DNA of 64,000 nucleotides from Antonospora locustae (taxonomy: Eukaryota > Microsporidia): NCBI GenBank assembly GCA_007674295.1, contig CM017454.1, positions 62,001-126,000 of the forward strand. The letters run 5' to 3'. The notes beneath the pieces were generated by a model. It worked only from the letters and a program-made list of their open reading frames with translations, made no database searches and had not been told where the DNA came from. The position numbers and the translations under genes were made by a program. Shown piece by piece: positions 1 to 64,000 of this stretch (within the stretch, counting starts at the first letter, position 1; every line of letters begins with the position of its first letter).

Positions 1-495
1 GATGCCTACGAATGCTTCAGCACTGCATTGAAAGTCGGAAAGCACGATCCTACGTTTTGGAACGCCTTTGGTGTGATGTACTACAGTACGGGCCAGATAG
101 AGGACGCAGGCTACTGCTTCGAGAACGCCACTATCTGCGATAAGAGTGCCATTGAGCCGCTCTTCAACATGATCCTTGTGAGAGACAGACAGAGGAGGGA
201 TATCTCTGAGATATCATGGAACGTGGACGCCCTTCTGAAGAAGAACTCCAGCGACAGAACACTGCTTGAGATGCGCACGCTGGTTGACGAGCACAAGAAG
301 AAACAGACAGAAGGAAACGAGGATGATTTTGCAGGTGGCAAAGAAAGAAGCTGTCTGTTCAAGGACATCAAATGCAAGGAGATGAACGTTAATCTGTCGT
401 TCACTCCGTACTTTGCGACGCATCTCTTTTTTGACGGAAAGATTTTCAATCACAGGAGAAATGGCAGCTTCGAGGAGCTTTGCCCGCTTGGGTGA
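1..495 (+). CDS. TPR protein, Cyc8/Ssn6-like (3' end only)
   Basis: The frame is open from the first base, so the 5' part of the gene lies outside the window; 164 codons are visible. The first about 40 residues form a tetratricopeptide pair: an AYECF helix, then DPTFWNAFGVMYYSTGQ, then a second helix with EDAGYCFENA. The 'NPTFW.s.GVLYY...Q..dA' pattern is characteristic of Cyc8/Ssn6 and UTX TPRs, where the array docks Tup1-type co-repressors and DNA-binding repressors. The C-terminal about 100 residues are charged and not recognised. Its stop lies 11 bp from the stop of the convergent coatomer gene. Family membership rests on one TPR pair, so another TPR protein (for example an APC subunit) is not excluded. 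Confidence 0.6.
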   Translation, partial: DAYECFSTALKVGKHDPTFWNAFGVMYYSTGQIEDAGYCFENATICDKSAIEPLFNMILVRDRQRRDISEISWNVDALLKKNSSDRTLLEMRTLVDEHKKKQTEGNEDDFAGGKERSCLFKDIKCKEMNVNLSFTPYFATHLFFDGKIFNHRRNGSFEELCPLG

Positions 496-506
496 TGTGT
501 GGTGCT

Positions 507-1001
507 TCAGCCGGACCTTCGCTTCAGCGAGCCCTTTGGGTCCGTGAAGAACGAAAGGAATCCCTGCGGAATGTTCATCGTTTCGAGACCCTCGAAGCTC
601 CTCACCGGAACATTTTTTACAAGAGCATCCGGGTTTCTTTCGCAGATCACACCGTTGAAAACAAACTCACGCAGAAGGAGACACACTAAATCGTACTTCT
701 TCAGGACGTAGAGCTTTGTGCACTTTTTCAGAACTTTCTGCAGTGCTGCGGAGAATCCTTCAAGCGCCTTTGAGAGGAGAACTTCGTTTCTGTTCTCCCG
801 CGAGTACAGAATCACGTTGATTTCGTCGAGTCTCTGGAGCAAAACAAGTCTGTCGTCGATTATCGATATCTCGTCCTGTGTCTGGACAGCACTGCGATAG
901 AGAGACGCCGGACAGAAGCTGGAGAACGTGACGTGGTAGAGCGCCTCTCCTGCCTCGTCTGTGATTGCAAGGCCCTCGACGTCGTAGATGTCGATTTCCA
1001 T
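507..1001 (-). CDS. RET3: Coatomer subunit zeta
   Basis: 164 aa, close to the usual 150-190 for the small COPI subunit that helps build the coat of Golgi-to-ER vesicles. It has the longin-type fold order of zeta/sigma adaptins: an N-terminal strand (IDIYDVEGLAITDEAGEALY), a central helical stretch (LEGFSAALQKVLKK) and the diagnostic C-terminal segment LLREFVFNGVICERNPDAL, matching the 'vDEivDGGvIlE.Dp' motif of zeta-COP. The start has CCCCC directly before the ATG. The last about 25 residues extend beyond the typical fold. An AP-complex sigma chain is the main alternative but fits the VICERNP segment less well. Confidence 0.8.
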   Translation of the reverse strand: MEIDIYDVEGLAITDEAGEALYHVTFSSFCPASLYRSAVQTQDEISIIDDRLVLLQRLDEINVILYSRENRNEVLLSKALEGFSAALQKVLKKCTKLYVLKKYDLVCLLLREFVFNGVICERNPDALVKNVPVRSFEGLETMNIPQGFLSFFTDPKGSLKRRSG

Positions 1002-1106
1002 GGGGGATGCATTTTGACGCTTTTGGCGCCTGGCACGAGAAGGTACGTGGAAATTTTTATTTGGAGAAGGGAAATCTGCCTTCCGTCCTGCTCGGGAAGA
1101 CGCGCA

Positions 1107-1742
1107 TCAGCAGAGGCGGAGTGGCTTTCCCTGTGTGGTCTTCAGAGAAATCGTGTCGATGTTCTGCACTCCTTTCTTCAGAAGCGTAAAGAGGAAATCG
1201 AGGCCTGTTCGGATGTTCTGCGATATCTCTGCGGGATTCATTTCGAGTGTCCCCACGGGAAAGCTGACGACGTTTGTCTGCCTGAGCTTGAACTTCACTG
1301 TCCTCAGCACCTCGTCGTGGAACTTCTTCAGGTTTCCTCCGTTTGGATCGAAAATGTAGAACGGCGTCCGCTTTCTGTTTAAGAAAGCGATCTCGAAGTA
1401 CTTGTGGAATGTGTTCGTCGTGATCACCGCGTGGTAGTTCTCCGCAAACTTCTTCTTCATCGTCTTCTTCTCCTTCGTCTTCCCCGCCACGTCGTCATAG
1501 AGAACAAACGGAAGACCCGCCTCCTTTGCCATCTCTTCGAGGTTTCTGTCGCCCACAACGAGCACTCGCTCGTTCTTTCGCTTCTGAAAGGGGAGGACGA
1601 CACTCCCGTCGAACTTCTTGTCCCTCTTCAGGTCGTAGCCCTTCAAGCAGACCTGCACCTCCATCGTCTCATCCTTCCGCTTGGCACCTTCCGCCGCAGT
1701 CGCACAGATCGACTCCAGCTTCTCCATCGTGTAGATGCTCAT
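1107..1742 (-). CDS. RPL1: 60S ribosomal protein uL1 (L10a)
   Basis: 211 aa against about 217 in yeast. uL1 forms the mobile L1 stalk that contacts deacylated tRNA at the E site. Family blocks appear in order: VQVCLKGYDLKRDKKFDGSV (about residues 29-48) corresponds to the canonical 'vqLknYDpqkDKRFsGsv'; then an inserted Rossmann-like domain; then RTVKFKLRQTNVVSFPVGT and the C-terminal NIDTISLKTTQGKPLRL. A CCC lies just upstream of the ATG (GCCCTTCGATG). An in-frame second ATG at residue 6 is possible but lies farther from the motif. Divergence is high for a ribosomal protein, which is usual in Microsporidia. Confidence 0.92.
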   Translation of the reverse strand: MSIYTMEKLESICATAAEGAKRKDETMEVQVCLKGYDLKRDKKFDGSVVLPFQKRKNERVLVVGDRNLEEMAKEAGLPFVLYDDVAGKTKEKKTMKKKFAENYHAVITTNTFHKYFEIAFLNRKRTPFYIFDPNGGNLKKFHDEVLRTVKFKLRQTNVVSFPVGTLEMNPAEISQNIRTGLDFLFTLLKKGVQNIDTISLKTTQGKPLRLC

Positions 1743-1781
1743 CGAAGGGCTTTTTTTTGCAGCCTCAAATCCGGATCCTCC

Positions 1782-2981
1782 TTACTGAGACCTGTCGCCC
1801 ACGCCAAGGACGATGCAGTCGAGTGCACACGTGCACGTGTCGCAGCCCTCGGGCACGTCTGCGTGCACTCCGCTGCGCACGTGCTCAAAAAGAACGCGTA
1901 GAAGCTGCGTGCGCACAAAGTCAACGCTTCGGCACCAGTCGATTCTCCACGAAAGATTCGTTTTGCTGTAGAACGCGTTTGGCGCGAAGTTTGCGAACAC
2001 TCCGACACACCCCGTCTGCTGCAGCCGCAACATCAGGCATCGCGTCTCTGCGGTGCCCACCATTGCAGCCCGTGCAATATCCCGGTCTGGCACAGTGCCT
2101 CTCTTCAGAATCGTGTTGAATATCCGCCTTAACGCTCTTCCCTCCGTCCTTTCCAGAAACCGGCTCAGCACGTCCCGCTTCAGCGCATCTCGCCACTCTG
2201 TTGCAAGGCAAAGCTCGCCCATCGGCAGTGTGTGAACCACGCCGTCCGAGACGAGGTACTCTGAGTAGACGTCCAAGTAGCCATTGCTGGTTTCTGCACT
2301 TTGAAGAAGATCGCTTGCTGACACGCGCATTCTCTGCCGAATTTTTAGAAACAGCGATGCCATCGCCTCATCGTAGCGGACTTCCAAGTAGCGGTAGAAG
2401 CAGCTGTCGAAGATGCGCCGCTCCACCTCTGCGTAGTTCACATACGCGTACATCTCCTCGTCACCATCAAGCTTCGCCCTCTTTGCAGCAGCTTCCGTGT
2501 CCTTCGCACACAAGTCGGCTCTGTAGCTCGGATTCCGCTCAAGCACATTGCTTTGCACCTCCTCACGTGTTTCCACGCTCACAAATCTCTTTGCCACCAG
2601 AAACTCGAGCGACTCCGCATCTCGAATTCTCTTTGTGTTCGTGATTCCTGCAATAAGAATCTTTCTGAACACGTCTCCGTGCGACTTGCTTGTGCACTTT
2701 GCCACGAAGTCGCAGTACGTTGCAAAAAAAAGTCGCTTCTCGTGTTTCGTCGCCGAATAAAAAATTTTGTTCCTCGTTTTAGTGTACGTTGCGCAGCGAA
2801 TGTGAAGCAGAAGCGAAATCGCTGCGGAAACGTTCATGTGCGATAGCCTTGTGGCACACACAACCTGCGAGAGCGACGAGTAGCCGTGCCTCAACAGGTG
2901 CTCGGCTACTTTTCTTGTGACTGCACCGTACTCAGAAAACACAGCTGCGTCAAAGCTGCTCTTCGCCGTCTCCTCCCGCAT
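1782..2981 (-). CDS. RPC82: RNA polymerase III subunit RPC3 (Rpc82/RPC62-like)
   Basis: 399 aa, shorter than the 530-650 of yeast and human. The family subunit is part of the Pol III trimer needed for promoter opening and is built of tandem winged helices. The N-terminal winged helix is clear: YGAVTRKVAEHLLRHGYSSL, then SHMNVSAAISLLLHIRCATY (about residues 18-65), matching the 'v...Ll.rGrltl..i.....l....v...L..Liqh..v' pattern of RPC3. Later blocks (LSRFLERTEGRALRRIFNTI; GTVPDRDIARAAMVG) fit the downstream winged helices. The ATG has only CC before it. The gene sits head-to-tail with uL1, 39 bp apart. Confidence 0.72.
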   Translation of the reverse strand: MREETAKSSFDAAVFSEYGAVTRKVAEHLLRHGYSSLSQVVCATRLSHMNVSAAISLLLHIRCATYTKTRNKIFYSATKHEKRLFFATYCDFVAKCTSKSHGDVFRKILIAGITNTKRIRDAESLEFLVAKRFVSVETREEVQSNVLERNPSYRADLCAKDTEAAAKRAKLDGDEEMYAYVNYAEVERRIFDSCFYRYLEVRYDEAMASLFLKIRQRMRVSASDLLQSAETSNGYLDVYSEYLVSDGVVHTLPMGELCLATEWRDALKRDVLSRFLERTEGRALRRIFNTILKRGTVPDRDIARAAMVGTAETRCLMLRLQQTGCVGVFANFAPNAFYSKTNLSWRIDWCRSVDFVRTQLLRVLFEHVRSGVHADVPEGCDTCTCALDCIVLGVGDRSQ

Positions 2982-3096
2982 GGATTATTTTTGCAGGTCA
3001 CTCTAAGCGTGAATCCCAGCTCAGAAGATGCAGCTGTAGAAGCACACAACAGAAAGTTTATTCAGAGAAGGACCCTCGGGCTGCAGAACGGTGCCG

Positions 3097-4074
3097 TCAC
3101 TCGTAGCCGCTCCTGGTGCGCTTTCTCTTGCAAGGATCGCAGCTCTCATCCTCGTCTGTGCTCTGCACCGGCCTTTCTGAAAGCATCCGCGCTATATCCG
3201 CGTTTATCTTTCTGTTTCGTTCTGAAATCATCGCCCAGATGTTTTGTTCCTTCTCCTCCTCCTTCGTTAGCAGATCTATTTGCTCCTGAAACTTGTTCGC
3301 TAGCTCGTATCTCTTCATTTCAAACGCCTTTTCTCGTTTCTTTATGAGATCGATTTTTATCAGCGTATTTCTCTTTCTTCCACTTTGAAACCTTCGCTCC
3401 GCAAGTGTCTCAGTCTCTCCTATTTGTCTTTGCACGTACTTCTTTAGATTTCGTACCTTCTCCTCGTGCTTTTCAAGGTTGAAGTCCTCGTTCTCCGCCT
3501 TGAAGGCTTCAAATTCATTTTCCTCAAGAGGCACATTGCTGACAAACTGAATGCTCATCTTCTTCAGCAGATCCTTTCCCGCCACAAGTTCCAGAAACCG
3601 ACTTGTGCTCACATTTCGCTTCCCTACTCTGACCACGTAGACATCTCCAGTGCCGATAGCCACGATTACGGCGATTCTGTAAGTTTCTTTAATCTTCACT
3701 TTTACGAGGTGGCCAACAAACTTTTCAAAGTACGCTTTGTTCGCGTTTTCCATGAGAAAGTCTCGCGGAAGCACACAGAGAGCGAGGTCTCTACACGTAA
3801 ACTTGTGCCCATTGTCCTCTACTGAGTCATCCTTATGCACTGACTTCGACTCATTAAGCTCTTTCAGCCTTTTTTCAACCTCTCTCTTCTCTTTGTACGC
3901 TCTCAACTTCGCATGTCTCTCGTAAAGAATCCTCTGTCGCTGGATTTCTGACATGTTTTTGAGTCTTTTCTCGTCACTTGAATCTATGTACAACTCGTCG
4001 TCGCTTTCTGTATCGCTACTGGTGTCTCCGGAGCGTGTGTTTATTATGCTCCCTTTCATTCTCCTTTCCTTCAT
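3097..4074 (-). CDS. RTF1: Rtf1, PAF1 complex Plus3-domain protein
   Basis: 325 aa from the ATG preceded by GAGCCCCGGTTT; the longer frame to 4128 would need a GTG start. An acidic N-terminus (DTSSDTESDDELYIDSSD) leads into the conserved MSEIQRQRILYERHAK block (about residues 41-56), then a Plus3 domain at about 93-192 ending in IQFVSNVPLEENEFEAF, which matches 'leFVSNq.ftE.EF..w' of Rtf1. A charged helical C-terminus follows. In other eukaryotes the Plus3 domain binds Spt5 and couples the PAF1 complex to histone H2B ubiquitination during elongation. The protein is about half of yeast Rtf1 (558 aa). Confidence 0.85.
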   Translation of the reverse strand: MKERRMKGSIINTRSGDTSSDTESDDELYIDSSDEKRLKNMSEIQRQRILYERHAKLRAYKEKREVEKRLKELNESKSVHKDDSVEDNGHKFTCRDLALCVLPRDFLMENANKAYFEKFVGHLVKVKIKETYRIAVIVAIGTGDVYVVRVGKRNVSTSRFLELVAGKDLLKKMSIQFVSNVPLEENEFEAFKAENEDFNLEKHEEKVRNLKKYVQRQIGETETLAERRFQSGRKRNTLIKIDLIKKREKAFEMKRYELANKFQEQIDLLTKEEEKEQNIWAMISERNRKINADIARMLSERPVQSTDEDESCDPCKRKRTRSGYE

Positions 4075-4403
4075 AAACCGGGGCTCTGCATCTCGATTAG
4101 TTTCAAAAGGTTTCAGACACACTGCCACTCATCAGCTGCACTTTGCAACAATCATGCATAAAATCCCGAACATTTATTTAGCTAAGAGACATTTTCATTG
4201 TGGTTTAAGCAAATGCATACGGAATAAGCACCATCATTAACAAGGTACTTGCTGGCGAGACGAACTTTTAGAGGAAACAGGACTCGTTTGCATCTTTTTG
4301 AAAAACATTGCAACGTCTGCAATGTCTCTTCTTTTATCGAAAATGAATACAACAGGGGTTCTACGATTTGAACTTATTGATCATGCTGCTACGGCAGGAG
4401 GCT
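4075..4403. other. Intergenic region upstream of RTF1
   Basis: About 330 bp between the RTF1 start and the SPC2 stop. It holds the RTF1 promoter motif (CCCC just before the ATG) and short AT-rich stretches. I see no gene, tRNA-like T-loop or strong inverted repeat. Confidence 0.5.
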
Positions 4404-4946
4404 TCAGTTGGAGAAAAGGGTCTCGATGTCTCTTAGATACTCTTCATGAATCAAAACACCGTCAGAGTAGAACAGATCATAGACGGATTTTGTATACTTT
4501 GTAGGCACCTTTCCACCATCTCTGAAGAGCATGATCGTATACATTGGATGAGGCTCTTTAATTTCGCTCCTCACAACAAGAAGAGAGCCGTCCTTCTCTC
4601 CCTTGAAAACCGGCTCGGGAAAGAGAAAGAGAACGATCTCGAGAGCGATATTCAACGAAAAATACAAAGAAAGAAGCACGGCGACGTAGGGCTTGTAGAC
4701 AACGAAGTCGATGTAGAGCGACAAGCAAAGTGTGATTGCTGCGGTGATTATTGATACGAGTCCCACAAATATTCTGATATCGGTAACGAAATGGTGCTGC
4801 TTCCAGCCAAGTACCTTCGTCAAGTAGCGCTTCAGAACGTCATCGAGTGTGATCTTGAGCGCTCTCAGGTGAAGCACTTCGCTTTTCACGGGGGACTTTG
4901 TGTAGGCTTTCAACAAGCTGTTCATCGGGGGCTTTTTAGCATCCAT
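4404..4946 (-). CDS. SPC2: Signal peptidase complex subunit 2 (SPC25)
   Basis: 180 aa, the normal length for the family (about 178-226). The conserved block LDDVLKRYLTKVLGWKQHHFVTDIRI (residues 34-59) matches 'lDD.vkkyLte.lgy...h...D.rl' of SPC25. It is followed by two hydrophobic helices (about 60-80 and 87-109) that form the membrane hairpin, then a cytosolic C-terminal domain. SPC2 is the non-catalytic ER subunit linking signal peptidase to the Sec61 translocon. CCCTTCAAA precedes the ATG. Divergent from the DPH2-like gene, with only 43 bp between the chosen starts. Confidence 0.85.
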   Translation of the reverse strand: MDAKKPPMNSLLKAYTKSPVKSEVLHLRALKITLDDVLKRYLTKVLGWKQHHFVTDIRIFVGLVSIITAAITLCLSLYIDFVVYKPYVAVLLSLYFSLNIALEIVLFLFPEPVFKGEKDGSLLVVRSEIKEPHPMYTIMLFRDGGKVPTKYTKSVYDLFYSDGVLIHEEYLRDIETLFSN

Positions 4947-4989
4947 TTTGAAGGGTTCAATGAAGCTGCGTACAACGAGGGGGTCTCAA
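4947..4989. promoter_or_regulatory. Shared divergent promoter SPC2 / DPH2-like
   Basis: A 43-bp gap separates the two divergent ATGs. Each side has its own run: GGG at 4953-4955 reads as CCC seven bases before the SPC2 ATG, and GGGGG at 4979-4983 lies six bases before the ATG at 4990. If the upstream in-frame ATG at 4948 were used instead, the two start codons would be one base apart and no promoter space would remain. That favours the 4990 start. Confidence 0.5.
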
Positions 4990-5964
4990 ATGGATGGAAA
5001 TGATTTTCTTGATTTTAAAGATCTCGAAGAAAAGGCAAAGAAAGCTACAACGATAGCTGTGATATGCAATGTAAACACCGTTTCGATGGTCCCAGAGACA
5101 CACGCGGCGATTCTGAGAGCAAACGCAGAGGCTTCTGTGCGTATTCTCGAGCCAACCGAAATTGCATGTCGGTACAAAACACCCCGCTACGACCTCCACG
5201 TTTTGCTCACGCTTGAGTGCCCTTTTCACTCGTTTAAAAATGTTGTTCTTTTAAGGCGAGTGTGCGCTTCATTCGTTTCCAGGGACGACTTTGTTTACGA
5301 CTCGCGCTTTCCACACGCTTCACGAAACGTTTCCGAGGATGCGTACTTTGAAGGAACGCGTGTTGTTGTTAGTGACTGCCAACGGTTTTACAACTATTTT
5401 TTCTACGTAGCAGGAGCTACATCTTTCTCTGGTGCTGCATGCGAGGAAGATCGAGTACGTTTTCTAATTTCACGAATGGCTCTTGTTGACAAAGTGCGCG
5501 GGAGACGTACTTTCGCGATTTTCTTCTCATCTGCAGAATATCGCAGACTAGCGGAGAGAATATCGAAGTTTCTTGAGGAGCGAGGAAGAGAGACATTGCT
5601 TGTTTTTGTGAGGGACATCAGCTGGGAGCGACTAGTTGCGATAGAATTTGCGGAAGCTTTCGTGGTCATCGATTGTCCCTTCTACACACATTTCGATATC
5701 AAGACGCTCGTTCCGCTCGTCACTCCATTTGAGGTCGCGTTGAGTTTCAAGGAGACGTGGGATGGGAAGTACGGAATAAACGAGTTCGAGATCGTCGGGT
5801 TGTCAGCAGAAAATGACTCGATATCTCCTCCGCTGAACGAAAGTACTGAGATGGTTCTGTGCAGAGGCACGTACAATGTTGAGTACTCTGCAGAAGATTC
5901 TGCAGACACGTCAATTAATCCTGGTCTCAAGGGAAATTCCGAGGGCTACAGTCGTGGCATTTGA
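4990..5964 (+). CDS. DPH2-like diphthamide biosynthesis protein
   Basis: 324 aa from the ATG preceded by GGGGGTCTCAA; an in-frame ATG at 4948 would add 14 residues. Diphthamide is a modified histidine on elongation factor 2. Dph1-Dph2 is the Fe-S heterodimer that transfers the aminocarboxypropyl group from SAM. The best support is C-terminal: FVVIDCPFYTHFDIKTLVPL then VTPFEVALSF and WDGKYGINEFEI. This matches the Dph2 'fVlvaCPe.sl.d...f.rPivTPfEle.Al...W.g.Y..dF' block better than Dph1 (CPRLSIDWG). The N-terminal domain is degenerate and I do not find the usual GDTsYGsCCVDE segment. It is shorter than yeast Dph2 (534 aa). Confidence 0.62.
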   Translation: MDGNDFLDFKDLEEKAKKATTIAVICNVNTVSMVPETHAAILRANAEASVRILEPTEIACRYKTPRYDLHVLLTLECPFHSFKNVVLLRRVCASFVSRDDFVYDSRFPHASRNVSEDAYFEGTRVVVSDCQRFYNYFFYVAGATSFSGAACEEDRVRFLISRMALVDKVRGRRTFAIFFSSAEYRRLAERISKFLEERGRETLLVFVRDISWERLVAIEFAEAFVVIDCPFYTHFDIKTLVPLVTPFEVALSFKETWDGKYGINEFEIVGLSAENDSISPPLNESTEMVLCRGTYNVEYSAEDSADTSINPGLKGNSEGYSRGI

Positions 5965-6244
5965 GCTTCTCTTTCCCACACGCCCTCCAAATAGGCTTTG
6001 CCACCGCTCCCACTGAAATTAATTTCGAATATTTGCAGCCCATCAAAAAGCATCTTCTGCGCCACAAAGAGCACTCATTGAACTCTTTGCCAGCTGAAGT
6101 AGACCATCGTCATTCAAGGAACCATGCGCCTTAGTTGGATCATGGGCCATGTGTGACTACATTTTCTTTTAAGCACGATTTGAATCTCCTTTGTGTGTCC
6201 ACCAGCAAAAGCGTACACAAAGGAAGCGCATAGCGTCTCCCTCG

Positions 6245-6826
6245 ATGGAAGACAAAAAACAAACACGGGAAACCGCAACTTTCAGCTACCACAACAGAGG
6301 AAAACAGCAGATCCTTGCAGGTTTGATATGCACGGCTCTAGCAGCGACGATAGCTCTTGAGACTCGGTGTCTCTGGAAGACAGATCTTGGATTTGCACTT
6401 TTTCCAGAGCTTTCATTATTTCTTGCGCACCTGATGGCCGTTCTTTGTGCCTCCTACGCTGTGTTTGCGCTGATAGTGCTCAACCACTACAACCAGGTGG
6501 AGCTGAGACAGCGTGTTGATAAATTTGGAGTGGAAACAAAACTTGACGTCCTCTCATTGCTTGTTGCTATTGACCTTGTGATTTCTGTGGTTGTAAGTGT
6601 GAACTCCACTGCCAAGATGGTCCTCTCAAGAATTATTCGGAGACACAACAGGGATGATGTCTTGTTTGTTGTAAACGAATGGTTCTTTGTGATTCTTAAC
6701 GGTGCGTTTCTGTGTACGACTTACGCACTGCGACCGAAATCAAGATCTTTGATCGAAAGAAACGCTGAAAGACCTGACGAAAGAGAACCATTGATAAGAG
6801 AGTTTCTCTGCTGTACCTACGTTTAG
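6245..6826 (+). CDS. Hypothetical four-helix membrane protein
   Basis: 193 aa from the ATG preceded by TCTCCCTCG; extending upstream to 6191 would need a TTG start. Four hydrophobic segments are visible at about residues 22-38, 55-78, 102-118 and 143-160, with a charged N-terminus (MEDKKQTRET) and a charged tail (RSLIERNAERPDEREPLI). I recognise no family. The topology suggests both ends on the same side of the membrane. It lies 14 bp upstream of the GDPD gene on the same strand. Confidence 0.75.
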   Translation: MEDKKQTRETATFSYHNRGKQQILAGLICTALAATIALETRCLWKTDLGFALFPELSLFLAHLMAVLCASYAVFALIVLNHYNQVELRQRVDKFGVETKLDVLSLLVAIDLVISVVVSVNSTAKMVLSRIIRRHNRDDVLFVVNEWFFVILNGAFLCTTYALRPKSRSLIERNAERPDEREPLIREFLCCTYV

Positions 6827-6840
6827 AAAAGCCCTTTAAA

Positions 6841-7995
6841 ATGTTTTGTACAGTGAAAAGGGAGAGTGAAGATGAAACGAGAGTTGTTGGAATTTCACTG
6901 GATGCATCAAACAGAAGGCTTTCAAATGCGGAGATGGTTTACGTGACGGTTGGAAACGGGAAAGGTGCTAATTACCTGGAAACATATCCGATGATTAATC
7001 TCATGAACTGCTTCTTTGCGTTTGTGGCCATCGACAAACTCTTTGAGCTGCGTGGTATCGCAGTTGATACGGCGATGGGAGTACAGGAAGTCATCGACAT
7101 GAAGGACGTGGTACTTGAGCTCTCGCAGTTCAATGCTAAAAGATGCAAGCTTTCGATTGACGAAGTGCATCTTATTGGACACCGTGGTGCAGGTGAAAAT
7201 TCCACATTTGAAGATGGCGAATATATAGAAAATACGGAGTTTGCGATTAGAAAGGCGATTCGAGTTGGTGCTGATTGGGTGGAAGTTGATGTTCACTTGT
7301 CAAAGGACGGTGTTCCAATTGTACTTCATGATTTTACGATCGAGTACAAAGGGAGAAAGCGTACCGTGTCATCACTGACATGCGAAGAGGTGATGGAAGC
7401 CCATCTACTTGCCTTCAACACAAAAAAAAGAGACGATCTCTGTCTGTTAACACTAGAAAAGACGTTAGTTGTAGCTGGTAGTTTGGGAGTCAACATTGAA
7501 ATCAAATATCCACGAATTAATGAGCAGAAAGAAATTTCTGACTACGTTTATGTGCATCCGAGAATATACGTTGAGAGGATTCTCGAAGTCACTCGTGCTT
7601 CTGGAAAAGAAAAAATTTACTTCAGCTCATTTCATCCACAAATCGTACTTGCGTTGAGTGTTGTGACGCACTACTACCCGGTTTTCTTTCTCACAGAGGG
7701 GGATGGTGGAAATAATCGCGAAACAATCTGTAACACAATGGATGCAGCTATCCAATTCGCATCGAGGCTCGGAATTAGTGGTGTTATCATGGACAGCAAG
7801 TATCTCTTTTCTTGTGATACGGATTTTTCAAAGGTGACAAAAATGACAGGACTTCAGTTTATAGCTTATGGAAAGGAGTTGAATAATTTGGAATTGGCAC
7901 GTATCGCAATTTCAAGAGGACTTTATGGAGTGATAATAGACAATGTAGATGTTATTGTGGAACTATGTGCTGAGAGACTTCGTAGTTTTAACTAA
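6841..7995 (+). CDS. Glycerophosphodiester phosphodiesterase (GDE1-type)
   Basis: 384 aa. The GP-PDE TIM-barrel occupies about residues 108-380. Visible active-site residues are H114-R115-G116 in IGHRGAGEN, E130-N131 (IENTEFA), E148 and D150 in VEVDVHLSKDG, H163 in VLHDF, and E220/K222 in NIEIKYP. The family hydrolyses glycerophosphodiesters such as glycerophosphocholine to glycerol-3-phosphate and the alcohol, a plausible route to scavenge head groups. The N-terminal about 105 residues resemble the region before the catalytic domain of Gde1 only loosely, and no SPX or ankyrin repeats are evident. AAGCCCTTTAAA precedes the ATG. The gene is AT-richer towards its 3' end, where the gene-free block begins. 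Confidence 0.87.
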   Translation: MFCTVKRESEDETRVVGISLDASNRRLSNAEMVYVTVGNGKGANYLETYPMINLMNCFFAFVAIDKLFELRGIAVDTAMGVQEVIDMKDVVLELSQFNAKRCKLSIDEVHLIGHRGAGENSTFEDGEYIENTEFAIRKAIRVGADWVEVDVHLSKDGVPIVLHDFTIEYKGRKRTVSSLTCEEVMEAHLLAFNTKKRDDLCLLTLEKTLVVAGSLGVNIEIKYPRINEQKEISDYVYVHPRIYVERILEVTRASGKEKIYFSSFHPQIVLALSVVTHYYPVFFLTEGDGGNNRETICNTMDAAIQFASRLGISGVIMDSKYLFSCDTDFSKVTKMTGLQFIAYGKELNNLELARIAISRGLYGVIIDNVDVIVELCAERLRSFN

Positions 7996-9659
7996 AAGTT
8001 TTAATTTATATAAACATTCACATTATTTACGAGTTAGGTTAGTAATAAATTCCGACATTATAACTTTATTATGCTTTCTGGTTTAGATAATATGTTAGTT
8101 AATAAATTAAAGTTTGAAATAAAAAAATTATAACATAAAAATTTTATCTTAAATTTAATTTATTTGATCATATTTAACTTGAAAGACTTATTTAATTAAA
8201 TATAAAAAGGCTTGGCTTGCAATAAAGCTAGATTTCAAAAAACTAAAAAGATTAATTTGTTTGTTTTCAAGATGCACGTTTTATTAAAAAAATCTTGAAG
8301 AAGTTGTGATAATTTAGTAATTATTGTTTTATTAATAACATAGAACATAACATGTTTTTAAATTTAGTCTATAGCAAATTGTTTTACAATAATCATCACT
8401 TGCATGTATGAAAAATGTTTTTTATAAAAATAAAATTCAATAATGTAATATTTTATATTTTTTAATTCCATGTTTTTACGTAAAATACAGCAACTCTTAA
8501 TTGTCTAACTGAATCTTAATAATTATTATATATTTTTTATTTGTTTTGTTTTTTAAAATTATAAAAAAACAATATTGGATATTTATTATATAAATAATAA
8601 GTATCACTATTCTCTTTTATAATTTTAAAATTAAATAAACTTGCAGTCCTTTAAGTTTTGTGATTAAGAATTATCAAGCTTATAAATAAATAACTCCTTA
8701 TCGTAAAAAAAAAGAGAAAATAAATAGTACCATTAAAACATAATGAATATGGATTGCGTTGTTTAACTAAAGATTCATCTTCTACTTCACCCTTATAGGA
8801 ATATAAAGTATAAGTCATATGTAATCAATACATGAAGTCTTGGCAATTAAACTATTCTATACTCTATTTCTATGATGAAAAGAGCAGATGACAATATTTT
8901 TGTTTTTCAAGATAAAAAGTAGTCAATCAATTTTATGTGAATAAAAACCTATCAGCATTCTCGAAAATATGAAGTCAAGCACCTCCCTCTCTTTGTTTGG
9001 TTGGTTGAGTGCATAGATGTCAAAAACAGAAAGAATTGATACTAAATATCGCATATTTTAAGATTACCCAACAGTGAACTATACTAAAATATAAGCAAAA
9101 TAAATAGAATTTATTTAGGAACTTTGCATATTCCTTAAAAAACAGATTTTTATGCATTAAATTATTAACTAAATACTACATATATTGTCCATACGTTCTA
9201 CTGTAAAAGACACTGACTGTGAAGCAATTTAATGAAAAATGTAAATATATAAATTAAAAATTTAATAGATATTATATATATTTTTAAATTAATAGTTGAA
9301 AACTCTCTAACTTCTATTTTTAATAATTTTATATAAATGTTTACTTATATTTATTAATCTATTTTAATCAATCTTAATAATATTAATTAATAATATTATA
9401 GGCTTATGAATTAATTAACCATAACTTTCTATTCCATGAAAGAAATTATAAAAATAGATTTTATTTCGACAAACTTGAATGCCACTAGTACGGATGGATA
9501 CATCGTGATAAAATTTAGCGAGTTTTCTTAAATGAAAGTTTAGTAAAGTAGTTACCAAAAAAAAAAGATTTAAAATAGTTACAATATTTTTTATTCATAA
9601 GATATATTTTTTTATTTTTTATTGTGTTTTGATTTATCCAAAAAGGTCATTATTATTAC

Positions 9660-9753
9660 GTGTTTAAACACTCATTGAGAAAAAAACCTTCTGGAAACCG
9701 TTCCCAGCTCCAGAGTCAATAAACTTTGCCACTCTTGTACATGTTTTTTTTTT
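9660..9753 (+). ncRNA. Possible small structured RNA ending in a T-run
   Basis: A GC-richer island of about 90 bp in the AT-rich block. It opens with the 10-bp palindrome TGTTTAAACA (9661-9670), contains a 6-bp perfect stem TCTGGA/TCCAGA (9690-9695 with 9709-9714), and ends in T10 (9744-9753), which would serve as an RNA polymerase III terminator on the plus strand. I cannot assign a class. Small stem size makes chance possible. Confidence 0.25.
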
Positions 9754-10884
9754 CTAATTTAGACTACTCGTTTCTAGAGCTTACTTATATTTAAACAAAG
9801 CGTATAAATATTATTTGTTAACAATATAGCTTTATTATTATATATTTTTATTAGTTATATGTCATTTTTATATACTTAAAAAATGGTAGAAATTATTTGG
9901 ATTATACAAATTAATATCCACTACATAATATATAACTTTGAAATTAAATTTTTATAATCAATGAACACAACATAAACAGGTTAAATATATAAAAAAGTGT
10001 CTGAAAAAAGTTTCATGAAATGTTTTGAATTCAGTATTATTTCAATATAGATAAATATGTTGAGAACATAGGTAAAAAGTTAAAAAAATGTATTTGGATA
10101 AAGGTAAATAAAGTATCTAGCAGATAAATGCTTACTTATAGGGTAGTTAAAAATATATTAATATGCTCAAATGAAAAACTAAAAATCAATAAAGAAAACA
10201 TAACTTTATTAAATAACTTTATAAGAGCGTGGCCATTCCTTTTTAAATATTATGTTTTTTATAGAATATTTTATCAACATGTTTAATTATACTATGTAAT
10301 GATGATTTATGAATAAATAAAAAATAGAATAATCTAATCATGTGCAATGTACTAATGAATAGTTACACTTCATAGGTTTTAATGGTTTTTTTTCAATAAC
10401 AAAAAAAAAGACAAAATTTACATAATGATGTTTCTCTGTACTGTTGTATTATTTTTTGAAAAAGTTCTTTAGATTTGATGATATGTCTAAATGAAAACTG
10501 TTATTGTTAAATTAATAATATCAACTTTATTTATTATTTTATTTTCAATTTGTAATTTTAAATAACGAATTTTATGCATAAACTCATTTATATAAAATAA
10601 CATTAATAAAATATGACAAGTAAGTGTTTTCTAGCATTTTAACCATTGAGGGCTTTCTTTTATTTAAATCCCTTTTTGCGAAACAAACACATTGCATATG
10701 GATTACAAATACTTCATAAAAATACATGTGAGGTTTTCGCAGACTATGAATAAAGAATACAGTCTACAGTCTAGAAAACAAAAACTTCCTTTCAAATAAA
10801 ATATATATTATAACCCATTTCATATAGCTTTTTATACAATAATGACCTCACTTCTATAAATTTATTTATAATTTCTGTGAAAGT

Positions 10885-11090
10885 TATGCGTGATATCTTA
10901 AGCGGTCTCGTGTCACAAGAAGTGCCGGAAGGAGATCTGAGATGTTGGAGGCCCAGATTCAGATGGTGACACTATTGAGAACTTTCTGCATTTGGTTGGG
11001 TGCCGAGGCTTATTGAGTGTGGTGCTGGAAACGGTCTTCAGTGGATTGTTTCACACTCGAATGCAACGAGAACATCATTTCTGAATAAAC
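10885..11090. ncRNA. Candidate structured RNA, two hairpin domains
   Basis: About 200 bp of near-balanced composition inside about 85% A+T. Two adjacent domains fold on paper. Domain 1: GTGTCAC (10910-10916) with GTGACAC (10966-10972), enclosing ATCTGA (10935-10940) with TCAGAT (10959-10964). Domain 2: TGCATT (10987-10992) with AATGCA (11060-11065), enclosing GAGTGTG (11015-11021) with CACACTC (11052-11058). All four stems are perfect. ACACTA lies at the junction after stem 1 and an ACA about 5-10 bases after domain 2, reminiscent of a box H/ACA snoRNA, but the large one-sided bulge in domain 1 is unusual for that class. Strand is not decided. Confidence 0.5.
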
Positions 11091-11134
11091 ACACTTATTT
11101 TAAATATATAATACAAAAAAGTTTCTTAGTAAAT

Positions 11135-11188
11135 AAAAAAAAGTATTATCAATAATTAAAAACTAACACAAAAAAAGTATTATCAATA
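11135..11188. repeat. Short direct repeat, 19-bp unit
   Basis: An A-run followed by GTATTATCAATA occurs twice, at about 11136-11154 and 11170-11188, 34 bp apart, immediately after the structured island. It looks like a local duplication; no further copies follow. Confidence 0.6.
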
Positions 11189-14100
11189 CAAGTACTAGAA
11201 TATATATATTTTATGATGAATAATTAATTAGTATAGTTGTAACTTTATTTATATAGTGGGTTTCTAAATTTTGTACAAAAATAATAATTATCATAAAATT
11301 TGTATATAATAAAAATTATTTGTAATAAACTTAAATAGAAAATTTCAAATACTAAATATAGGAAAAATATGTTATAAAATTAAAATAAATAATCATTTAA
11401 TTAAAAGTAGTCAAACATAGATGATTTCTTATATGTTTTTTAATTTTGAATTATATATATTCACTAACTTAAAAATGTTAATATTATTTTTTTTGTAAAT
11501 TTTATTAATATTATTTATTAGATAACCAAATTTGCTTAAATATTATTTTTTTGTTTATAAATTTGAAATACAAATTGACACACTATGAAAATATATTTTA
11601 TTCATATATAAATTGTATAATGTAAGTTGTAAAAATTTATTAAATTATTTGAAATTTGTTTGTAATGTTTTTAACTATATTATAATTAAAAACAATTTTT
11701 ATGTATCTAAGTTTACTTTTAATTATTAATATCTAAATAAATTATAAGGTCATAGTTGTTTAGCATAATTTTTCAAATTTGCAATAATCGATATTTTAAA
11801 CACGTAAATTGAAGTTATTTTAAGTTTTATGATTATATTAAAAAATTAATTAACTTTTTTAGGTAATAGCTTTATTAAAATTTTCAGATCAGGGAAAATT
11901 TATAAAGCGTCTAACGGTCGCGATATACAGCGTGCTCATTAAGCTTTTATTTACGGACATATAATTTTAAAAAAATAATTTTTTTGTTTGTAAAAAATAA
12001 AAATGATTAAGATTAAGAAATATTTTATTTATAGCATGAAAAAACCACTAACACATCATAGATTTGAAAAACTTAAAAATAAGACTTTTATTTATAGATA
12101 GCTATATCATAAAGTTTACTATCTATTATTCTAACTAAAAAATATTTATTTAATAAAAATTAAAAAATTAAATTACTCATGTAACTGAAAATATATAAAC
12201 ATTACAATTTTAATAATATTAATCAACTTTTATAATCGTAGATTTAAATCTTAATTATCTCTTATTTAACAAAACATTATATAGACGTTCTAACATAAAT
12301 GGAATAGATGTAACAATAAATACATTTCATGTAACGTTGGTTGAAATCATTATTTTTTTGATCTATATCATTCGAAGGCAAGCGACGATGCTTAGTAGGA
12401 TGATAAATTAGATTCATTTGCGAAAATAGGACGTAACAACTGATGAACACAATTTATATGGATGTTTTGTAAATAATTTAATAGTTTTAATTTTTTAGTA
12501 AAACTGTTTTCCGAAAAACTGTATAACATATTAAATTTATCTATGAAGACATCATGAAAACATTTATTATCAACGGAGAAATATTAGGCAATTTTCAACC
12601 AGATACTTAATTAAGGACATTTTAATATGTATTCATTCTTCTCTGCTCAGATAGCATAATGCAGAAAATGTGTTTTACAAAATAACTCAAATATGCTATA
12701 GAATACATTTTTACCCTATATAATTAAAGCATAAAAAATACGTAATGATAGAAATATAATTTGTTTAAATTAAATAAATACATTTTCTTATTAAAATAAC
12801 GAAATGAGTTTTTACTTACTATTATCTATATTATTAATTAACTTAAATAGTAGATTTTTAAGATAATAACTTTATTCATGTTCATTTAGAAAAGATTTCT
12901 AAAACTTCTTGGGCAACTGCAATCCATTATGTGCCCGTTGTACTTTGATTCGCCAGATTTTTAAATTAGGTGTAGTTGTTTGATTTTAATACAAAATAAA
13001 ATACTAGTAATAAATATTGAGATAAAGTATTTTGTAAAAGTAATTAAGTTTGTATTTAACAAAACAACAAAATATCTGAATATTATTAAGTGAATTTTTA
13101 GTCATTATTTATTATATGTTATTAAGCTTTGTAAAATATGTAGCCTGAATTTATATCTAATGATTAACTAAAACTATTTTAATCATACAACATTTTCAAT
13201 TTATAAGTTAATACAAAGATTAAGTAAATAAAAAAAAAAATATCCTAAATTCAATTAGTTAAGTTGTATTAACTTATACATTTTATTTTTATCAAGTGAT
13301 AGTGTATATTACATAATACATTATGACTATTAGAATAAAAATATTGATTATTTACTATTTATGCATGTAAAAATAACTATTATTATCAGTTAATCCTATA
13401 AACTAATGGATAAATAATATTTTATATAATATTACTATGAGTTAAATCACCATAAGGTTAACGTTTACGAACTTAAAAATAATGTTAAGGCTAATATAAT
13501 TAGAAATAAGCATAAGGTTAACTATTTATTGATCTTTTTATTAGGAAAATTTCCAGTAAGTATAGAAGCAGCACTTCTAAATGAATACAAGCCAATTAAA
13601 TGGAAAACTAATTTCTAATTTTAAAGACAATAAATTGCATAATAAAGTAAGTTTTTTATAACATATTATTTTTATAAATACTTCATAAGTTATAATCAAT
13701 TACAATGTATTATTATCAGTAAAAGTTGAATTAAAATTACATTATTATGTTTTTATAAATTGAATAAGTTTTTACTTTTTAATGATACTTTATAACAGAA
13801 ATAAAAGATAGTAATAATAACATTATATAATTATTTTTTATAGTAAATGTTAAAATATCTATGACTAAAAAGGCTATAAACAACTTACATATGAAAGAGC
13901 ATTTTACATTCAATAAAGTATTTAATTCAAAAATTATGAAAACGTTTGTTAAAGTTACATTAATATTTAATAATATATCTAAAACTTTTTTCAAATTAAT
14001 ATAAAAAACATTGTTCTATAATAATTGCTGTATTTATTAGAAGTAATATTTTTTAAATATACTATCTATTTTATTATACAATTTTTCATAAAAACAAGAA

Positions 14101-16019
14101 AATAAATAATTAAAAAAGTAAATTTTCCTGAACAGGTATACAAATAAGGTTATTATTACTTTAGAAAAGCAGATAATTATTCAAAATTATAAAAACTCCT
14201 TTTAAATAATGATATTTTTAAGTGAAAATGTTACTATTTACTCACAAAGTTAAATAGATTCATTATGATTAGGGGCTTATATTAATATTATGACAAACAA
14301 AAATATTTTAAAAATTAGTAATAATAGTAGTACGATCAAATGAATTATTGAAAATAGTATAAAATTTTAACTTAAAATTAGTTTAGAAGTAATATTAATT
14401 AAAATATAAATATTTAGTAGTAGATTTTTGTCTATAATTTAGAAAAATAGTATGAACATTAACTAAAAAATATATTAAATATGTTTATTATATACTTATT
14501 GACAAATAAAAGAATTCTAAATTCACTACTTTTAAAAGATCACTAAGTCATGAATAATTATAAAGTTAACTACAAACTTACAAAATTTTAGGAAGTATAT
14601 TTAAATTATAGAAGCCGTATTAAATTTGGAATTTAAGTATATTTTAATATACATAAAGAATTATATTGACTTTTATATTCATAGATTTAGTATAATAATT
14701 GAAATACAAATAAAAACATGTAATCATATTAATGCTATTATTAAATAAGTCATACAATAAAAAAATTAGATTTTATATGAAAAGATATATTCTTGATACC
14801 TTTTTTTTATAAATATGGCTTTAAATATTTATTAAAATTTTATTCAATTAACAAAGTTTATAAATACTTACTTATTTATAGTATTTGTATATATAAACCA
14901 TATCAAATAATGTTTTTATTATAAGATAATAAGTTATTACTCGTTACATTATTAATATAATAATCATATTTTTACTATATTTTTAAAGTTAGTTTTATTT
15001 TTTAAATTATAAAATTATCATGACTACTCTATGAAATAAAAATTATATAAAGCTTATGATATAATATGAAGCTTTTCTTAATAAATAAAATTTCTTTAAT
15101 CATAAAATAGTTTCGCCGACATTTATGTAACAATTTCTAGCATTAAATTCAATAAATACCACTAAGTTTGTGTTATATTTTTACACTGCACTTTGTATAT
15201 GTTAGATTACCTTTTGTCACTATTGTTTTATTCAATATCAATTTATTTATCTATTATACATTTGTATCCCTTGAAATTATTTTTTTTCGCACTCATACAT
15301 AGTACAATGTATTCGTCTAATTTTATTAAATAAAACAATAGCTTCGTTTAATTTGTGATTACTTTTTAATTCGACATTATAATAAGTTATTTGCTATTCT
15401 TTGTAATATTCAACTTCATGCAATTTTTTTCTAGGGGATTATCACTATATTGTTTTTGAATCTTTAGTTTATCGATGACCAATAATATGAAGCCTACTCT
15501 ATATATATTTAGGTATATTCTAAAGACATGGCCATAATTGTTGTAATTGTGTTTTTTTTTGTTTACAATACTGTATATACCTTATAAGTATATTTTATCA
15601 CTATTTTGTGATGCTGCATTAAATAATCAAGAAGATGCTTTTTATCTTCTAATTATACCATACTTTCTCATAACAAATCCATCAATAAAACGCTATAAAT
15701 TGTATCAACTTATGCATTTTTATGAATAAAAGCATTAATTAGAAATATTTACAATTTGACTTTTACGATAAGAAATTATGTTATTGTTAAAAATTAAATT
15801 TAAATGTGCAAAAATTAAAAATATATTTATACAACATTAATAACATGGGTATTTTTTATAATAACATCTTTATTTTAAGAACATAATAATCGAAAATTTT
15901 AAATTAAAAACATTATAAACAACTTGTTACACTTTACATATTAACATTTTATTTACTGTATAATTTTAATTTTCAAGGAGTATAACCACTTAAGAATGGC
16001 CTGCTCATATAAAAATAAA

Positions 16020-16200
16020 AAACCAGATATTTGATATTAAGAATGAGATACACTTAAGAGAGGTGAAACGTGCAAAGAGGATTGCTATATTAGGCAAATA
16101 TGGTAGAAATAGGCATATGTTTAAACAGTTACATCCATAGAAGAGCGGGGATGTTAGTAGAATGAAAAACTGAAGAATTTCGCAAACTGTATCCACAGCA
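16020..16200 (+). pseudogene. Possible decayed coding fragment
   Basis: A GC-richer stretch within the AT-rich block. One plus-strand frame reads charged, protein-like text (KNEIHLREVKRAKRIAIL, then GKYGRNRHMFKQLHP) interrupted by two in-frame stops (TAG, then TGA) with similar-looking text after each. I do not recognise the family. The opposite strand carries an uninterrupted 63-codon frame that is strongly hydrophobic and less protein-like. This may equally be non-coding sequence. Confidence 0.25.
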
Positions 16201-17009
16201 TACGATGTTTTACAACTAGTATAGGCATTTTAATAGTACTTCAAGATTAGAAAACATGGTTAATAAAATTTTTACCTGAAAAGTGTAATATACAGTTGTG
16301 TAAACAGGCTATTCAGGTAATACTATCTCATTCTAAGAGTATATAGCAGATATTTAGAGTACTATCTTATACAATAATGTTCGTTTTAAAATAATAAACA
16401 TTATCTTAAAAAATATTCAAATTATTCGTTTTTCACAATAAAATACATAAAATAATTTTTTAATTTGGCTTCTAATTAATATGCATTAATAATTTTGAAA
16501 AATTTCAAAGCTGTTAAAGAAACTAGATACACTTGTTTGTTTATTATAGAATAAATATAAAAATCAAACAAATTCTTATATTTATAATATTTTTGAATTT
16601 TTATACTAATAGGCTTGTATAATAAGCAGTATATTTTTTTAAATATTATTCTAGAAACTATTTATAGTAAGTAATGTGTTACAGAGATTTTTTTATATGT
16701 TCTCACGATTTTTTTATAATTTAAAATCTAAAACATCATATGTATATCCTCCTTTATTTTTCAAAAACAAGTAAGTATATATTTTATGTCTTTTAGATAA
16801 AATATGTTATCCAAGTTAAATAATAACTAAATCTATTTTTTTAATACATTAATTGTGAAAATTAGATCTAATTTTTCTATCTATATTATTAATAAAACAT
16901 GACTATCATGATTTTGCAATTTAAAGGTTTTCTATACATTAATATAGTAGGCTGATGTTTTAATATTTTTAATAATGATAGAGAAATTGTTATCTAAAAG
17001 TTACTCTTA

Positions 17010-17120
17010 GAAGATAGCTAGGTGCAACTGATTCGTTGCACACATTTGCTACAACAGACACCTTTTACTTTCATAGTTATTTCTAAGCGAACAGTGATTG
17101 TTTGGGAAGTGTATGCTATC
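17010..17120. ncRNA. Candidate structured RNA, closed two-hairpin domain
   Basis: An island in which GATAGC (17013-17018) can pair with GCTATC (17115-17120), enclosing two hairpins: GTGCAAC/GTTGCAC (17022-17028 with 17035-17041, loop TGATTC) and CGAACA/TGTTTG (17088-17093 with 17099-17104, one G-U pair). The segment between the hairpins includes CCTTTTACT (17061-17069), which resembles U5 snRNA loop I, but it has no flanking complementary stem as U5 requires. Composition returns to AT-rich after about 17180. Confidence 0.4.
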
Positions 17121-20100
17121 AAAGTCGTCAGAAAACAAAGTGAAACGAGAATGGTGTACTGCAACAGTGAAATGCTTTAGAAAGCTTCATAATACATAAT
17201 CTTAGTAAAGTTGTTATTTTAAAAATGTAAATAAATTAAAATTATAGTCTAATCGAATATTTGTGTTATTAAAATTTTGTTTTTTAATTATGTATTATAG
17301 TTTACATATACATTAATATTAATTTGTTTATAGTTTTAATATATGATTGTATTTTGCACATGTTAAATTAGACAATGATTATAATATCATTTTGATTAAT
17401 GAATATTATTTTTATACAAATAGTCGTATACAGTAAATGTTCTAATTACTTTATAGTAATGTCTTCATTAAAATTACATATTCCTGTAAAACAAGGACTA
17501 GCAAGCATACAATAGTCAATAAACGACATGGATTTCCGTTCAGGATTCCCTATGTGGTAATTTTATTAATAAAGATGTTAAAAAAACCAACTAACTTAGA
17601 GCTTTCCTAATATGTATCTCGGACAATTATAACCATTGTTTTCTCTACACTTTAGTTCTCAAATATCATATTTTGGTGTTTTAAAAGAGATAAATAATTT
17701 TATATCTACGTATCTGTGAATTTAAGTTATATGTTCTATTTAATGTAAACTAAAATGTAAATTATACATATACTTTTCAGGAATAGTTTTTTATATGAAG
17801 CTACAATTAATGTGTTTTTTATAAATAATTTTAGTGCTCGTTTATGCATCAATTTTTTTAACTACATTAATAAAATGATCATAGAACTCAAGTGTTATTA
17901 TTATTTTAAATTATACATAAAATTGAATGTTTTACTTAATATATAACACGAATTTTATCAAATGTATTTTTAATAACGAAACTATATTCACTTATTTTTT
18001 AAATTAAATTAACTATCAAATTAAAACCTCATTATTAAATATAATTTTCATGTAATACATATATTAAAAAATAAAAACTTTATACGTTTTTTCTACAATA
18101 ATTTTTTTAATAAAATCCTTACATCATGAAATGTTGAATAAATAAAAAATGCTGTAAATATAAATCAAACTTAAATAGTTACAAAAATTAGGATCTTACG
18201 TGCTATAACCAAACTGTTAGAATGCTTATATGAATAAAGTTTATTTATTGAGCATATTATAGGTCCTTAACTGGCTAGGACTATCATGAAAATTCCTAAA
18301 TTATAATTTTAATATTAAGGTTGTTATATAATAAAATTCTTACACAAGTATGATATATTATCATTACAAAACAACATTATAGAATATCATTAATAGAAAA
18401 ACCCATCTATTAATATTAAATAAATATAAAAAACAAATAAGTTATATATTTTAAAGCCTAAATACAAGGCACGTCATTATATCATATACAGGTTTGTTAA
18501 ATTGATGCTTCCTATTAATTTTTTAGATAAATTCGTTAAATAAAAACTATGTAACTTACTTTATAAATATATCAAGCATTAATTATAAAAATTTACAAAA
18601 ATAATTTTAATAGATTAAAATAATGAATTTGAGAATAAAAATCATCATTAATTTACATTATACGAGTTTTACAGGTAATTACAACTATGTTGTTAAAAAT
18701 GTATATATGATGTTTATGATCTTAAACAAACAAATTACATATCTATCAAAATTAATATTTTAAATAATTAAAGAGATTCTAATTTGAAATTTCGAACTAC
18801 ATTAATGGATAAAAATTAACGAAAACTGAGTCAAAAAACCACCCAAAGACGATTTTATTACTAATAAAATTTAAAATATCTTGTAAATATAATTGAATTT
18901 AAGTTAAGTATTTTACTTAACATAAAGGAATTATAAAACACATTTTTGAAGAAAAACTATAAAATAGATAATGGATGATTCCATTTATAATAAACAGATT
19001 TATTAAAAAACACCCTTTAAGTTAATACAACAAAGTCGTGCATATTACAAAATCAACAGTCAAAGGTCGTTGTACTAATAAATAATTAATATAATGAGTA
19101 ATTAATAATAAATATATTTTTTAAAAATAAAATGCAATAAATAAATAATGGAAAGCATAAGCCATATTGAAGAATATTATCAATTGTATGCAAATACCAG
19201 CTAGTATTAAAGTTTAATAGTATGTAAAATCTTATATAGTAATTATATAGCTACTATTGTATAAATTAAATATTAAATAACATTACAATCATAAATAACA
19301 TATTAAGATGTACTTTAATAATTTAGTTTAAATTTGTAAAATTAAAGGCTTTTATTAAAAAATTATTTGTTATGCTGTGAAATATAAATAAATACATAAT
19401 GATATTCTAAAATAAATAGATACCAATTTATTAAACACAGCAAACCAAAATTCTGATTACACAAAGTGAACCGACAGGTAGTAATGTGTTAATAAGCTTT
19501 CAGAAGTGGAATGTTTATAAATTTATACCTTAAACAATTTATACAAATTAACTGTTTTTAATAATATAATCTAAAAAATATTATATAATATATTTATATT
19601 TTTACTTTATAAATCTATAACTCAAAACAATAATTATTTTATCAACATCATCTGTATTTAATTTAATATATTTGTGTATAATTATATATTAAATTTTAAA
19701 AGTTATATAAACTTTGTTTATACTATTTTCAATTCGTTACTATAATATATATTATATTAATAAATTAAATTTAGAATGTAAGAAACATATGAAGTATTTA
19801 GTCTATTCTAAATGTTTAATTTAAGAATATATAATGAAAGTTATATTATTACAAAATTATAATAAATACAGATACTGATTTAACTAACTATAATATAAAA
19901 ATGAGATATTGTATATTATAAATTCTGCAAAGCAATTCTTAGCATAATGATCAACTTTTTAAATTCATTTTTTGTAAGTGTAAATTTAATAAAATAAACT
20001 ATTGTAATCTGCTAAAACTACTAGATATCTCTCTGTTCTATAATAATAGTTGAAAGGACATTCATTAACAATAATACCAATTGTTGTTTTGATATCTAAT

Positions 20101-20629
20101 ATATTATTGATTTTAATATCTCTAGCAAACTTCTATTAAAGAATAAATACACATTAATAAAATTATCTTGACAACATAAAAATTATATAAGTGTTATTTG
20201 TGTTTGTTTTAAAAACTATAATTATATCTATTACTTTATTTGTTATTAGTATGAATTATAAATATTGTAATTGTCAATACATCATTATTTTTAATATATG
20301 TTCTTAATTACATTTTAATTTAAATAATGAGGTTTTTATAATTAATTATATTATTATGTAAAATTCAACAAATAGTATTTGTTTAAAATGTTAATTATAG
20401 TTATCATAATTTCCACCACGATATCAAGGACAGTTATACAATGAATTAATAATAGAGAACGTGATCTGAGGGAATGCATAGGACAATTAAAAAACAAATT
20501 TAGTGAATAATGTAAAGAAAATACAAATAGAAGAGTTTTTACAATGAAATATGATAGAAACTATATATTTTCTCTTTTAATATAGAGTAAAGTTAAATTA
20601 TTATAATTAATTATTAAAATTCTTTTTAA

Positions 20630-20706
20630 GGCGACAACTTCATTTAATTTTTAAAGTAAATGAAGCTGTCTAATGTGTATTGGCCGGTTGCACGCCACAT
20701 TTTTTG
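20630..20706 (+). ncRNA. Candidate small RNA: strong hairpin, second stem, T6
   Basis: GACA-a-CTTCATTTA (20633-20646) pairs with TAAATGAAG-c-TGTC (20657-20670): 13 base pairs around a single A-C mismatch with a 10-nt loop. A second, weaker hairpin follows (ATGT and GGC pairing with GCC and ACAT, about 20673-20701), then a run of six T, a typical Pol III stop. The compact order hairpin-hairpin-T-run argues for a short plus-strand transcript. No class is assigned. Confidence 0.4.
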
Positions 20707-23700
20707 ACTAGCAAAATATGGTTTATTAATCATTTTATGATAATATTTAATAAATATATGTTGATTACGAGATTAATTTATTTTTTATTAATTAAGTTAT
20801 TTTTAATTTATAAAGAGATGTTAATTTAAATTTTTAATGAGTATTGCTAATATATTTCATTATGTTCATTTAGCTAAAAATTTTTCGATTATTAGTGATA
20901 TTTTTATAAATGGCTTTATATAACTAATACAAATACTATTATTAAGCATTTTTTATAATAAAGAAAATACAGATTCCTTATATATAAGTATATAGTACTA
21001 ACTAAGTAATTGTTTTCTGGTTAATATCATTTTTTTAAGATTGATATAAGCTTCTATAATGTTAAAAAATTACTTTTAATAATTATTATTCATTATAATC
21101 GTCACAAAATTGAGTAATTTATCTGTTTATTATAAAATAATATATATTATGTTGATATTCATATTTTAAGCTTACTTCCTATAAATTCATAAACGAATGT
21201 AAAAGTTTTTAGTATAAATAACAATTCTAATAATACTTTACTATAAATAAAAAGTTAATCCACATTATTTAATATTTAATTACATTAATTTATAGTTACA
21301 TAATATTTACTAAGTTATTCTTAATTTTTTACATTTATGTTTTAAACATTTTATTTATAATAAATTAACAGATAAAACTAATAAATATTTTTCCAATTTT
21401 TATTATAATTTATGATATTAGAGATAAATAAAAATTAAATTTATTATTGTTGTTAATTATGGTTTAAATAAAAGATGTTTAATTTAAAAATAAAAAAATC
21501 AGAAAATATATATTTAACAAATAATTGTAATTTACACACTTGTGTGGATGTCTGTTTTTCTATTATTAATTCAAAATGCCAAAAAATACAGAAAATATTA
21601 ATTGTTTTTTATTTATAATTACTTAATATATTAACTATTATACAAACTCTAGTGTAATTTATTTATCTATATATTTAATTACATTAAAGATAACTACTTC
21701 ATAAATCTTTTTATAGTATTTTCAAGACAATAGAATTTTATTTTTTTATTCAAATAGTATTTCACTATAACTATTTAATTAGTGAATTAGTTAGCTTTTT
21801 TATGACTCTTTTATTTACTAGTGTTTATGTAGTAAGTATTCAATACATATTTTTTCGCATATTATGTTAATAAATTTTTTAATAGTAGTCATCTAAGTAT
21901 CTTCTTTCATAATGTTCATTGTGTTTTATAACAAGTATGTCTACTAATATTATATCATATCTTATGACTATTAAAAAATGAGTAAAAAGACACAATAATC
22001 TATCTACCTCTAAATAAAAGCTTCTCATATGTTATAATAGGGATTTTTTGAGTGTAATATTTTATATAATAAACATTAGTTTGCTGGACTTTCCAAAAAC
22101 ATTTAGTATTTTTTTATTAATTAATTCTACAATATTTAATTTAGATATTACCGTAAAACAACAACTTTCATATAAAAATATCCAGTATTATATACTTCCA
22201 GAAAACGATAAATTTCAAGATTGTAACTTTGATAACAATAGAGCCCCTACTATGAGTATTGCATATTAAAATAACAATGATTCTCTGCTTGATGACATGT
22301 TAAATTTTATTTGACCACAAGTCAAGAGATATACCTATTTATTTTAATGTTTAATCCATAATTTCATGTTTTAAAATTTTTGTAAATACATTACAAAAAA
22401 GTATTAACAAATGACAAGACTACATGCAAACATTTAGAGAATATATAAATAAATGTATTTTGTAAGGTATTTTATTTAAAAAATAATGCAAATTAAATAT
22501 TAGTTAAAATGGTTTTATAAATCGCAACTTATTGTAAAAATTCTATAACTAATAAATGCAACTTATATGTATTTATCATATAGTTATTATTTGTTTCTAA
22601 AAAATAACTTTATTGTTTTTATAGTTACCTTACAAAGTTAATTATTTTGCCAATTTTTATAAGAAATATTAACTAATACGTATTTGTTTTTATATCAAAC
22701 AAAATAGTTAAGTAAACATATTTTTTTTACTTACAGTTTAATACATACACAATATACTTCATTTTTATTTAAATAATAATTTCTTAGCCAAAATTATTTA
22801 GATGCTCATGTACATCTATAATTATTTATATTTATAAAGGAAAATAACAATTTTCATAAATAGAGCTTTAAGATTTTTAGATAGTTTATTGCAAAAATTT
22901 CCATTTTTATGTACTAAATTGATGACAAATCATCGATATCACTTTAATATTAAAATTGAGTTTGTAGTTTAGTATCAATACAATATAAAATTGAAATAAG
23001 CTACAAAATAAACGTATAATAATGAACATATTTTAAAGTATCTTTATATTGATTTTTATCTAAACTATTCAACCAAATCTAACTTTCATCTTATTAAATA
23101 CTATAAAAATATACCATTATTGATTATAGCGTATTTTTTACCTATAATATTTATACAATTAATGTACAAAACTTTTATTATAATTTAATTGTGTAAGGTT
23201 ATCTTTAAAACTATATACTATAAGTATATAAGTAATGTTTTAAATTTTAATATGTTTGTTTATATAAAATAACATAAATTGAATAGTAGCTATTATTTAT
23301 GTGCAACAAACGTACTGTTCTTATACTTTAGTTTTCATTATATAAAAAACTTTATTTTATTATTAGTAAATTACTCTAATCCTGTTCAATCAAATTGCAA
23401 GAAAGAGACAATTTTGGTCACACTGTGTGATGATACTTTAGTAAACTTTCCCAAAATAGAAACATTAATAAAGTTGTCACCTAAAAAAATTAATTTCCAC
23501 ATAGATTCTAAAAAAAATAAGATATTATAGAAGATAAAGCTAATTTAATTTATAAATAAGGATTAATAAATAAAACAAGTTGTAATATTAAATAAATACT
23601 ATATAGTAAGTATTAAAGTTGAATGATTATAGGTTATTGTTTGTTATATATTTATGTAATATCTAAACATTTGATTTTAAATAGTTCTGTTTTAATCAGA

Positions 23701-25752
23701 ATAAAGATAACTTTATTAATATACTAATTAAATTGTTGCTAAACTAAGTAAATTAATATTGAATGATAACTAGCCAAAGTGTAATGAAAATTTAAGTATT
23801 TATTAAAGATATATAACAAAACTATATTTTTGTTAATATTATTGTTATTTTTAATTACATTCAATTATAATACGAATTTTTTTTAACTTTATTAATATAT
23901 ATACAATTTAAAGTTTTTAAAAGCTATTTTTGTTTATAAATTTAGTAAAATTACATTCTTGTTCTATTTAAAATAAAATACCAATAAAAAGTATAACCGT
24001 AAATTTTTTTAATTAACAAGTTTATTAAGTTTTTTATTCTAAACTTCCTAAGAATCTAGATAAGTAATTCTTTAGTATATGTGTTATACTTTGGTTCCCA
24101 ATGTATTATTGAAAGCCTTTTTCAAGCAGTATTTATCTAAAAACTAGATAAAGACAATGAAATCGTCTCAATTAGTATTTTCAATATTAATTATTGCTTT
24201 TATTTGGAAGACTACAGAAATAAAAGAAAATTTTATCTTTAAGCAAATATTGATCTTAATATATAAAGTTAACTAATCATTTAGGATTTTTATTTACATA
24301 TAATATTTAAGTCCAAGCATATTGCTTAAATTTTATGACATTTAAATATCATGTTTTCCTTTATATAAAATAATAATCAAACAACATGATTTTAATTGTG
24401 CAATTAAAAGTTTTTAGTTCACAAGGAATTTTACTGATATATGTTTTTAGATAGAGATTCATATTTTACATAAAAATTCTAGTAAAGTCTATATAAATAA
24501 TATACATTTATATGATTAAGTAGTAAAAATTATCTAGATATTGTAAGTATAATATAAAATGTACTTTTTAATTATTATTTTTATTTGTTCTTTAAATGTA
24601 TACTTTAAAAAAGTTCTAAATGCCTATTATCGTGATTTACAACAATTCATCTAAATAGTATTAAAAAACTTACTTTTCTATAATATCATACACTTTATTT
24701 AAATTTATTGTAAAATTTACAGATAATGTTGTAACTTTTTCTAGCAATAATTCATTTACAAAATTTCTACAATGGAGAATCTTATAAAAAACATACCTAC
24801 CATAGAGTTATCATTTATAATCTTTTATTTATTATTTAAAACCAATTTTTTTATGGTGTTTTAATTTTAAACACAGTTTAGTAAACGATTATTTCAAAAT
24901 AAACATTTAGGTTATGACTAATACCTTTATAAACAAACTAGATACAGTTGTACTTTTTATTCTATTTTAAGAACTAAAGTAACTTAAAATCGGATGATAA
25001 AATCATTCATTTGATGATTTTATAAGACATAATACAAGTTTTTATATAAACATCACATAATGCAACATATAATAGGTTTGCTTGTATAAGATTTTTTTGT
25101 TTTATGTATCTGTATTTTATTTTCAATAAATAATGTTATTTAAAAATAACCTTTTATAATCTTTATTAGGAAAAAACTTAATTTAAAAATATACTAAAGT
25201 CATATCTAATGTTAAATGGTTTTTAAAAATACTATTTACAAGGTATATATTATTTTTATAAAATGAATTATTATGTGATATTATCACTTGTTATTGTGAA
25301 ATAAAGAGCTTATTAAGTTTTCTTTAAAGTACCACAGATTCAAGTTATTTGTGGTTTATCTAATTGTTTACATTTATATAGATAAGTTGATTTTTTATTA
25401 TACAAAGTATCCTCAATTGTGTAAATAAGTCCAAACAAATCTATATGTAGTAATATATAGAATATCTTTAATAAAGGCATATCCTGTTACTAAATTCTTT
25501 TAAATCATCCTATTGTAATTAATTTTTTAATGGTTTATTTTATTAATAATAAAGAAAAAAAACATTTATTCTTATTTAATATTACTCAAATTTAACTAGC
25601 TTATTTATGAAAATTTATATTAAAATATTTTAATATCTAAAAAATCAATCATTATTTTTGGTAATAATTTTACTATCAAAATTACTTGATTATAAACCCT
25701 CATAAAACGTCTTGTTGTTGCAAGTACTACGTGGTATGGGATATGAAAATGT

Positions 25753-25776
25753 TTTATAACATGATCATGTTATAAA
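25753..25776. repeat. Perfect 24-bp palindrome
   Basis: Twelve bases read identically on both strands around the centre TGATCA (half-site TTTATAACATGA). Flanking pairs stop matching at 25752/25777. It could be a dimeric protein site or a cruciform-prone sequence; nothing else is recognised here. Confidence 0.6.
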
Positions 25777-26098
25777 CTTAATAGTATAAAATGATAATCA
25801 GGTTCACATTTATAAACAAAATAGATACATTTATTAATTTCAACTTATTTATTTAGAAATTTGTTGTATTAGAAATATTTTTTATAGCTACATCTTTCTT
25901 CATAATTACGATATTTTAATGTGTTTATTTTTATTTAATGAATATCCAATTATTAGCTTATCATAATATAGATGACAATTAATTCATTTAAAGAATGTAC
26001 TTGTTATATTAGCTAAGTAGTAATATATTTAACCTTGAGCATAATATTATGGTTTACTATAAGACCAGGAATGAAATAACTATCGTAGAAATGTAGAT

Positions 26099-26245
26099 AA
26101 CCTCCTTGGGAGATTTCAAAAAATAATATTGCAAAAGCTCGTAAGTATGGGGTTTTTGCAAAAATTAAGAAAATCTGCAGGTACAAAGTTTGATGACATA
26201 GGACGATGTAGTGAACTCGTATTACAGGAATTATCAAATGAGATA
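26099..26245 (+). pseudogene. Possible decayed coding fragment
   Basis: A GC-richer stretch. From a stop at about 26093 a frame of 48 codons stays open to a TAA, reading PPWEISKNNIAKARKYG then FLQKLRKSAG then GRCSELVLQELSNEI. It is charged and amphipathic like ordinary protein but has no ATG, no CCC start motif and no recognised family. The minus strand holds a competing, hydrophobic 74-codon frame (26013-26237). If coding at all, it is a remnant. Confidence 0.25.
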
Positions 26246-26360
26246 TAAATTTTTATAGTAAGAGGCCTATATTTTGAATGTGAAACTAATGGAAACTGTT
26301 ATATGTTTCATTATGTGTCAATATTTATTGAATCTGATGCTAGAAGCGGCTTCCAGCAGG

Positions 26361-26690
26361 CTATTTCACAATAATTATTAGAACGTACAAAAATGATCTT
26401 CCTAAATAAATCATATATTTTTTAATTTTATTATTATCAAAGTCTTTGAGCATAAAAAATGTAGATAAAACCAGTAGAGAGCTATCATTAGATGGGAAGC
26501 GGAATTCATCTGATTTTTTGCGTACATTAGTGGGCAAAGTCACCTTTCTGTGTGCGATCATTACCCGACTAGCAACAATGCTTGTCGAGAAATGAGCATC
26601 TGTAATAAGATTATCTGTGTACTTGAGTACAATGGCTATATGACGAATCGCAACTGTGAGACACTTTGAGAAGGCTTCAAATCGAGTGTT
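26361..26690 (-). pseudogene. Possible gene remnant, 109-codon open frame
   Basis: The longest open frame in the AT-rich block and the one with the most ordinary composition. It runs from a TAA just above 26690 to a stop at 26361. The text includes FEAFSKCLTVAIRHIAIVLK, then YTDNLITDAHFSTSIVASRV, then KVTLPTNVRKKSDEFRFPSN; the last about 20 residues revert to AT-driven text. There is no ATG until residue about 44 and no CCC motif. I recognise no family. It could be the remains of a gene captured by or decaying within the AT-rich block. Confidence 0.35.
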
Positions 26691-29523
26691 TTAATAATGA
26701 AGCGCTATTTAAAAATACTTTATGATACTAATATGACCAGAAATTATCTATAAAAATTAAAAATATAGATGCTTTTTTTGTTTATTATTACATAAAAGTA
26801 AAAAGTACTTGATTTATTTTAAGTAATTATAGTGTTCTAATTTAAAATTTCAACTAGGGATTTAATATTTTTTCTATAATTTTTACCATATTTACTATGT
26901 TTCAATTAATAGTGTATGTTATTGTATTTATATTTTAATAATTTATTACAACATACTACATTATATGTATATTATGAAATAGTTTACAATCAATATAGTA
27001 GTTGTAGTTAACATAGTTTTAATAGAATATGTTAAATAAAAATAATAAAGAAATTATATTTAAAGTAATTGGTTTAAAATTAAATTAAAAATTTGACAGT
27101 CTATAAACATTCTTTTAAGTTGTTTTAATTTAAGAGTATAACGATTTGATTATTTTTATATTTATGTTAAGAAGGAAATGTGTATTATGTATATTATTTT
27201 GTCTTAATACTAAAAAACTTACATTGTTTTAAAATAAAATTTTATTAATAAAATCTTTTTTAATATATAAATTACTGACAAAAGTCCTTACTAGTCCAGT
27301 TTGTGTTTAAAACAAACATATTTTTCGCATAATTATATTGTTTTTATGATAAAATTTCTCTTCATAGCTTAGTTTTTTAATAAAAATTCTTAAAGATTTT
27401 ATTTTATATCACAACGTCTATTCTACGCCCTATTTATATCATATACTATAAACATAATTTTTATAATAACAAAAAGAATATAGTTAAAGACTAAGATTTT
27501 ATATAATATAATCATTGCAAATTTTATTATAATAAGAATTCATCAAAGTTTTTCTACTTATAAGCAATTCGGGTTGGTACAGGTAGTCGAATGTTTCCAC
27601 TTTTGTAGATTTAATTAGACATACAAATTTATAACTCAGTATTTCGCCAAGTTTACTTTTAAACCTTTGCACAAAAGTATTGTTGTAATAAAGGAAGCAC
27701 TGTAGTTATATATACAGTATTTAAAAAAGTTATTATAGTTTTTATGAAAAAGTTTAAGATTACTTATAAAATACTTTACATATAAAATATGTTACAGAAA
27801 CTCATGTTTTGGTGTTAAAATGCTTTACTTGGTACTCCTTTCATTAATAATGTGTATTATCTAAAAAAATAACTAAAGTTATTTAAAATATCTGTCAAGT
27901 ATATAAGATAAAATGATATAAAGAAGTAAAATGAAAGTAATAAATTAATAATAATACATTTAAATGCTTAAAAAAACAGAAAATATAAAAGGAGAAAATA
28001 TTTATAAAAATAAGAATAAAATGTAGTTCTATGTTAAAGTAATGTATCAACACAATAAATTGATTAAAAATTTAGAACATAAACTTGTATTATTAAATTA
28101 TTGTATAAAAGAAAACTGCATGTAACAAAAAGTAATGAACCATCTATACAGTAAATTCTTATATAATAAGTTTCTTTAAATAGCTTATAAACAATATGAA
28201 AATTTTTATTTAATAAATTTTTTTCTTTTAATAGCTACATAGTTATATGTTTTTATATGAATTTGATTATTACTTGATACGGCACTTTAAATGTAGAACT
28301 AAATCAAAAAAAAGTAAAGACTAGAAGTAGCACATAATTGACAAATTAAAAACATATCTGATAACAAAGTATTTTGTGACCCGTAAACCTAACATTAACA
28401 TTCTAATAGGTAGAACTATTAAATTTTCACGTATATAGATAATTATAATTACATAAAATATATTTGATTGATCATTTGTTAAAATTAATGTACTATTTTA
28501 TTTATTATATAATTTAAAATTAAATCAAATGTATACCATTATATTTTTCTTATAAAAAGATGGTTTTTTAATAAAATTGTTACATAAAAAATACTATTAT
28601 CCATTTATCGTTATATTTAAAACTATGTAGCAACTTGGAAATATAAATAAAAATATTAGGAATAATTTAAAACATAAATTATAATAAATGAATAAATGTA
28701 AAAAATATTAAAAATTAAATCATTATTATCTATAATATAATGTTAGCCAGAAAGAAAATGTTTATCATAACTAACAATAAATAAAATTATATTTTAAATC
28801 CAAGAAATTGTATAGGAGATATTTAATTTTTATATTTACTATAAATTTTTGGTTAAACTATTGCTAAAAAGTAACTTAAAATAATTAAAAAATATGCATA
28901 TATACATAGTTGTTTGTATTCAAGTTTTAGAAAAAAATATCAGATAAAATCACAATAAAACATGATTGTATTGTATTAAAATAAATTATTAAGATAATAA
29001 TTAATAACTTATTATTTTTATTTTTAAACTCTATTTTTATATATTTTAAATAAAATTTGGTTTAAAAAGAAAACATTCTATGATAGTAGGAAATTTCTAA
29101 TAATTTTTTGATAAAATAACATTACATAATTAATTTTAAAATAACATTTTTGTAGACAATAATTTATTTTACTTTTAAATGAATTTCTAAAAATAAACAT
29201 AAATTTTATTCAACTTATAAAACATAAAGACAATATCTATTAAAAAATGAAGTGATATTAATTAAAATTTCATAATTATTTATTGCATACATAATAAATA
29301 ATGTTTTATTTTAATCGTTATATTATACAGCACCACTTTTAATATTTATAAATTTAATAACGCATATAATTAAAAATTAGGAAGTATAATGTTATAAAAA
29401 AACTAAATATAATTTATAATATCGTAACAGGTCTATGAACTAAAGTGTGATAATAATACAGTAGGTTACGAACTGCTAATCATAAGGGCTCCTACTGGGT
29501 AATTTTGATAAAACTATTATTTT

Positions 29524-29545
29524 AAAAAATGCATATGCATTTTTT
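29524..29545. repeat. Perfect 22-bp palindrome
   Basis: Eleven bases are mirrored on the other strand around ATGCATATGCAT, with A6 and T6 arms. It lies about 80 bp before the large structured island. It might be a site for a dimeric factor or, as RNA, a hairpin ending in a T-run. Confidence 0.6.
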
Positions 29546-29619
29546 GTTCTACTATCTTTATCTTTATACAGGAATAAAAATGAAACAATAAATGATTACA
29601 CTTGAATCAGTTTTAAATA

Positions 29620-30025
29620 CACTCGCCCAAATAAATTGGGGCGTAGGACCCAGCGGTAAAACGATCTTCTGTACTATGATTGATGCCGGGTTCTATGCCC
29701 TGCTGTCCAAAGCAGTGATTCGTTGAAAAACGTTCATTGAAAACGGCGGGCCTGCTTCCTCAGAGCCGCCCAGAAGGACGCCGGCCACCGAGTCTGCCCT
29801 GAAACCATTCAGCGAAAAATCCCCCAGGTTAAGTAGCGCCCACATGTGGACTTCCGTGCATCATGCTCACTCTACACGGAAGTCCCGGTGTGAAGAGCCT
29901 GACTCGGTGGCTGTAGGCGAAGTCAAAATAAACAGCACTTCTCATTTTTATCTCTTCTAGTAGGAGGAGAACCTTTTGCATTCGCAGAGTCAGCCGCTCT
30001 TGTTTGTACTTTTAGTACAAACAAA
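29620..30025 (+). ncRNA. Candidate about 400-nt structured RNA gene
   Basis: The largest and GC-richest island in the AT-rich block, with stop codons in all frames and many exact inverted repeats. Stems: CGCCCAA/TTGGGGCG (29624-29630 with 29636-29643, one bulged G); CTGCT/AGCAG around 29698-29713; CGTT-GAAA-AACG (29721-29732), a GNRA-type tetraloop; a 13-bp stem with one G-U pair (29782-29794 with 29901-29913, core CACCGAGTC/GACTCGGTG) enclosing an 11-bp perfect hairpin (29848-29858 with 29875-29885, GGACTTCCGTG/CACGGAAGTCC); and a terminal 9-bp hairpin (30001-30009 with 30015-30023). Size and architecture suit RNase P, RNase MRP, SRP or telomerase RNA, but I could not confirm a diagnostic motif. 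Plus strand is a guess. Confidence 0.6.
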
Positions 30026-31784
30026 TCTAATTTACTTACTAGTTATAATAAAAAATTTATTATAACACCATGAATGACTCTCAAAATACTATAACTTTGA
30101 TTGAAAATATAAAAATAGATACCTATTATAAAAAATATATTAAAGCTATTCTCAACTATTATTTGGATATTAATGTGAATTCTTTTTTTTTTTCGAGAGC
30201 CAATGTATAATGACAGCAGACAATTCACAGAAAGTAGAATGTAGGCTAAAACTGACTATTATGTTAATTTAGTAAAGCTCGTTAGTCTGAAAATGTGAAT
30301 AAAGTTATGTATTACCTTAAAAACCATTCATCTTTATAAAATTTTTACATTTTAAGGTTTATTGTTGAAAATGATTTCATATAAGATAAATTAATTTTGT
30401 TTATTACATTATTTTAATGTAAAAATATCATTACGTTTAATTTAAATTTGTAATATATATTTAATTTCTAAAGAATAAAGGCCTATTAACAGGAAAATTT
30501 TTAATATTAGGAACTTTTACATTTCATGATTGTTATTTAATATTTCAACTAATTATGAAATAAAATATGAGTACATGAATATTATGATAATAATATTATC
30601 TACTTTTAAAAATTTTTTGTATTAAAATTAATTATTTAAAATTAAATAGCTTAATTGTATTATTGTTTTTTATTAATAATTATATTTGTATGGATTCTAT
30701 TACTTTTATTATTCAATATATAATAAATAAACCTTTTAATCTTAAAGTGAGAATAAATTTAATAAACGAACTAAATAAAAACTCATACTTCTGGTTTCTT
30801 AACCCTAAAAAAGTATTTTAGATAATTTTAAGTTATTTTAAATTAAGAATTGAAAACGTTCATTAAATGTAAGAAAAGAAGTGGCTATGATAATGTTTTT
30901 TATTCTTGATATATTCATAAAATAGAAATATTGGTATTTTAAACAGATAATAACAATTTTCATACAGTATAAGTATTTGAGAGTCATTCTTCATAAATAA
31001 AAAAGTCCCATAAGATAGGAAATATTTAACTGAGAATCTTTTTATTAAAAATTAAAAAAGTATTGTAGAGTTCTTCTTTATTGAGTCTCAGCCTAGAAAG
31101 TAGACCAAGCATATTTGTTTTTTTCAGTTTTTGTACTTTTAAATTTGTATCTAATACATTTTGATTGGTATAAATATGCTTTGTAATAAAAAAGTAGGAT
31201 ATGTTTAAGAATTTTTAAACTATAATTAAGGTTGTATAACAAAAAATACTATCAAATAAATAAAGTTAAATTAATTATATTCTAACTTCTTCAAGCTTTA
31301 AAGTTTTTTATTTAAAACTTAGTTTTAAATAAAATTAGTATATTTCTAAGCTATGATTCGGAATAAAAATAAAATTGTCTCTATTTGATTCATACGTTAA
31401 TTTGCACTCTTAAATTAACTCTTATATGAAAAAAGCAAAATTCTTTTTATTTGATACTTTGAATTTCTGCATTCATAATTTATCACCGCTTACTAAATTG
31501 AAATCCATAGAGAAGAGCATCATCACCTTTATATAGCTTAAAATAACTAAGCAACTTTTATGTATTTCATAAATCTTAATAGTCTTCTTTTCTCCCTATT
31601 GTGTGAATAAAAACTCCATTTTCATACATATCTCATACAACAATGAGAATAAGATTACACGCTAGACTAGCTGAGTGTATTCTCCATCTAAACTTAGTTC
31701 GCTCGCTTCTTCAGAAGCAGAGGTTGTATAAACGTATAGAACGTAAAAGAACCCTCAAAAAGTTTAGTCAATAGAAAGAGAACC

Positions 31785-32750
31785 TCACTGCTCTTCCAAC
31801 GCCAAAACCTCATTCAGAGGGTATCCCGTTAACATGGATACAGTTTCAACAGATAATCCTTGTGTTATCAACCTTTTCGTAGTCTCCTTGATAAGCATTT
31901 TCCTATCTTCCGCAGAGCAGCCATTCATCATGTGGGTAAAGAAGTATTCAACCGCTTTCGTGTCATCGCATAGCCAATCGTAAAAGTTGTCCCAGAGACC
32001 ACGGTCTTTCGACAGCTGATCAATAATCTTTAAAGTCTTCTTAACATTATTTGACACAAATGTATCTTTAATTTCTCCATTCTTAATTAAGTACATCCAT
32101 TCGTGGACTCTGTGCTTGATCTCGTCGTCCTCAAATACATCCAGATTGACAACTACAAACTCCGGTGCATGATCAAATACATCAATTTCCTCCACCTCGC
32201 TTCGCATCCTAACTTGTTTCGTCTCTTTAAACGCCTCTCCCTTATAATACTTACTATCTTTATCAATCTTAGTTCCAATGGATACAGAGTTCAGTGACTT
32301 TATTCGGTACGCGCTTGACTTGTATAAAATATTGAGATAAAACATTTTTCTTGTCTTGTAAATCACGTCTACGCCTCGTTTTAGTCCTTCTGCGACTTTT
32401 GTAATCGTACCTGAGACATTATGGACAGACTTATCCAAGAACGAATCGCCGTTATAGTAGCAACAAACCTTGATGATAATGCCTTCGCCCTTATCATTTC
32501 TTGCAAATACATCAACGCCCTTTCTCAGACCGGGATTTCGTTCTGGAAATTCGTTTTTTACCTCTTCGATTGTAATTCTTCCATCATGTGACAGAAAATT
32601 CAGGTACCTGAGCACTTCCGAGATGAAATCTTCGAATATTCCCTTGTTACTCTTATCCCTAATGATTATATCTAGTACAAAATCGAAAGGAAGCTTGAGT
32701 TTTCTCGTGTTGCTGAAACCAGCTTTTCCTGCATCACACTTATCGCTCAT
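31785..32750 (-). CDS. Rpn-family PD-(D/E)XK nuclease / putative transposase
   Basis: 321 aa from the ATG preceded by GATCCCTTAAA; the longest frame adds five residues. The family (recombination-promoting nuclease, PD-(D/E)XK transposase) is mainly bacterial. Family features: PFDFVLDIIIRDKSNKGIFEDFISEVL at the N-terminus, GVDVFARNDKGEGIIIKV, the later VVVNLDVFEDDEIKHRVHEWMYL, and the C-terminal LSVETVSMLTGYPLNEVLALEE. D80 in 'GVDVFARN' fits the catalytic Asp, but the usual 'I-E-x-Q' reads I-K94-V-C96, so a metal ligand and the usual Gln are replaced and nuclease activity is doubtful. Composition is AT-richer than genes farther right. Probably acquired from bacteria and placed under a native start motif. 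Confidence 0.72.
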   Translation of the reverse strand: MSDKCDAGKAGFSNTRKLKLPFDFVLDIIIRDKSNKGIFEDFISEVLRYLNFLSHDGRITIEEVKNEFPERNPGLRKGVDVFARNDKGEGIIIKVCCYYNGDSFLDKSVHNVSGTITKVAEGLKRGVDVIYKTRKMFYLNILYKSSAYRIKSLNSVSIGTKIDKDSKYYKGEAFKETKQVRMRSEVEEIDVFDHAPEFVVVNLDVFEDDEIKHRVHEWMYLIKNGEIKDTFVSNNVKKTLKIIDQLSKDRGLWDNFYDWLCDDTKAVEYFFTHMMNGCSAEDRKMLIKETTKRLITQGLSVETVSMLTGYPLNEVLALEEQ

Positions 32751-32765
32751 TTTAAGGGATCCCAA

Positions 32766-33199
32766 CTAAAGTTATTTAAAAAAGGAAAGAACGAGAGAAA
32801 TTTAGAAAGGAAAGATGCAGGATAAGCGCAAACATGAGAAATTTACGACTTGAAAGTGAATAAGATAACCTTAGTTTTTACATTTAGAGTTTTACTTTAC
32901 TGCTTTATTGCAATAAATTCTCCTGTTAAATACGAATTAAAAATTTTTTCAACAAATCATCCACAAATGGAAATAATTTTGATCTTATCAGCGTTCTTTT
33001 TTGATCGTAAAGTTATTAATATTCTTCTATTATGCTCAATAGAAAGCAAAGTAAAATGATCGTGAACTACAGAAAGTATAATAAAGTGGTGGGTATAAAA
33101 AGGATCTTTGTCTGTATTACTATTTTTATATTTCCTTTCAAAACAGAACACCCGCCCCGTAAAAAATATAAAATCTGAAAACAAAAAGCCCCTCTGCGA
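32766..33199. other. AT-rich intergenic region
   Basis: About 430 bp between the divergent Rpn and UBC7 genes, still AT-rich like the large block. It contains the two start motifs (CCC just before each ATG) and no gene, RNA-like fold or repeat that I can support. Confidence 0.5.
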
Positions 33200-33736
33200 A
33201 TGCCAATTCCAGCGTATCTCAAAAGACTAATGACGGAAGAAAAAGAGCTCACAGAAGAAGCAGGAAAATACGGCTTCTTTGCCTTTCCAAGGTCAAAGAC
33301 AGACGAAAGCGCATACCGCACTTGGGATATCTTCATCATAGGCGCTGAAAACACACTTTATGAGAACACCGCACTTCTTGCAGAGATGACGTTTCCTACA
33401 ACGTATCCAATCAACCCTCCGAAGATGCGTTTCATATCAAAAATGTTCCACCCAAACATCTACGAAGACGGAAGAGTCTGCATTAGCATTTTACAGAACA
33501 GGGAAGACGACATAATGGGCTACGGAAGTGTGGACGAGAAGTGGTCTCCTGTGCATGGTATTAGGACGATTGTACTGTCTGTAATTAGCATGCTTCACGA
33601 TCCGAACATAGAATCGCCTGCCGATGTGAATGCCTCAAAGATGTTCAGAGACAACTTGGAGGTTTACAAGGAGACGGTTATCAATCTTGCAAAGAAAGAA
33701 AATCGAATTGGAAGCTTAAAAATGTTTATCAAATAG
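33200..33736 (+). CDS. UBC7: Ubiquitin-conjugating enzyme E2, Ubc7/G2 type
   Basis: 178 aa, near the usual 165-170. The E2 fold is complete: WDIFIIGAENTLYENTALLAEM, FPTTYPINPPKMRF, then FHPNIYEDGRVCISIL with catalytic Cys94. The about 13-residue acidic insertion after the catalytic Cys (QNREDDIMGYGSVDEKWSPV) is diagnostic of the Ubc7/Cdc34/UBE2G group. Lack of an acidic C-terminal tail favours Ubc7, the ER-associated degradation E2. AAGCCCCTCTGCGA precedes the ATG. The C-terminal extension (ENRIGSLKMFIK) is a little longer than usual. Confidence 0.88.
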   Translation: MPIPAYLKRLMTEEKELTEEAGKYGFFAFPRSKTDESAYRTWDIFIIGAENTLYENTALLAEMTFPTTYPINPPKMRFISKMFHPNIYEDGRVCISILQNREDDIMGYGSVDEKWSPVHGIRTIVLSVISMLHDPNIESPADVNASKMFRDNLEVYKETVINLAKKENRIGSLKMFIK

Positions 33737-33809
33737 AAAAAGCACAGGACGATTCTTCTAAAACTAACCAATCAGGCCTGAAACAAAAGAAGAAAAAGTG
33801 TGGAAACCA

Positions 33810-34073
33810 ATGAAAAATACCATAGAAAGGGAAATTGGAACTTGCGAGAGTCCCTTTATGAAGAAGTTCAGCAGAGACACACAGAATCTTGTGGCAGAAA
33901 GAAGTATTTCATATGCTGATGCGAGAAGAATATGTGAGGAAAAGATAACACTTGGAAACTTGCAAAACGATCGTTACAGCTCACAAAACCGTCTTGGAAG
34001 AATTGTTCAACTTGTCCAAGAAGCGAAAAGAAGAGGCCAGGCGAGTGGGAAGCAGAGAGAGACGAGGATCTGA
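33810..34073 (+). CDS. Small hypothetical protein
   Basis: 87 aa from the first ATG. The frame is open four codons further up but only to a GTG. Basic and helix-rich (RSISYADARRICEEKITLGN; RLGRIVQLVQEAKRRG), without signal peptide or membrane segment. There is no clean C-run before the ATG (GGAAACCA), which makes the start and the gene itself less certain. It lies 73 bp downstream of UBC7 on the same strand and 47 bp from the stop of the convergent orphan. Confidence 0.55.
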   Translation: MKNTIEREIGTCESPFMKKFSRDTQNLVAERSISYADARRICEEKITLGNLQNDRYSSQNRLGRIVQLVQEAKRRGQASGKQRETRI

Positions 34074-34120
34074 AAACGATTAAACGCTTCTTTGTATCAA
34101 ACTACTTTATTAACAATAAA

Positions 34121-35947
34121 TTAGAAAATATCCGGCATTCCGGCTTGGGATTCAACCTCTTCCTCGTTTCCCACCGCCTGTGACATCTTCTCGCTTGGCA
34201 TAATCATTGAATGTTCCGCCGTCTTTCCAACTGCTATTGCCGACTTTTTAAGTAACAACAGTTCTGGCATTGCTGCTTGCACTGAACGTGCATTGGGAAC
34301 CTGTTTTTGCCGGACAATTGGCCGTGACAAGTGCAAAATATGTGATGAACACACTGCATGTGCAGAGGAGGATGACAGCGGAATATCAGAATGATGCGAG
34401 AGTTTCTCATCATTGACATCCTGTGGTTGTGTTGCGGATAATTTTCTTGGTTCGGCATTCACATCCCCAGCTTCTGGTTTTAGCTTGGGACGAGTGCCAT
34501 GCACCTGATACGAAGATGTGACTGGGTATCCCGATCCTCGATGAAAAAATGACTGTAGTGCACCCGCATTGGTGCCTTGCTTTGCACTAACAGTTTCTGT
34601 GTTTCTCTTTGTACATTGCGTGTTCTCTGGAAACACGCGAGTGTCTGTAGGTCTCGTGTAGAATGGAGACGCTTCTACTTCCTGTGAATACCTCATTGGG
34701 GAGGAGCTTCCAGAGTAGCTGCCTCTTACTTTATCTTCAAGTGCCGTCTCCTCACAATTTCCGCCGTAGACTGGACCTGCATGCGCCCCTTCAGCGCTTT
34801 TTTTCGCATTTCCCCAGACACTTCTTCGCTTTAGCACTGCATAAACGTGACTGTTTGTAGCACCTCTTCTGCTGCCCGTCATTCTATAATTCCACACTCT
34901 GCTGTAGGGACTCCTTCTCTTAGTGCCTGTAGGCGTCTCCATAATTGCATCTTGCCCTGCTGCAGAAGAACTGAAGTAGCCTGGAGAAGAAGCACAATTT
35001 TCTGTGATTGAGACCTGATCTCTGCTCGCCAATCCCTCATCGCTGTGATGTGAATTCCATTTTGAAGGAGACCCATCAAAAAACATCGAAAAGGTACTGC
35101 TTTCTTTCTTTTTAGAAGATTCTTGCGTTTCCTCTGCCATTTCGCGTAAATCAGCGGTCTTCTCTTCTCTTGTGCTTTTACAAATTTCGCTCTGCGACGT
35201 TTTATCTGATTGCTGAGACATTTCAGCTGAGGCCTTTACGATATCTTTTTTTTCAGGGCTCTGATTTGATTTGACCTTTCTTTTGTAACTGAGCCGTTTC
35301 CTTCTTGTTTTGGAAACCCTTTCGTTTAAAATCCCTAATACGCTTTGATTTATGTGCGGACTTACTCTCTCAATTGTCACTTTTCCTATACAACCTCGCT
35401 TTTTATCTGCTTCTGTTTTACACTCACTGCCTTCTTTGGCTTCTTGCAAACATGTCCTTTGTACTCTGTAGTAAAAGTCAGCACCATCCGTCACGAAAGA
35501 GTTTCCAAAAGCCCAAACTAGTGGCGTTTCTTGCTTTTCCATTGAGGCTCTCTGTACTTTGGGTTCCACTAGAGCAGCATTCCTGACTTCATGATATTTC
35601 AATCCAAAATATCTTTCGTAGGCATTACGGAGATTCTCCATCTTCTGCACGAGCATCTGATACGACACGTGTTTAATGGCTTCACATCGTCTGTCAGCTA
35701 TCAGAATGCAGTATGAATTTCGTGTGTAAACAAGTTGAATTGTTATCGGCGCGTAGTATGCGAGAATGAGCTTGTGCTCGTGATGAATTGTGTCCACCAA
35801 CAATCTGTCTTCGTCTCCAATTGTACAGAATTTGTGAATGAGCAGACGATAAATGGCTTCACTGCACTTTGAATAGAGAGCTGCCTTCCCGTGGATTCTT
35901 TTGCAAGGGCGCTTGAGCACCTGCTCGCATTCCGGGAGGTCCATCAT
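34121..35947 (-). CDS. Orphan protein with Ser-rich basic C-terminal region
   Basis: 608 aa from the ATG-ATG pair preceded by AAGCCCC. The N-terminal about 150 residues look folded (KAALYSKCSEAIYRLLIHKF; HEHKLILAYYAPITIQLVYT; MLVQKMENLRNAYERYFGLK). The remaining about 450 are low-complexity, rich in Ser, Lys, Arg, Glu and Gln with repeated S-P and R-R-S sites, suggesting a disordered, phosphorylated region. I recognise no family. An upstream ATG at 36028 would add a hydrophobic 20-residue leader resembling a signal peptide; the frame runs on into the dynamin gene, so the longer version overlaps or nearly abuts it. Confidence 0.7.
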   Translation of the reverse strand: MMDLPECEQVLKRPCKRIHGKAALYSKCSEAIYRLLIHKFCTIGDEDRLLVDTIHHEHKLILAYYAPITIQLVYTRNSYCILIADRRCEAIKHVSYQMLVQKMENLRNAYERYFGLKYHEVRNAALVEPKVQRASMEKQETPLVWAFGNSFVTDGADFYYRVQRTCLQEAKEGSECKTEADKKRGCIGKVTIERVSPHINQSVLGILNERVSKTRRKRLSYKRKVKSNQSPEKKDIVKASAEMSQQSDKTSQSEICKSTREEKTADLREMAEETQESSKKKESSTFSMFFDGSPSKWNSHHSDEGLASRDQVSITENCASSPGYFSSSAAGQDAIMETPTGTKRRSPYSRVWNYRMTGSRRGATNSHVYAVLKRRSVWGNAKKSAEGAHAGPVYGGNCEETALEDKVRGSYSGSSSPMRYSQEVEASPFYTRPTDTRVFPENTQCTKRNTETVSAKQGTNAGALQSFFHRGSGYPVTSSYQVHGTRPKLKPEAGDVNAEPRKLSATQPQDVNDEKLSHHSDIPLSSSSAHAVCSSHILHLSRPIVRQKQVPNARSVQAAMPELLLLKKSAIAVGKTAEHSMIMPSEKMSQAVGNEEEVESQAGMPDIF

Positions 35948-36045
35948 GGGGCTTTCTAAGCACCCAATAAAAGGTGACACAACCAAGCGCACAGCAAAGG
36001 TAGAAGCGAACACAATGCAGTAATGCATCAAGCGGCACCCACGTT

Positions 36046-37917
36046 TCATATCGAGCAGATTATGTCGCACGCTTGCTTTAGGACACTGATGCTCCTCTCT
36101 AGAACCTCCCGTCTCTCTTTGATTTCCTCGGGTTCTGTGATCGTTTCTGCAATGCTTTCCGCTTCGTATATCTCGTTGAACATTGTCTCGTGCATCTCGG
36201 CCTCTGATTTGATTACAAGCTCGCACATTATTGCTTTTGGAACCTGATCGACGACGATGTCCTTGATCATTTCGAAGTACTGCTTCACAAGCGACCTTAT
36301 CATCTCGATTTCTGCCATTTCGTGCTCAGTCATCGACTCAGTGATGCGAAGAGTATGCGGAACCGGGTCAAACGTGATCGTTTTGCTTTTCTCAACCGAA
36401 AGCTCTATGCATCTCGGCTCCACATCTCCACTCAAGGATGCTGGACGACGTATGAAGTTAGGATTCTTCGTGTTGATATACGCAGCATTCCAATCGAGAA
36501 GCGCGGCAACGAACCGATGTGCACTTTCTGAGTTTCTTTTGAACAGGGAAACCAGGCAGCCGACTACCCTGTCGTGTAGAGCAGGAAACGCAGGAAGATG
36601 CATGTCATTGCATATCTTGTGCAGAATTTTAACAAGTTCGGAGAAGATGATGTTCACGAGGTTCAACGAGTGGGGCTTCAACGTCGCTATGCTTTGCTTT
36701 GCAAGCTTTTCGAAAGCTACGTGCGCGAAGAGAATCGTCGACGAAGATCCGCTTGAGTTGTACAGAAGCGTCCTAATTTGTCCGTCGTCAACACCCCCGA
36801 GCGCTTCAAGCTTCGAGATGAATGCAGAGAAGTGATTGTGAAATGTGTAGTTGAGCCTTGCACCTCCGCAGAGCTCCGTGCTTGACAGCTCGCAGCGCCC
36901 TTGCAGGACGTCACTGAATCGCCTCGCAAAGTCGTTTATCGTCTTGAAGACAAATTCCTTTGGCGTCAAGTTTGCGGTGCCTATGCTGCTCAACTCGCTT
37001 CGTGCCTCGGCAAGCAGCCTGTCCGCATGTTGCTGCAGATCGGGAATACACGCGCGAATGTGCTCGTGGAGCACCCCGTTGAGCTTCTGTACGAGGTAGG
37101 GCGTCCCACAGTAGAGGCGATTCTTTCGGTACGACGGATGCGACTCGAAGAACCGTTTCTCGTCCCTGAGCGCAGCTCGAATGTCCTTGTTGCTAACGAT
37201 ATCCGCCTGACTCCGGTTGACAACGGGGACAAAGCCGAGCCTCAGATTGATTTTCCTCCGCGCGATGATGTCAACAACGTCCGTCCCTCGGTCCATGATG
37301 TCGAGCTTCGTGAGCACACCGATCGTCCGCTCGTATTCGGGATCTACATCGCGTGCAAGCTGGAGAGCGTCTGAGTTTGCGATGTCTGCATTCGCAGCTG
37401 ACACAGCCAGAATTATCGCATTTCGGTTGGCGACGAACCGCCTACACATCTCTTCGATCTTGACACAGATGTTCCGCGGCTGGTCACCCATCGGAACCTT
37501 CACAAGCCCAGGAAGGTCCACAAGCGTTAGCGACAACACTCTGCTCGAATACATTTTCAGTGTTATTGGAACGTGTGAAACGTCATTCTTCGTCTTCAGC
37601 ACTCGCTGCGTCTCGCTCTGAATCTCCTTCTTGACCTCCTCGAAGTTCGTGTACCGTCTTTCCGGCCGATGATTGAACACGCAGTACTCCGAGTCGGCGC
37701 CTTTCTGGAAGATTAGTTGGAGAATGAGCGGGCGCCTAGTGACGATTCCGCTTCCCCGCGGCAGGAAGTCCCTTCCAACGATGTTTTCGATCACACTCGT
37801 CTTTCCACAGCTTTGGCTTCCTATAACGACAATCTGTGGAAGCTCAATCGTCCCGTTCAGCGACAAGTCTGCACAGAGGTCCTGTAGCTTGTTGATCTTC
37901 TCGATTAGCGCGTTCAT
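36046..37917 (-). CDS. VPS1: Dynamin-related GTPase, Vps1-like
   Basis: 623 aa from the ATG giving MNALIEKINKLQD, which aligns with the Vps1/Dnm1 N-terminus; an ATG at 37929 is an alternative. GTPase motifs: P-loop GSQSCGKTS (about 33-41, canonical GSQSSGKSS), switch I with RGSGIVTRRPL, DLPG in LVDLPGLVKVP, and TKLD in GVLTKLDIMD. A dynamin middle domain and a C-terminal effector domain (EMIRSLVKQYFEMIKDIVVD) complete the chain; no PH or proline-rich domain is present. Roles in the family are membrane fission in endosomal or Golgi traffic (Vps1) or organelle division (Dnm1). Microsporidia keep few dynamins, so one protein may cover both. Confidence 0.88.
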   Translation of the reverse strand: MNALIEKINKLQDLCADLSLNGTIELPQIVVIGSQSCGKTSVIENIVGRDFLPRGSGIVTRRPLILQLIFQKGADSEYCVFNHRPERRYTNFEEVKKEIQSETQRVLKTKNDVSHVPITLKMYSSRVLSLTLVDLPGLVKVPMGDQPRNICVKIEEMCRRFVANRNAIILAVSAANADIANSDALQLARDVDPEYERTIGVLTKLDIMDRGTDVVDIIARRKINLRLGFVPVVNRSQADIVSNKDIRAALRDEKRFFESHPSYRKNRLYCGTPYLVQKLNGVLHEHIRACIPDLQQHADRLLAEARSELSSIGTANLTPKEFVFKTINDFARRFSDVLQGRCELSSTELCGGARLNYTFHNHFSAFISKLEALGGVDDGQIRTLLYNSSGSSSTILFAHVAFEKLAKQSIATLKPHSLNLVNIIFSELVKILHKICNDMHLPAFPALHDRVVGCLVSLFKRNSESAHRFVAALLDWNAAYINTKNPNFIRRPASLSGDVEPRCIELSVEKSKTITFDPVPHTLRITESMTEHEMAEIEMIRSLVKQYFEMIKDIVVDQVPKAIMCELVIKSEAEMHETMFNEIYEAESIAETITEPEEIKERREVLERSISVLKQACDIICSI

Positions 37918-38018
37918 CGCAGCAGCCATGCACACACGCTACTTCGTTATTTATCGCATGCGTGAAACATGTGTTTCAGGTTTCCACGCCTATCGCATCG
38001 CACAAAGGTCCCATGCAG

Positions 38019-39779
38019 CTAATCTGGAAATATCTCCTTTGCCTTCTCCCGCACAATAAAAGCCTTGTCGCTTTTCAGACTCCTGATGATTTCTATTTCG
38101 TCCTCTGTAAAAAGCGCCCTGTTGTCGTCAAACACTTCGAGAAGCATCTTTTTCTCTCTCCATTTTTTACTTGCTAGCGTCGACAATATCGACTTTCGAA
38201 ATCCTTCGTCAAAGTATCGCAGCGCGCCGATCACCTTCACAAAGCTCCTGCAGAAGTTTGCCGACGAATAGCTCACGCACTCCTTCAGCGCGTTTTCCAC
38301 GCAAGACACGTCCAGGAGAACCTGAAGCTTGCATTCGAGTGTGCAGAGGCGGAGGCTACTTAGGGAGTTGCAAATGGCTTCAAACGCATCCGTCTGCTTT
38401 ATTTCATCAGAGCACCTTTTCTCCCCGTATTCTTCGACGCGCCTCTCCCTGCACAGGCATTTGCTCTGTCCAAGCGGCTGCAGCTCTGCGTGCACCTCTG
38501 CAACCTTCTCGATGCATCTGACGAGTGACTCCTTGTCGCCCGTTCTCCACAAATACAAAAAAATCCAAACGGTTGTCTCACTTCTGTCCATGAAAAGGTG
38601 AAAGCATCTTGACTTGTAGTGCTCCTCGCCCGTCTCCTCCAGCCAGGACATGTAGATGTCTTTGTTGCTGCTCCATGGCATCTTCTGAAACACCAGACCC
38701 CTCAGCTTTCGCTGGCACGCGATACTTCGGAAAATAATGTTCAGGTCGGGCTTGTAGCCCTCGTTGCGAAGCTTGTGTACGTTCTCCAGAAACAAAGAAA
38801 CGTGTCGGTTGACCAACGCATACATCGTCAGAAACAGCGATGAGTCTGCCGCTGTGCTCAGAAACTCCATCACGTTTTTCAAAACAAAGCGGGATGATTG
38901 GTAGTCGTCCAGCGAGAACGATGCAATCACCTCCTTGATTCTCGACACCATTGCACTCTGCTCTCTGCCTGGCAGGAGCCAGCATGTGTCCTCCGCAGCA
39001 ACTTCCTCTGGCTTCTGCTTCTCCGGGTTGCACTCAAAGAGCGCCTGGCCGTTCTTTTCTCTCTCATCAGCATTGTCTTCACCCTGCTTTCCCCCGTGCA
39101 CGTCCTCCAGCACACAGCCATGCCCAACGGTGTGATCTCCCACGGACACCAAGCACCTGCATTCGTCTCCACACATTCTTCCCTCACTAAGAAGCCTCAG
39201 CCCAACAATCAGAAGCTCCAGCTCTACGTCTTTTTTTTCGCGGAATCTCTCCAAAAGCCTGTCAAAAACACGGCAGTTGTACTTCTCCGAGACGTAGACG
39301 AGAGACTCCACACACTGCTTTGTCCGAACGTCAACAAACTTGAAAAGAAGCTCCACAAGACACTCAACAACACAAGAACAGACGCTCTCGCCCCTTGTAA
39401 AGACGTCCATGCTAGATTTTCGCATGACAAAGCCCAGCTCACCGCCCACGCTTGTCTCTTGGCAGTTCTCTGCGTGCAAAGTAGCCTCCATTGTGTCTTC
39501 CACTGCACAGGACCTTTCGTTCTCAGAAGCCTCCTTCTCAAAAGGCCTTTCAGATAGCAACGTTCTGTCACACGGTACATAGCACTGGCAGTACTTCACA
39601 GTGAGAAGGCGTAGCTCGTCAACGATGCTTATCACTATGCCGTAGTCCTGCACATTGTTCTCCATGAGGACCGGGAAGATGCTTTCCTTAAATACATGGG
39701 CATCCGAGCTAACCACAGACCTGATTGATTTAAACAAATATAAAAGCTGTGAGTCTTTGCTAGAAAGCTCATCAAACAT
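38019..39779 (-). CDS. Helical-repeat protein of unknown function
   Basis: 586 aa from the ATG preceded by CGTCCCCCCCTC; the frame runs open to 39974 but the C-run places the start here. The text is mostly amphipathic helices (FKESIFPVLMENNVQDYGIV; ECLVELLFKFVDVRTKQCVE; KSILSTLASKKWREKKMLLE; ALFTEDEIEIIRSLKSDKAF), as in HEAT/ARM proteins, with an acidic linker about residues 245-275. A protein phosphatase regulatory scaffold (PP2A-A or PP4R1 type) is possible but I cannot show a family signature. Rich in Cys. It lies 100 bp beyond the dynamin start on the same strand. Confidence 0.7.
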   Translation of the reverse strand: MFDELSSKDSQLLYLFKSIRSVVSSDAHVFKESIFPVLMENNVQDYGIVISIVDELRLLTVKYCQCYVPCDRTLLSERPFEKEASENERSCAVEDTMEATLHAENCQETSVGGELGFVMRKSSMDVFTRGESVCSCVVECLVELLFKFVDVRTKQCVESLVYVSEKYNCRVFDRLLERFREKKDVELELLIVGLRLLSEGRMCGDECRCLVSVGDHTVGHGCVLEDVHGGKQGEDNADEREKNGQALFECNPEKQKPEEVAAEDTCWLLPGREQSAMVSRIKEVIASFSLDDYQSSRFVLKNVMEFLSTAADSSLFLTMYALVNRHVSLFLENVHKLRNEGYKPDLNIIFRSIACQRKLRGLVFQKMPWSSNKDIYMSWLEETGEEHYKSRCFHLFMDRSETTVWIFLYLWRTGDKESLVRCIEKVAEVHAELQPLGQSKCLCRERRVEEYGEKRCSDEIKQTDAFEAICNSLSSLRLCTLECKLQVLLDVSCVENALKECVSYSSANFCRSFVKVIGALRYFDEGFRKSILSTLASKKWREKKMLLEVFDDNRALFTEDEIEIIRSLKSDKAFIVREKAKEIFPD

Positions 39780-40058
39780 GAGGGGGGGACGAAGAAACAT
39801 AAATCGCACTTGAGAAGCGTCAAATGTGAATTTACTGCATTGTGCAGACACATGTCTTAGAATGGGGCTTGCTGCAGAGTGTGTGTGCAGAAACGAGAGA
39901 AGAATCACATGTGCGCAAGAAGTACCTGAAAAACATGGACTACTCGTGCACACTGCCCTGCACGGCGCGCGCAAGCGATGCTATTCGTTGCACATTGTGG
40001 CGTCCCCTTATCAGGTCAAAAAGGAGCCTGTGTTTATCGGAAAAGGTTGCAACTTTCT

Positions 40059-40478
40059 ATGAACCGCCTCACAATAATTCGAATATTCTTCGCACTTGTA
40101 TGCTTCAGCGACATACTCACGCTCTACATCTTCCACGGACTCGGATTCCCTCTGAGGTATATCATTTTGTTTCCTACAGTACTTGTTCTTGCTTTTGCAA
40201 AGTATCCGATATACGAGATATGCTTCTCTTCTATAAACAGAAAATACATTGAGCAGTCAATCATGGGTGTGTTGTGCTCCATCGCATTCAACGTCGTAAC
40301 CGGAATATCTGTCGTTGCTGCGATAACAAGCTTTGGCGTTTTTTCGGTTCTAAAGATTCTCGCACTGTTTCTTATTGTGTGCCTTGAGTTGTTCTTCGTT
40401 TTCTGCCTTGTCGTGATGAAAAGCATGTTTGTTCTTGACATATCGGTCCCCTCTTCCTTTGGCAATGTGAACCTTTGA
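40059..40478 (+). CDS. Hypothetical four-helix membrane protein
   Basis: 139 aa from MNRLTIIRIF; an in-frame ATG at 39978 would add 27 residues. Four hydrophobic segments (about residues 5-20, 30-46, 70-90 and 95-118) fill most of the chain, with a short charged loop between the second and third (FSSINRKYIEQ). No family is recognised. The nearest C-run (TCCCC) is about 45 bases upstream of the chosen ATG, so the start is uncertain. Confidence 0.6.
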   Translation: MNRLTIIRIFFALVCFSDILTLYIFHGLGFPLRYIILFPTVLVLAFAKYPIYEICFSSINRKYIEQSIMGVLCSIAFNVVTGISVVAAITSFGVFSVLKILALFLIVCLELFFVFCLVVMKSMFVLDISVPSSFGNVNL

Positions 40479-40648
40479 GAGGCTTAGCCTTGGCAGAGAC
40501 AAGGCTTTCGTCATGGTCGCACAGCCATGTCCATTCGTTTTGCAGAGTCGAGAAGGGCTTGGGCATGTGGTTGATCCCGGAGCAGTACCTCTTTTCACAA
40601 ACACCAATCAAAAATATATAAAAAACAAACCGGGGCTCCTTGCAAGCG

Positions 40649-41461
40649 ATGCAAATAAACGTGAAAATAAAATACGAACTGAGTGTGCGGGACCTGCTTG
40701 CAGACACTGAGATGAAGCTCTCTGATTTGAAGCTCATGATACAAGAGATGACCGAAATAGAGGAGAACGATCAAGTTCTCACATTCAACGACAGAGTGCT
40801 TGTAGACGACAAGAAAAGTCTCCAACAGCTTGGGTTCAAAGATGGCGCAGTTGTGTGTCTCCGCGCCAAAAAGCATAGGATGTCGGAGCCTGCAAAGGGA
40901 AGCCAGACAGACCTGCTCAAGAACCCCTTTGTGCAGAACCTGATAAAGAATCCGGAGGGTATGAAGTCGATGATTTCGATGTTTCCTGGCTTGGAAAATG
41001 AAATTGACAAGAACGAAGAGCTTCGGCAAATGGTAAACAACCCTAACTTCATGGACGAGATGAACAAGCTGGCTGCTGATCCGGAATACTTCAATCAGCA
41101 GGCAAAGAACGCAGACGTAGCCATGGCAAGGTTGGAGACGATGCCTGGTGGCCTGAATATGATAAGCAGCATGGTAAAGGACGTTAATGATCCACTGAGC
41201 AACATAATGACTAAGACAATGCAGAACGCTGACATCAAAGGTGGGCACAAAGTAAACGATATTGTCAGGGACGCAGTTCCGAACCCAAAGGTTAATGTTA
41301 ACTGGCTGGTGCATTACAGAAAGCAGATATGCGAGCTCAACAAGTTCGGGTTTACGGACATTCAACGAAACCTTGTTGCGCTGAAGCAGTGCAAGGGTGA
41401 TTTGTGCAAGGCGATTCTTTTTCTGACAAACGAAAGAGTTTCTCTGAGAGGTCGGGGATGA
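40649..41461 (+). CDS. DSK2: Ubiquilin/Dsk2-like shuttle protein
   Basis: 270 aa. Domain order fits ubiquilin: ubiquitin-like domain about 1-76 (INVKIKYELSVRDLLADTEM; NDRVLVDDKKSLQQLGFKDG), a central STI1-type region (NPFVQNLIKNPEGMKSMISM; NPNFMDEMNKLAADPEYFNQ) and a C-terminal UBA (ICELNKFGFTDIQRNLVALK). These proteins carry ubiquitinated clients to the proteasome and act with ER-associated degradation, which fits UBC7 in the same window. It is shorter than yeast Dsk2 (373 aa), with one STI1 region. GGGG occurs about 15 bases before the ATG. Confidence 0.88.
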   Translation: MQINVKIKYELSVRDLLADTEMKLSDLKLMIQEMTEIEENDQVLTFNDRVLVDDKKSLQQLGFKDGAVVCLRAKKHRMSEPAKGSQTDLLKNPFVQNLIKNPEGMKSMISMFPGLENEIDKNEELRQMVNNPNFMDEMNKLAADPEYFNQQAKNADVAMARLETMPGGLNMISSMVKDVNDPLSNIMTKTMQNADIKGGHKVNDIVRDAVPNPKVNVNWLVHYRKQICELNKFGFTDIQRNLVALKQCKGDLCKAILFLTNERVSLRGRG

Positions 41462-41512
41462 TTTATGAATCGCAAGCTGTGCTACCATCGCATTTGAAAG
41501 GGACGTAGACGT

Positions 41513-44275
41513 TCATTCCATGTACTTCTTGTTTATGAGGTCTATGAAGCCCTCCACACAAAATTCGGCAAGCCCGCAGACGTCTACTGACTTTACTCCA
41601 TAACACTTCATCTTCAGCAACTCGTCAATTCTCACATTGTCGCTTCCAACCATTCTGTCCTTTATGAACATTTCGATTCGAAAGACAAGCGGGTCGTTGC
41701 ATATCAAATAAAAGTACACGGAGCCAAATAGCGATGAGTCGGTCTCCTTGATTCCAACAAGCACACCCTTTGTTCTTAGTCTGCCAGCAGTGTATTTGTA
41801 CGTTCCGTACAAAGAGGACTTTCCTTCTCTTTTAAATTCGTTTTCAAGGCTAAAGAACCCTGTCTTCTTCTTAGTCACGAGTTTTGAGGCAAAACTTGCA
41901 AGATACTCCTCATATGCCCTTGCCTTAGCAGTCAGATAGCCCACCTTTCTTTCTAGATTCGCTTTGGTTTTTTTGTTCAAAGCAAGTTCGGCGCTTCTTT
42001 CGTTGCTCATGAGCTTGAGTGTGATGATGTCCTGTGCAAGCATGCTCAGAATGTCATCAAACGATGAAATTATATGCTTTGATTCCAGGTAGCTCAGGTC
42101 TTCAAGCAGCATGTTCTTGAATTGCGTGAGACTGTAGCGCTCGGGATATTCTGAGCTCGTCTTTGGTACTTGTGACCTGTCAAAGGCAGATTCTGTACAA
42201 CTTACCTCTTGGTCCTCTCCTTTGCCGCTGGAGCTAAGGTTGTAATCTCTGAAAAACGGAAGCTGCTTCTCAAAAAGAGTCACCTCCTTGTCACTTATGC
42301 TGTATAGCATTTCTCTGATATTTCTTCCCTCTGAAACGCTTAGGATAAGCAACATTTTTTGCTTTGTTCTGTTTATGAAGTTGTTGAGAGCAAGATTCTC
42401 GTTGTTTTCGCTGCTCAGGAGTTCGGGATCGTTCAAATAAAAAGGAATCAAGTACTCTGAATGCTCAAAAGGAACTGCTTTGCAGATAATCTGGTGGAGT
42501 GGATCCTTTTCACTGAGCTTAAGATTTTTTGTCAATGTTTCCAGAAAGCTGTTACACTCTTCTGTGGTTAGGTAGAGAACAGGCTTCTTATTGTCGGAAT
42601 ACGTATAAATGTGGGTACTGCACGCATTGTGCGCGTGTTCTAGCTCAAATGCTTTGCTATCAAGGAACAGGTCGACAGTAAAAGTGGACTTTACCAGTTG
42701 CAGAAGCTTGTATGATTCCTTTTTGAGAGATGACAATTCAGAATCGTAGAGTTCAGGAGACACAAAATACGTCGCTGCAAACTCGTCCACAAACAGAGAT
42801 GTTGCAGATACACCTTCTAGCATTGCAAAAAACCTTCTGAGATAGAGAGGTGCGTTTTTGAGCACGTCTGTAAGATGAGTCGCAATTCTTTCTGCCAGAT
42901 CCTCTATGTTACAGTTCCTCAGTTTCTTAATAAATTTCATCAGGTTTCTCTCAAGCTCAAGACCCTCCTTGCTCTTTCTGAACACATTCACAACAATACG
43001 TGTAGATATTTTGTAGTTGTTGTCGTCTTTGAGCACAAAGTCAATCAACCTGGACATCAGAAACTCCTCACGTCTTCCTTGTATAAATGAAAACACTGGA
43101 AGCACCATAGTCAGTACAAAGTCGTCAATGTCATCCTCATCCATGTTGCGGAGAATCGTGGATATGTACACGGGTTCATTCTGGAGAACATAAAATATCC
43201 GCTGAAATATCCTGTAGTTCTCGGATCTAATGGGGAGGTAAGACAGAATATAATTTAGAGGCCTTGTCACCACTATGTTGGACAAAGTGACCTTGTTATC
43301 TGTCAAAAGTGTTATCTTCATCTTGATCTCTTCCAGATATGACTCCAGGTCAAAGATAACCTTGCGCTTTTTTATTATTTCTGTGTGTAAATGCTCAATC
43401 TCTCTTTCCTTTTCCATTTCCTCAGATTGTTTGAAGAAAAATGGAAGAAACCTTCTCAGAGTGTGCACAGACACCTTCTTTTGATATATTATGTCATCAA
43501 AAGATCGCTCCCAGACCAGTGCCTTCATCTTTTTCTTCAGTATTTGCTCCATCGCCTGTTTGGACACGCTGCTCTCCGAGACCTCACTGCTACTTTTCTT
43601 GGAATGTGTGCAGCTCGATTGTTTGCTAATTTTGTAGTGGCAGAAGGCTCTCAACACGTTTTTTGACTGCTCATGGCTTATGTTGGAGTCTATTCTCTCC
43701 TTTATATCGTCAAACTTGGGCAGATTGACACCGAGACTGTTTATTTCTATCTCCTTCTTGAGAACCTCCTCCTCGGTGAAGCTGATCTTTCCAGCCAAGT
43801 TCCTTATCTTAATTGTCTTACCAGCACGTTCCAGATAGTGAGCCAGTGCATGCAAGCAATATATAACTTTTGGAAAGTTTCTCTTGTCGTATAGATCAAA
43901 TGTCTCGAACATAAACACCTTGGGAAACGATATCGTTTCAAGTGCATTAAGAAAGTAGTTGATGTTGTCTGTGTGCCTATACTGCAATGTATCCGACACG
44001 AAAATTTTCTTCACACATTCGCTAGCAAAGCCCAGCGCCAGCTGCGATAAAATTACACCCTTTCTCATCTCCTCCTCAAATTCGTCCAGTGTGGTTGTTT
44101 TTATACAACCGTTATCCTCGCACCACCTCTTCGCTTCCTCCAAGCGGCACATATATTCATACACACGTGTGTTGTGTCTTCTGACATCCATATCTTCAGC
44201 GCTGTTCCTTCCTGCTTCATCTTCTGAACGCCGAATGATGTTTTTAAGGTATTCCTGTTTGTTGTAAGTTGTCAT
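41513..44275 (-). CDS. IQG1: IQGAP-family protein (Iqg1/Rng2-like)
   Basis: 920 aa from the ATG preceded by CCCCCAA; a longer frame begins at 44326. N-terminal calponin-homology domain about residues 37-150: CRLEEAKRWCEDNG, GVILSQLALGFASE, YRHTDNINYFLNALE and the very characteristic LYDKRNFPKVIYCLHALAHYL. Then the IQGAP 'GKISFTEEEV' block, a coiled coil near 290-320, a RasGAP-related domain in the middle and a RasGAP-C region with GTYKYTAGRLRTKGVLVGI near the C-terminus. I find at most one weak IQ-like motif (VSVHTLRRFL). IQGAPs bundle actin and build the cytokinetic ring. Confidence 0.9.
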   Translation of the reverse strand: MTTYNKQEYLKNIIRRSEDEAGRNSAEDMDVRRHNTRVYEYMCRLEEAKRWCEDNGCIKTTTLDEFEEEMRKGVILSQLALGFASECVKKIFVSDTLQYRHTDNINYFLNALETISFPKVFMFETFDLYDKRNFPKVIYCLHALAHYLERAGKTIKIRNLAGKISFTEEEVLKKEIEINSLGVNLPKFDDIKERIDSNISHEQSKNVLRAFCHYKISKQSSCTHSKKSSSEVSESSVSKQAMEQILKKKMKALVWERSFDDIIYQKKVSVHTLRRFLPFFFKQSEEMEKEREIEHLHTEIIKKRKVIFDLESYLEEIKMKITLLTDNKVTLSNIVVTRPLNYILSYLPIRSENYRIFQRIFYVLQNEPVYISTILRNMDEDDIDDFVLTMVLPVFSFIQGRREEFLMSRLIDFVLKDDNNYKISTRIVVNVFRKSKEGLELERNLMKFIKKLRNCNIEDLAERIATHLTDVLKNAPLYLRRFFAMLEGVSATSLFVDEFAATYFVSPELYDSELSSLKKESYKLLQLVKSTFTVDLFLDSKAFELEHAHNACSTHIYTYSDNKKPVLYLTTEECNSFLETLTKNLKLSEKDPLHQIICKAVPFEHSEYLIPFYLNDPELLSSENNENLALNNFINRTKQKMLLILSVSEGRNIREMLYSISDKEVTLFEKQLPFFRDYNLSSSGKGEDQEVSCTESAFDRSQVPKTSSEYPERYSLTQFKNMLLEDLSYLESKHIISSFDDILSMLAQDIITLKLMSNERSAELALNKKTKANLERKVGYLTAKARAYEEYLASFASKLVTKKKTGFFSLENEFKREGKSSLYGTYKYTAGRLRTKGVLVGIKETDSSLFGSVYFYLICNDPLVFRIEMFIKDRMVGSDNVRIDELLKMKCYGVKSVDVCGLAEFCVEGFIDLINKKYME

Positions 44276-44415
44276 TTGGGGGTTCTCAATTTTTTTATTA
44301 TCAGAGTGAACTGAAGACATAGACATATTCGCATCCTGTTGAGTCTTTACCCTATTTTATCTGGCAAACAACTTGTAAAATTCTTGGTACTTACAGTTGT
44401 TGCATTGTGGTGCCC

Positions 44416-44700
44416 ATGGCCTACGATGTTCTGACACTGCAGCGATGGAACGAATATGTACAGAAAAATGTTAAGACGCCAATGACCATTGTGAATGCAG
44501 CCCTGACTCCATATTTGGATTCTTTAGATGAGACAAGCGTGATCGCAATCGTTAATGGTGAGAAAACTGTGCTCTGTACGCTGAAGCCGTATCAAATGGA
44601 AAATCAAGTTCTTAACTACAAACTCGAAAAGGAAAATGATGTTGTGCTTTTTCTGGAAGGTGCAAATGAAGTAGATATTTTGATCAAAAAACAAAATTAG
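44416..44700 (+). CDS. Small hypothetical protein
   Basis: 94 aa with CCC directly before the ATG (GTGCCCATGG), which supports it as a real gene. Mixed helix-strand text (LTLQRWNEYVQKNVKTPMTI; VIAIVNGEKTVLCTL; NDVVLFLEGANEVDILIKK) suggests a small globular domain. No signal peptide or membrane segment. The family is not recognised. Divergent from the IQGAP gene with a 140-bp gap. Confidence 0.7.
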   Translation: MAYDVLTLQRWNEYVQKNVKTPMTIVNAALTPYLDSLDETSVIAIVNGEKTVLCTLKPYQMENQVLNYKLEKENDVVLFLEGANEVDILIKKQN

Positions 44701-44768
44701 ACATGTCGTTGACATAATGCTCCTCGTAGCTGAAATCTCAGCTTTTGTGACCTGTTTTCGTGCATTTC

Positions 44769-45386
44769 CTATAGTTCGTGTTTGGCGTTGTCTTCAACAT
44801 TCAGCCGTCCGCAATCCACGATAACTACGTCTTCCAGTGGCTGGTCCCACTCGTTTGTCTCTACTTTTGAGATTTCGTGTACAACATCCATGCATGATGC
44901 ATCCACCTCGCCAAACACAACGTGCTTATTGTCAAGCCACGGCGTCTTCGCTACTGTTATGAAAAACTGCGACCCGTTTGTGTTTCTCCCCGCATTTGCC
45001 ATCGACAGAAGCCCCGCCCTGTCGTGCTTCTTTGTAAAGTTCTCGTCCTCAAACTTCCTGCCATACACAGAAAAACCCCCTGTTCCGTTTCTGTGCGTGA
45101 CGTCGCCTGCTTGAATCATGAAGTTGTCGATGATTCTGTGGAAGATGTTATTTTTGTACGAGTAGATCTTTCCATCACGCTCGACGCCCTCTATGAACCT
45201 CACAAAGTTGTGGCACGTCCTGGGAACTACTTTTGTGTAAAGTTTGATTATAATTCTCTCCTTTGGTTTTCTTTCTCCTAGAGCATTTACATATGATACG
45301 TCAAAAAAGAAGCATTCGTCTGTCTCAGTGTTTTTCACCTGTGGTATTAGTTCTGCAAAAAATAACAGAGAAACAAGCAAAAGCAT
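44769..45386 (-). CDS. Cyclophilin-type peptidyl-prolyl isomerase, secretory
   Basis: 205 aa. A hydrophobic leader (MLLLVSLLFFAELIPQV, 1-17) predicts entry into the ER; no KDEL-type signal follows (the end is AKHEL, a weak candidate retrieval signal). The cyclophilin core is complete, with FHRIIDNFMIQAGDVTHRNG, NTNGSQFFIT and TPWLDNKHVVFG, including the Trp that contacts cyclosporin in CypA. GCCCTG precedes the ATG. DNA from 44855 to 45230 is identical to the second cyclophilin gene at 51088-51463, while both flanks of the coding sequence differ sharply. Confidence 0.93.
   Translation of the reverse strand: MLLLVSLLFFAELIPQVKNTETDECFFFDVSYVNALGERKPKERIIIKLYTKVVPRTCHNFVRFIEGVERDGKIYSYKNNIFHRIIDNFMIQAGDVTHRNGTGGFSVYGRKFEDENFTKKHDRAGLLSMANAGRNTNGSQFFITVAKTPWLDNKHVVFGEVDASCMDVVHEISKVETNEWDQPLEDVVIVDCGRLNVEDNAKHEL
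44855..45230. repeat. 376-bp tract identical to 51088-51463
   Basis: Base-for-base comparison by eye shows no difference between this segment and 51088-51463 (constant offset 6233). It covers the codons from VVPRTCHNF to HEISKVET in both cyclophilin genes. Identity ends abruptly at both edges. Confidence 0.93.
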
Positions 45387-45546
45387 CAGGGCAAATATTA
45401 AACAATTGGATTGTTCAAAAGCACAAGTGTTTTTGCAAAAGCATGCAATTTATTTATTGGAATCTGTGCCTTGAGATATAAGCATATAACACAATAGACT
45501 CGTTTCTGCGACACAAAAGCCAATTATACAAACATTCATAAACCTG

Positions 45547-46089
45547 CTAAACGTACTTGTAGTCGTCTCGTTCTTCATTGAACTCTTCAATCTTTCTCTT
45601 GATTTTGGATCTGTCCACCCACGCTATACAGTCTTCCAGTCCCCTGCTGATGATTGCAGAAGGATCCTTAATCACTAAGGTTCCTACTCTAACGTGCCCA
45701 TGCTCCACAAACTTTGTTGCATCTTGAATATTAGAGACCATTCTTATGTGCTTCATCATAACAGGCAGCCTCCGATTACATATGTCTGCAACGGTTATCT
45801 TTGAGCAGTTATACAGTCGTTTTTCCTTTATGAACCCTGCAGAATACAACTTTTGTGCAAGCTCTTTGCCTATTCTATGCTTCATGGCATCGCTGTCACG
45901 CATCTTTGCAAGTGTTAGTGCAAGCTTTCGTACTTTTCCCGCAAACTTATTGTAGTTATGGTAATCTTCCCTGTTCAAAAGTCTGTATTTTGTGGACACA
46001 AGCTGTTCCCGTTTAGTGTTCGTGCCTTTCCATTCCAGAAAGTTAACCTTACGCAAAAGACGCTTTTCATGGTACTTTAGTTTTCTCAT
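45547..46089 (-). CDS. IMP3: U3 snoRNP protein Imp3
   Basis: 180 aa against 183 in yeast, from the ATG preceded by GCCCATTTT; the longer frame to 46161 is not needed. It starts with the typical MRKLKYHEKRLLRKVNFLEW and carries LTLAKMRDSDAMKHRIGKEL, then an S4-type RNA-binding domain (RRLPVMMKHIRMVSNIQDAT; FVEHGHVRVG) and the family C-terminus EDCIAWVDRSKIKRKIEEFN. Imp3 promotes U3 snoRNA base pairing with pre-rRNA in the small-subunit processome. Confidence 0.95.
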   Translation of the reverse strand: MRKLKYHEKRLLRKVNFLEWKGTNTKREQLVSTKYRLLNREDYHNYNKFAGKVRKLALTLAKMRDSDAMKHRIGKELAQKLYSAGFIKEKRLYNCSKITVADICNRRLPVMMKHIRMVSNIQDATKFVEHGHVRVGTLVIKDPSAIISRGLEDCIAWVDRSKIKRKIEEFNEERDDYKYV

Positions 46090-46330
46090 AAAATGGGCAT
46101 TCGGCTCTGGGATGCAAAAGCATTTGAAAAGCCGCATGTAAACAAACAGGTGCAACTTCAATATACAGAGTGAAACAGAAAAGGCTCGAAATGGATACTA
46201 GACAGTAGTATTACAATACGATATACGAAAAATACGAAGCAAGATGTTGCAGTGGCATTTTTTGCGTGCATGTTTAGTGAATTTGCATGAGGATAACGGA
46301 ATGTGATATACAAAACAAATAGCACCCTCG

Positions 46331-47536
46331 ATGATCAGGCTAATTGCAAATAGGTATATAAAACAGGAAACCGATATCACCATGCTGCTCTTTGCATTCA
46401 GGCTAGCCTATGTGTTTATAGCTTCTGCATTTCTTCACAACAAAGAGCTGAAGCACCATCTGTATTCAGGTACTGTGCTGTTTATAATGACATATTTGCC
46501 AATAGAGCTATTTTACTACTTAATCATCCTCTGTATAAACTTCCTTATCATGATTGGCATCGCAAACTACAGGCTGAAGACAACTGTACTCTTAATAATG
46601 AACCTTTCAATCATAGTGGTGGGATCGCGGTGTGGAAAGCGTCTTGGTGTGGACGTTGGTAATTTCTCGAGCATATCGTCCGAAGTCATGCTTCTTGTTC
46701 CCAAAATGTACTTTGTGTGCAATAAGCAGAAAGCCCTTTCTCAAAGCGCTTTCGGTTACATATTTTTTGTGCCGAGTCTTGCATTGGGTCCTGTGGTTCC
46801 ATTCAGCGAGCTTGGAAAGAGAATACAACGGCGTTTTGGCACAACTATACTGAAAACTCTTCAGTGTGCATTCTTTGCATTTGTGTTATTGTACGGCAAA
46901 AAAGTCGTAAGTAGAGATGTTCTTATTAATGACAAAGACATAAGTGTTTTTTGCAGAACCATCTACCTGTATTTGTTTACTTTGCACTACCGCATGCAGT
47001 ACTATTTTGTTTGGTCATTTTCCTCTCTCTGCTTCTATGTCTGTGGACTGAACGTGTCCAACGCCATGTTCTTCAATGTTGAGCTTGCTACATCTCTGGA
47101 GGAGGTCGCCACATTCTGGAATTACTGGATATCCTGGTTTTTGAAAAAAAGCATATACATTCCTCTACGAAAATACAGTAGAGTTGGTGCAATGCTGGCA
47201 ACCTCCGTTGCCTCTGCCCTTTGGCATGGCGGAAGAGGTTGTGACTTTCTGTTTTTAGTCTCGTACAACATCTCAATTCCAATTCTAAAGAAAAATAGTG
47301 TGTTGATGAAGAGACATCTGAATTACTATGTCTATGTGTTCTTTGTCACACTGCAAACGGCGTTCTTTGTGTCGTACATCCCTGTTCCCTTCTATTTTAA
47401 CAGTGCAAAAACGGGTCTTCTTGTCTGGAAAAACATTTATTTCGTAGGACATGTAGCACTTTTCATGTCCCTGCTGATTCACCTTGCTCTCGCCTTACAA
47501 ATGCGTGTCAAAGGGAATTTTCGTAACATTATTTGA
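46331..47536 (+). CDS. MBOAT-family acyltransferase (lysophospholipid type)
   Basis: 401 aa with about ten hydrophobic segments. The MBOAT signature is clear: FWNYWISWFLKKSIYIPL with N264 and SALWHGG with catalytic H299, about 35 residues apart as in the family. Spacing and the WN...W motif resemble Ale1/LPCAT lysophospholipid acyltransferases more than sterol or DGAT enzymes, but substrate is inferred. CACCCTCG precedes the ATG. The divergent IMP3 gene starts 241 bp away. It could remodel phospholipids taken from the host. Confidence 0.83.
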   Translation: MIRLIANRYIKQETDITMLLFAFRLAYVFIASAFLHNKELKHHLYSGTVLFIMTYLPIELFYYLIILCINFLIMIGIANYRLKTTVLLIMNLSIIVVGSRCGKRLGVDVGNFSSISSEVMLLVPKMYFVCNKQKALSQSAFGYIFFVPSLALGPVVPFSELGKRIQRRFGTTILKTLQCAFFAFVLLYGKKVVSRDVLINDKDISVFCRTIYLYLFTLHYRMQYYFVWSFSSLCFYVCGLNVSNAMFFNVELATSLEEVATFWNYWISWFLKKSIYIPLRKYSRVGAMLATSVASALWHGGRGCDFLFLVSYNISIPILKKNSVLMKRHLNYYVYVFFVTLQTAFFVSYIPVPFYFNSAKTGLLVWKNIYFVGHVALFMSLLIHLALALQMRVKGNFRNII

Positions 47537-47612
47537 AAACATATAAATCTGCATAGCGTTATTGCACTGAAGTCATTATTTTATCGTGCTCTTACACGGA
47601 TCCATAGAAAGA

Positions 47613-48854
47613 TTACTGATTGAAGCTCTGTATCATCTCGTCAACCACACTTTCAAGCCTGTGTTTTGCGTTGTCAACACAGATTCTGAAGTAGTCGTCT
47701 ACCGAGAAGTTGAAATATGAGATGAAGAACCGCAGGTCTGTGTTTTTTCGCACCAAGCTGCGCTCAATAAGCTGCTGTATATCGCGGTTTGTCTTGATCT
47801 TAAAGTTATAGAAGACTCTCTTCTCCAGAAACTTGAAAACAAGCCCAAGCTGGTGCTCAATTAGCAATGCTCTATGTGGCCCTATAGACTTTACATCGTC
47901 CTTCAGAATCTCTAGAATGCTTTCCTGCTCATCCTGAAAACTCCAAAAATACTCAAAGGTATCCTCCACCAATGTTTTGAGTGTCTGTATCTTGTTTATA
48001 TTTCGAAGACTCCTCTCAAATCTCTTGTTCAAAAACTCTGTCACAAAAGGTATTTTGACATCAGCATCCATCTTTCCTAGACATGTTGTAAGTTCTACTT
48101 TGGAGTATATCTGAGGAATCTTTCTCTGAATTCTCTGCAGCTTCTCGTATTGCTCAGTTTCAACCAATAGGTTTTCATGCCTGTCCACTTCAACTTCCTC
48201 TGTATGCATTATGCTTTCAGGATCAAAAGTGAGCTCCTCATACACATTCACAACTTTTGAGACGCGCTCTTCGTCCTTTCTAAGTCTGTAGTGATGGTAC
48301 TCTGAGTTTATGACAAGGTACCCTTTGTCCTTTTTAATGTCCACCACGTTGTAGTTGAATGCATTCAATAGCTTGAACTCTGTTTTGGACTCACTTTCAG
48401 CTATAAAAACTAGGTCGTTGGCGAGAATCACAAGAACGTTTTTACCGTTTGAAAAGATGTCATAGTGTATCAAATACCTTGTTGGAGACATGAAGTATCT
48501 CATGTCATTTGAGAAGTTGCTAAAGAGATTGAACAACTCTTTCTGCTTCTCCTCATCCACATAGACAAAGTCACTCTCTTCCCTGAACGAGGATATGATC
48601 TCGTTGTATGAGGTTATTAGCTCGTTAATTTCTTTCGTTCTGCGTGAAACCTCGTCGTAGAGACTTAGAGCCTGCATTATTTTCTCTGAGTGCTCCAGAA
48701 ACCTGTCATATAGTTCCTTTTCTATTTCGTGCTTTATTGACACACACCTCTCCAGCTCAGCTCTTATGACAGACGGCTCGTACTTAGTGATGGTGCTGTT
48801 GACAAAATCCTCTAGGCTCATTGATACGAGCTCTTGAAACTTGTTGTGCCCCAT
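47613..48854 (-). CDS. Exocyst subunit Exo84-like protein
   Basis: 413 aa from an ATG preceded by AACCCTGC. An N-terminal block (MSLEDFVNSTITKYEPSVIR) leads into a coiled coil (about residues 30-90) typical of Vps51/Exo84/Cog1 N-termini. It is followed by a PH-like domain (about 130-210: RYLIHYDIFSNGKNVLVILA, NDLVFIAES) and a helical C-terminal rod. That order is Exo84's, the exocyst subunit that tethers secretory vesicles at the plasma membrane. It is short compared with yeast (753 aa). Sequence identity is too low for certainty. Confidence 0.58.
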   Translation of the reverse strand: MGHNKFQELVSMSLEDFVNSTITKYEPSVIRAELERCVSIKHEIEKELYDRFLEHSEKIMQALSLYDEVSRRTKEINELITSYNEIISSFREESDFVYVDEEKQKELFNLFSNFSNDMRYFMSPTRYLIHYDIFSNGKNVLVILANDLVFIAESESKTEFKLLNAFNYNVVDIKKDKGYLVINSEYHHYRLRKDEERVSKVVNVYEELTFDPESIMHTEEVEVDRHENLLVETEQYEKLQRIQRKIPQIYSKVELTTCLGKMDADVKIPFVTEFLNKRFERSLRNINKIQTLKTLVEDTFEYFWSFQDEQESILEILKDDVKSIGPHRALLIEHQLGLVFKFLEKRVFYNFKIKTNRDIQQLIERSLVRKNTDLRFFISYFNFSVDDYFRICVDNAKHRLESVVDEMIQSFNQ

Positions 48855-49086
48855 GCAGGGTTTCTTTTCTTTTCCTTAAATGCGCTTGTTCAAGGCAAGT
48901 ACCTACATCGCTTCTCCAGCACTGCAGGCCATATTGCCACAAGACTCCATTTTGCACAGTACTTAGCATTTGCCATGCTTACTTTGTGCCAGATTTGGAC
49001 TTCTGTCACAAAGCAGGCTATTCACATCTATGAGACAGTGCTCTACTCATTGGCAGTGATCTGAAAGCTGATTATAAAACAAACCC

Positions 49087-50925
49087 ATGGACGAGGCGTT
49101 GGAATCGCTAATTACGGCTTACAAAGTATTCAAAAAAATAAATAGAAACACACCAGATTTGCTACCATACCTGAAGAAATATGTGTCTGTAGTGCAGAAG
49201 CCTTTGGATCGTGAAAGAATCAAAACTCGCTTACAGAAAAGAAACGTGCTGCATATCTTCCAGTCGCTCTCTCCAACTGAGCTGAACTACAGATATTCTG
49301 AGTTTGTTCTTTCGGTAAGACTCAAAGAGATGTTTAGCTTTTACATCAAAGCGCTTGCGTTAGGATTTGATGTTCCCAGACAGAGCCACGTGCTGTACTC
49401 TACAATTCTCAGATGGAAGTCAGTTTATGTAGCCTTGAAGTCTTCCAGTGGACTTGACTCTCCGTATTATGTCTGCTTTATTGAGTACGTCAAAAAAGCA
49501 CTTCTAGAGTACGAGGACCAGGTGGTTAGAGCAGATACAGACCCACTTGCGTTTTTTGCTGCAGTGCACGCCGCATACTTGAAGCTGAATCTGCTCCATC
49601 AGCTCAACACTAACTTTGATGCGGAGATGCTGCTTAGAAGACCATTCAATGAGCTCGAGATCGATGTAAAGAGCAAGCTGAGTGCAAACATTAGAGAGTT
49701 TATTGGTGGTCACTCGAAGCTCTGGGTACTTTCTTGCCTTGAGGCTGAGGATGTTGTGCTTATCAAAAGAGTAGCAAGGTGCCTGGAGTTGGTTACTGAG
49801 TTTCAAAAGTGGGGCTGCATAGTGAATGTGCAGCAGAGCACGTGTCCGCTGCTGGAGTGCGGATGTCCATATGCAAATATCTTCGACAAAGGTTTCGGAA
49901 ATCAACATCTGTCATGCAGCTCAGAGACCAAAAGCAGCTTGTACATGGACTCTGTAATTGCCGTGCAGATGCATGTGAGTACTAGCATGCAGAATAAATG
50001 CACGTGTGGAAATATGTGTGCGGCTTTCTACACAGAGATCGACAAGCTGAATGTCGACAACGACCTTACGCAAAAACTCCTTTTTCTGCAGAGCACAATT
50101 GCAGCGCACATGATGCCTTTGCTTCACTGCATAGGCACAATTCTTCTCTTTCTGAAAAAGACTTTTCTGTTTTCCCGATCCGATTTCGTCCAGTGCATGT
50201 TCTCTCTGCTCCGCGACCTGCCCTGGACAAGACACAGCTTTGTTTTTGTCCTTGACTCGTCTCTTGACAAGACGCTCTCGTCCTCTTTTCTTGGAAAGCA
50301 AATAGACATTATCATACTGGACTCACAGGACCAGTGGAACCACTTCACGCTGTTCTTTAAGATGGAGTATCCGTTGTGCATTCTGATGGCAAGAGAAGAC
50401 AAGGTCTGGCTTAGTCAGATATTCAAGCATCTGTGGAGAATGAAGACGGTTGAAAATCTACTTATAACAGTGCGCATGAAAAAACTAGACACGTTTGAGA
50501 AGCTGAGAGTCGTGGCGTATCTAGACCTCATCTTTCGGCTGGACTTCTACGTCTTCTACGAGGTTATAGAGAAGGAGTACAGGCGCCACTTTGGAGACAA
50601 TAAGCTCTTCTGCATCAGCAGCGTTGAGGACATAGAGACTCTTTTGCAGGGCAATAACGCGGACCCACTGGAAAAGCTGGGAACAAGATGCAGAGAGTTT
50701 CTGTCTGCAGTGCGCAGACAAATATTCATGGACAGAAGCACGCGTACACTGTTCATGAATCTCTTGGACGAGCTGGAGAGTATGTGCAAGGACATAGCAA
50801 AGTTCTGCACATGGAACGACGAATCGGTGAAGCGCGCCTTGCTCAACTTTGTTGGAAGCCTGAATGTTGATAAAGAAACGGTATTTCACAAGTATCTGAA
50901 AGTATCTCATCTTGTACAAGAATAA
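49087..50925 (+). CDS. Gamma-tubulin complex component (Spc97/Spc98 family)
   Basis: 612 aa from an ATG preceded by AAACCC. GCP features: an N-terminal GRIP1-like helical region, the mid segment IGTILLFLKKTFLFSRSDFV matching 'l..lk.yfLl.qgDf', and the C-terminal RVVAYLDLIFRLDFYVFYEV plus ETLLQGNNADPLEKLGTRCR matching 'fv.nlqyYl.feVle' and 'lh..yL..i'. This family nucleates spindle microtubules at the spindle pole plaque. I cannot tell GCP2 from GCP3. Several Cys-rich patches (CPLLECGCPYANIF; CTCGNMCAAF) in the middle are unusual. Confidence 0.72.
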   Translation: MDEALESLITAYKVFKKINRNTPDLLPYLKKYVSVVQKPLDRERIKTRLQKRNVLHIFQSLSPTELNYRYSEFVLSVRLKEMFSFYIKALALGFDVPRQSHVLYSTILRWKSVYVALKSSSGLDSPYYVCFIEYVKKALLEYEDQVVRADTDPLAFFAAVHAAYLKLNLLHQLNTNFDAEMLLRRPFNELEIDVKSKLSANIREFIGGHSKLWVLSCLEAEDVVLIKRVARCLELVTEFQKWGCIVNVQQSTCPLLECGCPYANIFDKGFGNQHLSCSSETKSSLYMDSVIAVQMHVSTSMQNKCTCGNMCAAFYTEIDKLNVDNDLTQKLLFLQSTIAAHMMPLLHCIGTILLFLKKTFLFSRSDFVQCMFSLLRDLPWTRHSFVFVLDSSLDKTLSSSFLGKQIDIIILDSQDQWNHFTLFFKMEYPLCILMAREDKVWLSQIFKHLWRMKTVENLLITVRMKKLDTFEKLRVVAYLDLIFRLDFYVFYEVIEKEYRRHFGDNKLFCISSVEDIETLLQGNNADPLEKLGTRCREFLSAVRRQIFMDRSTRTLFMNLLDELESMCKDIAKFCTWNDESVKRALLNFVGSLNVDKETVFHKYLKVSHLVQE

Positions 50926-51031
50926 AAGAGTAATCTGCAGAAGTCTCCGCATGGTTAAATAAAGCGGTATTTAGTGTTTCGCAAAACTCCGATAAAAATC
51001 AGCTGCGCACAGCTTTTTGTGCCAATAAAGC

Positions 51032-51589
51032 TCAAATCAAGCCGCAGTTGACTATTTCGACCTGGTGCTTTGGGACATCGCCAGAAGTTGTCTCTACTTT
51101 TGAGATTTCGTGTACAACATCCATGCATGATGCATCCACCTCGCCAAACACAACGTGCTTATTGTCAAGCCACGGCGTCTTCGCTACTGTTATGAAAAAC
51201 TGCGACCCGTTTGTGTTTCTCCCCGCATTTGCCATCGACAGAAGCCCCGCCCTGTCGTGCTTCTTTGTAAAGTTCTCGTCCTCAAACTTCCTGCCATACA
51301 CAGAAAAACCCCCTGTTCCGTTTCTGTGCGTGACGTCGCCTGCTTGAATCATGAAGTTGTCGATGATTCTGTGGAAGATGTTATTTTTGTACGAGTAGAT
51401 CTTTCCATCACGCTCGACGCCCTCTATGAACCTCACAAAGTTGTGGCACGTCCTGGGAACTACGTCTGCAAAGAGAGTTATGATCAGTCTCACCGTTTTT
51501 GGGGCAGACATTCCTCGAGGCGTGTAAGAGACATCCAAAAACACTTTTTTGTTTTTTAGCAGCTTGGCAGTTTTATCCACGCTTTCCAT
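51032..51589 (-). CDS. Cyclophilin-type peptidyl-prolyl isomerase, cytosolic
   Basis: 185 aa from the ATG preceded by GCCCTTCTCC; extension to 51601 would need TTG. No leader, so cytosolic or nuclear, as CypA. The N-terminus (KKVFLDVSYTPRGMSAPKTV) and C-terminus (KHQVEIVNCGLI) differ from the secretory paralogue, but the core from VVPRTCHNF to HEISKVET is identical in protein and DNA. All main catalytic residues are present. Confidence 0.93.
   Translation of the reverse strand: MESVDKTAKLLKNKKVFLDVSYTPRGMSAPKTVRLIITLFADVVPRTCHNFVRFIEGVERDGKIYSYKNNIFHRIIDNFMIQAGDVTHRNGTGGFSVYGRKFEDENFTKKHDRAGLLSMANAGRNTNGSQFFITVAKTPWLDNKHVVFGEVDASCMDVVHEISKVETTSGDVPKHQVEIVNCGLI
51088..51463. repeat. 376-bp tract identical to 44855-45230
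   Basis: Second copy of the identical cyclophilin core, same orientation, 6.2 kb away. Flanking coding sequence is only distantly similar, so the tract looks like a recent gene conversion rather than a recent whole-gene duplication. Confidence 0.93.
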
Positions 51590-51610
51590 GGAGAAGGGCA
51601 ATTTTTTTTT

Positions 51611-53476
51611 TTAATCCGCATGAGATTTACTAGCAGCGCTGTTTGCAAAAGAGCTAATTGCTTTCCATTCCAAGGGATTCGCAACTAACAACAGCAGAAC
51701 ATCGCTAACACGGGAAACCTCAACTCTCTTCTGCTCCATGGTGTCGCGGCACCGAACGGTCACCTGGTTGTCTTCCAAGGTTTTGAAATCAACCGTCACG
51801 TAATACGGAACACCAATTTCATCTGCAACAGCGTATTTCTTGCCTATCGACACACTGCGTTTGTTGATTCGTGCTCTGCATCCTTTCAGGCTCAAATACA
51901 CTGAGTTCACAACATTCTCCAGTCTCACATCTTTCATTAAGAAAGACACCTCACACTGCACAGGAGCAACAGCCGGTGCAAAACTCAACACATGCCTTTC
52001 CTGGTCTCTTGACCAGTATGCGTGCTCGCAAATTGCATGTAGAATTCTTCCAATGCCAAACGATGGCTCGATTACATGTGGAATAAACTCTTCTGTTGTA
52101 CTTTTTTCACACTTCTTTACAACTTCCACAGAGTATGTCTGTCCCTTGAAGAGAAACTCCATAACAACTCTGTTTTCGTGTGCATCTCCAGCACGGTTGG
52201 TGTCCTTCTGCTCTCGTACAACCTCACTTTTGTTGAATCTTCTGTTGACTTCGCTTTCAACATGCTGAATGAACTCAGAAAGTTCGCCTTTCAGCTTTCG
52301 CCCAAGCTCCTTTTTGTCTAGAACAGCAACCCATTTCACAACATCAACAGGCGTCTTCAGTGTCCTTTTCACTGACATGTTGCTCTTTGAGTGCAACTGG
52401 TGCATGCATAGGTCGTAGGACGACCTATCTGCAATGCCGACACATTCCACCCACCCATATGACGTCTGTATCTCCGCATCCCAGCAGTCGCATGCATAAT
52501 GTGCCATTTCGTCTTTTTTATGTTGTCTAAACCTTAGATATTTATCCTTCACGCCTATCTTTGCAAGAAACATGTATGTTTTTGCCATGAAGTATCCAAC
52601 TATCTCGTTTTTTATAATCTTTCTTCGAAGAGCTTCCTCTAGGGACATCTTTCTGCACACATTTTCTCCATCTCCGCTGCTGTGCAGGCTCTGCATGTCG
52701 TTGCATTCATCTTCAAAAACGAGATAAAGTTCAATATGTGAGACAGCACTGAACTTTGAATGTTTCTTGCACTGAGGGTCCACAAAGTACTCCACCTCTG
52801 CCTGGTCAAACTCTCTGACTCTGAGCAGTCCCGATCGTGGACTTATTTCGTTGCGAAATACTCTTCCTACCGATGCAGACCCAAATGGCAGCTTTTCGTA
52901 GTTCATGTCATAAAGCCTGTTGAAGTTCAAAAACTGTCCCTGTGCAGTTTCTGGACGAAGAAAGGACAGGCTCTGTGACTTTGGTCCTATATTCGTCCTG
53001 AACATCAGATTAAATTCTGTGGCGTTGACAAGATCATTATTCCGGTCGCTCTTGATGCTAAACCGTGATATAAACTCTTCGGCATCCTTCATTGTCAGCC
53101 CCTCAAGTCTAGTAAGCGCCTCTCTTATTTCTGGCGTCTGCTTTCTCTCCTCCAGCCGCTTCTTGATGACGTGGTCTGCTCTGTAGAACTCGCTTGTCTC
53201 CTTATCAAACACAAGCAGATCAGAGAACTTATCCACATGCCCGCTCGCCTTCAGCACCTCGTATGGAAGGAGAATAGAGGTGTCCAGTTCAAATAAAGCT
53301 TCCTCCTCTATGAAGTCTCTTCTCCACTCGCCCACTATTGCGTTCTTGAGTGCACAGCCAAGAGGCCCATAATCATAAAGGCCAGACACACCACCGTATA
53401 TAAGAGAGGACTGAACAATGAAAAACCTCTTTTTCAGAAGGTTTTCCACCTTTTTGCCATCAATAGTGTAGTGCAT
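51611..53476 (-). CDS. GRS1: Glycyl-tRNA synthetase
   Basis: 621 aa from the ATG preceded by GACCCC; the frame upstream to 53569 is probably not translated. A eukaryote/archaeal-type alpha2 class II synthetase. Markers: GGVSGLYDYGPLGCALKNAI, YEVLKASGHVDKFSDLLVFD, motif 2 with GRVFRNEISPRSGLLRVREF then DQAEVEYFVDP, WVECVGIADRSSYDL, motif 3 in VIEPSFGIGRILHAI, and a C-terminal anticodon-binding domain (CEVSFLMKDVRLENVVNSVY). No N-terminal WHEP domain and no evident mitochondrial leader, consistent with a mitosome-bearing cell. Its stop lies 21 bp upstream of the cyclophilin start on the same strand. Confidence 0.95.
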   Translation of the reverse strand: MHYTIDGKKVENLLKKRFFIVQSSLIYGGVSGLYDYGPLGCALKNAIVGEWRRDFIEEEALFELDTSILLPYEVLKASGHVDKFSDLLVFDKETSEFYRADHVIKKRLEERKQTPEIREALTRLEGLTMKDAEEFISRFSIKSDRNNDLVNATEFNLMFRTNIGPKSQSLSFLRPETAQGQFLNFNRLYDMNYEKLPFGSASVGRVFRNEISPRSGLLRVREFDQAEVEYFVDPQCKKHSKFSAVSHIELYLVFEDECNDMQSLHSSGDGENVCRKMSLEEALRRKIIKNEIVGYFMAKTYMFLAKIGVKDKYLRFRQHKKDEMAHYACDCWDAEIQTSYGWVECVGIADRSSYDLCMHQLHSKSNMSVKRTLKTPVDVVKWVAVLDKKELGRKLKGELSEFIQHVESEVNRRFNKSEVVREQKDTNRAGDAHENRVVMEFLFKGQTYSVEVVKKCEKSTTEEFIPHVIEPSFGIGRILHAICEHAYWSRDQERHVLSFAPAVAPVQCEVSFLMKDVRLENVVNSVYLSLKGCRARINKRSVSIGKKYAVADEIGVPYYVTVDFKTLEDNQVTVRCRDTMEQKRVEVSRVSDVLLLLVANPLEWKAISSFANSAASKSHAD

Positions 53477-53611
53477 GGGGTCATTTACTGCTAAGACTGA
53501 TGCAGCCAGAGATACATGAAATGGCTGTTGAAACACAAAACCTTTTACTGTGATCGGTATCTCCAGCACTGATTTTAAACTTCGGTTGTGCCTGCGCGAT
53601 GCACTTCTGCA

Positions 53612-54487
53612 TCAGACCTCTGTGCTCATTCTTCTAAGGCTTTTCTCAAACGCAGAAACTGCCTTCATGCTTAGAGTGCCACTCAACTTTTTTCTTTCCT
53701 CGTCTACGTATCTTGCGTGGCTCTCTACTCTCTCAATGAATCCCCTTATCTCCTCATTTCTTTTGAGTGCCCGAAGTCTTTCCAAAATGAAGAAAACTAG
53801 CTCTGGAAACGCGATGCTGTTAGACCAAGTATCAAGGTGCTTGAAAAGAAGCTTCAGGCACTTTTCAAGAACAAAGACAAAAAATTCCTCGCTGATGTTG
53901 TTGCTTGACACCTTTAAGCTGTCCATGCTAGGTCTCTTTTCCGAGCTTGTGTTGACAGCAATCTGCGCGTTTTCAATCGTTTCCAGAATCTGCGCACCAA
54001 TTGGAAGAAATCTTTTTCCGTTGAAGCCTTGAAGACATCTTAGTAGCCTTATTTTGTATACAGAGTACTTGCAGCTTGACTTAATATCCAACAATTTATA
54101 TGCAGCCTTTGCAAGCTCGTAGTTGTAGCCAAATGCAGAGAGCGTCTCGCACATAAACAGCGAAAGGCCCAGATCAAAGCTTTTATCAGTAATGATTAGT
54201 GTAAGACACTTTATCTCCGCTTCCACCTCTGCTTTAGTGGCAGTCTCTATAAACTCGGCGATTCCTTCCTCTCTCTCTTCACTACTGTATATCTCCATTA
54301 GTCTGCTGCTTGTCTTTTGTACAAAGTGTAACTCTTTTTTTTTCGGAGATCTGCTGCCACTTGCCAGGCGTGTTGCGTGTTTGGTAACTGCACACTCCCC
54401 CTTACGAGTAGATATATGCGCGTCTGTACATGCGTTCCCACCACCATTGTTTCTGCACTTAGTCTTTTTCTTTTTAGAAGCCTGCAT
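53612..54487 (-). CDS. NOC2: Noc2, ribosome-biogenesis factor (shortened)
   Basis: 291 aa, under half of yeast Noc2 (710 aa). After a basic Lys-rich N-terminus (KKKKTKCRNNG) comes the Noc2 fold: YKIRLLRCLQGFNGKRFLPI then GAQILETIE, and EKCLKLLFKHLDTWSNSIAF then PELVFFILERLRAL, followed by RGFIERVESHARYVDEERKK. These match 'plr..vl.sL..ls..tgtfIPl.p.llevl' and 'l.eh...ws.sIaFPEl..p....Lkkf'. Noc2 pairs with Noc1 and Noc3 to move pre-60S particles from nucleolus to nucleoplasm. The N-terminal half of the family protein is missing. There is no good C-run before the ATG. Confidence 0.82.
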   Translation of the reverse strand: MQASKKKKTKCRNNGGGNACTDAHISTRKGECAVTKHATRLASGSRSPKKKELHFVQKTSSRLMEIYSSEEREEGIAEFIETATKAEVEAEIKCLTLIITDKSFDLGLSLFMCETLSAFGYNYELAKAAYKLLDIKSSCKYSVYKIRLLRCLQGFNGKRFLPIGAQILETIENAQIAVNTSSEKRPSMDSLKVSSNNISEEFFVFVLEKCLKLLFKHLDTWSNSIAFPELVFFILERLRALKRNEEIRGFIERVESHARYVDEERKKLSGTLSMKAVSAFEKSLRRMSTEV

Positions 54488-54682
54488 TCAACGATGGATA
54501 CTGCAAATTTGGTATGAAGTAAGTGACAAGGAGTCCCAAACCCCTGCAGACACGGCCATGTGAGCAATGCAGCGAAAACCAACAGGACCCATCAGCAGGC
54601 CGCCTTTGTCACTTTCATATTTGTAACATAAGCAGCAGGATACAATGGTTCTTGCATATTTACAAGTATCTACATGCTGTTT

Positions 54683-55174
54683 CTAAGCACGCAGCTTCTT
54701 TCTTTTCTCCAGACATCTGTCACAGCACCACCCAGTCAACGATATGGCCTCCAGACCCATGCACTTGCGATGAAACAGCTCTATATCGCAGTCTGAGCCT
54801 AGACATGCTATTATATCGCTGCTGCTATCGTATTCAGTGTTACACTCGCAGATGCGCCTGACACTTCTGTTTCCTACAAGCATTTCTGAGATGTTTTTTG
54901 CCTTGCTTTTAACCACACTTATGCACACGCCCTCTCTGAGCACATCGAGCTCTTCTTTCAGCGCCTCTGTTTGGCTTCTTGCACTCTTTAGCGTTCTCGT
55001 CAAAATTCTGTCGCTTTCTCTGAGCACATCCAGCAACTTAAAAAGATCCCTGAATTGGATGTCTTTGGTTATCAGATCATCAATCACGGGCGAATACTCG
55101 TAAAGCTCTGTGATTGACTGCTGCATTCCCAAAGGTATTTCATTCAGCGTGTACGGTGTGTTCTTAAATATCAT
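54683..55174 (-). CDS. ING-family PHD-finger protein (Yng2/Pho23-like)
   Basis: 163 aa from the ATG preceded by GACCCATA; the frame to 55348 is longer but not needed. The N-terminal half is an ING-type coiled coil (LNEIPLGMQQSITELYEYSP). The C-terminal PHD finger has all eight ligands in C4HC3 order: C109, C111, C124, C129, H135, C138, C151, C154. W149 before C150/C151 is also conserved. ING proteins read H3K4me3 for NuA4 acetyltransferase (Yng2) or Rpd3L deacetylase (Pho23); which complex applies here is not decided. Confidence 0.82.
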   Translation of the reverse strand: MIFKNTPYTLNEIPLGMQQSITELYEYSPVIDDLITKDIQFRDLFKLLDVLRESDRILTRTLKSARSQTEALKEELDVLREGVCISVVKSKAKNISEMLVGNRSVRRICECNTEYDSSSDIIACLGSDCDIELFHRKCMGLEAISLTGWCCDRCLEKRKKLRA

Positions 55175-55394
55175 TATGGGTCTATGAATTATCACCTTTC
55201 TTGGAGCGCATCTGGTGCTGGCTGCATTTAGGTTCTTTTCCAAAAAAGCACATGTCGCCTGGCAGGATCTCGTGTGCACAGCTTCTAATAGCTGCTGCAT
55301 CGCAGCAATCGCCACTGTCTGGAAAATGGCGTGGATATGCAGAATCAAAGCCCTTGCAGCATAGTTTTCGCAAACAATGATACCCCGTTAGGAG

Positions 55395-56027
55395 ATGACG
55401 GTGGCCCTGGACATAGATGACTTTCCTGTTGTAGAAGAAGAGGCATTTGATGAGGAGCTGCTAGAGAAGCTGTATGCAGATAACAACGTCACGGAGGAGC
55501 TGCGTGTGAGAATGAGGCTATGGACACCGAGTATTCCCTCTGTAAGCATGTCGTACCTATCAGAACAAATGGTTGCAAATGCATTCAGGCGAAAAATGGA
55601 ATGTATTGAAAGTGGAAAGCCATATTCTGCAGACATACGCGAGGACGGTGTATACGTTGCATACAGTGAGATCGACAACTTTGGTCTTTTTTTCACAGAA
55701 TGCACAAGGGACCAGACGTTTGAGTGCAACGAGCTGAGACAGATGGTCTTTTTTCTCGTAGACTACAGAAAAAAGATGAAGGAAGTGGAAATCAGGCTGA
55801 TTGAAAGGTACAGCTTGCTCTGTGGCGACGTCTCAGGTGCTAGCGGGCGTATGAGAGCGTTGATCAAGGAGAGTGTTGACGGTATAAGAAACATTAACAA
55901 CAAGCTTCTGAAGCTCCAGGCTTGCATTGCTGATGTGTGCTCAAAGGCAGAGGACACATGGAGCTTTCTGCGAAGAGCATATCGAATATGCAGAAGAAAA
56001 GAGCTACCCGGCGAGGCCTCGCTTTAG
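55395..56027 (+). CDS. Hypothetical coiled-coil protein
   Basis: 210 aa, ATG about ten bases after TACCCCG. An acidic N-terminus (DIDDFPVVEEEAFDEELLEK), a small globular stretch (VYVAYSEIDNFGLFFTECTR) and a helical C-terminal half with heptad-like hydrophobics (MRALIKESVDGIRNINNKLL then KLQACIADV). No signal peptide. The family is not recognised; a small subunit of a nuclear complex is possible but unsupported. Divergent from the ING gene across 220 bp. Confidence 0.7.
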   Translation: MTVALDIDDFPVVEEEAFDEELLEKLYADNNVTEELRVRMRLWTPSIPSVSMSYLSEQMVANAFRRKMECIESGKPYSADIREDGVYVAYSEIDNFGLFFTECTRDQTFECNELRQMVFFLVDYRKKMKEVEIRLIERYSLLCGDVSGASGRMRALIKESVDGIRNINNKLLKLQACIADVCSKAEDTWSFLRRAYRICRRKELPGEASL

Positions 56028-56142
56028 AATCTTGTGCATTTTCACTCTGTCAGCATCTTCAAACAGAACTACGCATATACAAACTTTTGTAAATGCATTT
56101 ATTTCCATATGGCATACATTTCTGATCTATTAACAATAAAAT

Positions 56143-57105
56143 TCAAATGTTATTAACAGAAATCATATTTCTTAGTTCATCTCGAGTAACAAAGAGAAAC
56201 AGAAACTCTTTATAGTCCTTTGGAGATATGCAGAGTAGCTCACAAAGGTATTCATATTGGTGATGATCTAGTTCATTGTAGTTAAAAGTGTAACATGACT
56301 GTTTATAACCATTGTAGTTTTTCATCAGCTTTTTTAGCTTGTTCCACGTGCATTTTGGATAGAATTTGATGAAATTCAAGTACACTTCTCCAGGTTTGCA
56401 TATACTACCTACGCGAAGCAAGTTGTCAAATATTTGAAAACCTATGTCAGGGCCCATTTTACTTAAAACAACTGCATAATCCTTCTTGTGTGATATTCGA
56501 AAAACCCATCTTTTTGCAGAAACGCAAATGTATGTTAGAAGTACGTTGTTTTTTTCTATCTTAGTATTCAAAGATGAATTTGTGATAGCCCTATAGTAGT
56601 TAAAGTCAAAAAGTTGTGTTAATAAGAGATTGAATACCTTCTTATCTATTTTGCATGAAAATATTATTGCGTTATATTCATCATACAACTTATGAGCAAG
56701 CCTAAGAAATTTTTTCTCTCTTTCGCTATCCAGCTTAAGTACAAATACATCATTAAGACTATTCCATTCACTAGAAATTTGTTTGTCATTAAAATGCTCC
56801 TCATAGAAATTGTCTGTAATGTAATTATCAGAAGTTGTATGTATTTTTTTGATTTGTATGTTTATGACAATATATGCACAAATAGTTACAATCACAAGTG
56901 CTATTTTCACATATGTTCTCTTTTCCAGTAAAGAAATCCCTGACAGTATCACAAATACCCAGTAACTTGGAGAATAGAAATACTGTACACAGATAGCGGA
57001 GATTACCGCAATGCAAATAATATTTCTTCGAACAAAGGCTACTGCGCTGTACATGCCACTTCGTACAAGCGGTAGATATGCATGTAATGTGATGGCATTC
57101 CTCAT
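56143..57105 (-). CDS. AT-rich orphan membrane protein
   Basis: 320 aa from the first ATG; the longer frame would start at TTG. Two hydrophobic segments near the N-terminus (IICIAVISAICVQYFY and VKIALVIVTICAYIVI) precede a soluble domain rich in Lys, Asn, Tyr and Ile. Base composition is visibly AT-richer than its neighbours and closer to that of the AT-rich block, and the ATG has only TTTCC before it. No family is recognised. It may be a fast-evolving, lineage-specific surface or membrane protein. Confidence 0.65.
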   Translation of the reverse strand: MRNAITLHAYLPLVRSGMYSAVAFVRRNIICIAVISAICVQYFYSPSYWVFVILSGISLLEKRTYVKIALVIVTICAYIVINIQIKKIHTTSDNYITDNFYEEHFNDKQISSEWNSLNDVFVLKLDSEREKKFLRLAHKLYDEYNAIIFSCKIDKKVFNLLLTQLFDFNYYRAITNSSLNTKIEKNNVLLTYICVSAKRWVFRISHKKDYAVVLSKMGPDIGFQIFDNLLRVGSICKPGEVYLNFIKFYPKCTWNKLKKLMKNYNGYKQSCYTFNYNELDHHQYEYLCELLCISPKDYKEFLFLFVTRDELRNMISVNNI

Positions 57106-57241
57106 ATGGAAATTCTGATATCTTCCTTTTTTGCCACAGTTCAAAGGAGTGTGCAAGAGCGAATATACGAGCAGAGCTCTGCTGCATATTTGCAGCTCGT
57201 AGGTGCCCGAAGATGCTAAAAGAGAAACAGTGTTTATTAAC

Positions 57242-59299
57242 TTAAATAAAGTCCCAGGATTTCAGCAATTTTGCATGTGCAACGCTTTTGGGGTCTTTGA
57301 ATCCGTATGTAAGTGGCGAAAACAAAACAAAGCTGCAAACTGCACCAGCAACACAGACGAAGATCATCTTCCTAAGGTGCCTCATGATGTAGCTCACAGA
57401 TAGAATTGCGAACATCATGGCTGGAAAATAGTGGTGGAAGTACAGCACTCTTCCTATGAAGAAAAAAGGTACATAGTGGCAGATCCATCCAACAAAAAAA
57501 ATAAAAACCTCGATAGCTTCCTTTTGAATATTTTTCATATCTTTCTTTTCTCTTTTTGCGCATATAGTTTTTGCAAGCAGAACAAGCGGGCCGGCAAGCA
57601 CAGATATGCTCGACAAATACCACGTGAATGGATTTCCAAACATGTAGAACTTGTGTTTTTCGTCATTGTCCCATGAGACCATACGCAGTCCCCGTCTGAG
57701 AATGAACCATTCGTAGGGCCGCGATGTTATTCTCAATGGTTCAAGGTCCTCATCTTGCTTAAAGGAACTGTTTACCTGGAGCATGGCCCTGTTTAACTCA
57801 AAGAAGTGGTGGAAAAACATGTTTCGGTGGTTTAGGACCTCTCTGTACTCGGTGTTTCGAGGAGACAGAAGTTCATTTCGCTCAATGTTCCAGATGGTTT
57901 TGTCGTCTTTTGTCTCTGTGCAGGTGACCTCACCCTGTCCAAAGCCCCACACAGGATAATGCTTTGCAGAGGACGATAGGTAACACTGTTTTTGTGTGTT
58001 GAGCATTCGAAAGCGCGTTGTCATGCTTTTGAGGCGGGGCTCGCGGCCTAGAAGATCTGATTCAACCTCGACCTTCCACAGGTTATGCTGTGTAAGCTCC
58101 TTTGTGCAGCCGACCAGAATTCCATCTGACATAAATGCAGATCTATCGACTACACCTAGGTATCTTTTTGTTGTAGAGTGGATAAGCACAACCATGTCTC
58201 CGTCCTGTAGAAAATCAACACTCTCGTCACCACTTGTTACCTTTTGAAACGCCCAGTCGTTGTTTTCGTCCTTGTAATTGTACGTTGTCACCTGGTTTTC
58301 GGTTGAGTCGGGGTATGTGCTGTCATGTGAGTGCAGGTTGCCTCCAGCCATCTTTGATGCTTTGATTGTTATTGGAAATCCGTACTCTATGTACTTTCCC
58401 AGCTTGGCTATTCTGTTGTTTCGGAGCCTAAGCTGAAACAGCGAGCTCATATGGGCCTCGTCGCTTGAGCTGTTGACAAGGATGGCAAAATGAACAACAA
58501 ACCAAAACACATAGACAGCGATGGGAACCACTAGAAGAAACAGGGCTCTTTCTGCGAACTTCCTTGCAAAAGACAGAAGCGAGTCGTATTTGAGCGACAT
58601 GTACAGCTCCCATGTAATGTATATTCCAACAAAAAGCATCGTAAAGCAGCCAATCCACTTGACACTCAAAACAAGGCCGATTGATATTCCAAGGAGAAAC
58701 ATGTTGGTTCTCTCGCCTCTTCTTCCTCTCTTAGCGAACCGTGCAAACGAGTACAGAACACATGATGTAAACAGAAGTAGGTGGGAGTCCAACAAAATAA
58801 GTCTTGATATCGATGTTATTCCGTTTTCAAAGATGTAGAGAAGAGAGAAGAGCCCGCACCACTTTATGGAATACTCAAGCTCTCGCATTGTGCCATATGT
58901 AAACAGGGGAATGAGCGCGGACACTGCTGCATGGAATCTTCTCATCGTGCAGTAGTCCAGGGTATCCGGATATGGCTCGCCCGATTTGAACTTGAACTGT
59001 GTATCCTGGTTTGATATGAGCCCGCCCAATGCAGTCATGAGCTTGCCCAAAGGCGGGTGTACGTCGAAGTAGAACTCTCTCTTCATGTATTTTCTTGCAA
59101 ACTTTCCAAAGTGTGCCTCGTCCCAAATAACGTAATTTCCGCTCTCTATTCTATATGTCTTTATTAGAAAACTCAAAAGGAAAATGGCAACCAGAATAAG
59201 GCTCTCATGTCCCCTTCTGCAGCATCTGCATTGCTTGCACAGACCTGCTTTCATGTTTCGTAAACAAAAGTGTGTTTTAATCAATCTGTTCTGAAACAT
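57242..59299 (-). CDS. PMT2: Protein O-mannosyltransferase, PMT2-like
   Basis: 685 aa from the first ATG; another ATG lies 15 codons on. The N-terminal GT39 part has the catalytic Asp-Glu (D60-E61) in VIWDEAHFGKFARKYMKREF then YFDVHPPLGK. A run of membrane helices follows, then a luminal MIR region (about 310-490) with three repeats: GGNLHSHDSTYP, GDMVVLIHSTTKRYLG and RFRMLNTQKQCYLSSS. Further C-terminal helices end in PLTYG, close to the C-terminus. It transfers mannose from dolichyl-phosphate mannose to Ser/Thr of secreted proteins in the ER; in Microsporidia, polar tube and spore wall proteins are likely targets. Confidence 0.93.
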   Translation of the reverse strand: MFQNRLIKTHFCLRNMKAGLCKQCRCCRRGHESLILVAIFLLSFLIKTYRIESGNYVIWDEAHFGKFARKYMKREFYFDVHPPLGKLMTALGGLISNQDTQFKFKSGEPYPDTLDYCTMRRFHAAVSALIPLFTYGTMRELEYSIKWCGLFSLLYIFENGITSISRLILLDSHLLLFTSCVLYSFARFAKRGRRGERTNMFLLGISIGLVLSVKWIGCFTMLFVGIYITWELYMSLKYDSLLSFARKFAERALFLLVVPIAVYVFWFVVHFAILVNSSSDEAHMSSLFQLRLRNNRIAKLGKYIEYGFPITIKASKMAGGNLHSHDSTYPDSTENQVTTYNYKDENNDWAFQKVTSGDESVDFLQDGDMVVLIHSTTKRYLGVVDRSAFMSDGILVGCTKELTQHNLWKVEVESDLLGREPRLKSMTTRFRMLNTQKQCYLSSSAKHYPVWGFGQGEVTCTETKDDKTIWNIERNELLSPRNTEYREVLNHRNMFFHHFFELNRAMLQVNSSFKQDEDLEPLRITSRPYEWFILRRGLRMVSWDNDEKHKFYMFGNPFTWYLSSISVLAGPLVLLAKTICAKREKKDMKNIQKEAIEVFIFFVGWICHYVPFFFIGRVLYFHHYFPAMMFAILSVSYIMRHLRKMIFVCVAGAVCSFVLFSPLTYGFKDPKSVAHAKLLKSWDFI

Positions 59300-59334
59300 A
59301 GCCAAAAGTGTGTTGCACTAGCATTTTCTGCTTA

Positions 59335-59667
59335 CTAAACACCCTTATTGAACGGATCCTCGCTCATCCTGAACTGAACCTCCTCTCCTGGATTAAACGG
59401 TGGATATCCTGAATAAGGACAGTCATCGCATCGAAACGCGTCGCCAAGATAGCAGCTGCCGCACGCAGACCTAGCGCTCCTTCTTTCTGCATCCTGGGCG
59501 CCACATGTGCAGTTTGCACACGGTCTTTTTTTTGCACTTTCTGTCCTCACCACAACTTTCTTTTGTCGATCTGCATCTGTAAGAAAGTCCTCGTCTATCT
59601 CCACAACTCTTGGATTGCTGTGCATGGCTCTTTTCAGAAGATCTTTGAGCTCTTGTGGGCCAGCCAT
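59335..59667 (-). CDS. DRE2: Minimal Dre2/anamorsin (CIAPIN1 domain only)
   Basis: 110 aa against about 310-350 for the family, with CCCCC before the ATG. Only the C-terminal Fe-S domain is present: DEDFLTDAD, then [11 protein letters not shown] (C50, C53, C55), then C69-x2-C72-x7-C80-x2-C83 in [20 protein letters not shown], and [10 protein letters not shown]. The SAM-methyltransferase-like N-terminal domain is absent. The first Cys of the usual C-x(8-12)-C-x2-C-x-C [2Fe-2S] motif is also missing, since no Cys precedes C50. The [4Fe-4S] twin-CxxC site is intact. Dre2 receives electrons from Tah18 for cytosolic Fe-S assembly. Confidence 0.9.
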
Positions 59668-59690
59668 TGGGGGTGTCGTGTGCCAGAAGA

Positions 59691-60392
59691 CTAGATATCA
59701 AATTCCTTTATTATAAAGTCAGCCTTAAGGCTTCCCTCATCCACGTCATTCGCAACGCAGTCCTTAAAGGAGTATCTTCTTAGTGCACAGAGCTTTAGGA
59801 GTCTGTGCGGGTTCTCTTTTGTTACCATCTCTGCCCTGCGAGGGTTGAGGCCAGCAAACCTCAAGAACTTGTGTATGTCCTGGGGTCTCTTGATCTCAGT
59901 GCTGCATCTTGCGCCGCTGCTAAAAACGACGTTTCTCCCTTTTGTGATGTGAAGAAGATTGAAGACGTTTTTCATCCAGCACACACGCTCTCTGTTTTCG
60001 TACAGGGCGTTTCGCATCTCCACCTCAAAAAACACGTCTCTCTCGATTGCCTTTCTCACCAGCCCATTTTTCAGAGGAAACTCAATCCTTGCAAGGTCAA
60101 ACGTAATAATGTCCGTGCACCACTTTTCGCATGCATATCTGAACGTGTTTTCGTCTGAAATTTTAATCGATAGCACATCATATCCTCTAAGCTTGCCTAG
60201 CTGCATGCGTGCAATGTCTTCTGGAAGTATCTCAACCACAACCTTTTTGTAAAACCTTTTGCTCGAATGAACGGTCTCAAACGCAGGCACAGAGGCACAG
60301 CTAGACCTTATTTGCTTGGTGACGCAAAAGCCTGTATAGTCCGTGTCCTCAAGAGAGGAAAAGAACTCTGCTATTCCAACGTCAAAGTACAT
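59691..60392 (-). CDS. RPP1: RNase P/MRP protein subunit Rpp1 (p30)
   Basis: 233 aa, ATG preceded by AACCCATCCT. The p30 TIM-barrel pattern is clear in the second half: [40 protein letters not shown] then [40 protein letters not shown]. This matches 'D.l.v...ne..f..ac....vDiisld....ipf.lk...v..A..rgv.fEi.Y' and 'N...l.r.tkG.niiiSSga'. The protein supports the catalytic RNA in tRNA 5' processing and, through MRP, pre-rRNA cleavage. Its presence means RNase P/MRP RNA genes should exist in this genome. Confidence 0.88.
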
Positions 60393-60533
60393 AGGATGGG
60401 TTGTTTATGCTCATAACATAGAGAGACCATTTGCTCAATGGCCTCGTGTGCTGAAAATGCATAGGCCTATTGAGCACAGCAGGACTTATTTAATGATGGA
60501 GACAAAGCCAAGCCAAACTTAAAAACATATCCC

Positions 60534-62120
60534 ATGGAAAAGCAAACCATATATACGGACTCACTAGAAAACCACGGATACGAAAAGCTAAAGGCATGGA
60601 TAGAAGACTCGCTAGATCAGTTCAAACAAGAACTCATGCAGATTCTGTACCCGATATTCATACACATATACTTTGATTTGATAATACAAAAAAAAAACTA
60701 TGAGCATTTCTTCAAGACGTATAAGGGCGACTTCCACAAGGCAGAGATCGAAATGTTTAGCTCACTCAGCGATGCCCAGCATATAAAGGAAAACAATCAG
60801 GCAACTGCATACCGAACGGAAAAGTACACCATAAGCATGGGAAAGTATGCATTCAACCTCCTTCTTAACTTTCTTGAGGAGAATGAGCTGAATTACATTC
60901 TCAAACTGATTAACCAGTACATTGACATAAAGGTGTATGTGGGACAGAAGAGGGAGATAGAAGGGCTTGTCAGCTGCAGCATGGAGCCCATAAACCTAAC
61001 AACGTTTCTTGTATCCAAAGAGTGTGAGGAGAGCATTCTGAAGGACGAGAAGTACAAGTACGACCACCTGGAGACCTTTGTATCGCAGCTTAGAAAGAAG
61101 AGAGAGAACAAGAACACAGGATATTCTGGGTCTTATGTTTCTGCAGAGATTGAGAAGCTAAAGGACATCACAAAGAGAATAACATGCAATGCAAAAAACC
61201 TGCCTTCAATATGTTGCTACACTGTGTTCAACACATACGAAGAGCTCACTTGCTCAGAAATAAGTCCTGACTCGCGAATTCTTGCGCTAGGCTTTAAAAA
61301 TAGCACCATCGAGGTGCATGCACTTGACCAGCCACTGAGAAAGCTGAAGAAAAGCTCCGAGCTAGAAAAGAGCGAGATGAAAGAGACATACGATGAAAGC
61401 GCACATGAGAAGCTAGTAGGACACCAGGGTCCGGTCTTCTCGCTCAGGTTTTTTCAGACAGGCAAGTTTCTGGTCTCTTCATCACATGACTGTACAGTGA
61501 GGCTGTGGTCACTAGAGCTTTTCTCTCTGATATCCATATACAAGGCTGGGTTTCCAATTTGGTGCGTTGACGTGACAAAGGATTTCTACTTTGCAATGGG
61601 TGGTGCAGATAGAGTTGCATCGATATATTCCATTATGAACAACAAGCCAGAACGGATATTTACAGCGCTGAGCGACGTGACTTTTGTCAAGTTTCACCCA
61701 AACTCAAACTACCTGTTTTTCGGCTCTAGCGACACGTATGTGAGAATGGTTGATATACATTCAGCGAAGCTGGTACGCGTCTTCAACGGGCACACAGACA
61801 CCATCACGTGCATCGATGTTTCTCACTGTGGCCAGTTGCTGGCAACGGGGTCCAAGGACAAGTCAGTTATTTTGTGGGACATAAATAGTAGCAAGATACT
61901 TTCAACATTCAAGGCACATACATCCTATGTATATTCTGTCAGCTTCTGCTGGTTTGGTAGCATTTTGGCATCGTGCGGTGCAGACTGCTCTGTGCAGCTG
62001 TACGATACATCAGACCCAAAGGGCCAGACACTTGCCACTTTCTACACAAAAAACACGCCTCTGCATTGCTGCAAGTTTGGGTACAGAAACATTCTTTCTG
62101 TCATCGGACCGTACCAGTAG
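60534..62120 (+). CDS. TAF5: TFIID subunit TAF5 (WD40)
   Basis: 528 aa, CCC directly before the ATG. The N-terminal TAF5 NTD2 helical domain (about 1-150: YEKLKAWIEDSLDQFKQELM then QILYPIFIHIYFDLI; YEHFFKTYKGDFHKAEIEMF) is followed by a linker and a WD40 propeller from about residue 235. Clear blades include LVGHQGPVFSLRFFQTGKFL with SSSHDCTVRLWSLEL, FNGHTDTITCIDVSHCGQLL with TGSKDKSVILWDINS, and FKAHTSYVYSVSF. TAF5 scaffolds TFIID (and SAGA in yeast). It lacks the N-terminal LisH extension of yeast TAF5. Confidence 0.92.
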   Translation: MEKQTIYTDSLENHGYEKLKAWIEDSLDQFKQELMQILYPIFIHIYFDLIIQKKNYEHFFKTYKGDFHKAEIEMFSSLSDAQHIKENNQATAYRTEKYTISMGKYAFNLLLNFLEENELNYILKLINQYIDIKVYVGQKREIEGLVSCSMEPINLTTFLVSKECEESILKDEKYKYDHLETFVSQLRKKRENKNTGYSGSYVSAEIEKLKDITKRITCNAKNLPSICCYTVFNTYEELTCSEISPDSRILALGFKNSTIEVHALDQPLRKLKKSSELEKSEMKETYDESAHEKLVGHQGPVFSLRFFQTGKFLVSSSHDCTVRLWSLELFSLISIYKAGFPIWCVDVTKDFYFAMGGADRVASIYSIMNNKPERIFTALSDVTFVKFHPNSNYLFFGSSDTYVRMVDIHSAKLVRVFNGHTDTITCIDVSHCGQLLATGSKDKSVILWDINSSKILSTFKAHTSYVYSVSFCWFGSILASCGADCSVQLYDTSDPKGQTLATFYTKNTPLHCCKFGYRNILSVIGPYQ

Positions 62121-62301
62121 TTTTCAAACAAGCCTCGAAGCACACAACAAATGAGGCAATCTGCCAGAATGTGATAAAGTGTGTCTCATAGTTTTTGCCA
62201 TTCATTCACCTGTGCAGAGTGGTACGGTTGCAGCACATAGACAAGTGGCCATTAAAATGCGCAATGTAACACCCTAAACACTACTATAAACACAAGGATA
62301 C

Positions 62302-63471
62302 ATGATGGACATGGAAAAAGAAGTCAGAAGTGTTTTAGAAAGAGTCAGAGACGATGAGTGGTGGAGTAGAAATGAAGCAAGAATAAACGAGTTGTTCAAG
62401 AACAAGCGCTGCATATCGATTTTGAAGAAAAGTATAATGTCAGATAAAAGTTTTTATGCGCTTGAGGTTATAAAGAGACTGAACATCTTTGTGGAGGACA
62501 GCTTTGTGTTAGACTCTCTGACATTACGCACGCACATAAACCAGCACATGTACCATTCTCTGTACAGTCTTTACCAAAAAAAGCTAATATCGCCCAGTTG
62601 CCTTGATAAGGTCAAAAAGAAATTCATGGTCATGAAGAATGCGTCTCTTCTCTTTGCAGATGTGGAAAACAAGTTCATAATGTCGAGGCTTGAGAAGGAC
62701 AGGTACAACTTCAAAAAGATTCGTGAGGAGTCAGCAAAAGTATATGACTACGAAAGCGAGGCCATGATGTACATCAAAAGGACAGGCGCTTTGAACGCAA
62801 ACGACATCGCTCACTTCAGCGCTCTCTGCTACACAGAGGATGTCTTGATACTTTTTAACATGGACGCCCTGTTTTCATTAAACAGCAATGATCCGAGAAT
62901 GTGGGAGCTCAGAAAGGCCCTGTACAAGCCGATCACTTTTCTGCAGCACAACACGTTCCGTCTTAAAGGAGACGTTTCGTATTCAATGCTTGAGTTTAGC
63001 TACAAAAACAACTTTCCGATAGATTCACACAAAAGCATTGCAGGATACCTGAGCGACCTGCACACAGCAAGAAGCACCTACACAAACACAGACTTCAAGA
63101 ACTTCAAGAGGCACGATATACTGCGGTCTCTAGACGCACACACGCAGCACATGCTTTCTGTTGCTAGAAGAATAATCAGAAACCTGAACGAAAACGGTGT
63201 TGACTTTTACTGTATATCACAGTACCCCCTAGGAAAGCTGTTTGCGTCTATGGTTGTCTTCAATTTTGAGTTTGTCAGCTTTCAACGTCTTTTTTCCTTG
63301 AGCAGGGCAGAGGTGCTTGAGTTCACTTCAAAGAAAAACTACCTCCATCCTAAAAAGAAAATCATCCTTTTTGGATTGAGTGTTCCCTCCTACGAGTGTT
63401 CTCTGCTATCAAACGTCATTGAAGAGTACGACATCGCCATGGCAGAAAGTGTGCTTGTGGGGTACTTGTGA
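62302..63471 (+). CDS. Hypothetical protein
   Basis: 389 aa, starting ATGATGGACATG; the first, second or fourth codon may be used. No C-run lies close upstream. The text is mostly helical and basic (VRSVLERVRDDEWWSRNEAR; LDKVKKKFMVMKNASLLFAD) with a more globular C-terminal part (VDFYCISQYPLGKLFASMVV; KKIILFGLSVPSYECSLLSN). No signal peptide or membrane segment. I recognise no family. Confidence 0.75.
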   Translation: MMDMEKEVRSVLERVRDDEWWSRNEARINELFKNKRCISILKKSIMSDKSFYALEVIKRLNIFVEDSFVLDSLTLRTHINQHMYHSLYSLYQKKLISPSCLDKVKKKFMVMKNASLLFADVENKFIMSRLEKDRYNFKKIREESAKVYDYESEAMMYIKRTGALNANDIAHFSALCYTEDVLILFNMDALFSLNSNDPRMWELRKALYKPITFLQHNTFRLKGDVSYSMLEFSYKNNFPIDSHKSIAGYLSDLHTARSTYTNTDFKNFKRHDILRSLDAHTQHMLSVARRIIRNLNENGVDFYCISQYPLGKLFASMVVFNFEFVSFQRLFSLSRAEVLEFTSKKNYLHPKKKIILFGLSVPSYECSLLSNVIEEYDIAMAESVLVGYL

Positions 63472-63528
63472 GTCCATCAACACTGTCTTTTTTTTGTGGT
63501 ACAAACAAATCAGCCCACACAAAGAAAA

Positions 63529-63924
63529 ATGGATATCGACTTATTTGGCATATACACACAGATTTCACACAAAAAAAAGAGAAACAAGCTCCACATCGAA
63601 AACTGCACTGCAGAGCAGATATTCTACCAGATAAAGGAGCTTACAGATAGTGTTATAGAACGTGCAGAGTCTCTTTTGTCCAAGATGCACCACTGCAGTA
63701 CAGAAGACGACCATCAGAGCTCGTATCAAGGCAGTTGCAACGATAATGAGGTTGAAGACAGCGGCATTGTTTTCGAGGATGACATTCTTGACTGCCCAAA
63801 AAAATTTTTTGATAAAATGGACGAGAATGTTGGCACCGTGGGCAACAGTGATGAGATAACGTCTGACTACTTGGCTGATCTTGATGCGAATCTCGAGAAA
63901 CCAAAGTCATATGAACACAAGTAA
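63529..63924 (+). CDS. Small acidic hypothetical protein
   Basis: 131 aa from the ATG preceded by GCCCACACAAAGAAAA. A short basic helix near the start (ISHKKKRNKLHIENC), a helical middle (EQIFYQIKELTDSVIERAES) and a strongly acidic, probably disordered C-terminal half (NDNEVEDSGIVFEDDILDCP; ITSDYLADLDANLEKPK). Family not recognised. GTAAGT overlaps the stop codon (63921-63926), so a short 3' intron cannot be excluded. About 75 bp to the window end hold nothing recognisable. Confidence 0.65.
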   Translation: MDIDLFGIYTQISHKKKRNKLHIENCTAEQIFYQIKELTDSVIERAESLLSKMHHCSTEDDHQSSYQGSCNDNEVEDSGIVFEDDILDCPKKFFDKMDENVGTVGNSDEITSDYLADLDANLEKPKSYEHK

Positions 63925-64000
63925 GTGTCGCCTGTCATGCAACAATGTGTAAATCTGCGCTTAGTGAAGTCAATCTGAAAATTCACTGCATGTCTCCACG

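Follow-up and report, generated by a model that had tools for sequence, protein, structure and literature searches.

A long A+T-rich interval in the genome of Antonospora locustae bears directly on the question of where the centromeres of Microsporidia lie. According to the excerpted text of a 2025 phylum-wide study, neither GC nor repeat content revealed any microsporidian centromeres, and centromeres that are holocentric or defined epigenetically are mentioned (PMC12449221). In Encephalitozoon, the available part of the report describes the chromosome cores as uniformly gene-dense and without a centromere candidate, and its authors favour (sub)telomeric centromeres (PMC10158259). We analysed a window of 64,000 nucleotides from A. 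locustae contig CM017454.1 (positions 62,001 to 126,000; contig C8 below), which contains a gene-free block of 23.8 kb at C8:69,996-93,784, with its midpoint at 0.45 of the contig (Table 1). Judging from sequence, this block is probably a regional centromere, an A+T-rich gene-free domain of about 24 kb that would be specified by chromatin and not by a shared motif.

Table 1. Features of the block and its borders, in window coordinates
Feature	Position	Strand	Basis
GDPD-family gene, left border	6841..7995	+	Pfam PF03009, E 5.2e-34; GC3 0.40
Candidate regional centromere, gene-free A+T-rich block	7996..31784	.	GC, ORF absence, no periodicity, similar zones on other contigs
Dispersed GC-normal repeat piece, present in several zones	10884..11135	+	Identity to copies on other contigs
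GC-richer island, 27-34% per 200 bp; no family recognised	25990..26850	.	Single match, sub-cut-off
452-bp GC-normal element	29574..30025	+	Identical to C3:82664-83115 in the C3 zone
321-aa ORF, no family recognised, right border	31785..32750	-	No Pfam/NCBIfam match; GC3 0.44

The GC content of the block was 20.4%, compared to 44.4% elsewhere in the window. An earlier note on this DNA had described a sharp composition change at both edges, and a two-break GC segmentation indeed placed the breaks at 7,985 and 31,657, at distances of 10 bp and about 127 bp from where the flanking genes end. The figure of about 85% A+T given in the same note was too high, as the block has 79.6% A+T (81% in the sea between GC-richer islands; 20,450 bp at 18.8% GC). 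Its composition is uneven, with GC-normal islands that consist mainly of the 452-bp element and the repeat piece listed in Table 1. As had been claimed, the block harbours neither a tandem satellite, every TRF array being shorter than 90 bp, nor a recognised mobile element, and no tRNA was found in the window with ARAGORN. A+T-richness is frequent in fungal regional centromeres, though not a universal trait. In being A+T-rich, ORF-free and kilobases long, the block resembles the AT-rich regional centromeres of Magnaporthe oryzae (PMC7385547) and Neurospora (PMC10246852), as far as the excerpts of both reports go.

The block also proved to be free of genes, as first described. None of the 53 ATG ORFs of at least 100 aa in the window falls within it; the longest ATG ORF inside has 66 aa, a length reached in 61 of 100 shuffles, and the longest stop-to-stop frame has 109 aa (reached in 6 of 100). 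The latter sits at 26361-26690 on the minus strand, in the GC-richer island, where no Pfam family scored over the cut-off in six frames with stops read as X; the same was true of the C1 repeat copy in three frames. Strong 3-base periodicity was observed in 0 of 201 block windows versus 87 of 341 flank windows, and in 2 windows of the shuffled block. However, there were 23 stop-to-stop frames of at least 60 aa in the block, versus 14.1 +/- 3.6 in 200-bp local shuffles (1 of 100 reaching 23) and 16.0 +/- 3.8 in 100-bp local shuffles (5 of 100). Decayed coding scraps would give such an excess, which points in the opposite direction to the other coding tests; a 10-kb piece of the C1 block did not show it. 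The absence of a coding signal in the C8 block favours the centromere reading.

The proposal that the border genes are A+T-richer was confirmed, as a real but modest halo. GC in the 2-kb flanks was 0.431 and 0.383, compared to an arm mean of 0.462, and among 33 ORFs the GDPD-family gene had the second lowest GC3 and the right-border ORF the fourth lowest. To the right of the C1 and C5 blocks GC was 0.374 and 0.365, respectively, the C5 value including the transition. The label Rpn for the right-border ORF was not confirmed by Pfam or NCBIfam at the limits used; besides itself this ORF has two relatives, 76% and 63% identical.

Similar zones were looked for by thin window sampling of the assembly (3,170,203 bp, 17 contigs). 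For calibration we used arm windows, mainly from C1, C8 and contig ends: 0.28% of the 60-bp windows (n=3,967) had at most 25% GC and 0.03% at most 20%, whereas 81% of the block windows (n=562) had at most 25%. At 600 bp, none of 384 arm windows was at or below 30% GC. Of the 17 contigs sampled, 14 had at least two low windows falling in a low-GC zone. C2-C7, C10-C13, C16 and C17 had at least two low windows each, in one zone bracketed by normal DNA, and C14 and C15 gave one low 60-bp probe each (15% and 22% GC). On C1, the one contig where uniqueness was well sampled, 27 of 310 windows had at most 27% GC and all of them lay inside 144,255-167,424 (152,662 of 388,820 bp read). C8 showed one zone in 77,000 of 182,304 bp read, with 126-182 kb left out. 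Sampling gaps of up to this 56 kb mean that extra zones could be missed, and most zone lengths are only bounded. All zones are internal, their relative positions on the contigs ranging from about 0.19 to 0.66. Apart from one low 60-bp probe that stood alone at C17:68001, with normal probes 2-3 kb on either side, the sampling revealed no contig with several blocks. For the idea of exactly one block per chromosome the outcome is mixed: one sampled zone on 14 contigs and the single probes on C14 and C15 would be compatible with it, whereas C9 (171 kb) would be an exception. Here, 4 of 23 windows (6,630 bp) were low and scattered, and the contig is A+T-richer throughout without a distinct zone. 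That C9 nevertheless carries a uracil-DNA glycosylase gene, with no other match in the genome, and a gene for an RNA polymerase L-type subunit weakens the centromere reading; the internal position of the zones, their presence on most contigs and the single zone on C1 favour it. An rDNA-associated region was considered and rejected: the Rfam scan of the window at gathering score was empty, and the SSU rRNA matches, a lower bound from scoring 5 of 43 candidates, lie at C6:189,014-190,415 and 193,688-195,088, some 85 kb away from where the C6 zone was sampled.

The low-GC blocks have probably been described before. The abstract of Chen et al. 2020 (Microb Genomics e000421) reportedly gives 3,170,203 bp and 17 chromosomes for A. 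locustae; it is said to place ultra-low-GC regions, about 25 kb long and with 20% GC, on 16 of these and to tie them to host-interaction transcription and not to centromeres. Our sampling fits 16 of 17, with C9 as the likely exception. The excerpted text of a 2026 paper, where it deals with centromeres, refers to low-GC 'similar regions in A. locustae' (PMC13174016); in the literature searched this paper is the only one seen to treat A. locustae and centromeres together.

Some zones have recently copied pieces in common, but not bulk sequence. The repeat piece at 10884-11135 is 99% identical to C1:145255-145455 and C5:109999-110182, 92% identical to C13:44093-44322 and 72-73% identical to copies on C7 and C6; 38 bp at 92% identity were also found at C9:102478-102515, intergenic between two genes. 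The copies have a common 3′ end and ragged, differing 5′ ends. Older copies are A+T-richer (GC of 33% on C6, 41% on C7 and 48% on C8), and parsimony assigned 25 strong-to-weak versus 9 weak-to-strong changes to the C6 and C7 branches. Both the sharing of recent pieces rather than bulk and this direction of change favour a centromere. The 452-bp element folds as RNA far better than its shuffles on the plus strand (z -6.65), with a smaller difference on the minus strand (z -4.05). It was compared with E. coli, plasmids and Rfam and, for eukaryotic DNA, with its own genome; this gave no E. coli or plasmid match and only sub-threshold Rfam matches, none at gathering score. A covariance model of part of it (141 columns; 18 sources) retrieved nothing beyond the two copies already known and the hairpins on their reverse strands. 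A structured RNA in the repeat at 10884-11086 was dropped (fold z 0.05). The 22-bp repeat D1 (4 copies in C8) was likewise dropped as a shared motif, since its 12-bp core, with at most one mismatch, was found in none of the zone samples from 8 other contigs and a single time in 200,000 bp of arms. A point centromere would carry a short motif common to every chromosome; in zone samples from 9 contigs, the zones being partly read, no 8- or 10-mer was strongly over-represented, and this, together with the sampling gaps, weakens the centromere reading.

Among kinetochore and heterochromatin genes, we found a strong match to Ndc80 (E 1e-39), a weak candidate for the CENP-C cupin (33.5 bits, cut-off 29 bits), three chromodomain matches and one Piwi match for Argonaute, all of which favour a centromere. 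CENP-A is marked by an altered H3 tail and a loop-1 insertion. Both H3 proteins have ordinary tails and no loop-1 insertion, as judged by these hallmarks and not by alignment to a CENP-A; the check drew on nine histone-fold matches, the ninth, on C13, being left out. In a protein search with the lone H3, the 120 listed of 7,988 matches were mostly ordinary H3, with a few labelled CENP-A-like. The absence of CENP-A hallmarks from both H3 proteins weakens the centromere reading, as does the behaviour of the CENP-C model in 14 control genomes, 6 of which also yielded matches below its cut-off. Encephalitozoon, in the available part of its description, resembles A. locustae in having two H3 genes, one paired with H4, and heterochromatin components (PMC10158259).

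If the C8 block is a centromere, the kinetochore would be built on it, and HP1-type heterochromatin would probably surround or cover the block. Kinetochore binding and low recombination may then go together with a drift to A+T of the DNA entering the block, by A+T-biased mutation that would be unopposed by selection on genes or by recombination-linked repair. It is conceivable, albeit rather doubtful, that these blocks represent the first set of GC-poor centromeres to be visible in a microsporidian sequence, working without a recognisable CENP-A and acting as sinks: normal-GC DNA, including the 452-bp element as a possible centromeric non-coding RNA, would be copied between centromeres and then decay to A+T. 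The putative regional centromeres of Microsporidia sp. MB, in the excerpted text, lie on all chromosomes and are gene-sparse and away from the ends, like the zones here, but they are GC-richer than the genome, contain Ty3 and LINE elements and carry CpG methylation (PMC13174016), whereas the A. locustae zones are GC-poor and have no reverse-transcriptase match inside. The A. locustae genome offers a definite interval on most chromosomes as a centromere candidate. Confirmation would place regional centromeres in one of the smaller eukaryotic genomes, of which they may take up about a tenth, provided that the other zones match the C8 block in length.

The block could also be a heterochromatic AT isochore or pericentromeric domain, gene-poor, silenced and A+T-drifted, in which case the true centromere would be a small site within it or lie elsewhere; we consider this unlikely. 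RIP is usually called at TA/AT >1.1 and (CA+TG)/(AC+GT) <0.9, and the block gave 1.04 and 1.00, with no cytosine-5 methylase (PF00145) match in the genome. Of the earlier note's reading, the regional-centromere-like anatomy stands, but an AT isochore in the RIP sense is unsupported. The missing RIP signature and cytosine-5 methylase match also set the block apart from the filamentous-fungal centromeres in their excerpted descriptions (PMC7385547, PMC10246852). Isochores are usually scattered and many per chromosome, according to the excerpted literature, whereas C1 has one zone in the part read and the other contigs one thinly sampled zone each. The chromodomain and Piwi matches and the apparent decay of inserted pieces would suit an isochore, and centromeres are one subclass of AT isochores in other fungi in the excerpted account (PMC10246852).

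It is very improbable that the block derives from large A+T-rich insertions, foreign or mobile, that have since decayed. The ragged repeat copies and the copied 452-bp element are what they might leave, but one internal zone per well-sampled contig is not an insertion pattern, and the sole reverse-transcriptase (PF00078) match in the genome, from which decayed copies could escape, lies outside the zones at C2:200289-201038. For the same reason a retrotransposon island of the Cryptococcus or MB type was rejected. We give hardly any credence to a parasite-specific region that is transcribed and linked to host interaction, as Chen et al. 2020 are said to propose: the excess of medium-length frames and the structured element leave room for transcripts, but the block has no ATG ORF of at least 100 aa, no codon periodicity and, in the island, as in the C1 repeat copy, no Pfam family over the cut-off. 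That a contaminant or an assembly artefact was joined into the chromosomes is just as remote, since zones on several contigs have pieces in common although the genes at the borders differ (C8 has GDPD and an unknown ORF, C1 has histone H3 and C5 has unknown ORFs), and GC is lowered in the flanks too; an assembly fold-back might explain the inverted copies on C4, which are 99.94% identical over at least 3,117 bp.

To place the A+T-rich block of the window (7996-31784; the window spans C8:62001-126000) in the genome, we sampled the assembly (3,170,203 bases, 17 contigs, C1 to C17) at 160 loci comprising 299,820 bases including overlaps, with gaps of up to 56 kb (C8:126-182 kb). For calibration we used arms, the normal DNA outside low-GC stretches (zones), most of it taken from C1, C8 and the ends of contigs. 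Only 0.28% of 3,967 60-bp arm windows had a GC content of 25% or less, versus 81% of 562 block windows, and none of 384 600-bp arm windows fell to 30% or below. Most contigs were found to harbour a zone, listed below as low windows sampled with normal DNA on either side, which only bounds the true lengths. Stray low values were seen at C17:68001 (23% GC, neighbours normal) and C7:60001 (28% GC). When the block was used as a DNA query, matches on other contigs lay mostly within A+T-rich DNA, the exceptions being C4:28455 in normal DNA and a C9 match in an intergenic spacer. The block is thus one member of a set of zones.

Features of the block (window positions) and low-GC zones (contig positions)
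Feature	Position	Remark
Left border	ends 7995	GDPD gene
Right border	31785-32750	unnamed ORF, family not recognised; block-side end 31785
Repeat piece	10884-11135	~190 bp 99% identical to C1, C5 copies
Repeat piece, other copies		C13 92% over 235 bp; C7, C6 72-73%
C1	144-167 kb	low windows
C2	48-56 kb	low windows
C3	66-84 kb	low windows
C4	150-161 kb	low windows
C5	86-110 kb	low windows
C6	101-104 kb	low windows; plus one low 50-bp probe at 82 kb
C7	114-117 kb	low windows
C8	70-93.5 kb	low windows
C10	40-55 kb	low windows
C11	64-77 kb	low windows
C12	60-80 kb	low windows
C13	43-46 kb	low windows
C14	84 kb	single 60-bp low probe, 15% GC
C15	30 kb	single 60-bp low probe, 22% GC
C16	50-63 kb	low windows
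C17	20-32 kb	low windows

The earlier note had proposed checking whether each chromosome has exactly one such block. A single zone was sampled on most contigs, C14 and C15 gave one low probe each, and C9 had no clear zone. Low windows on C9 (4 of 23, at 28, 36, 76 and 120 kb) did not form a zone, and its windows above 27% GC averaged 34.5% GC. GC at the sampled sites of C9 (171 kb) was ~34%, compared to ~46% in the arms sampled elsewhere, and C9 was the sole contig with neither a clear zone nor one very low probe against a normal background. The genes of C9 point to a core chromosome rather than a contaminant: it encodes an RNA polymerase L-type subunit and a uracil-DNA glycosylase with no second match in the genome, the one gene for which the single-copy test was made.

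The block has a GC content of 20.4%, compared to 44.4% elsewhere in the window; its A+T content is therefore 79.6% and not about 85% as first estimated. Segmentation by GC placed the edges at 7,985 and 31,657, no satellite DNA was found in the block, and no coding signal was detected: none of the 53 ATG ORFs of at least 100 aa in the window lies inside it, and strong 3-base periodicity was observed in 0 of 201 351-bp windows, versus 87 of 341 in the flanks. Medium-length frames numbered 23, versus 14.1 ± 3.6 expected from 200-bp local shuffles, and this count was reached by 5 of 100 100-bp shuffles; 10 kb taken from the C1 zone showed no excess. In the block, the surplus points to decayed remnants of coding or GC-normal sequence. 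For the right border ORF, a search of ~5.8 billion proteins (E ≤ 0.001) returned the ORF and two unnamed relatives, which share 76% and 63% identity with it.

Furthermore, some zones share copied pieces. One GC-normal element of 452 bp (29574-30025) recurs without a difference at C3:82664-83115, although the DNA flanking the two copies is unrelated. It folds as RNA far better than shuffles (z -6.65 on the plus and -4.05 on the minus strand) and matched no Rfam family; it is possibly a non-coding RNA or small mobile element. Copies of the 10884-11135 repeat have a common 3′ end and differing 5′ ends, and older copies are A+T-richer, with 25 strong-to-weak versus 9 weak-to-strong changes on their branches (34 in total; polarity by parsimony). 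This modestly fits a course in which DNA would be copied into zones and then decay to A+T. RIP does not account for the pattern. The C4 zone carries a sequence of 3,117 bp or more twice, in opposite orientations (C4:157841-160957 and 149944-153060, 99.94% identity), which may be an inverted repeat of the centromere or a fold-back created by the assembly.

Two sources indicate that the blocks are probably not new. In their abstract, Chen et al. (2020) reportedly describe ultra-low-GC regions, ~25 kb long and with 20% GC, for 16 of the 17 chromosomes. In the available text of PMC13174016, which cites GCA_007674295.1 for A. locustae CLX (18 scaffolds, 17 contigs here; mean GC 41.6%), the centromere discussion names reduced-GC 'similar regions in A. 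locustae'. In the portion of PMC12449221 available, GC and repeats revealed no centromeric regions in its own species, and 'locustae' does not occur. The new contribution would be a test of the centromere reading. By analogy, the block and its sister zones are likely candidates for regional centromeres. Like AT-rich regional centromeres, the zones are ORF-free, A+T-rich and internal, with one sampled per contig on most contigs, and showed no strong common motif in samples from 9 contigs yet have recent copies in common; excerpts of a review propose such features as centromere predictors (PMC7385547).

Among kinetochore genes, Ndc80 was matched (E 1e-39), and a CENP-C-type cupin match lay marginally above the cut-off of a model that also gave matches, below that limit, in 6 of 14 control genomes. 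The genome further yielded three chromodomain matches and one Piwi match. Eight of nine histone-fold matches were examined. One H3 gene (C1:167425) is paired with H4 at the C1 zone border, and a lone one (C1:323312) has no adjacent histone within the 3.4 kb examined, the kind of arrangement from which the lone H3 of Encephalitozoon was put forward as CENP-A (PMC10158259). Judged by general hallmarks of CENP-A, neither examined H3 can be named CENP-A, because both keep the ordinary tail and show no loop-1 insertion and the best 60 solved relatives listed for each are all H3. Since Mucor circinelloides, according to the same review excerpts, lacks CENP-A and retains other kinetochore proteins (PMC7385547), a missing recognisable CENP-A would not be fatal to the centromere reading. 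The lone H3 shares 82% identity with an H3 from a 1.95-Mb contig that is deposited as the louse Menopon gallinae and flagged UNVERIFIED_CONTAM; this contig perhaps represents a close microsporidian relative of use for synteny.

In addition, at least two full-length microsporidian SSU rRNA matches in opposite orientation were found at C6:189014-195088, ~11 kb from the contig end. In nine contig ends inspected by eye (300 terminal bases each) a telomere repeat was not evident. Several contig ends look alike by eye, as shared subtelomeric gene families might produce.
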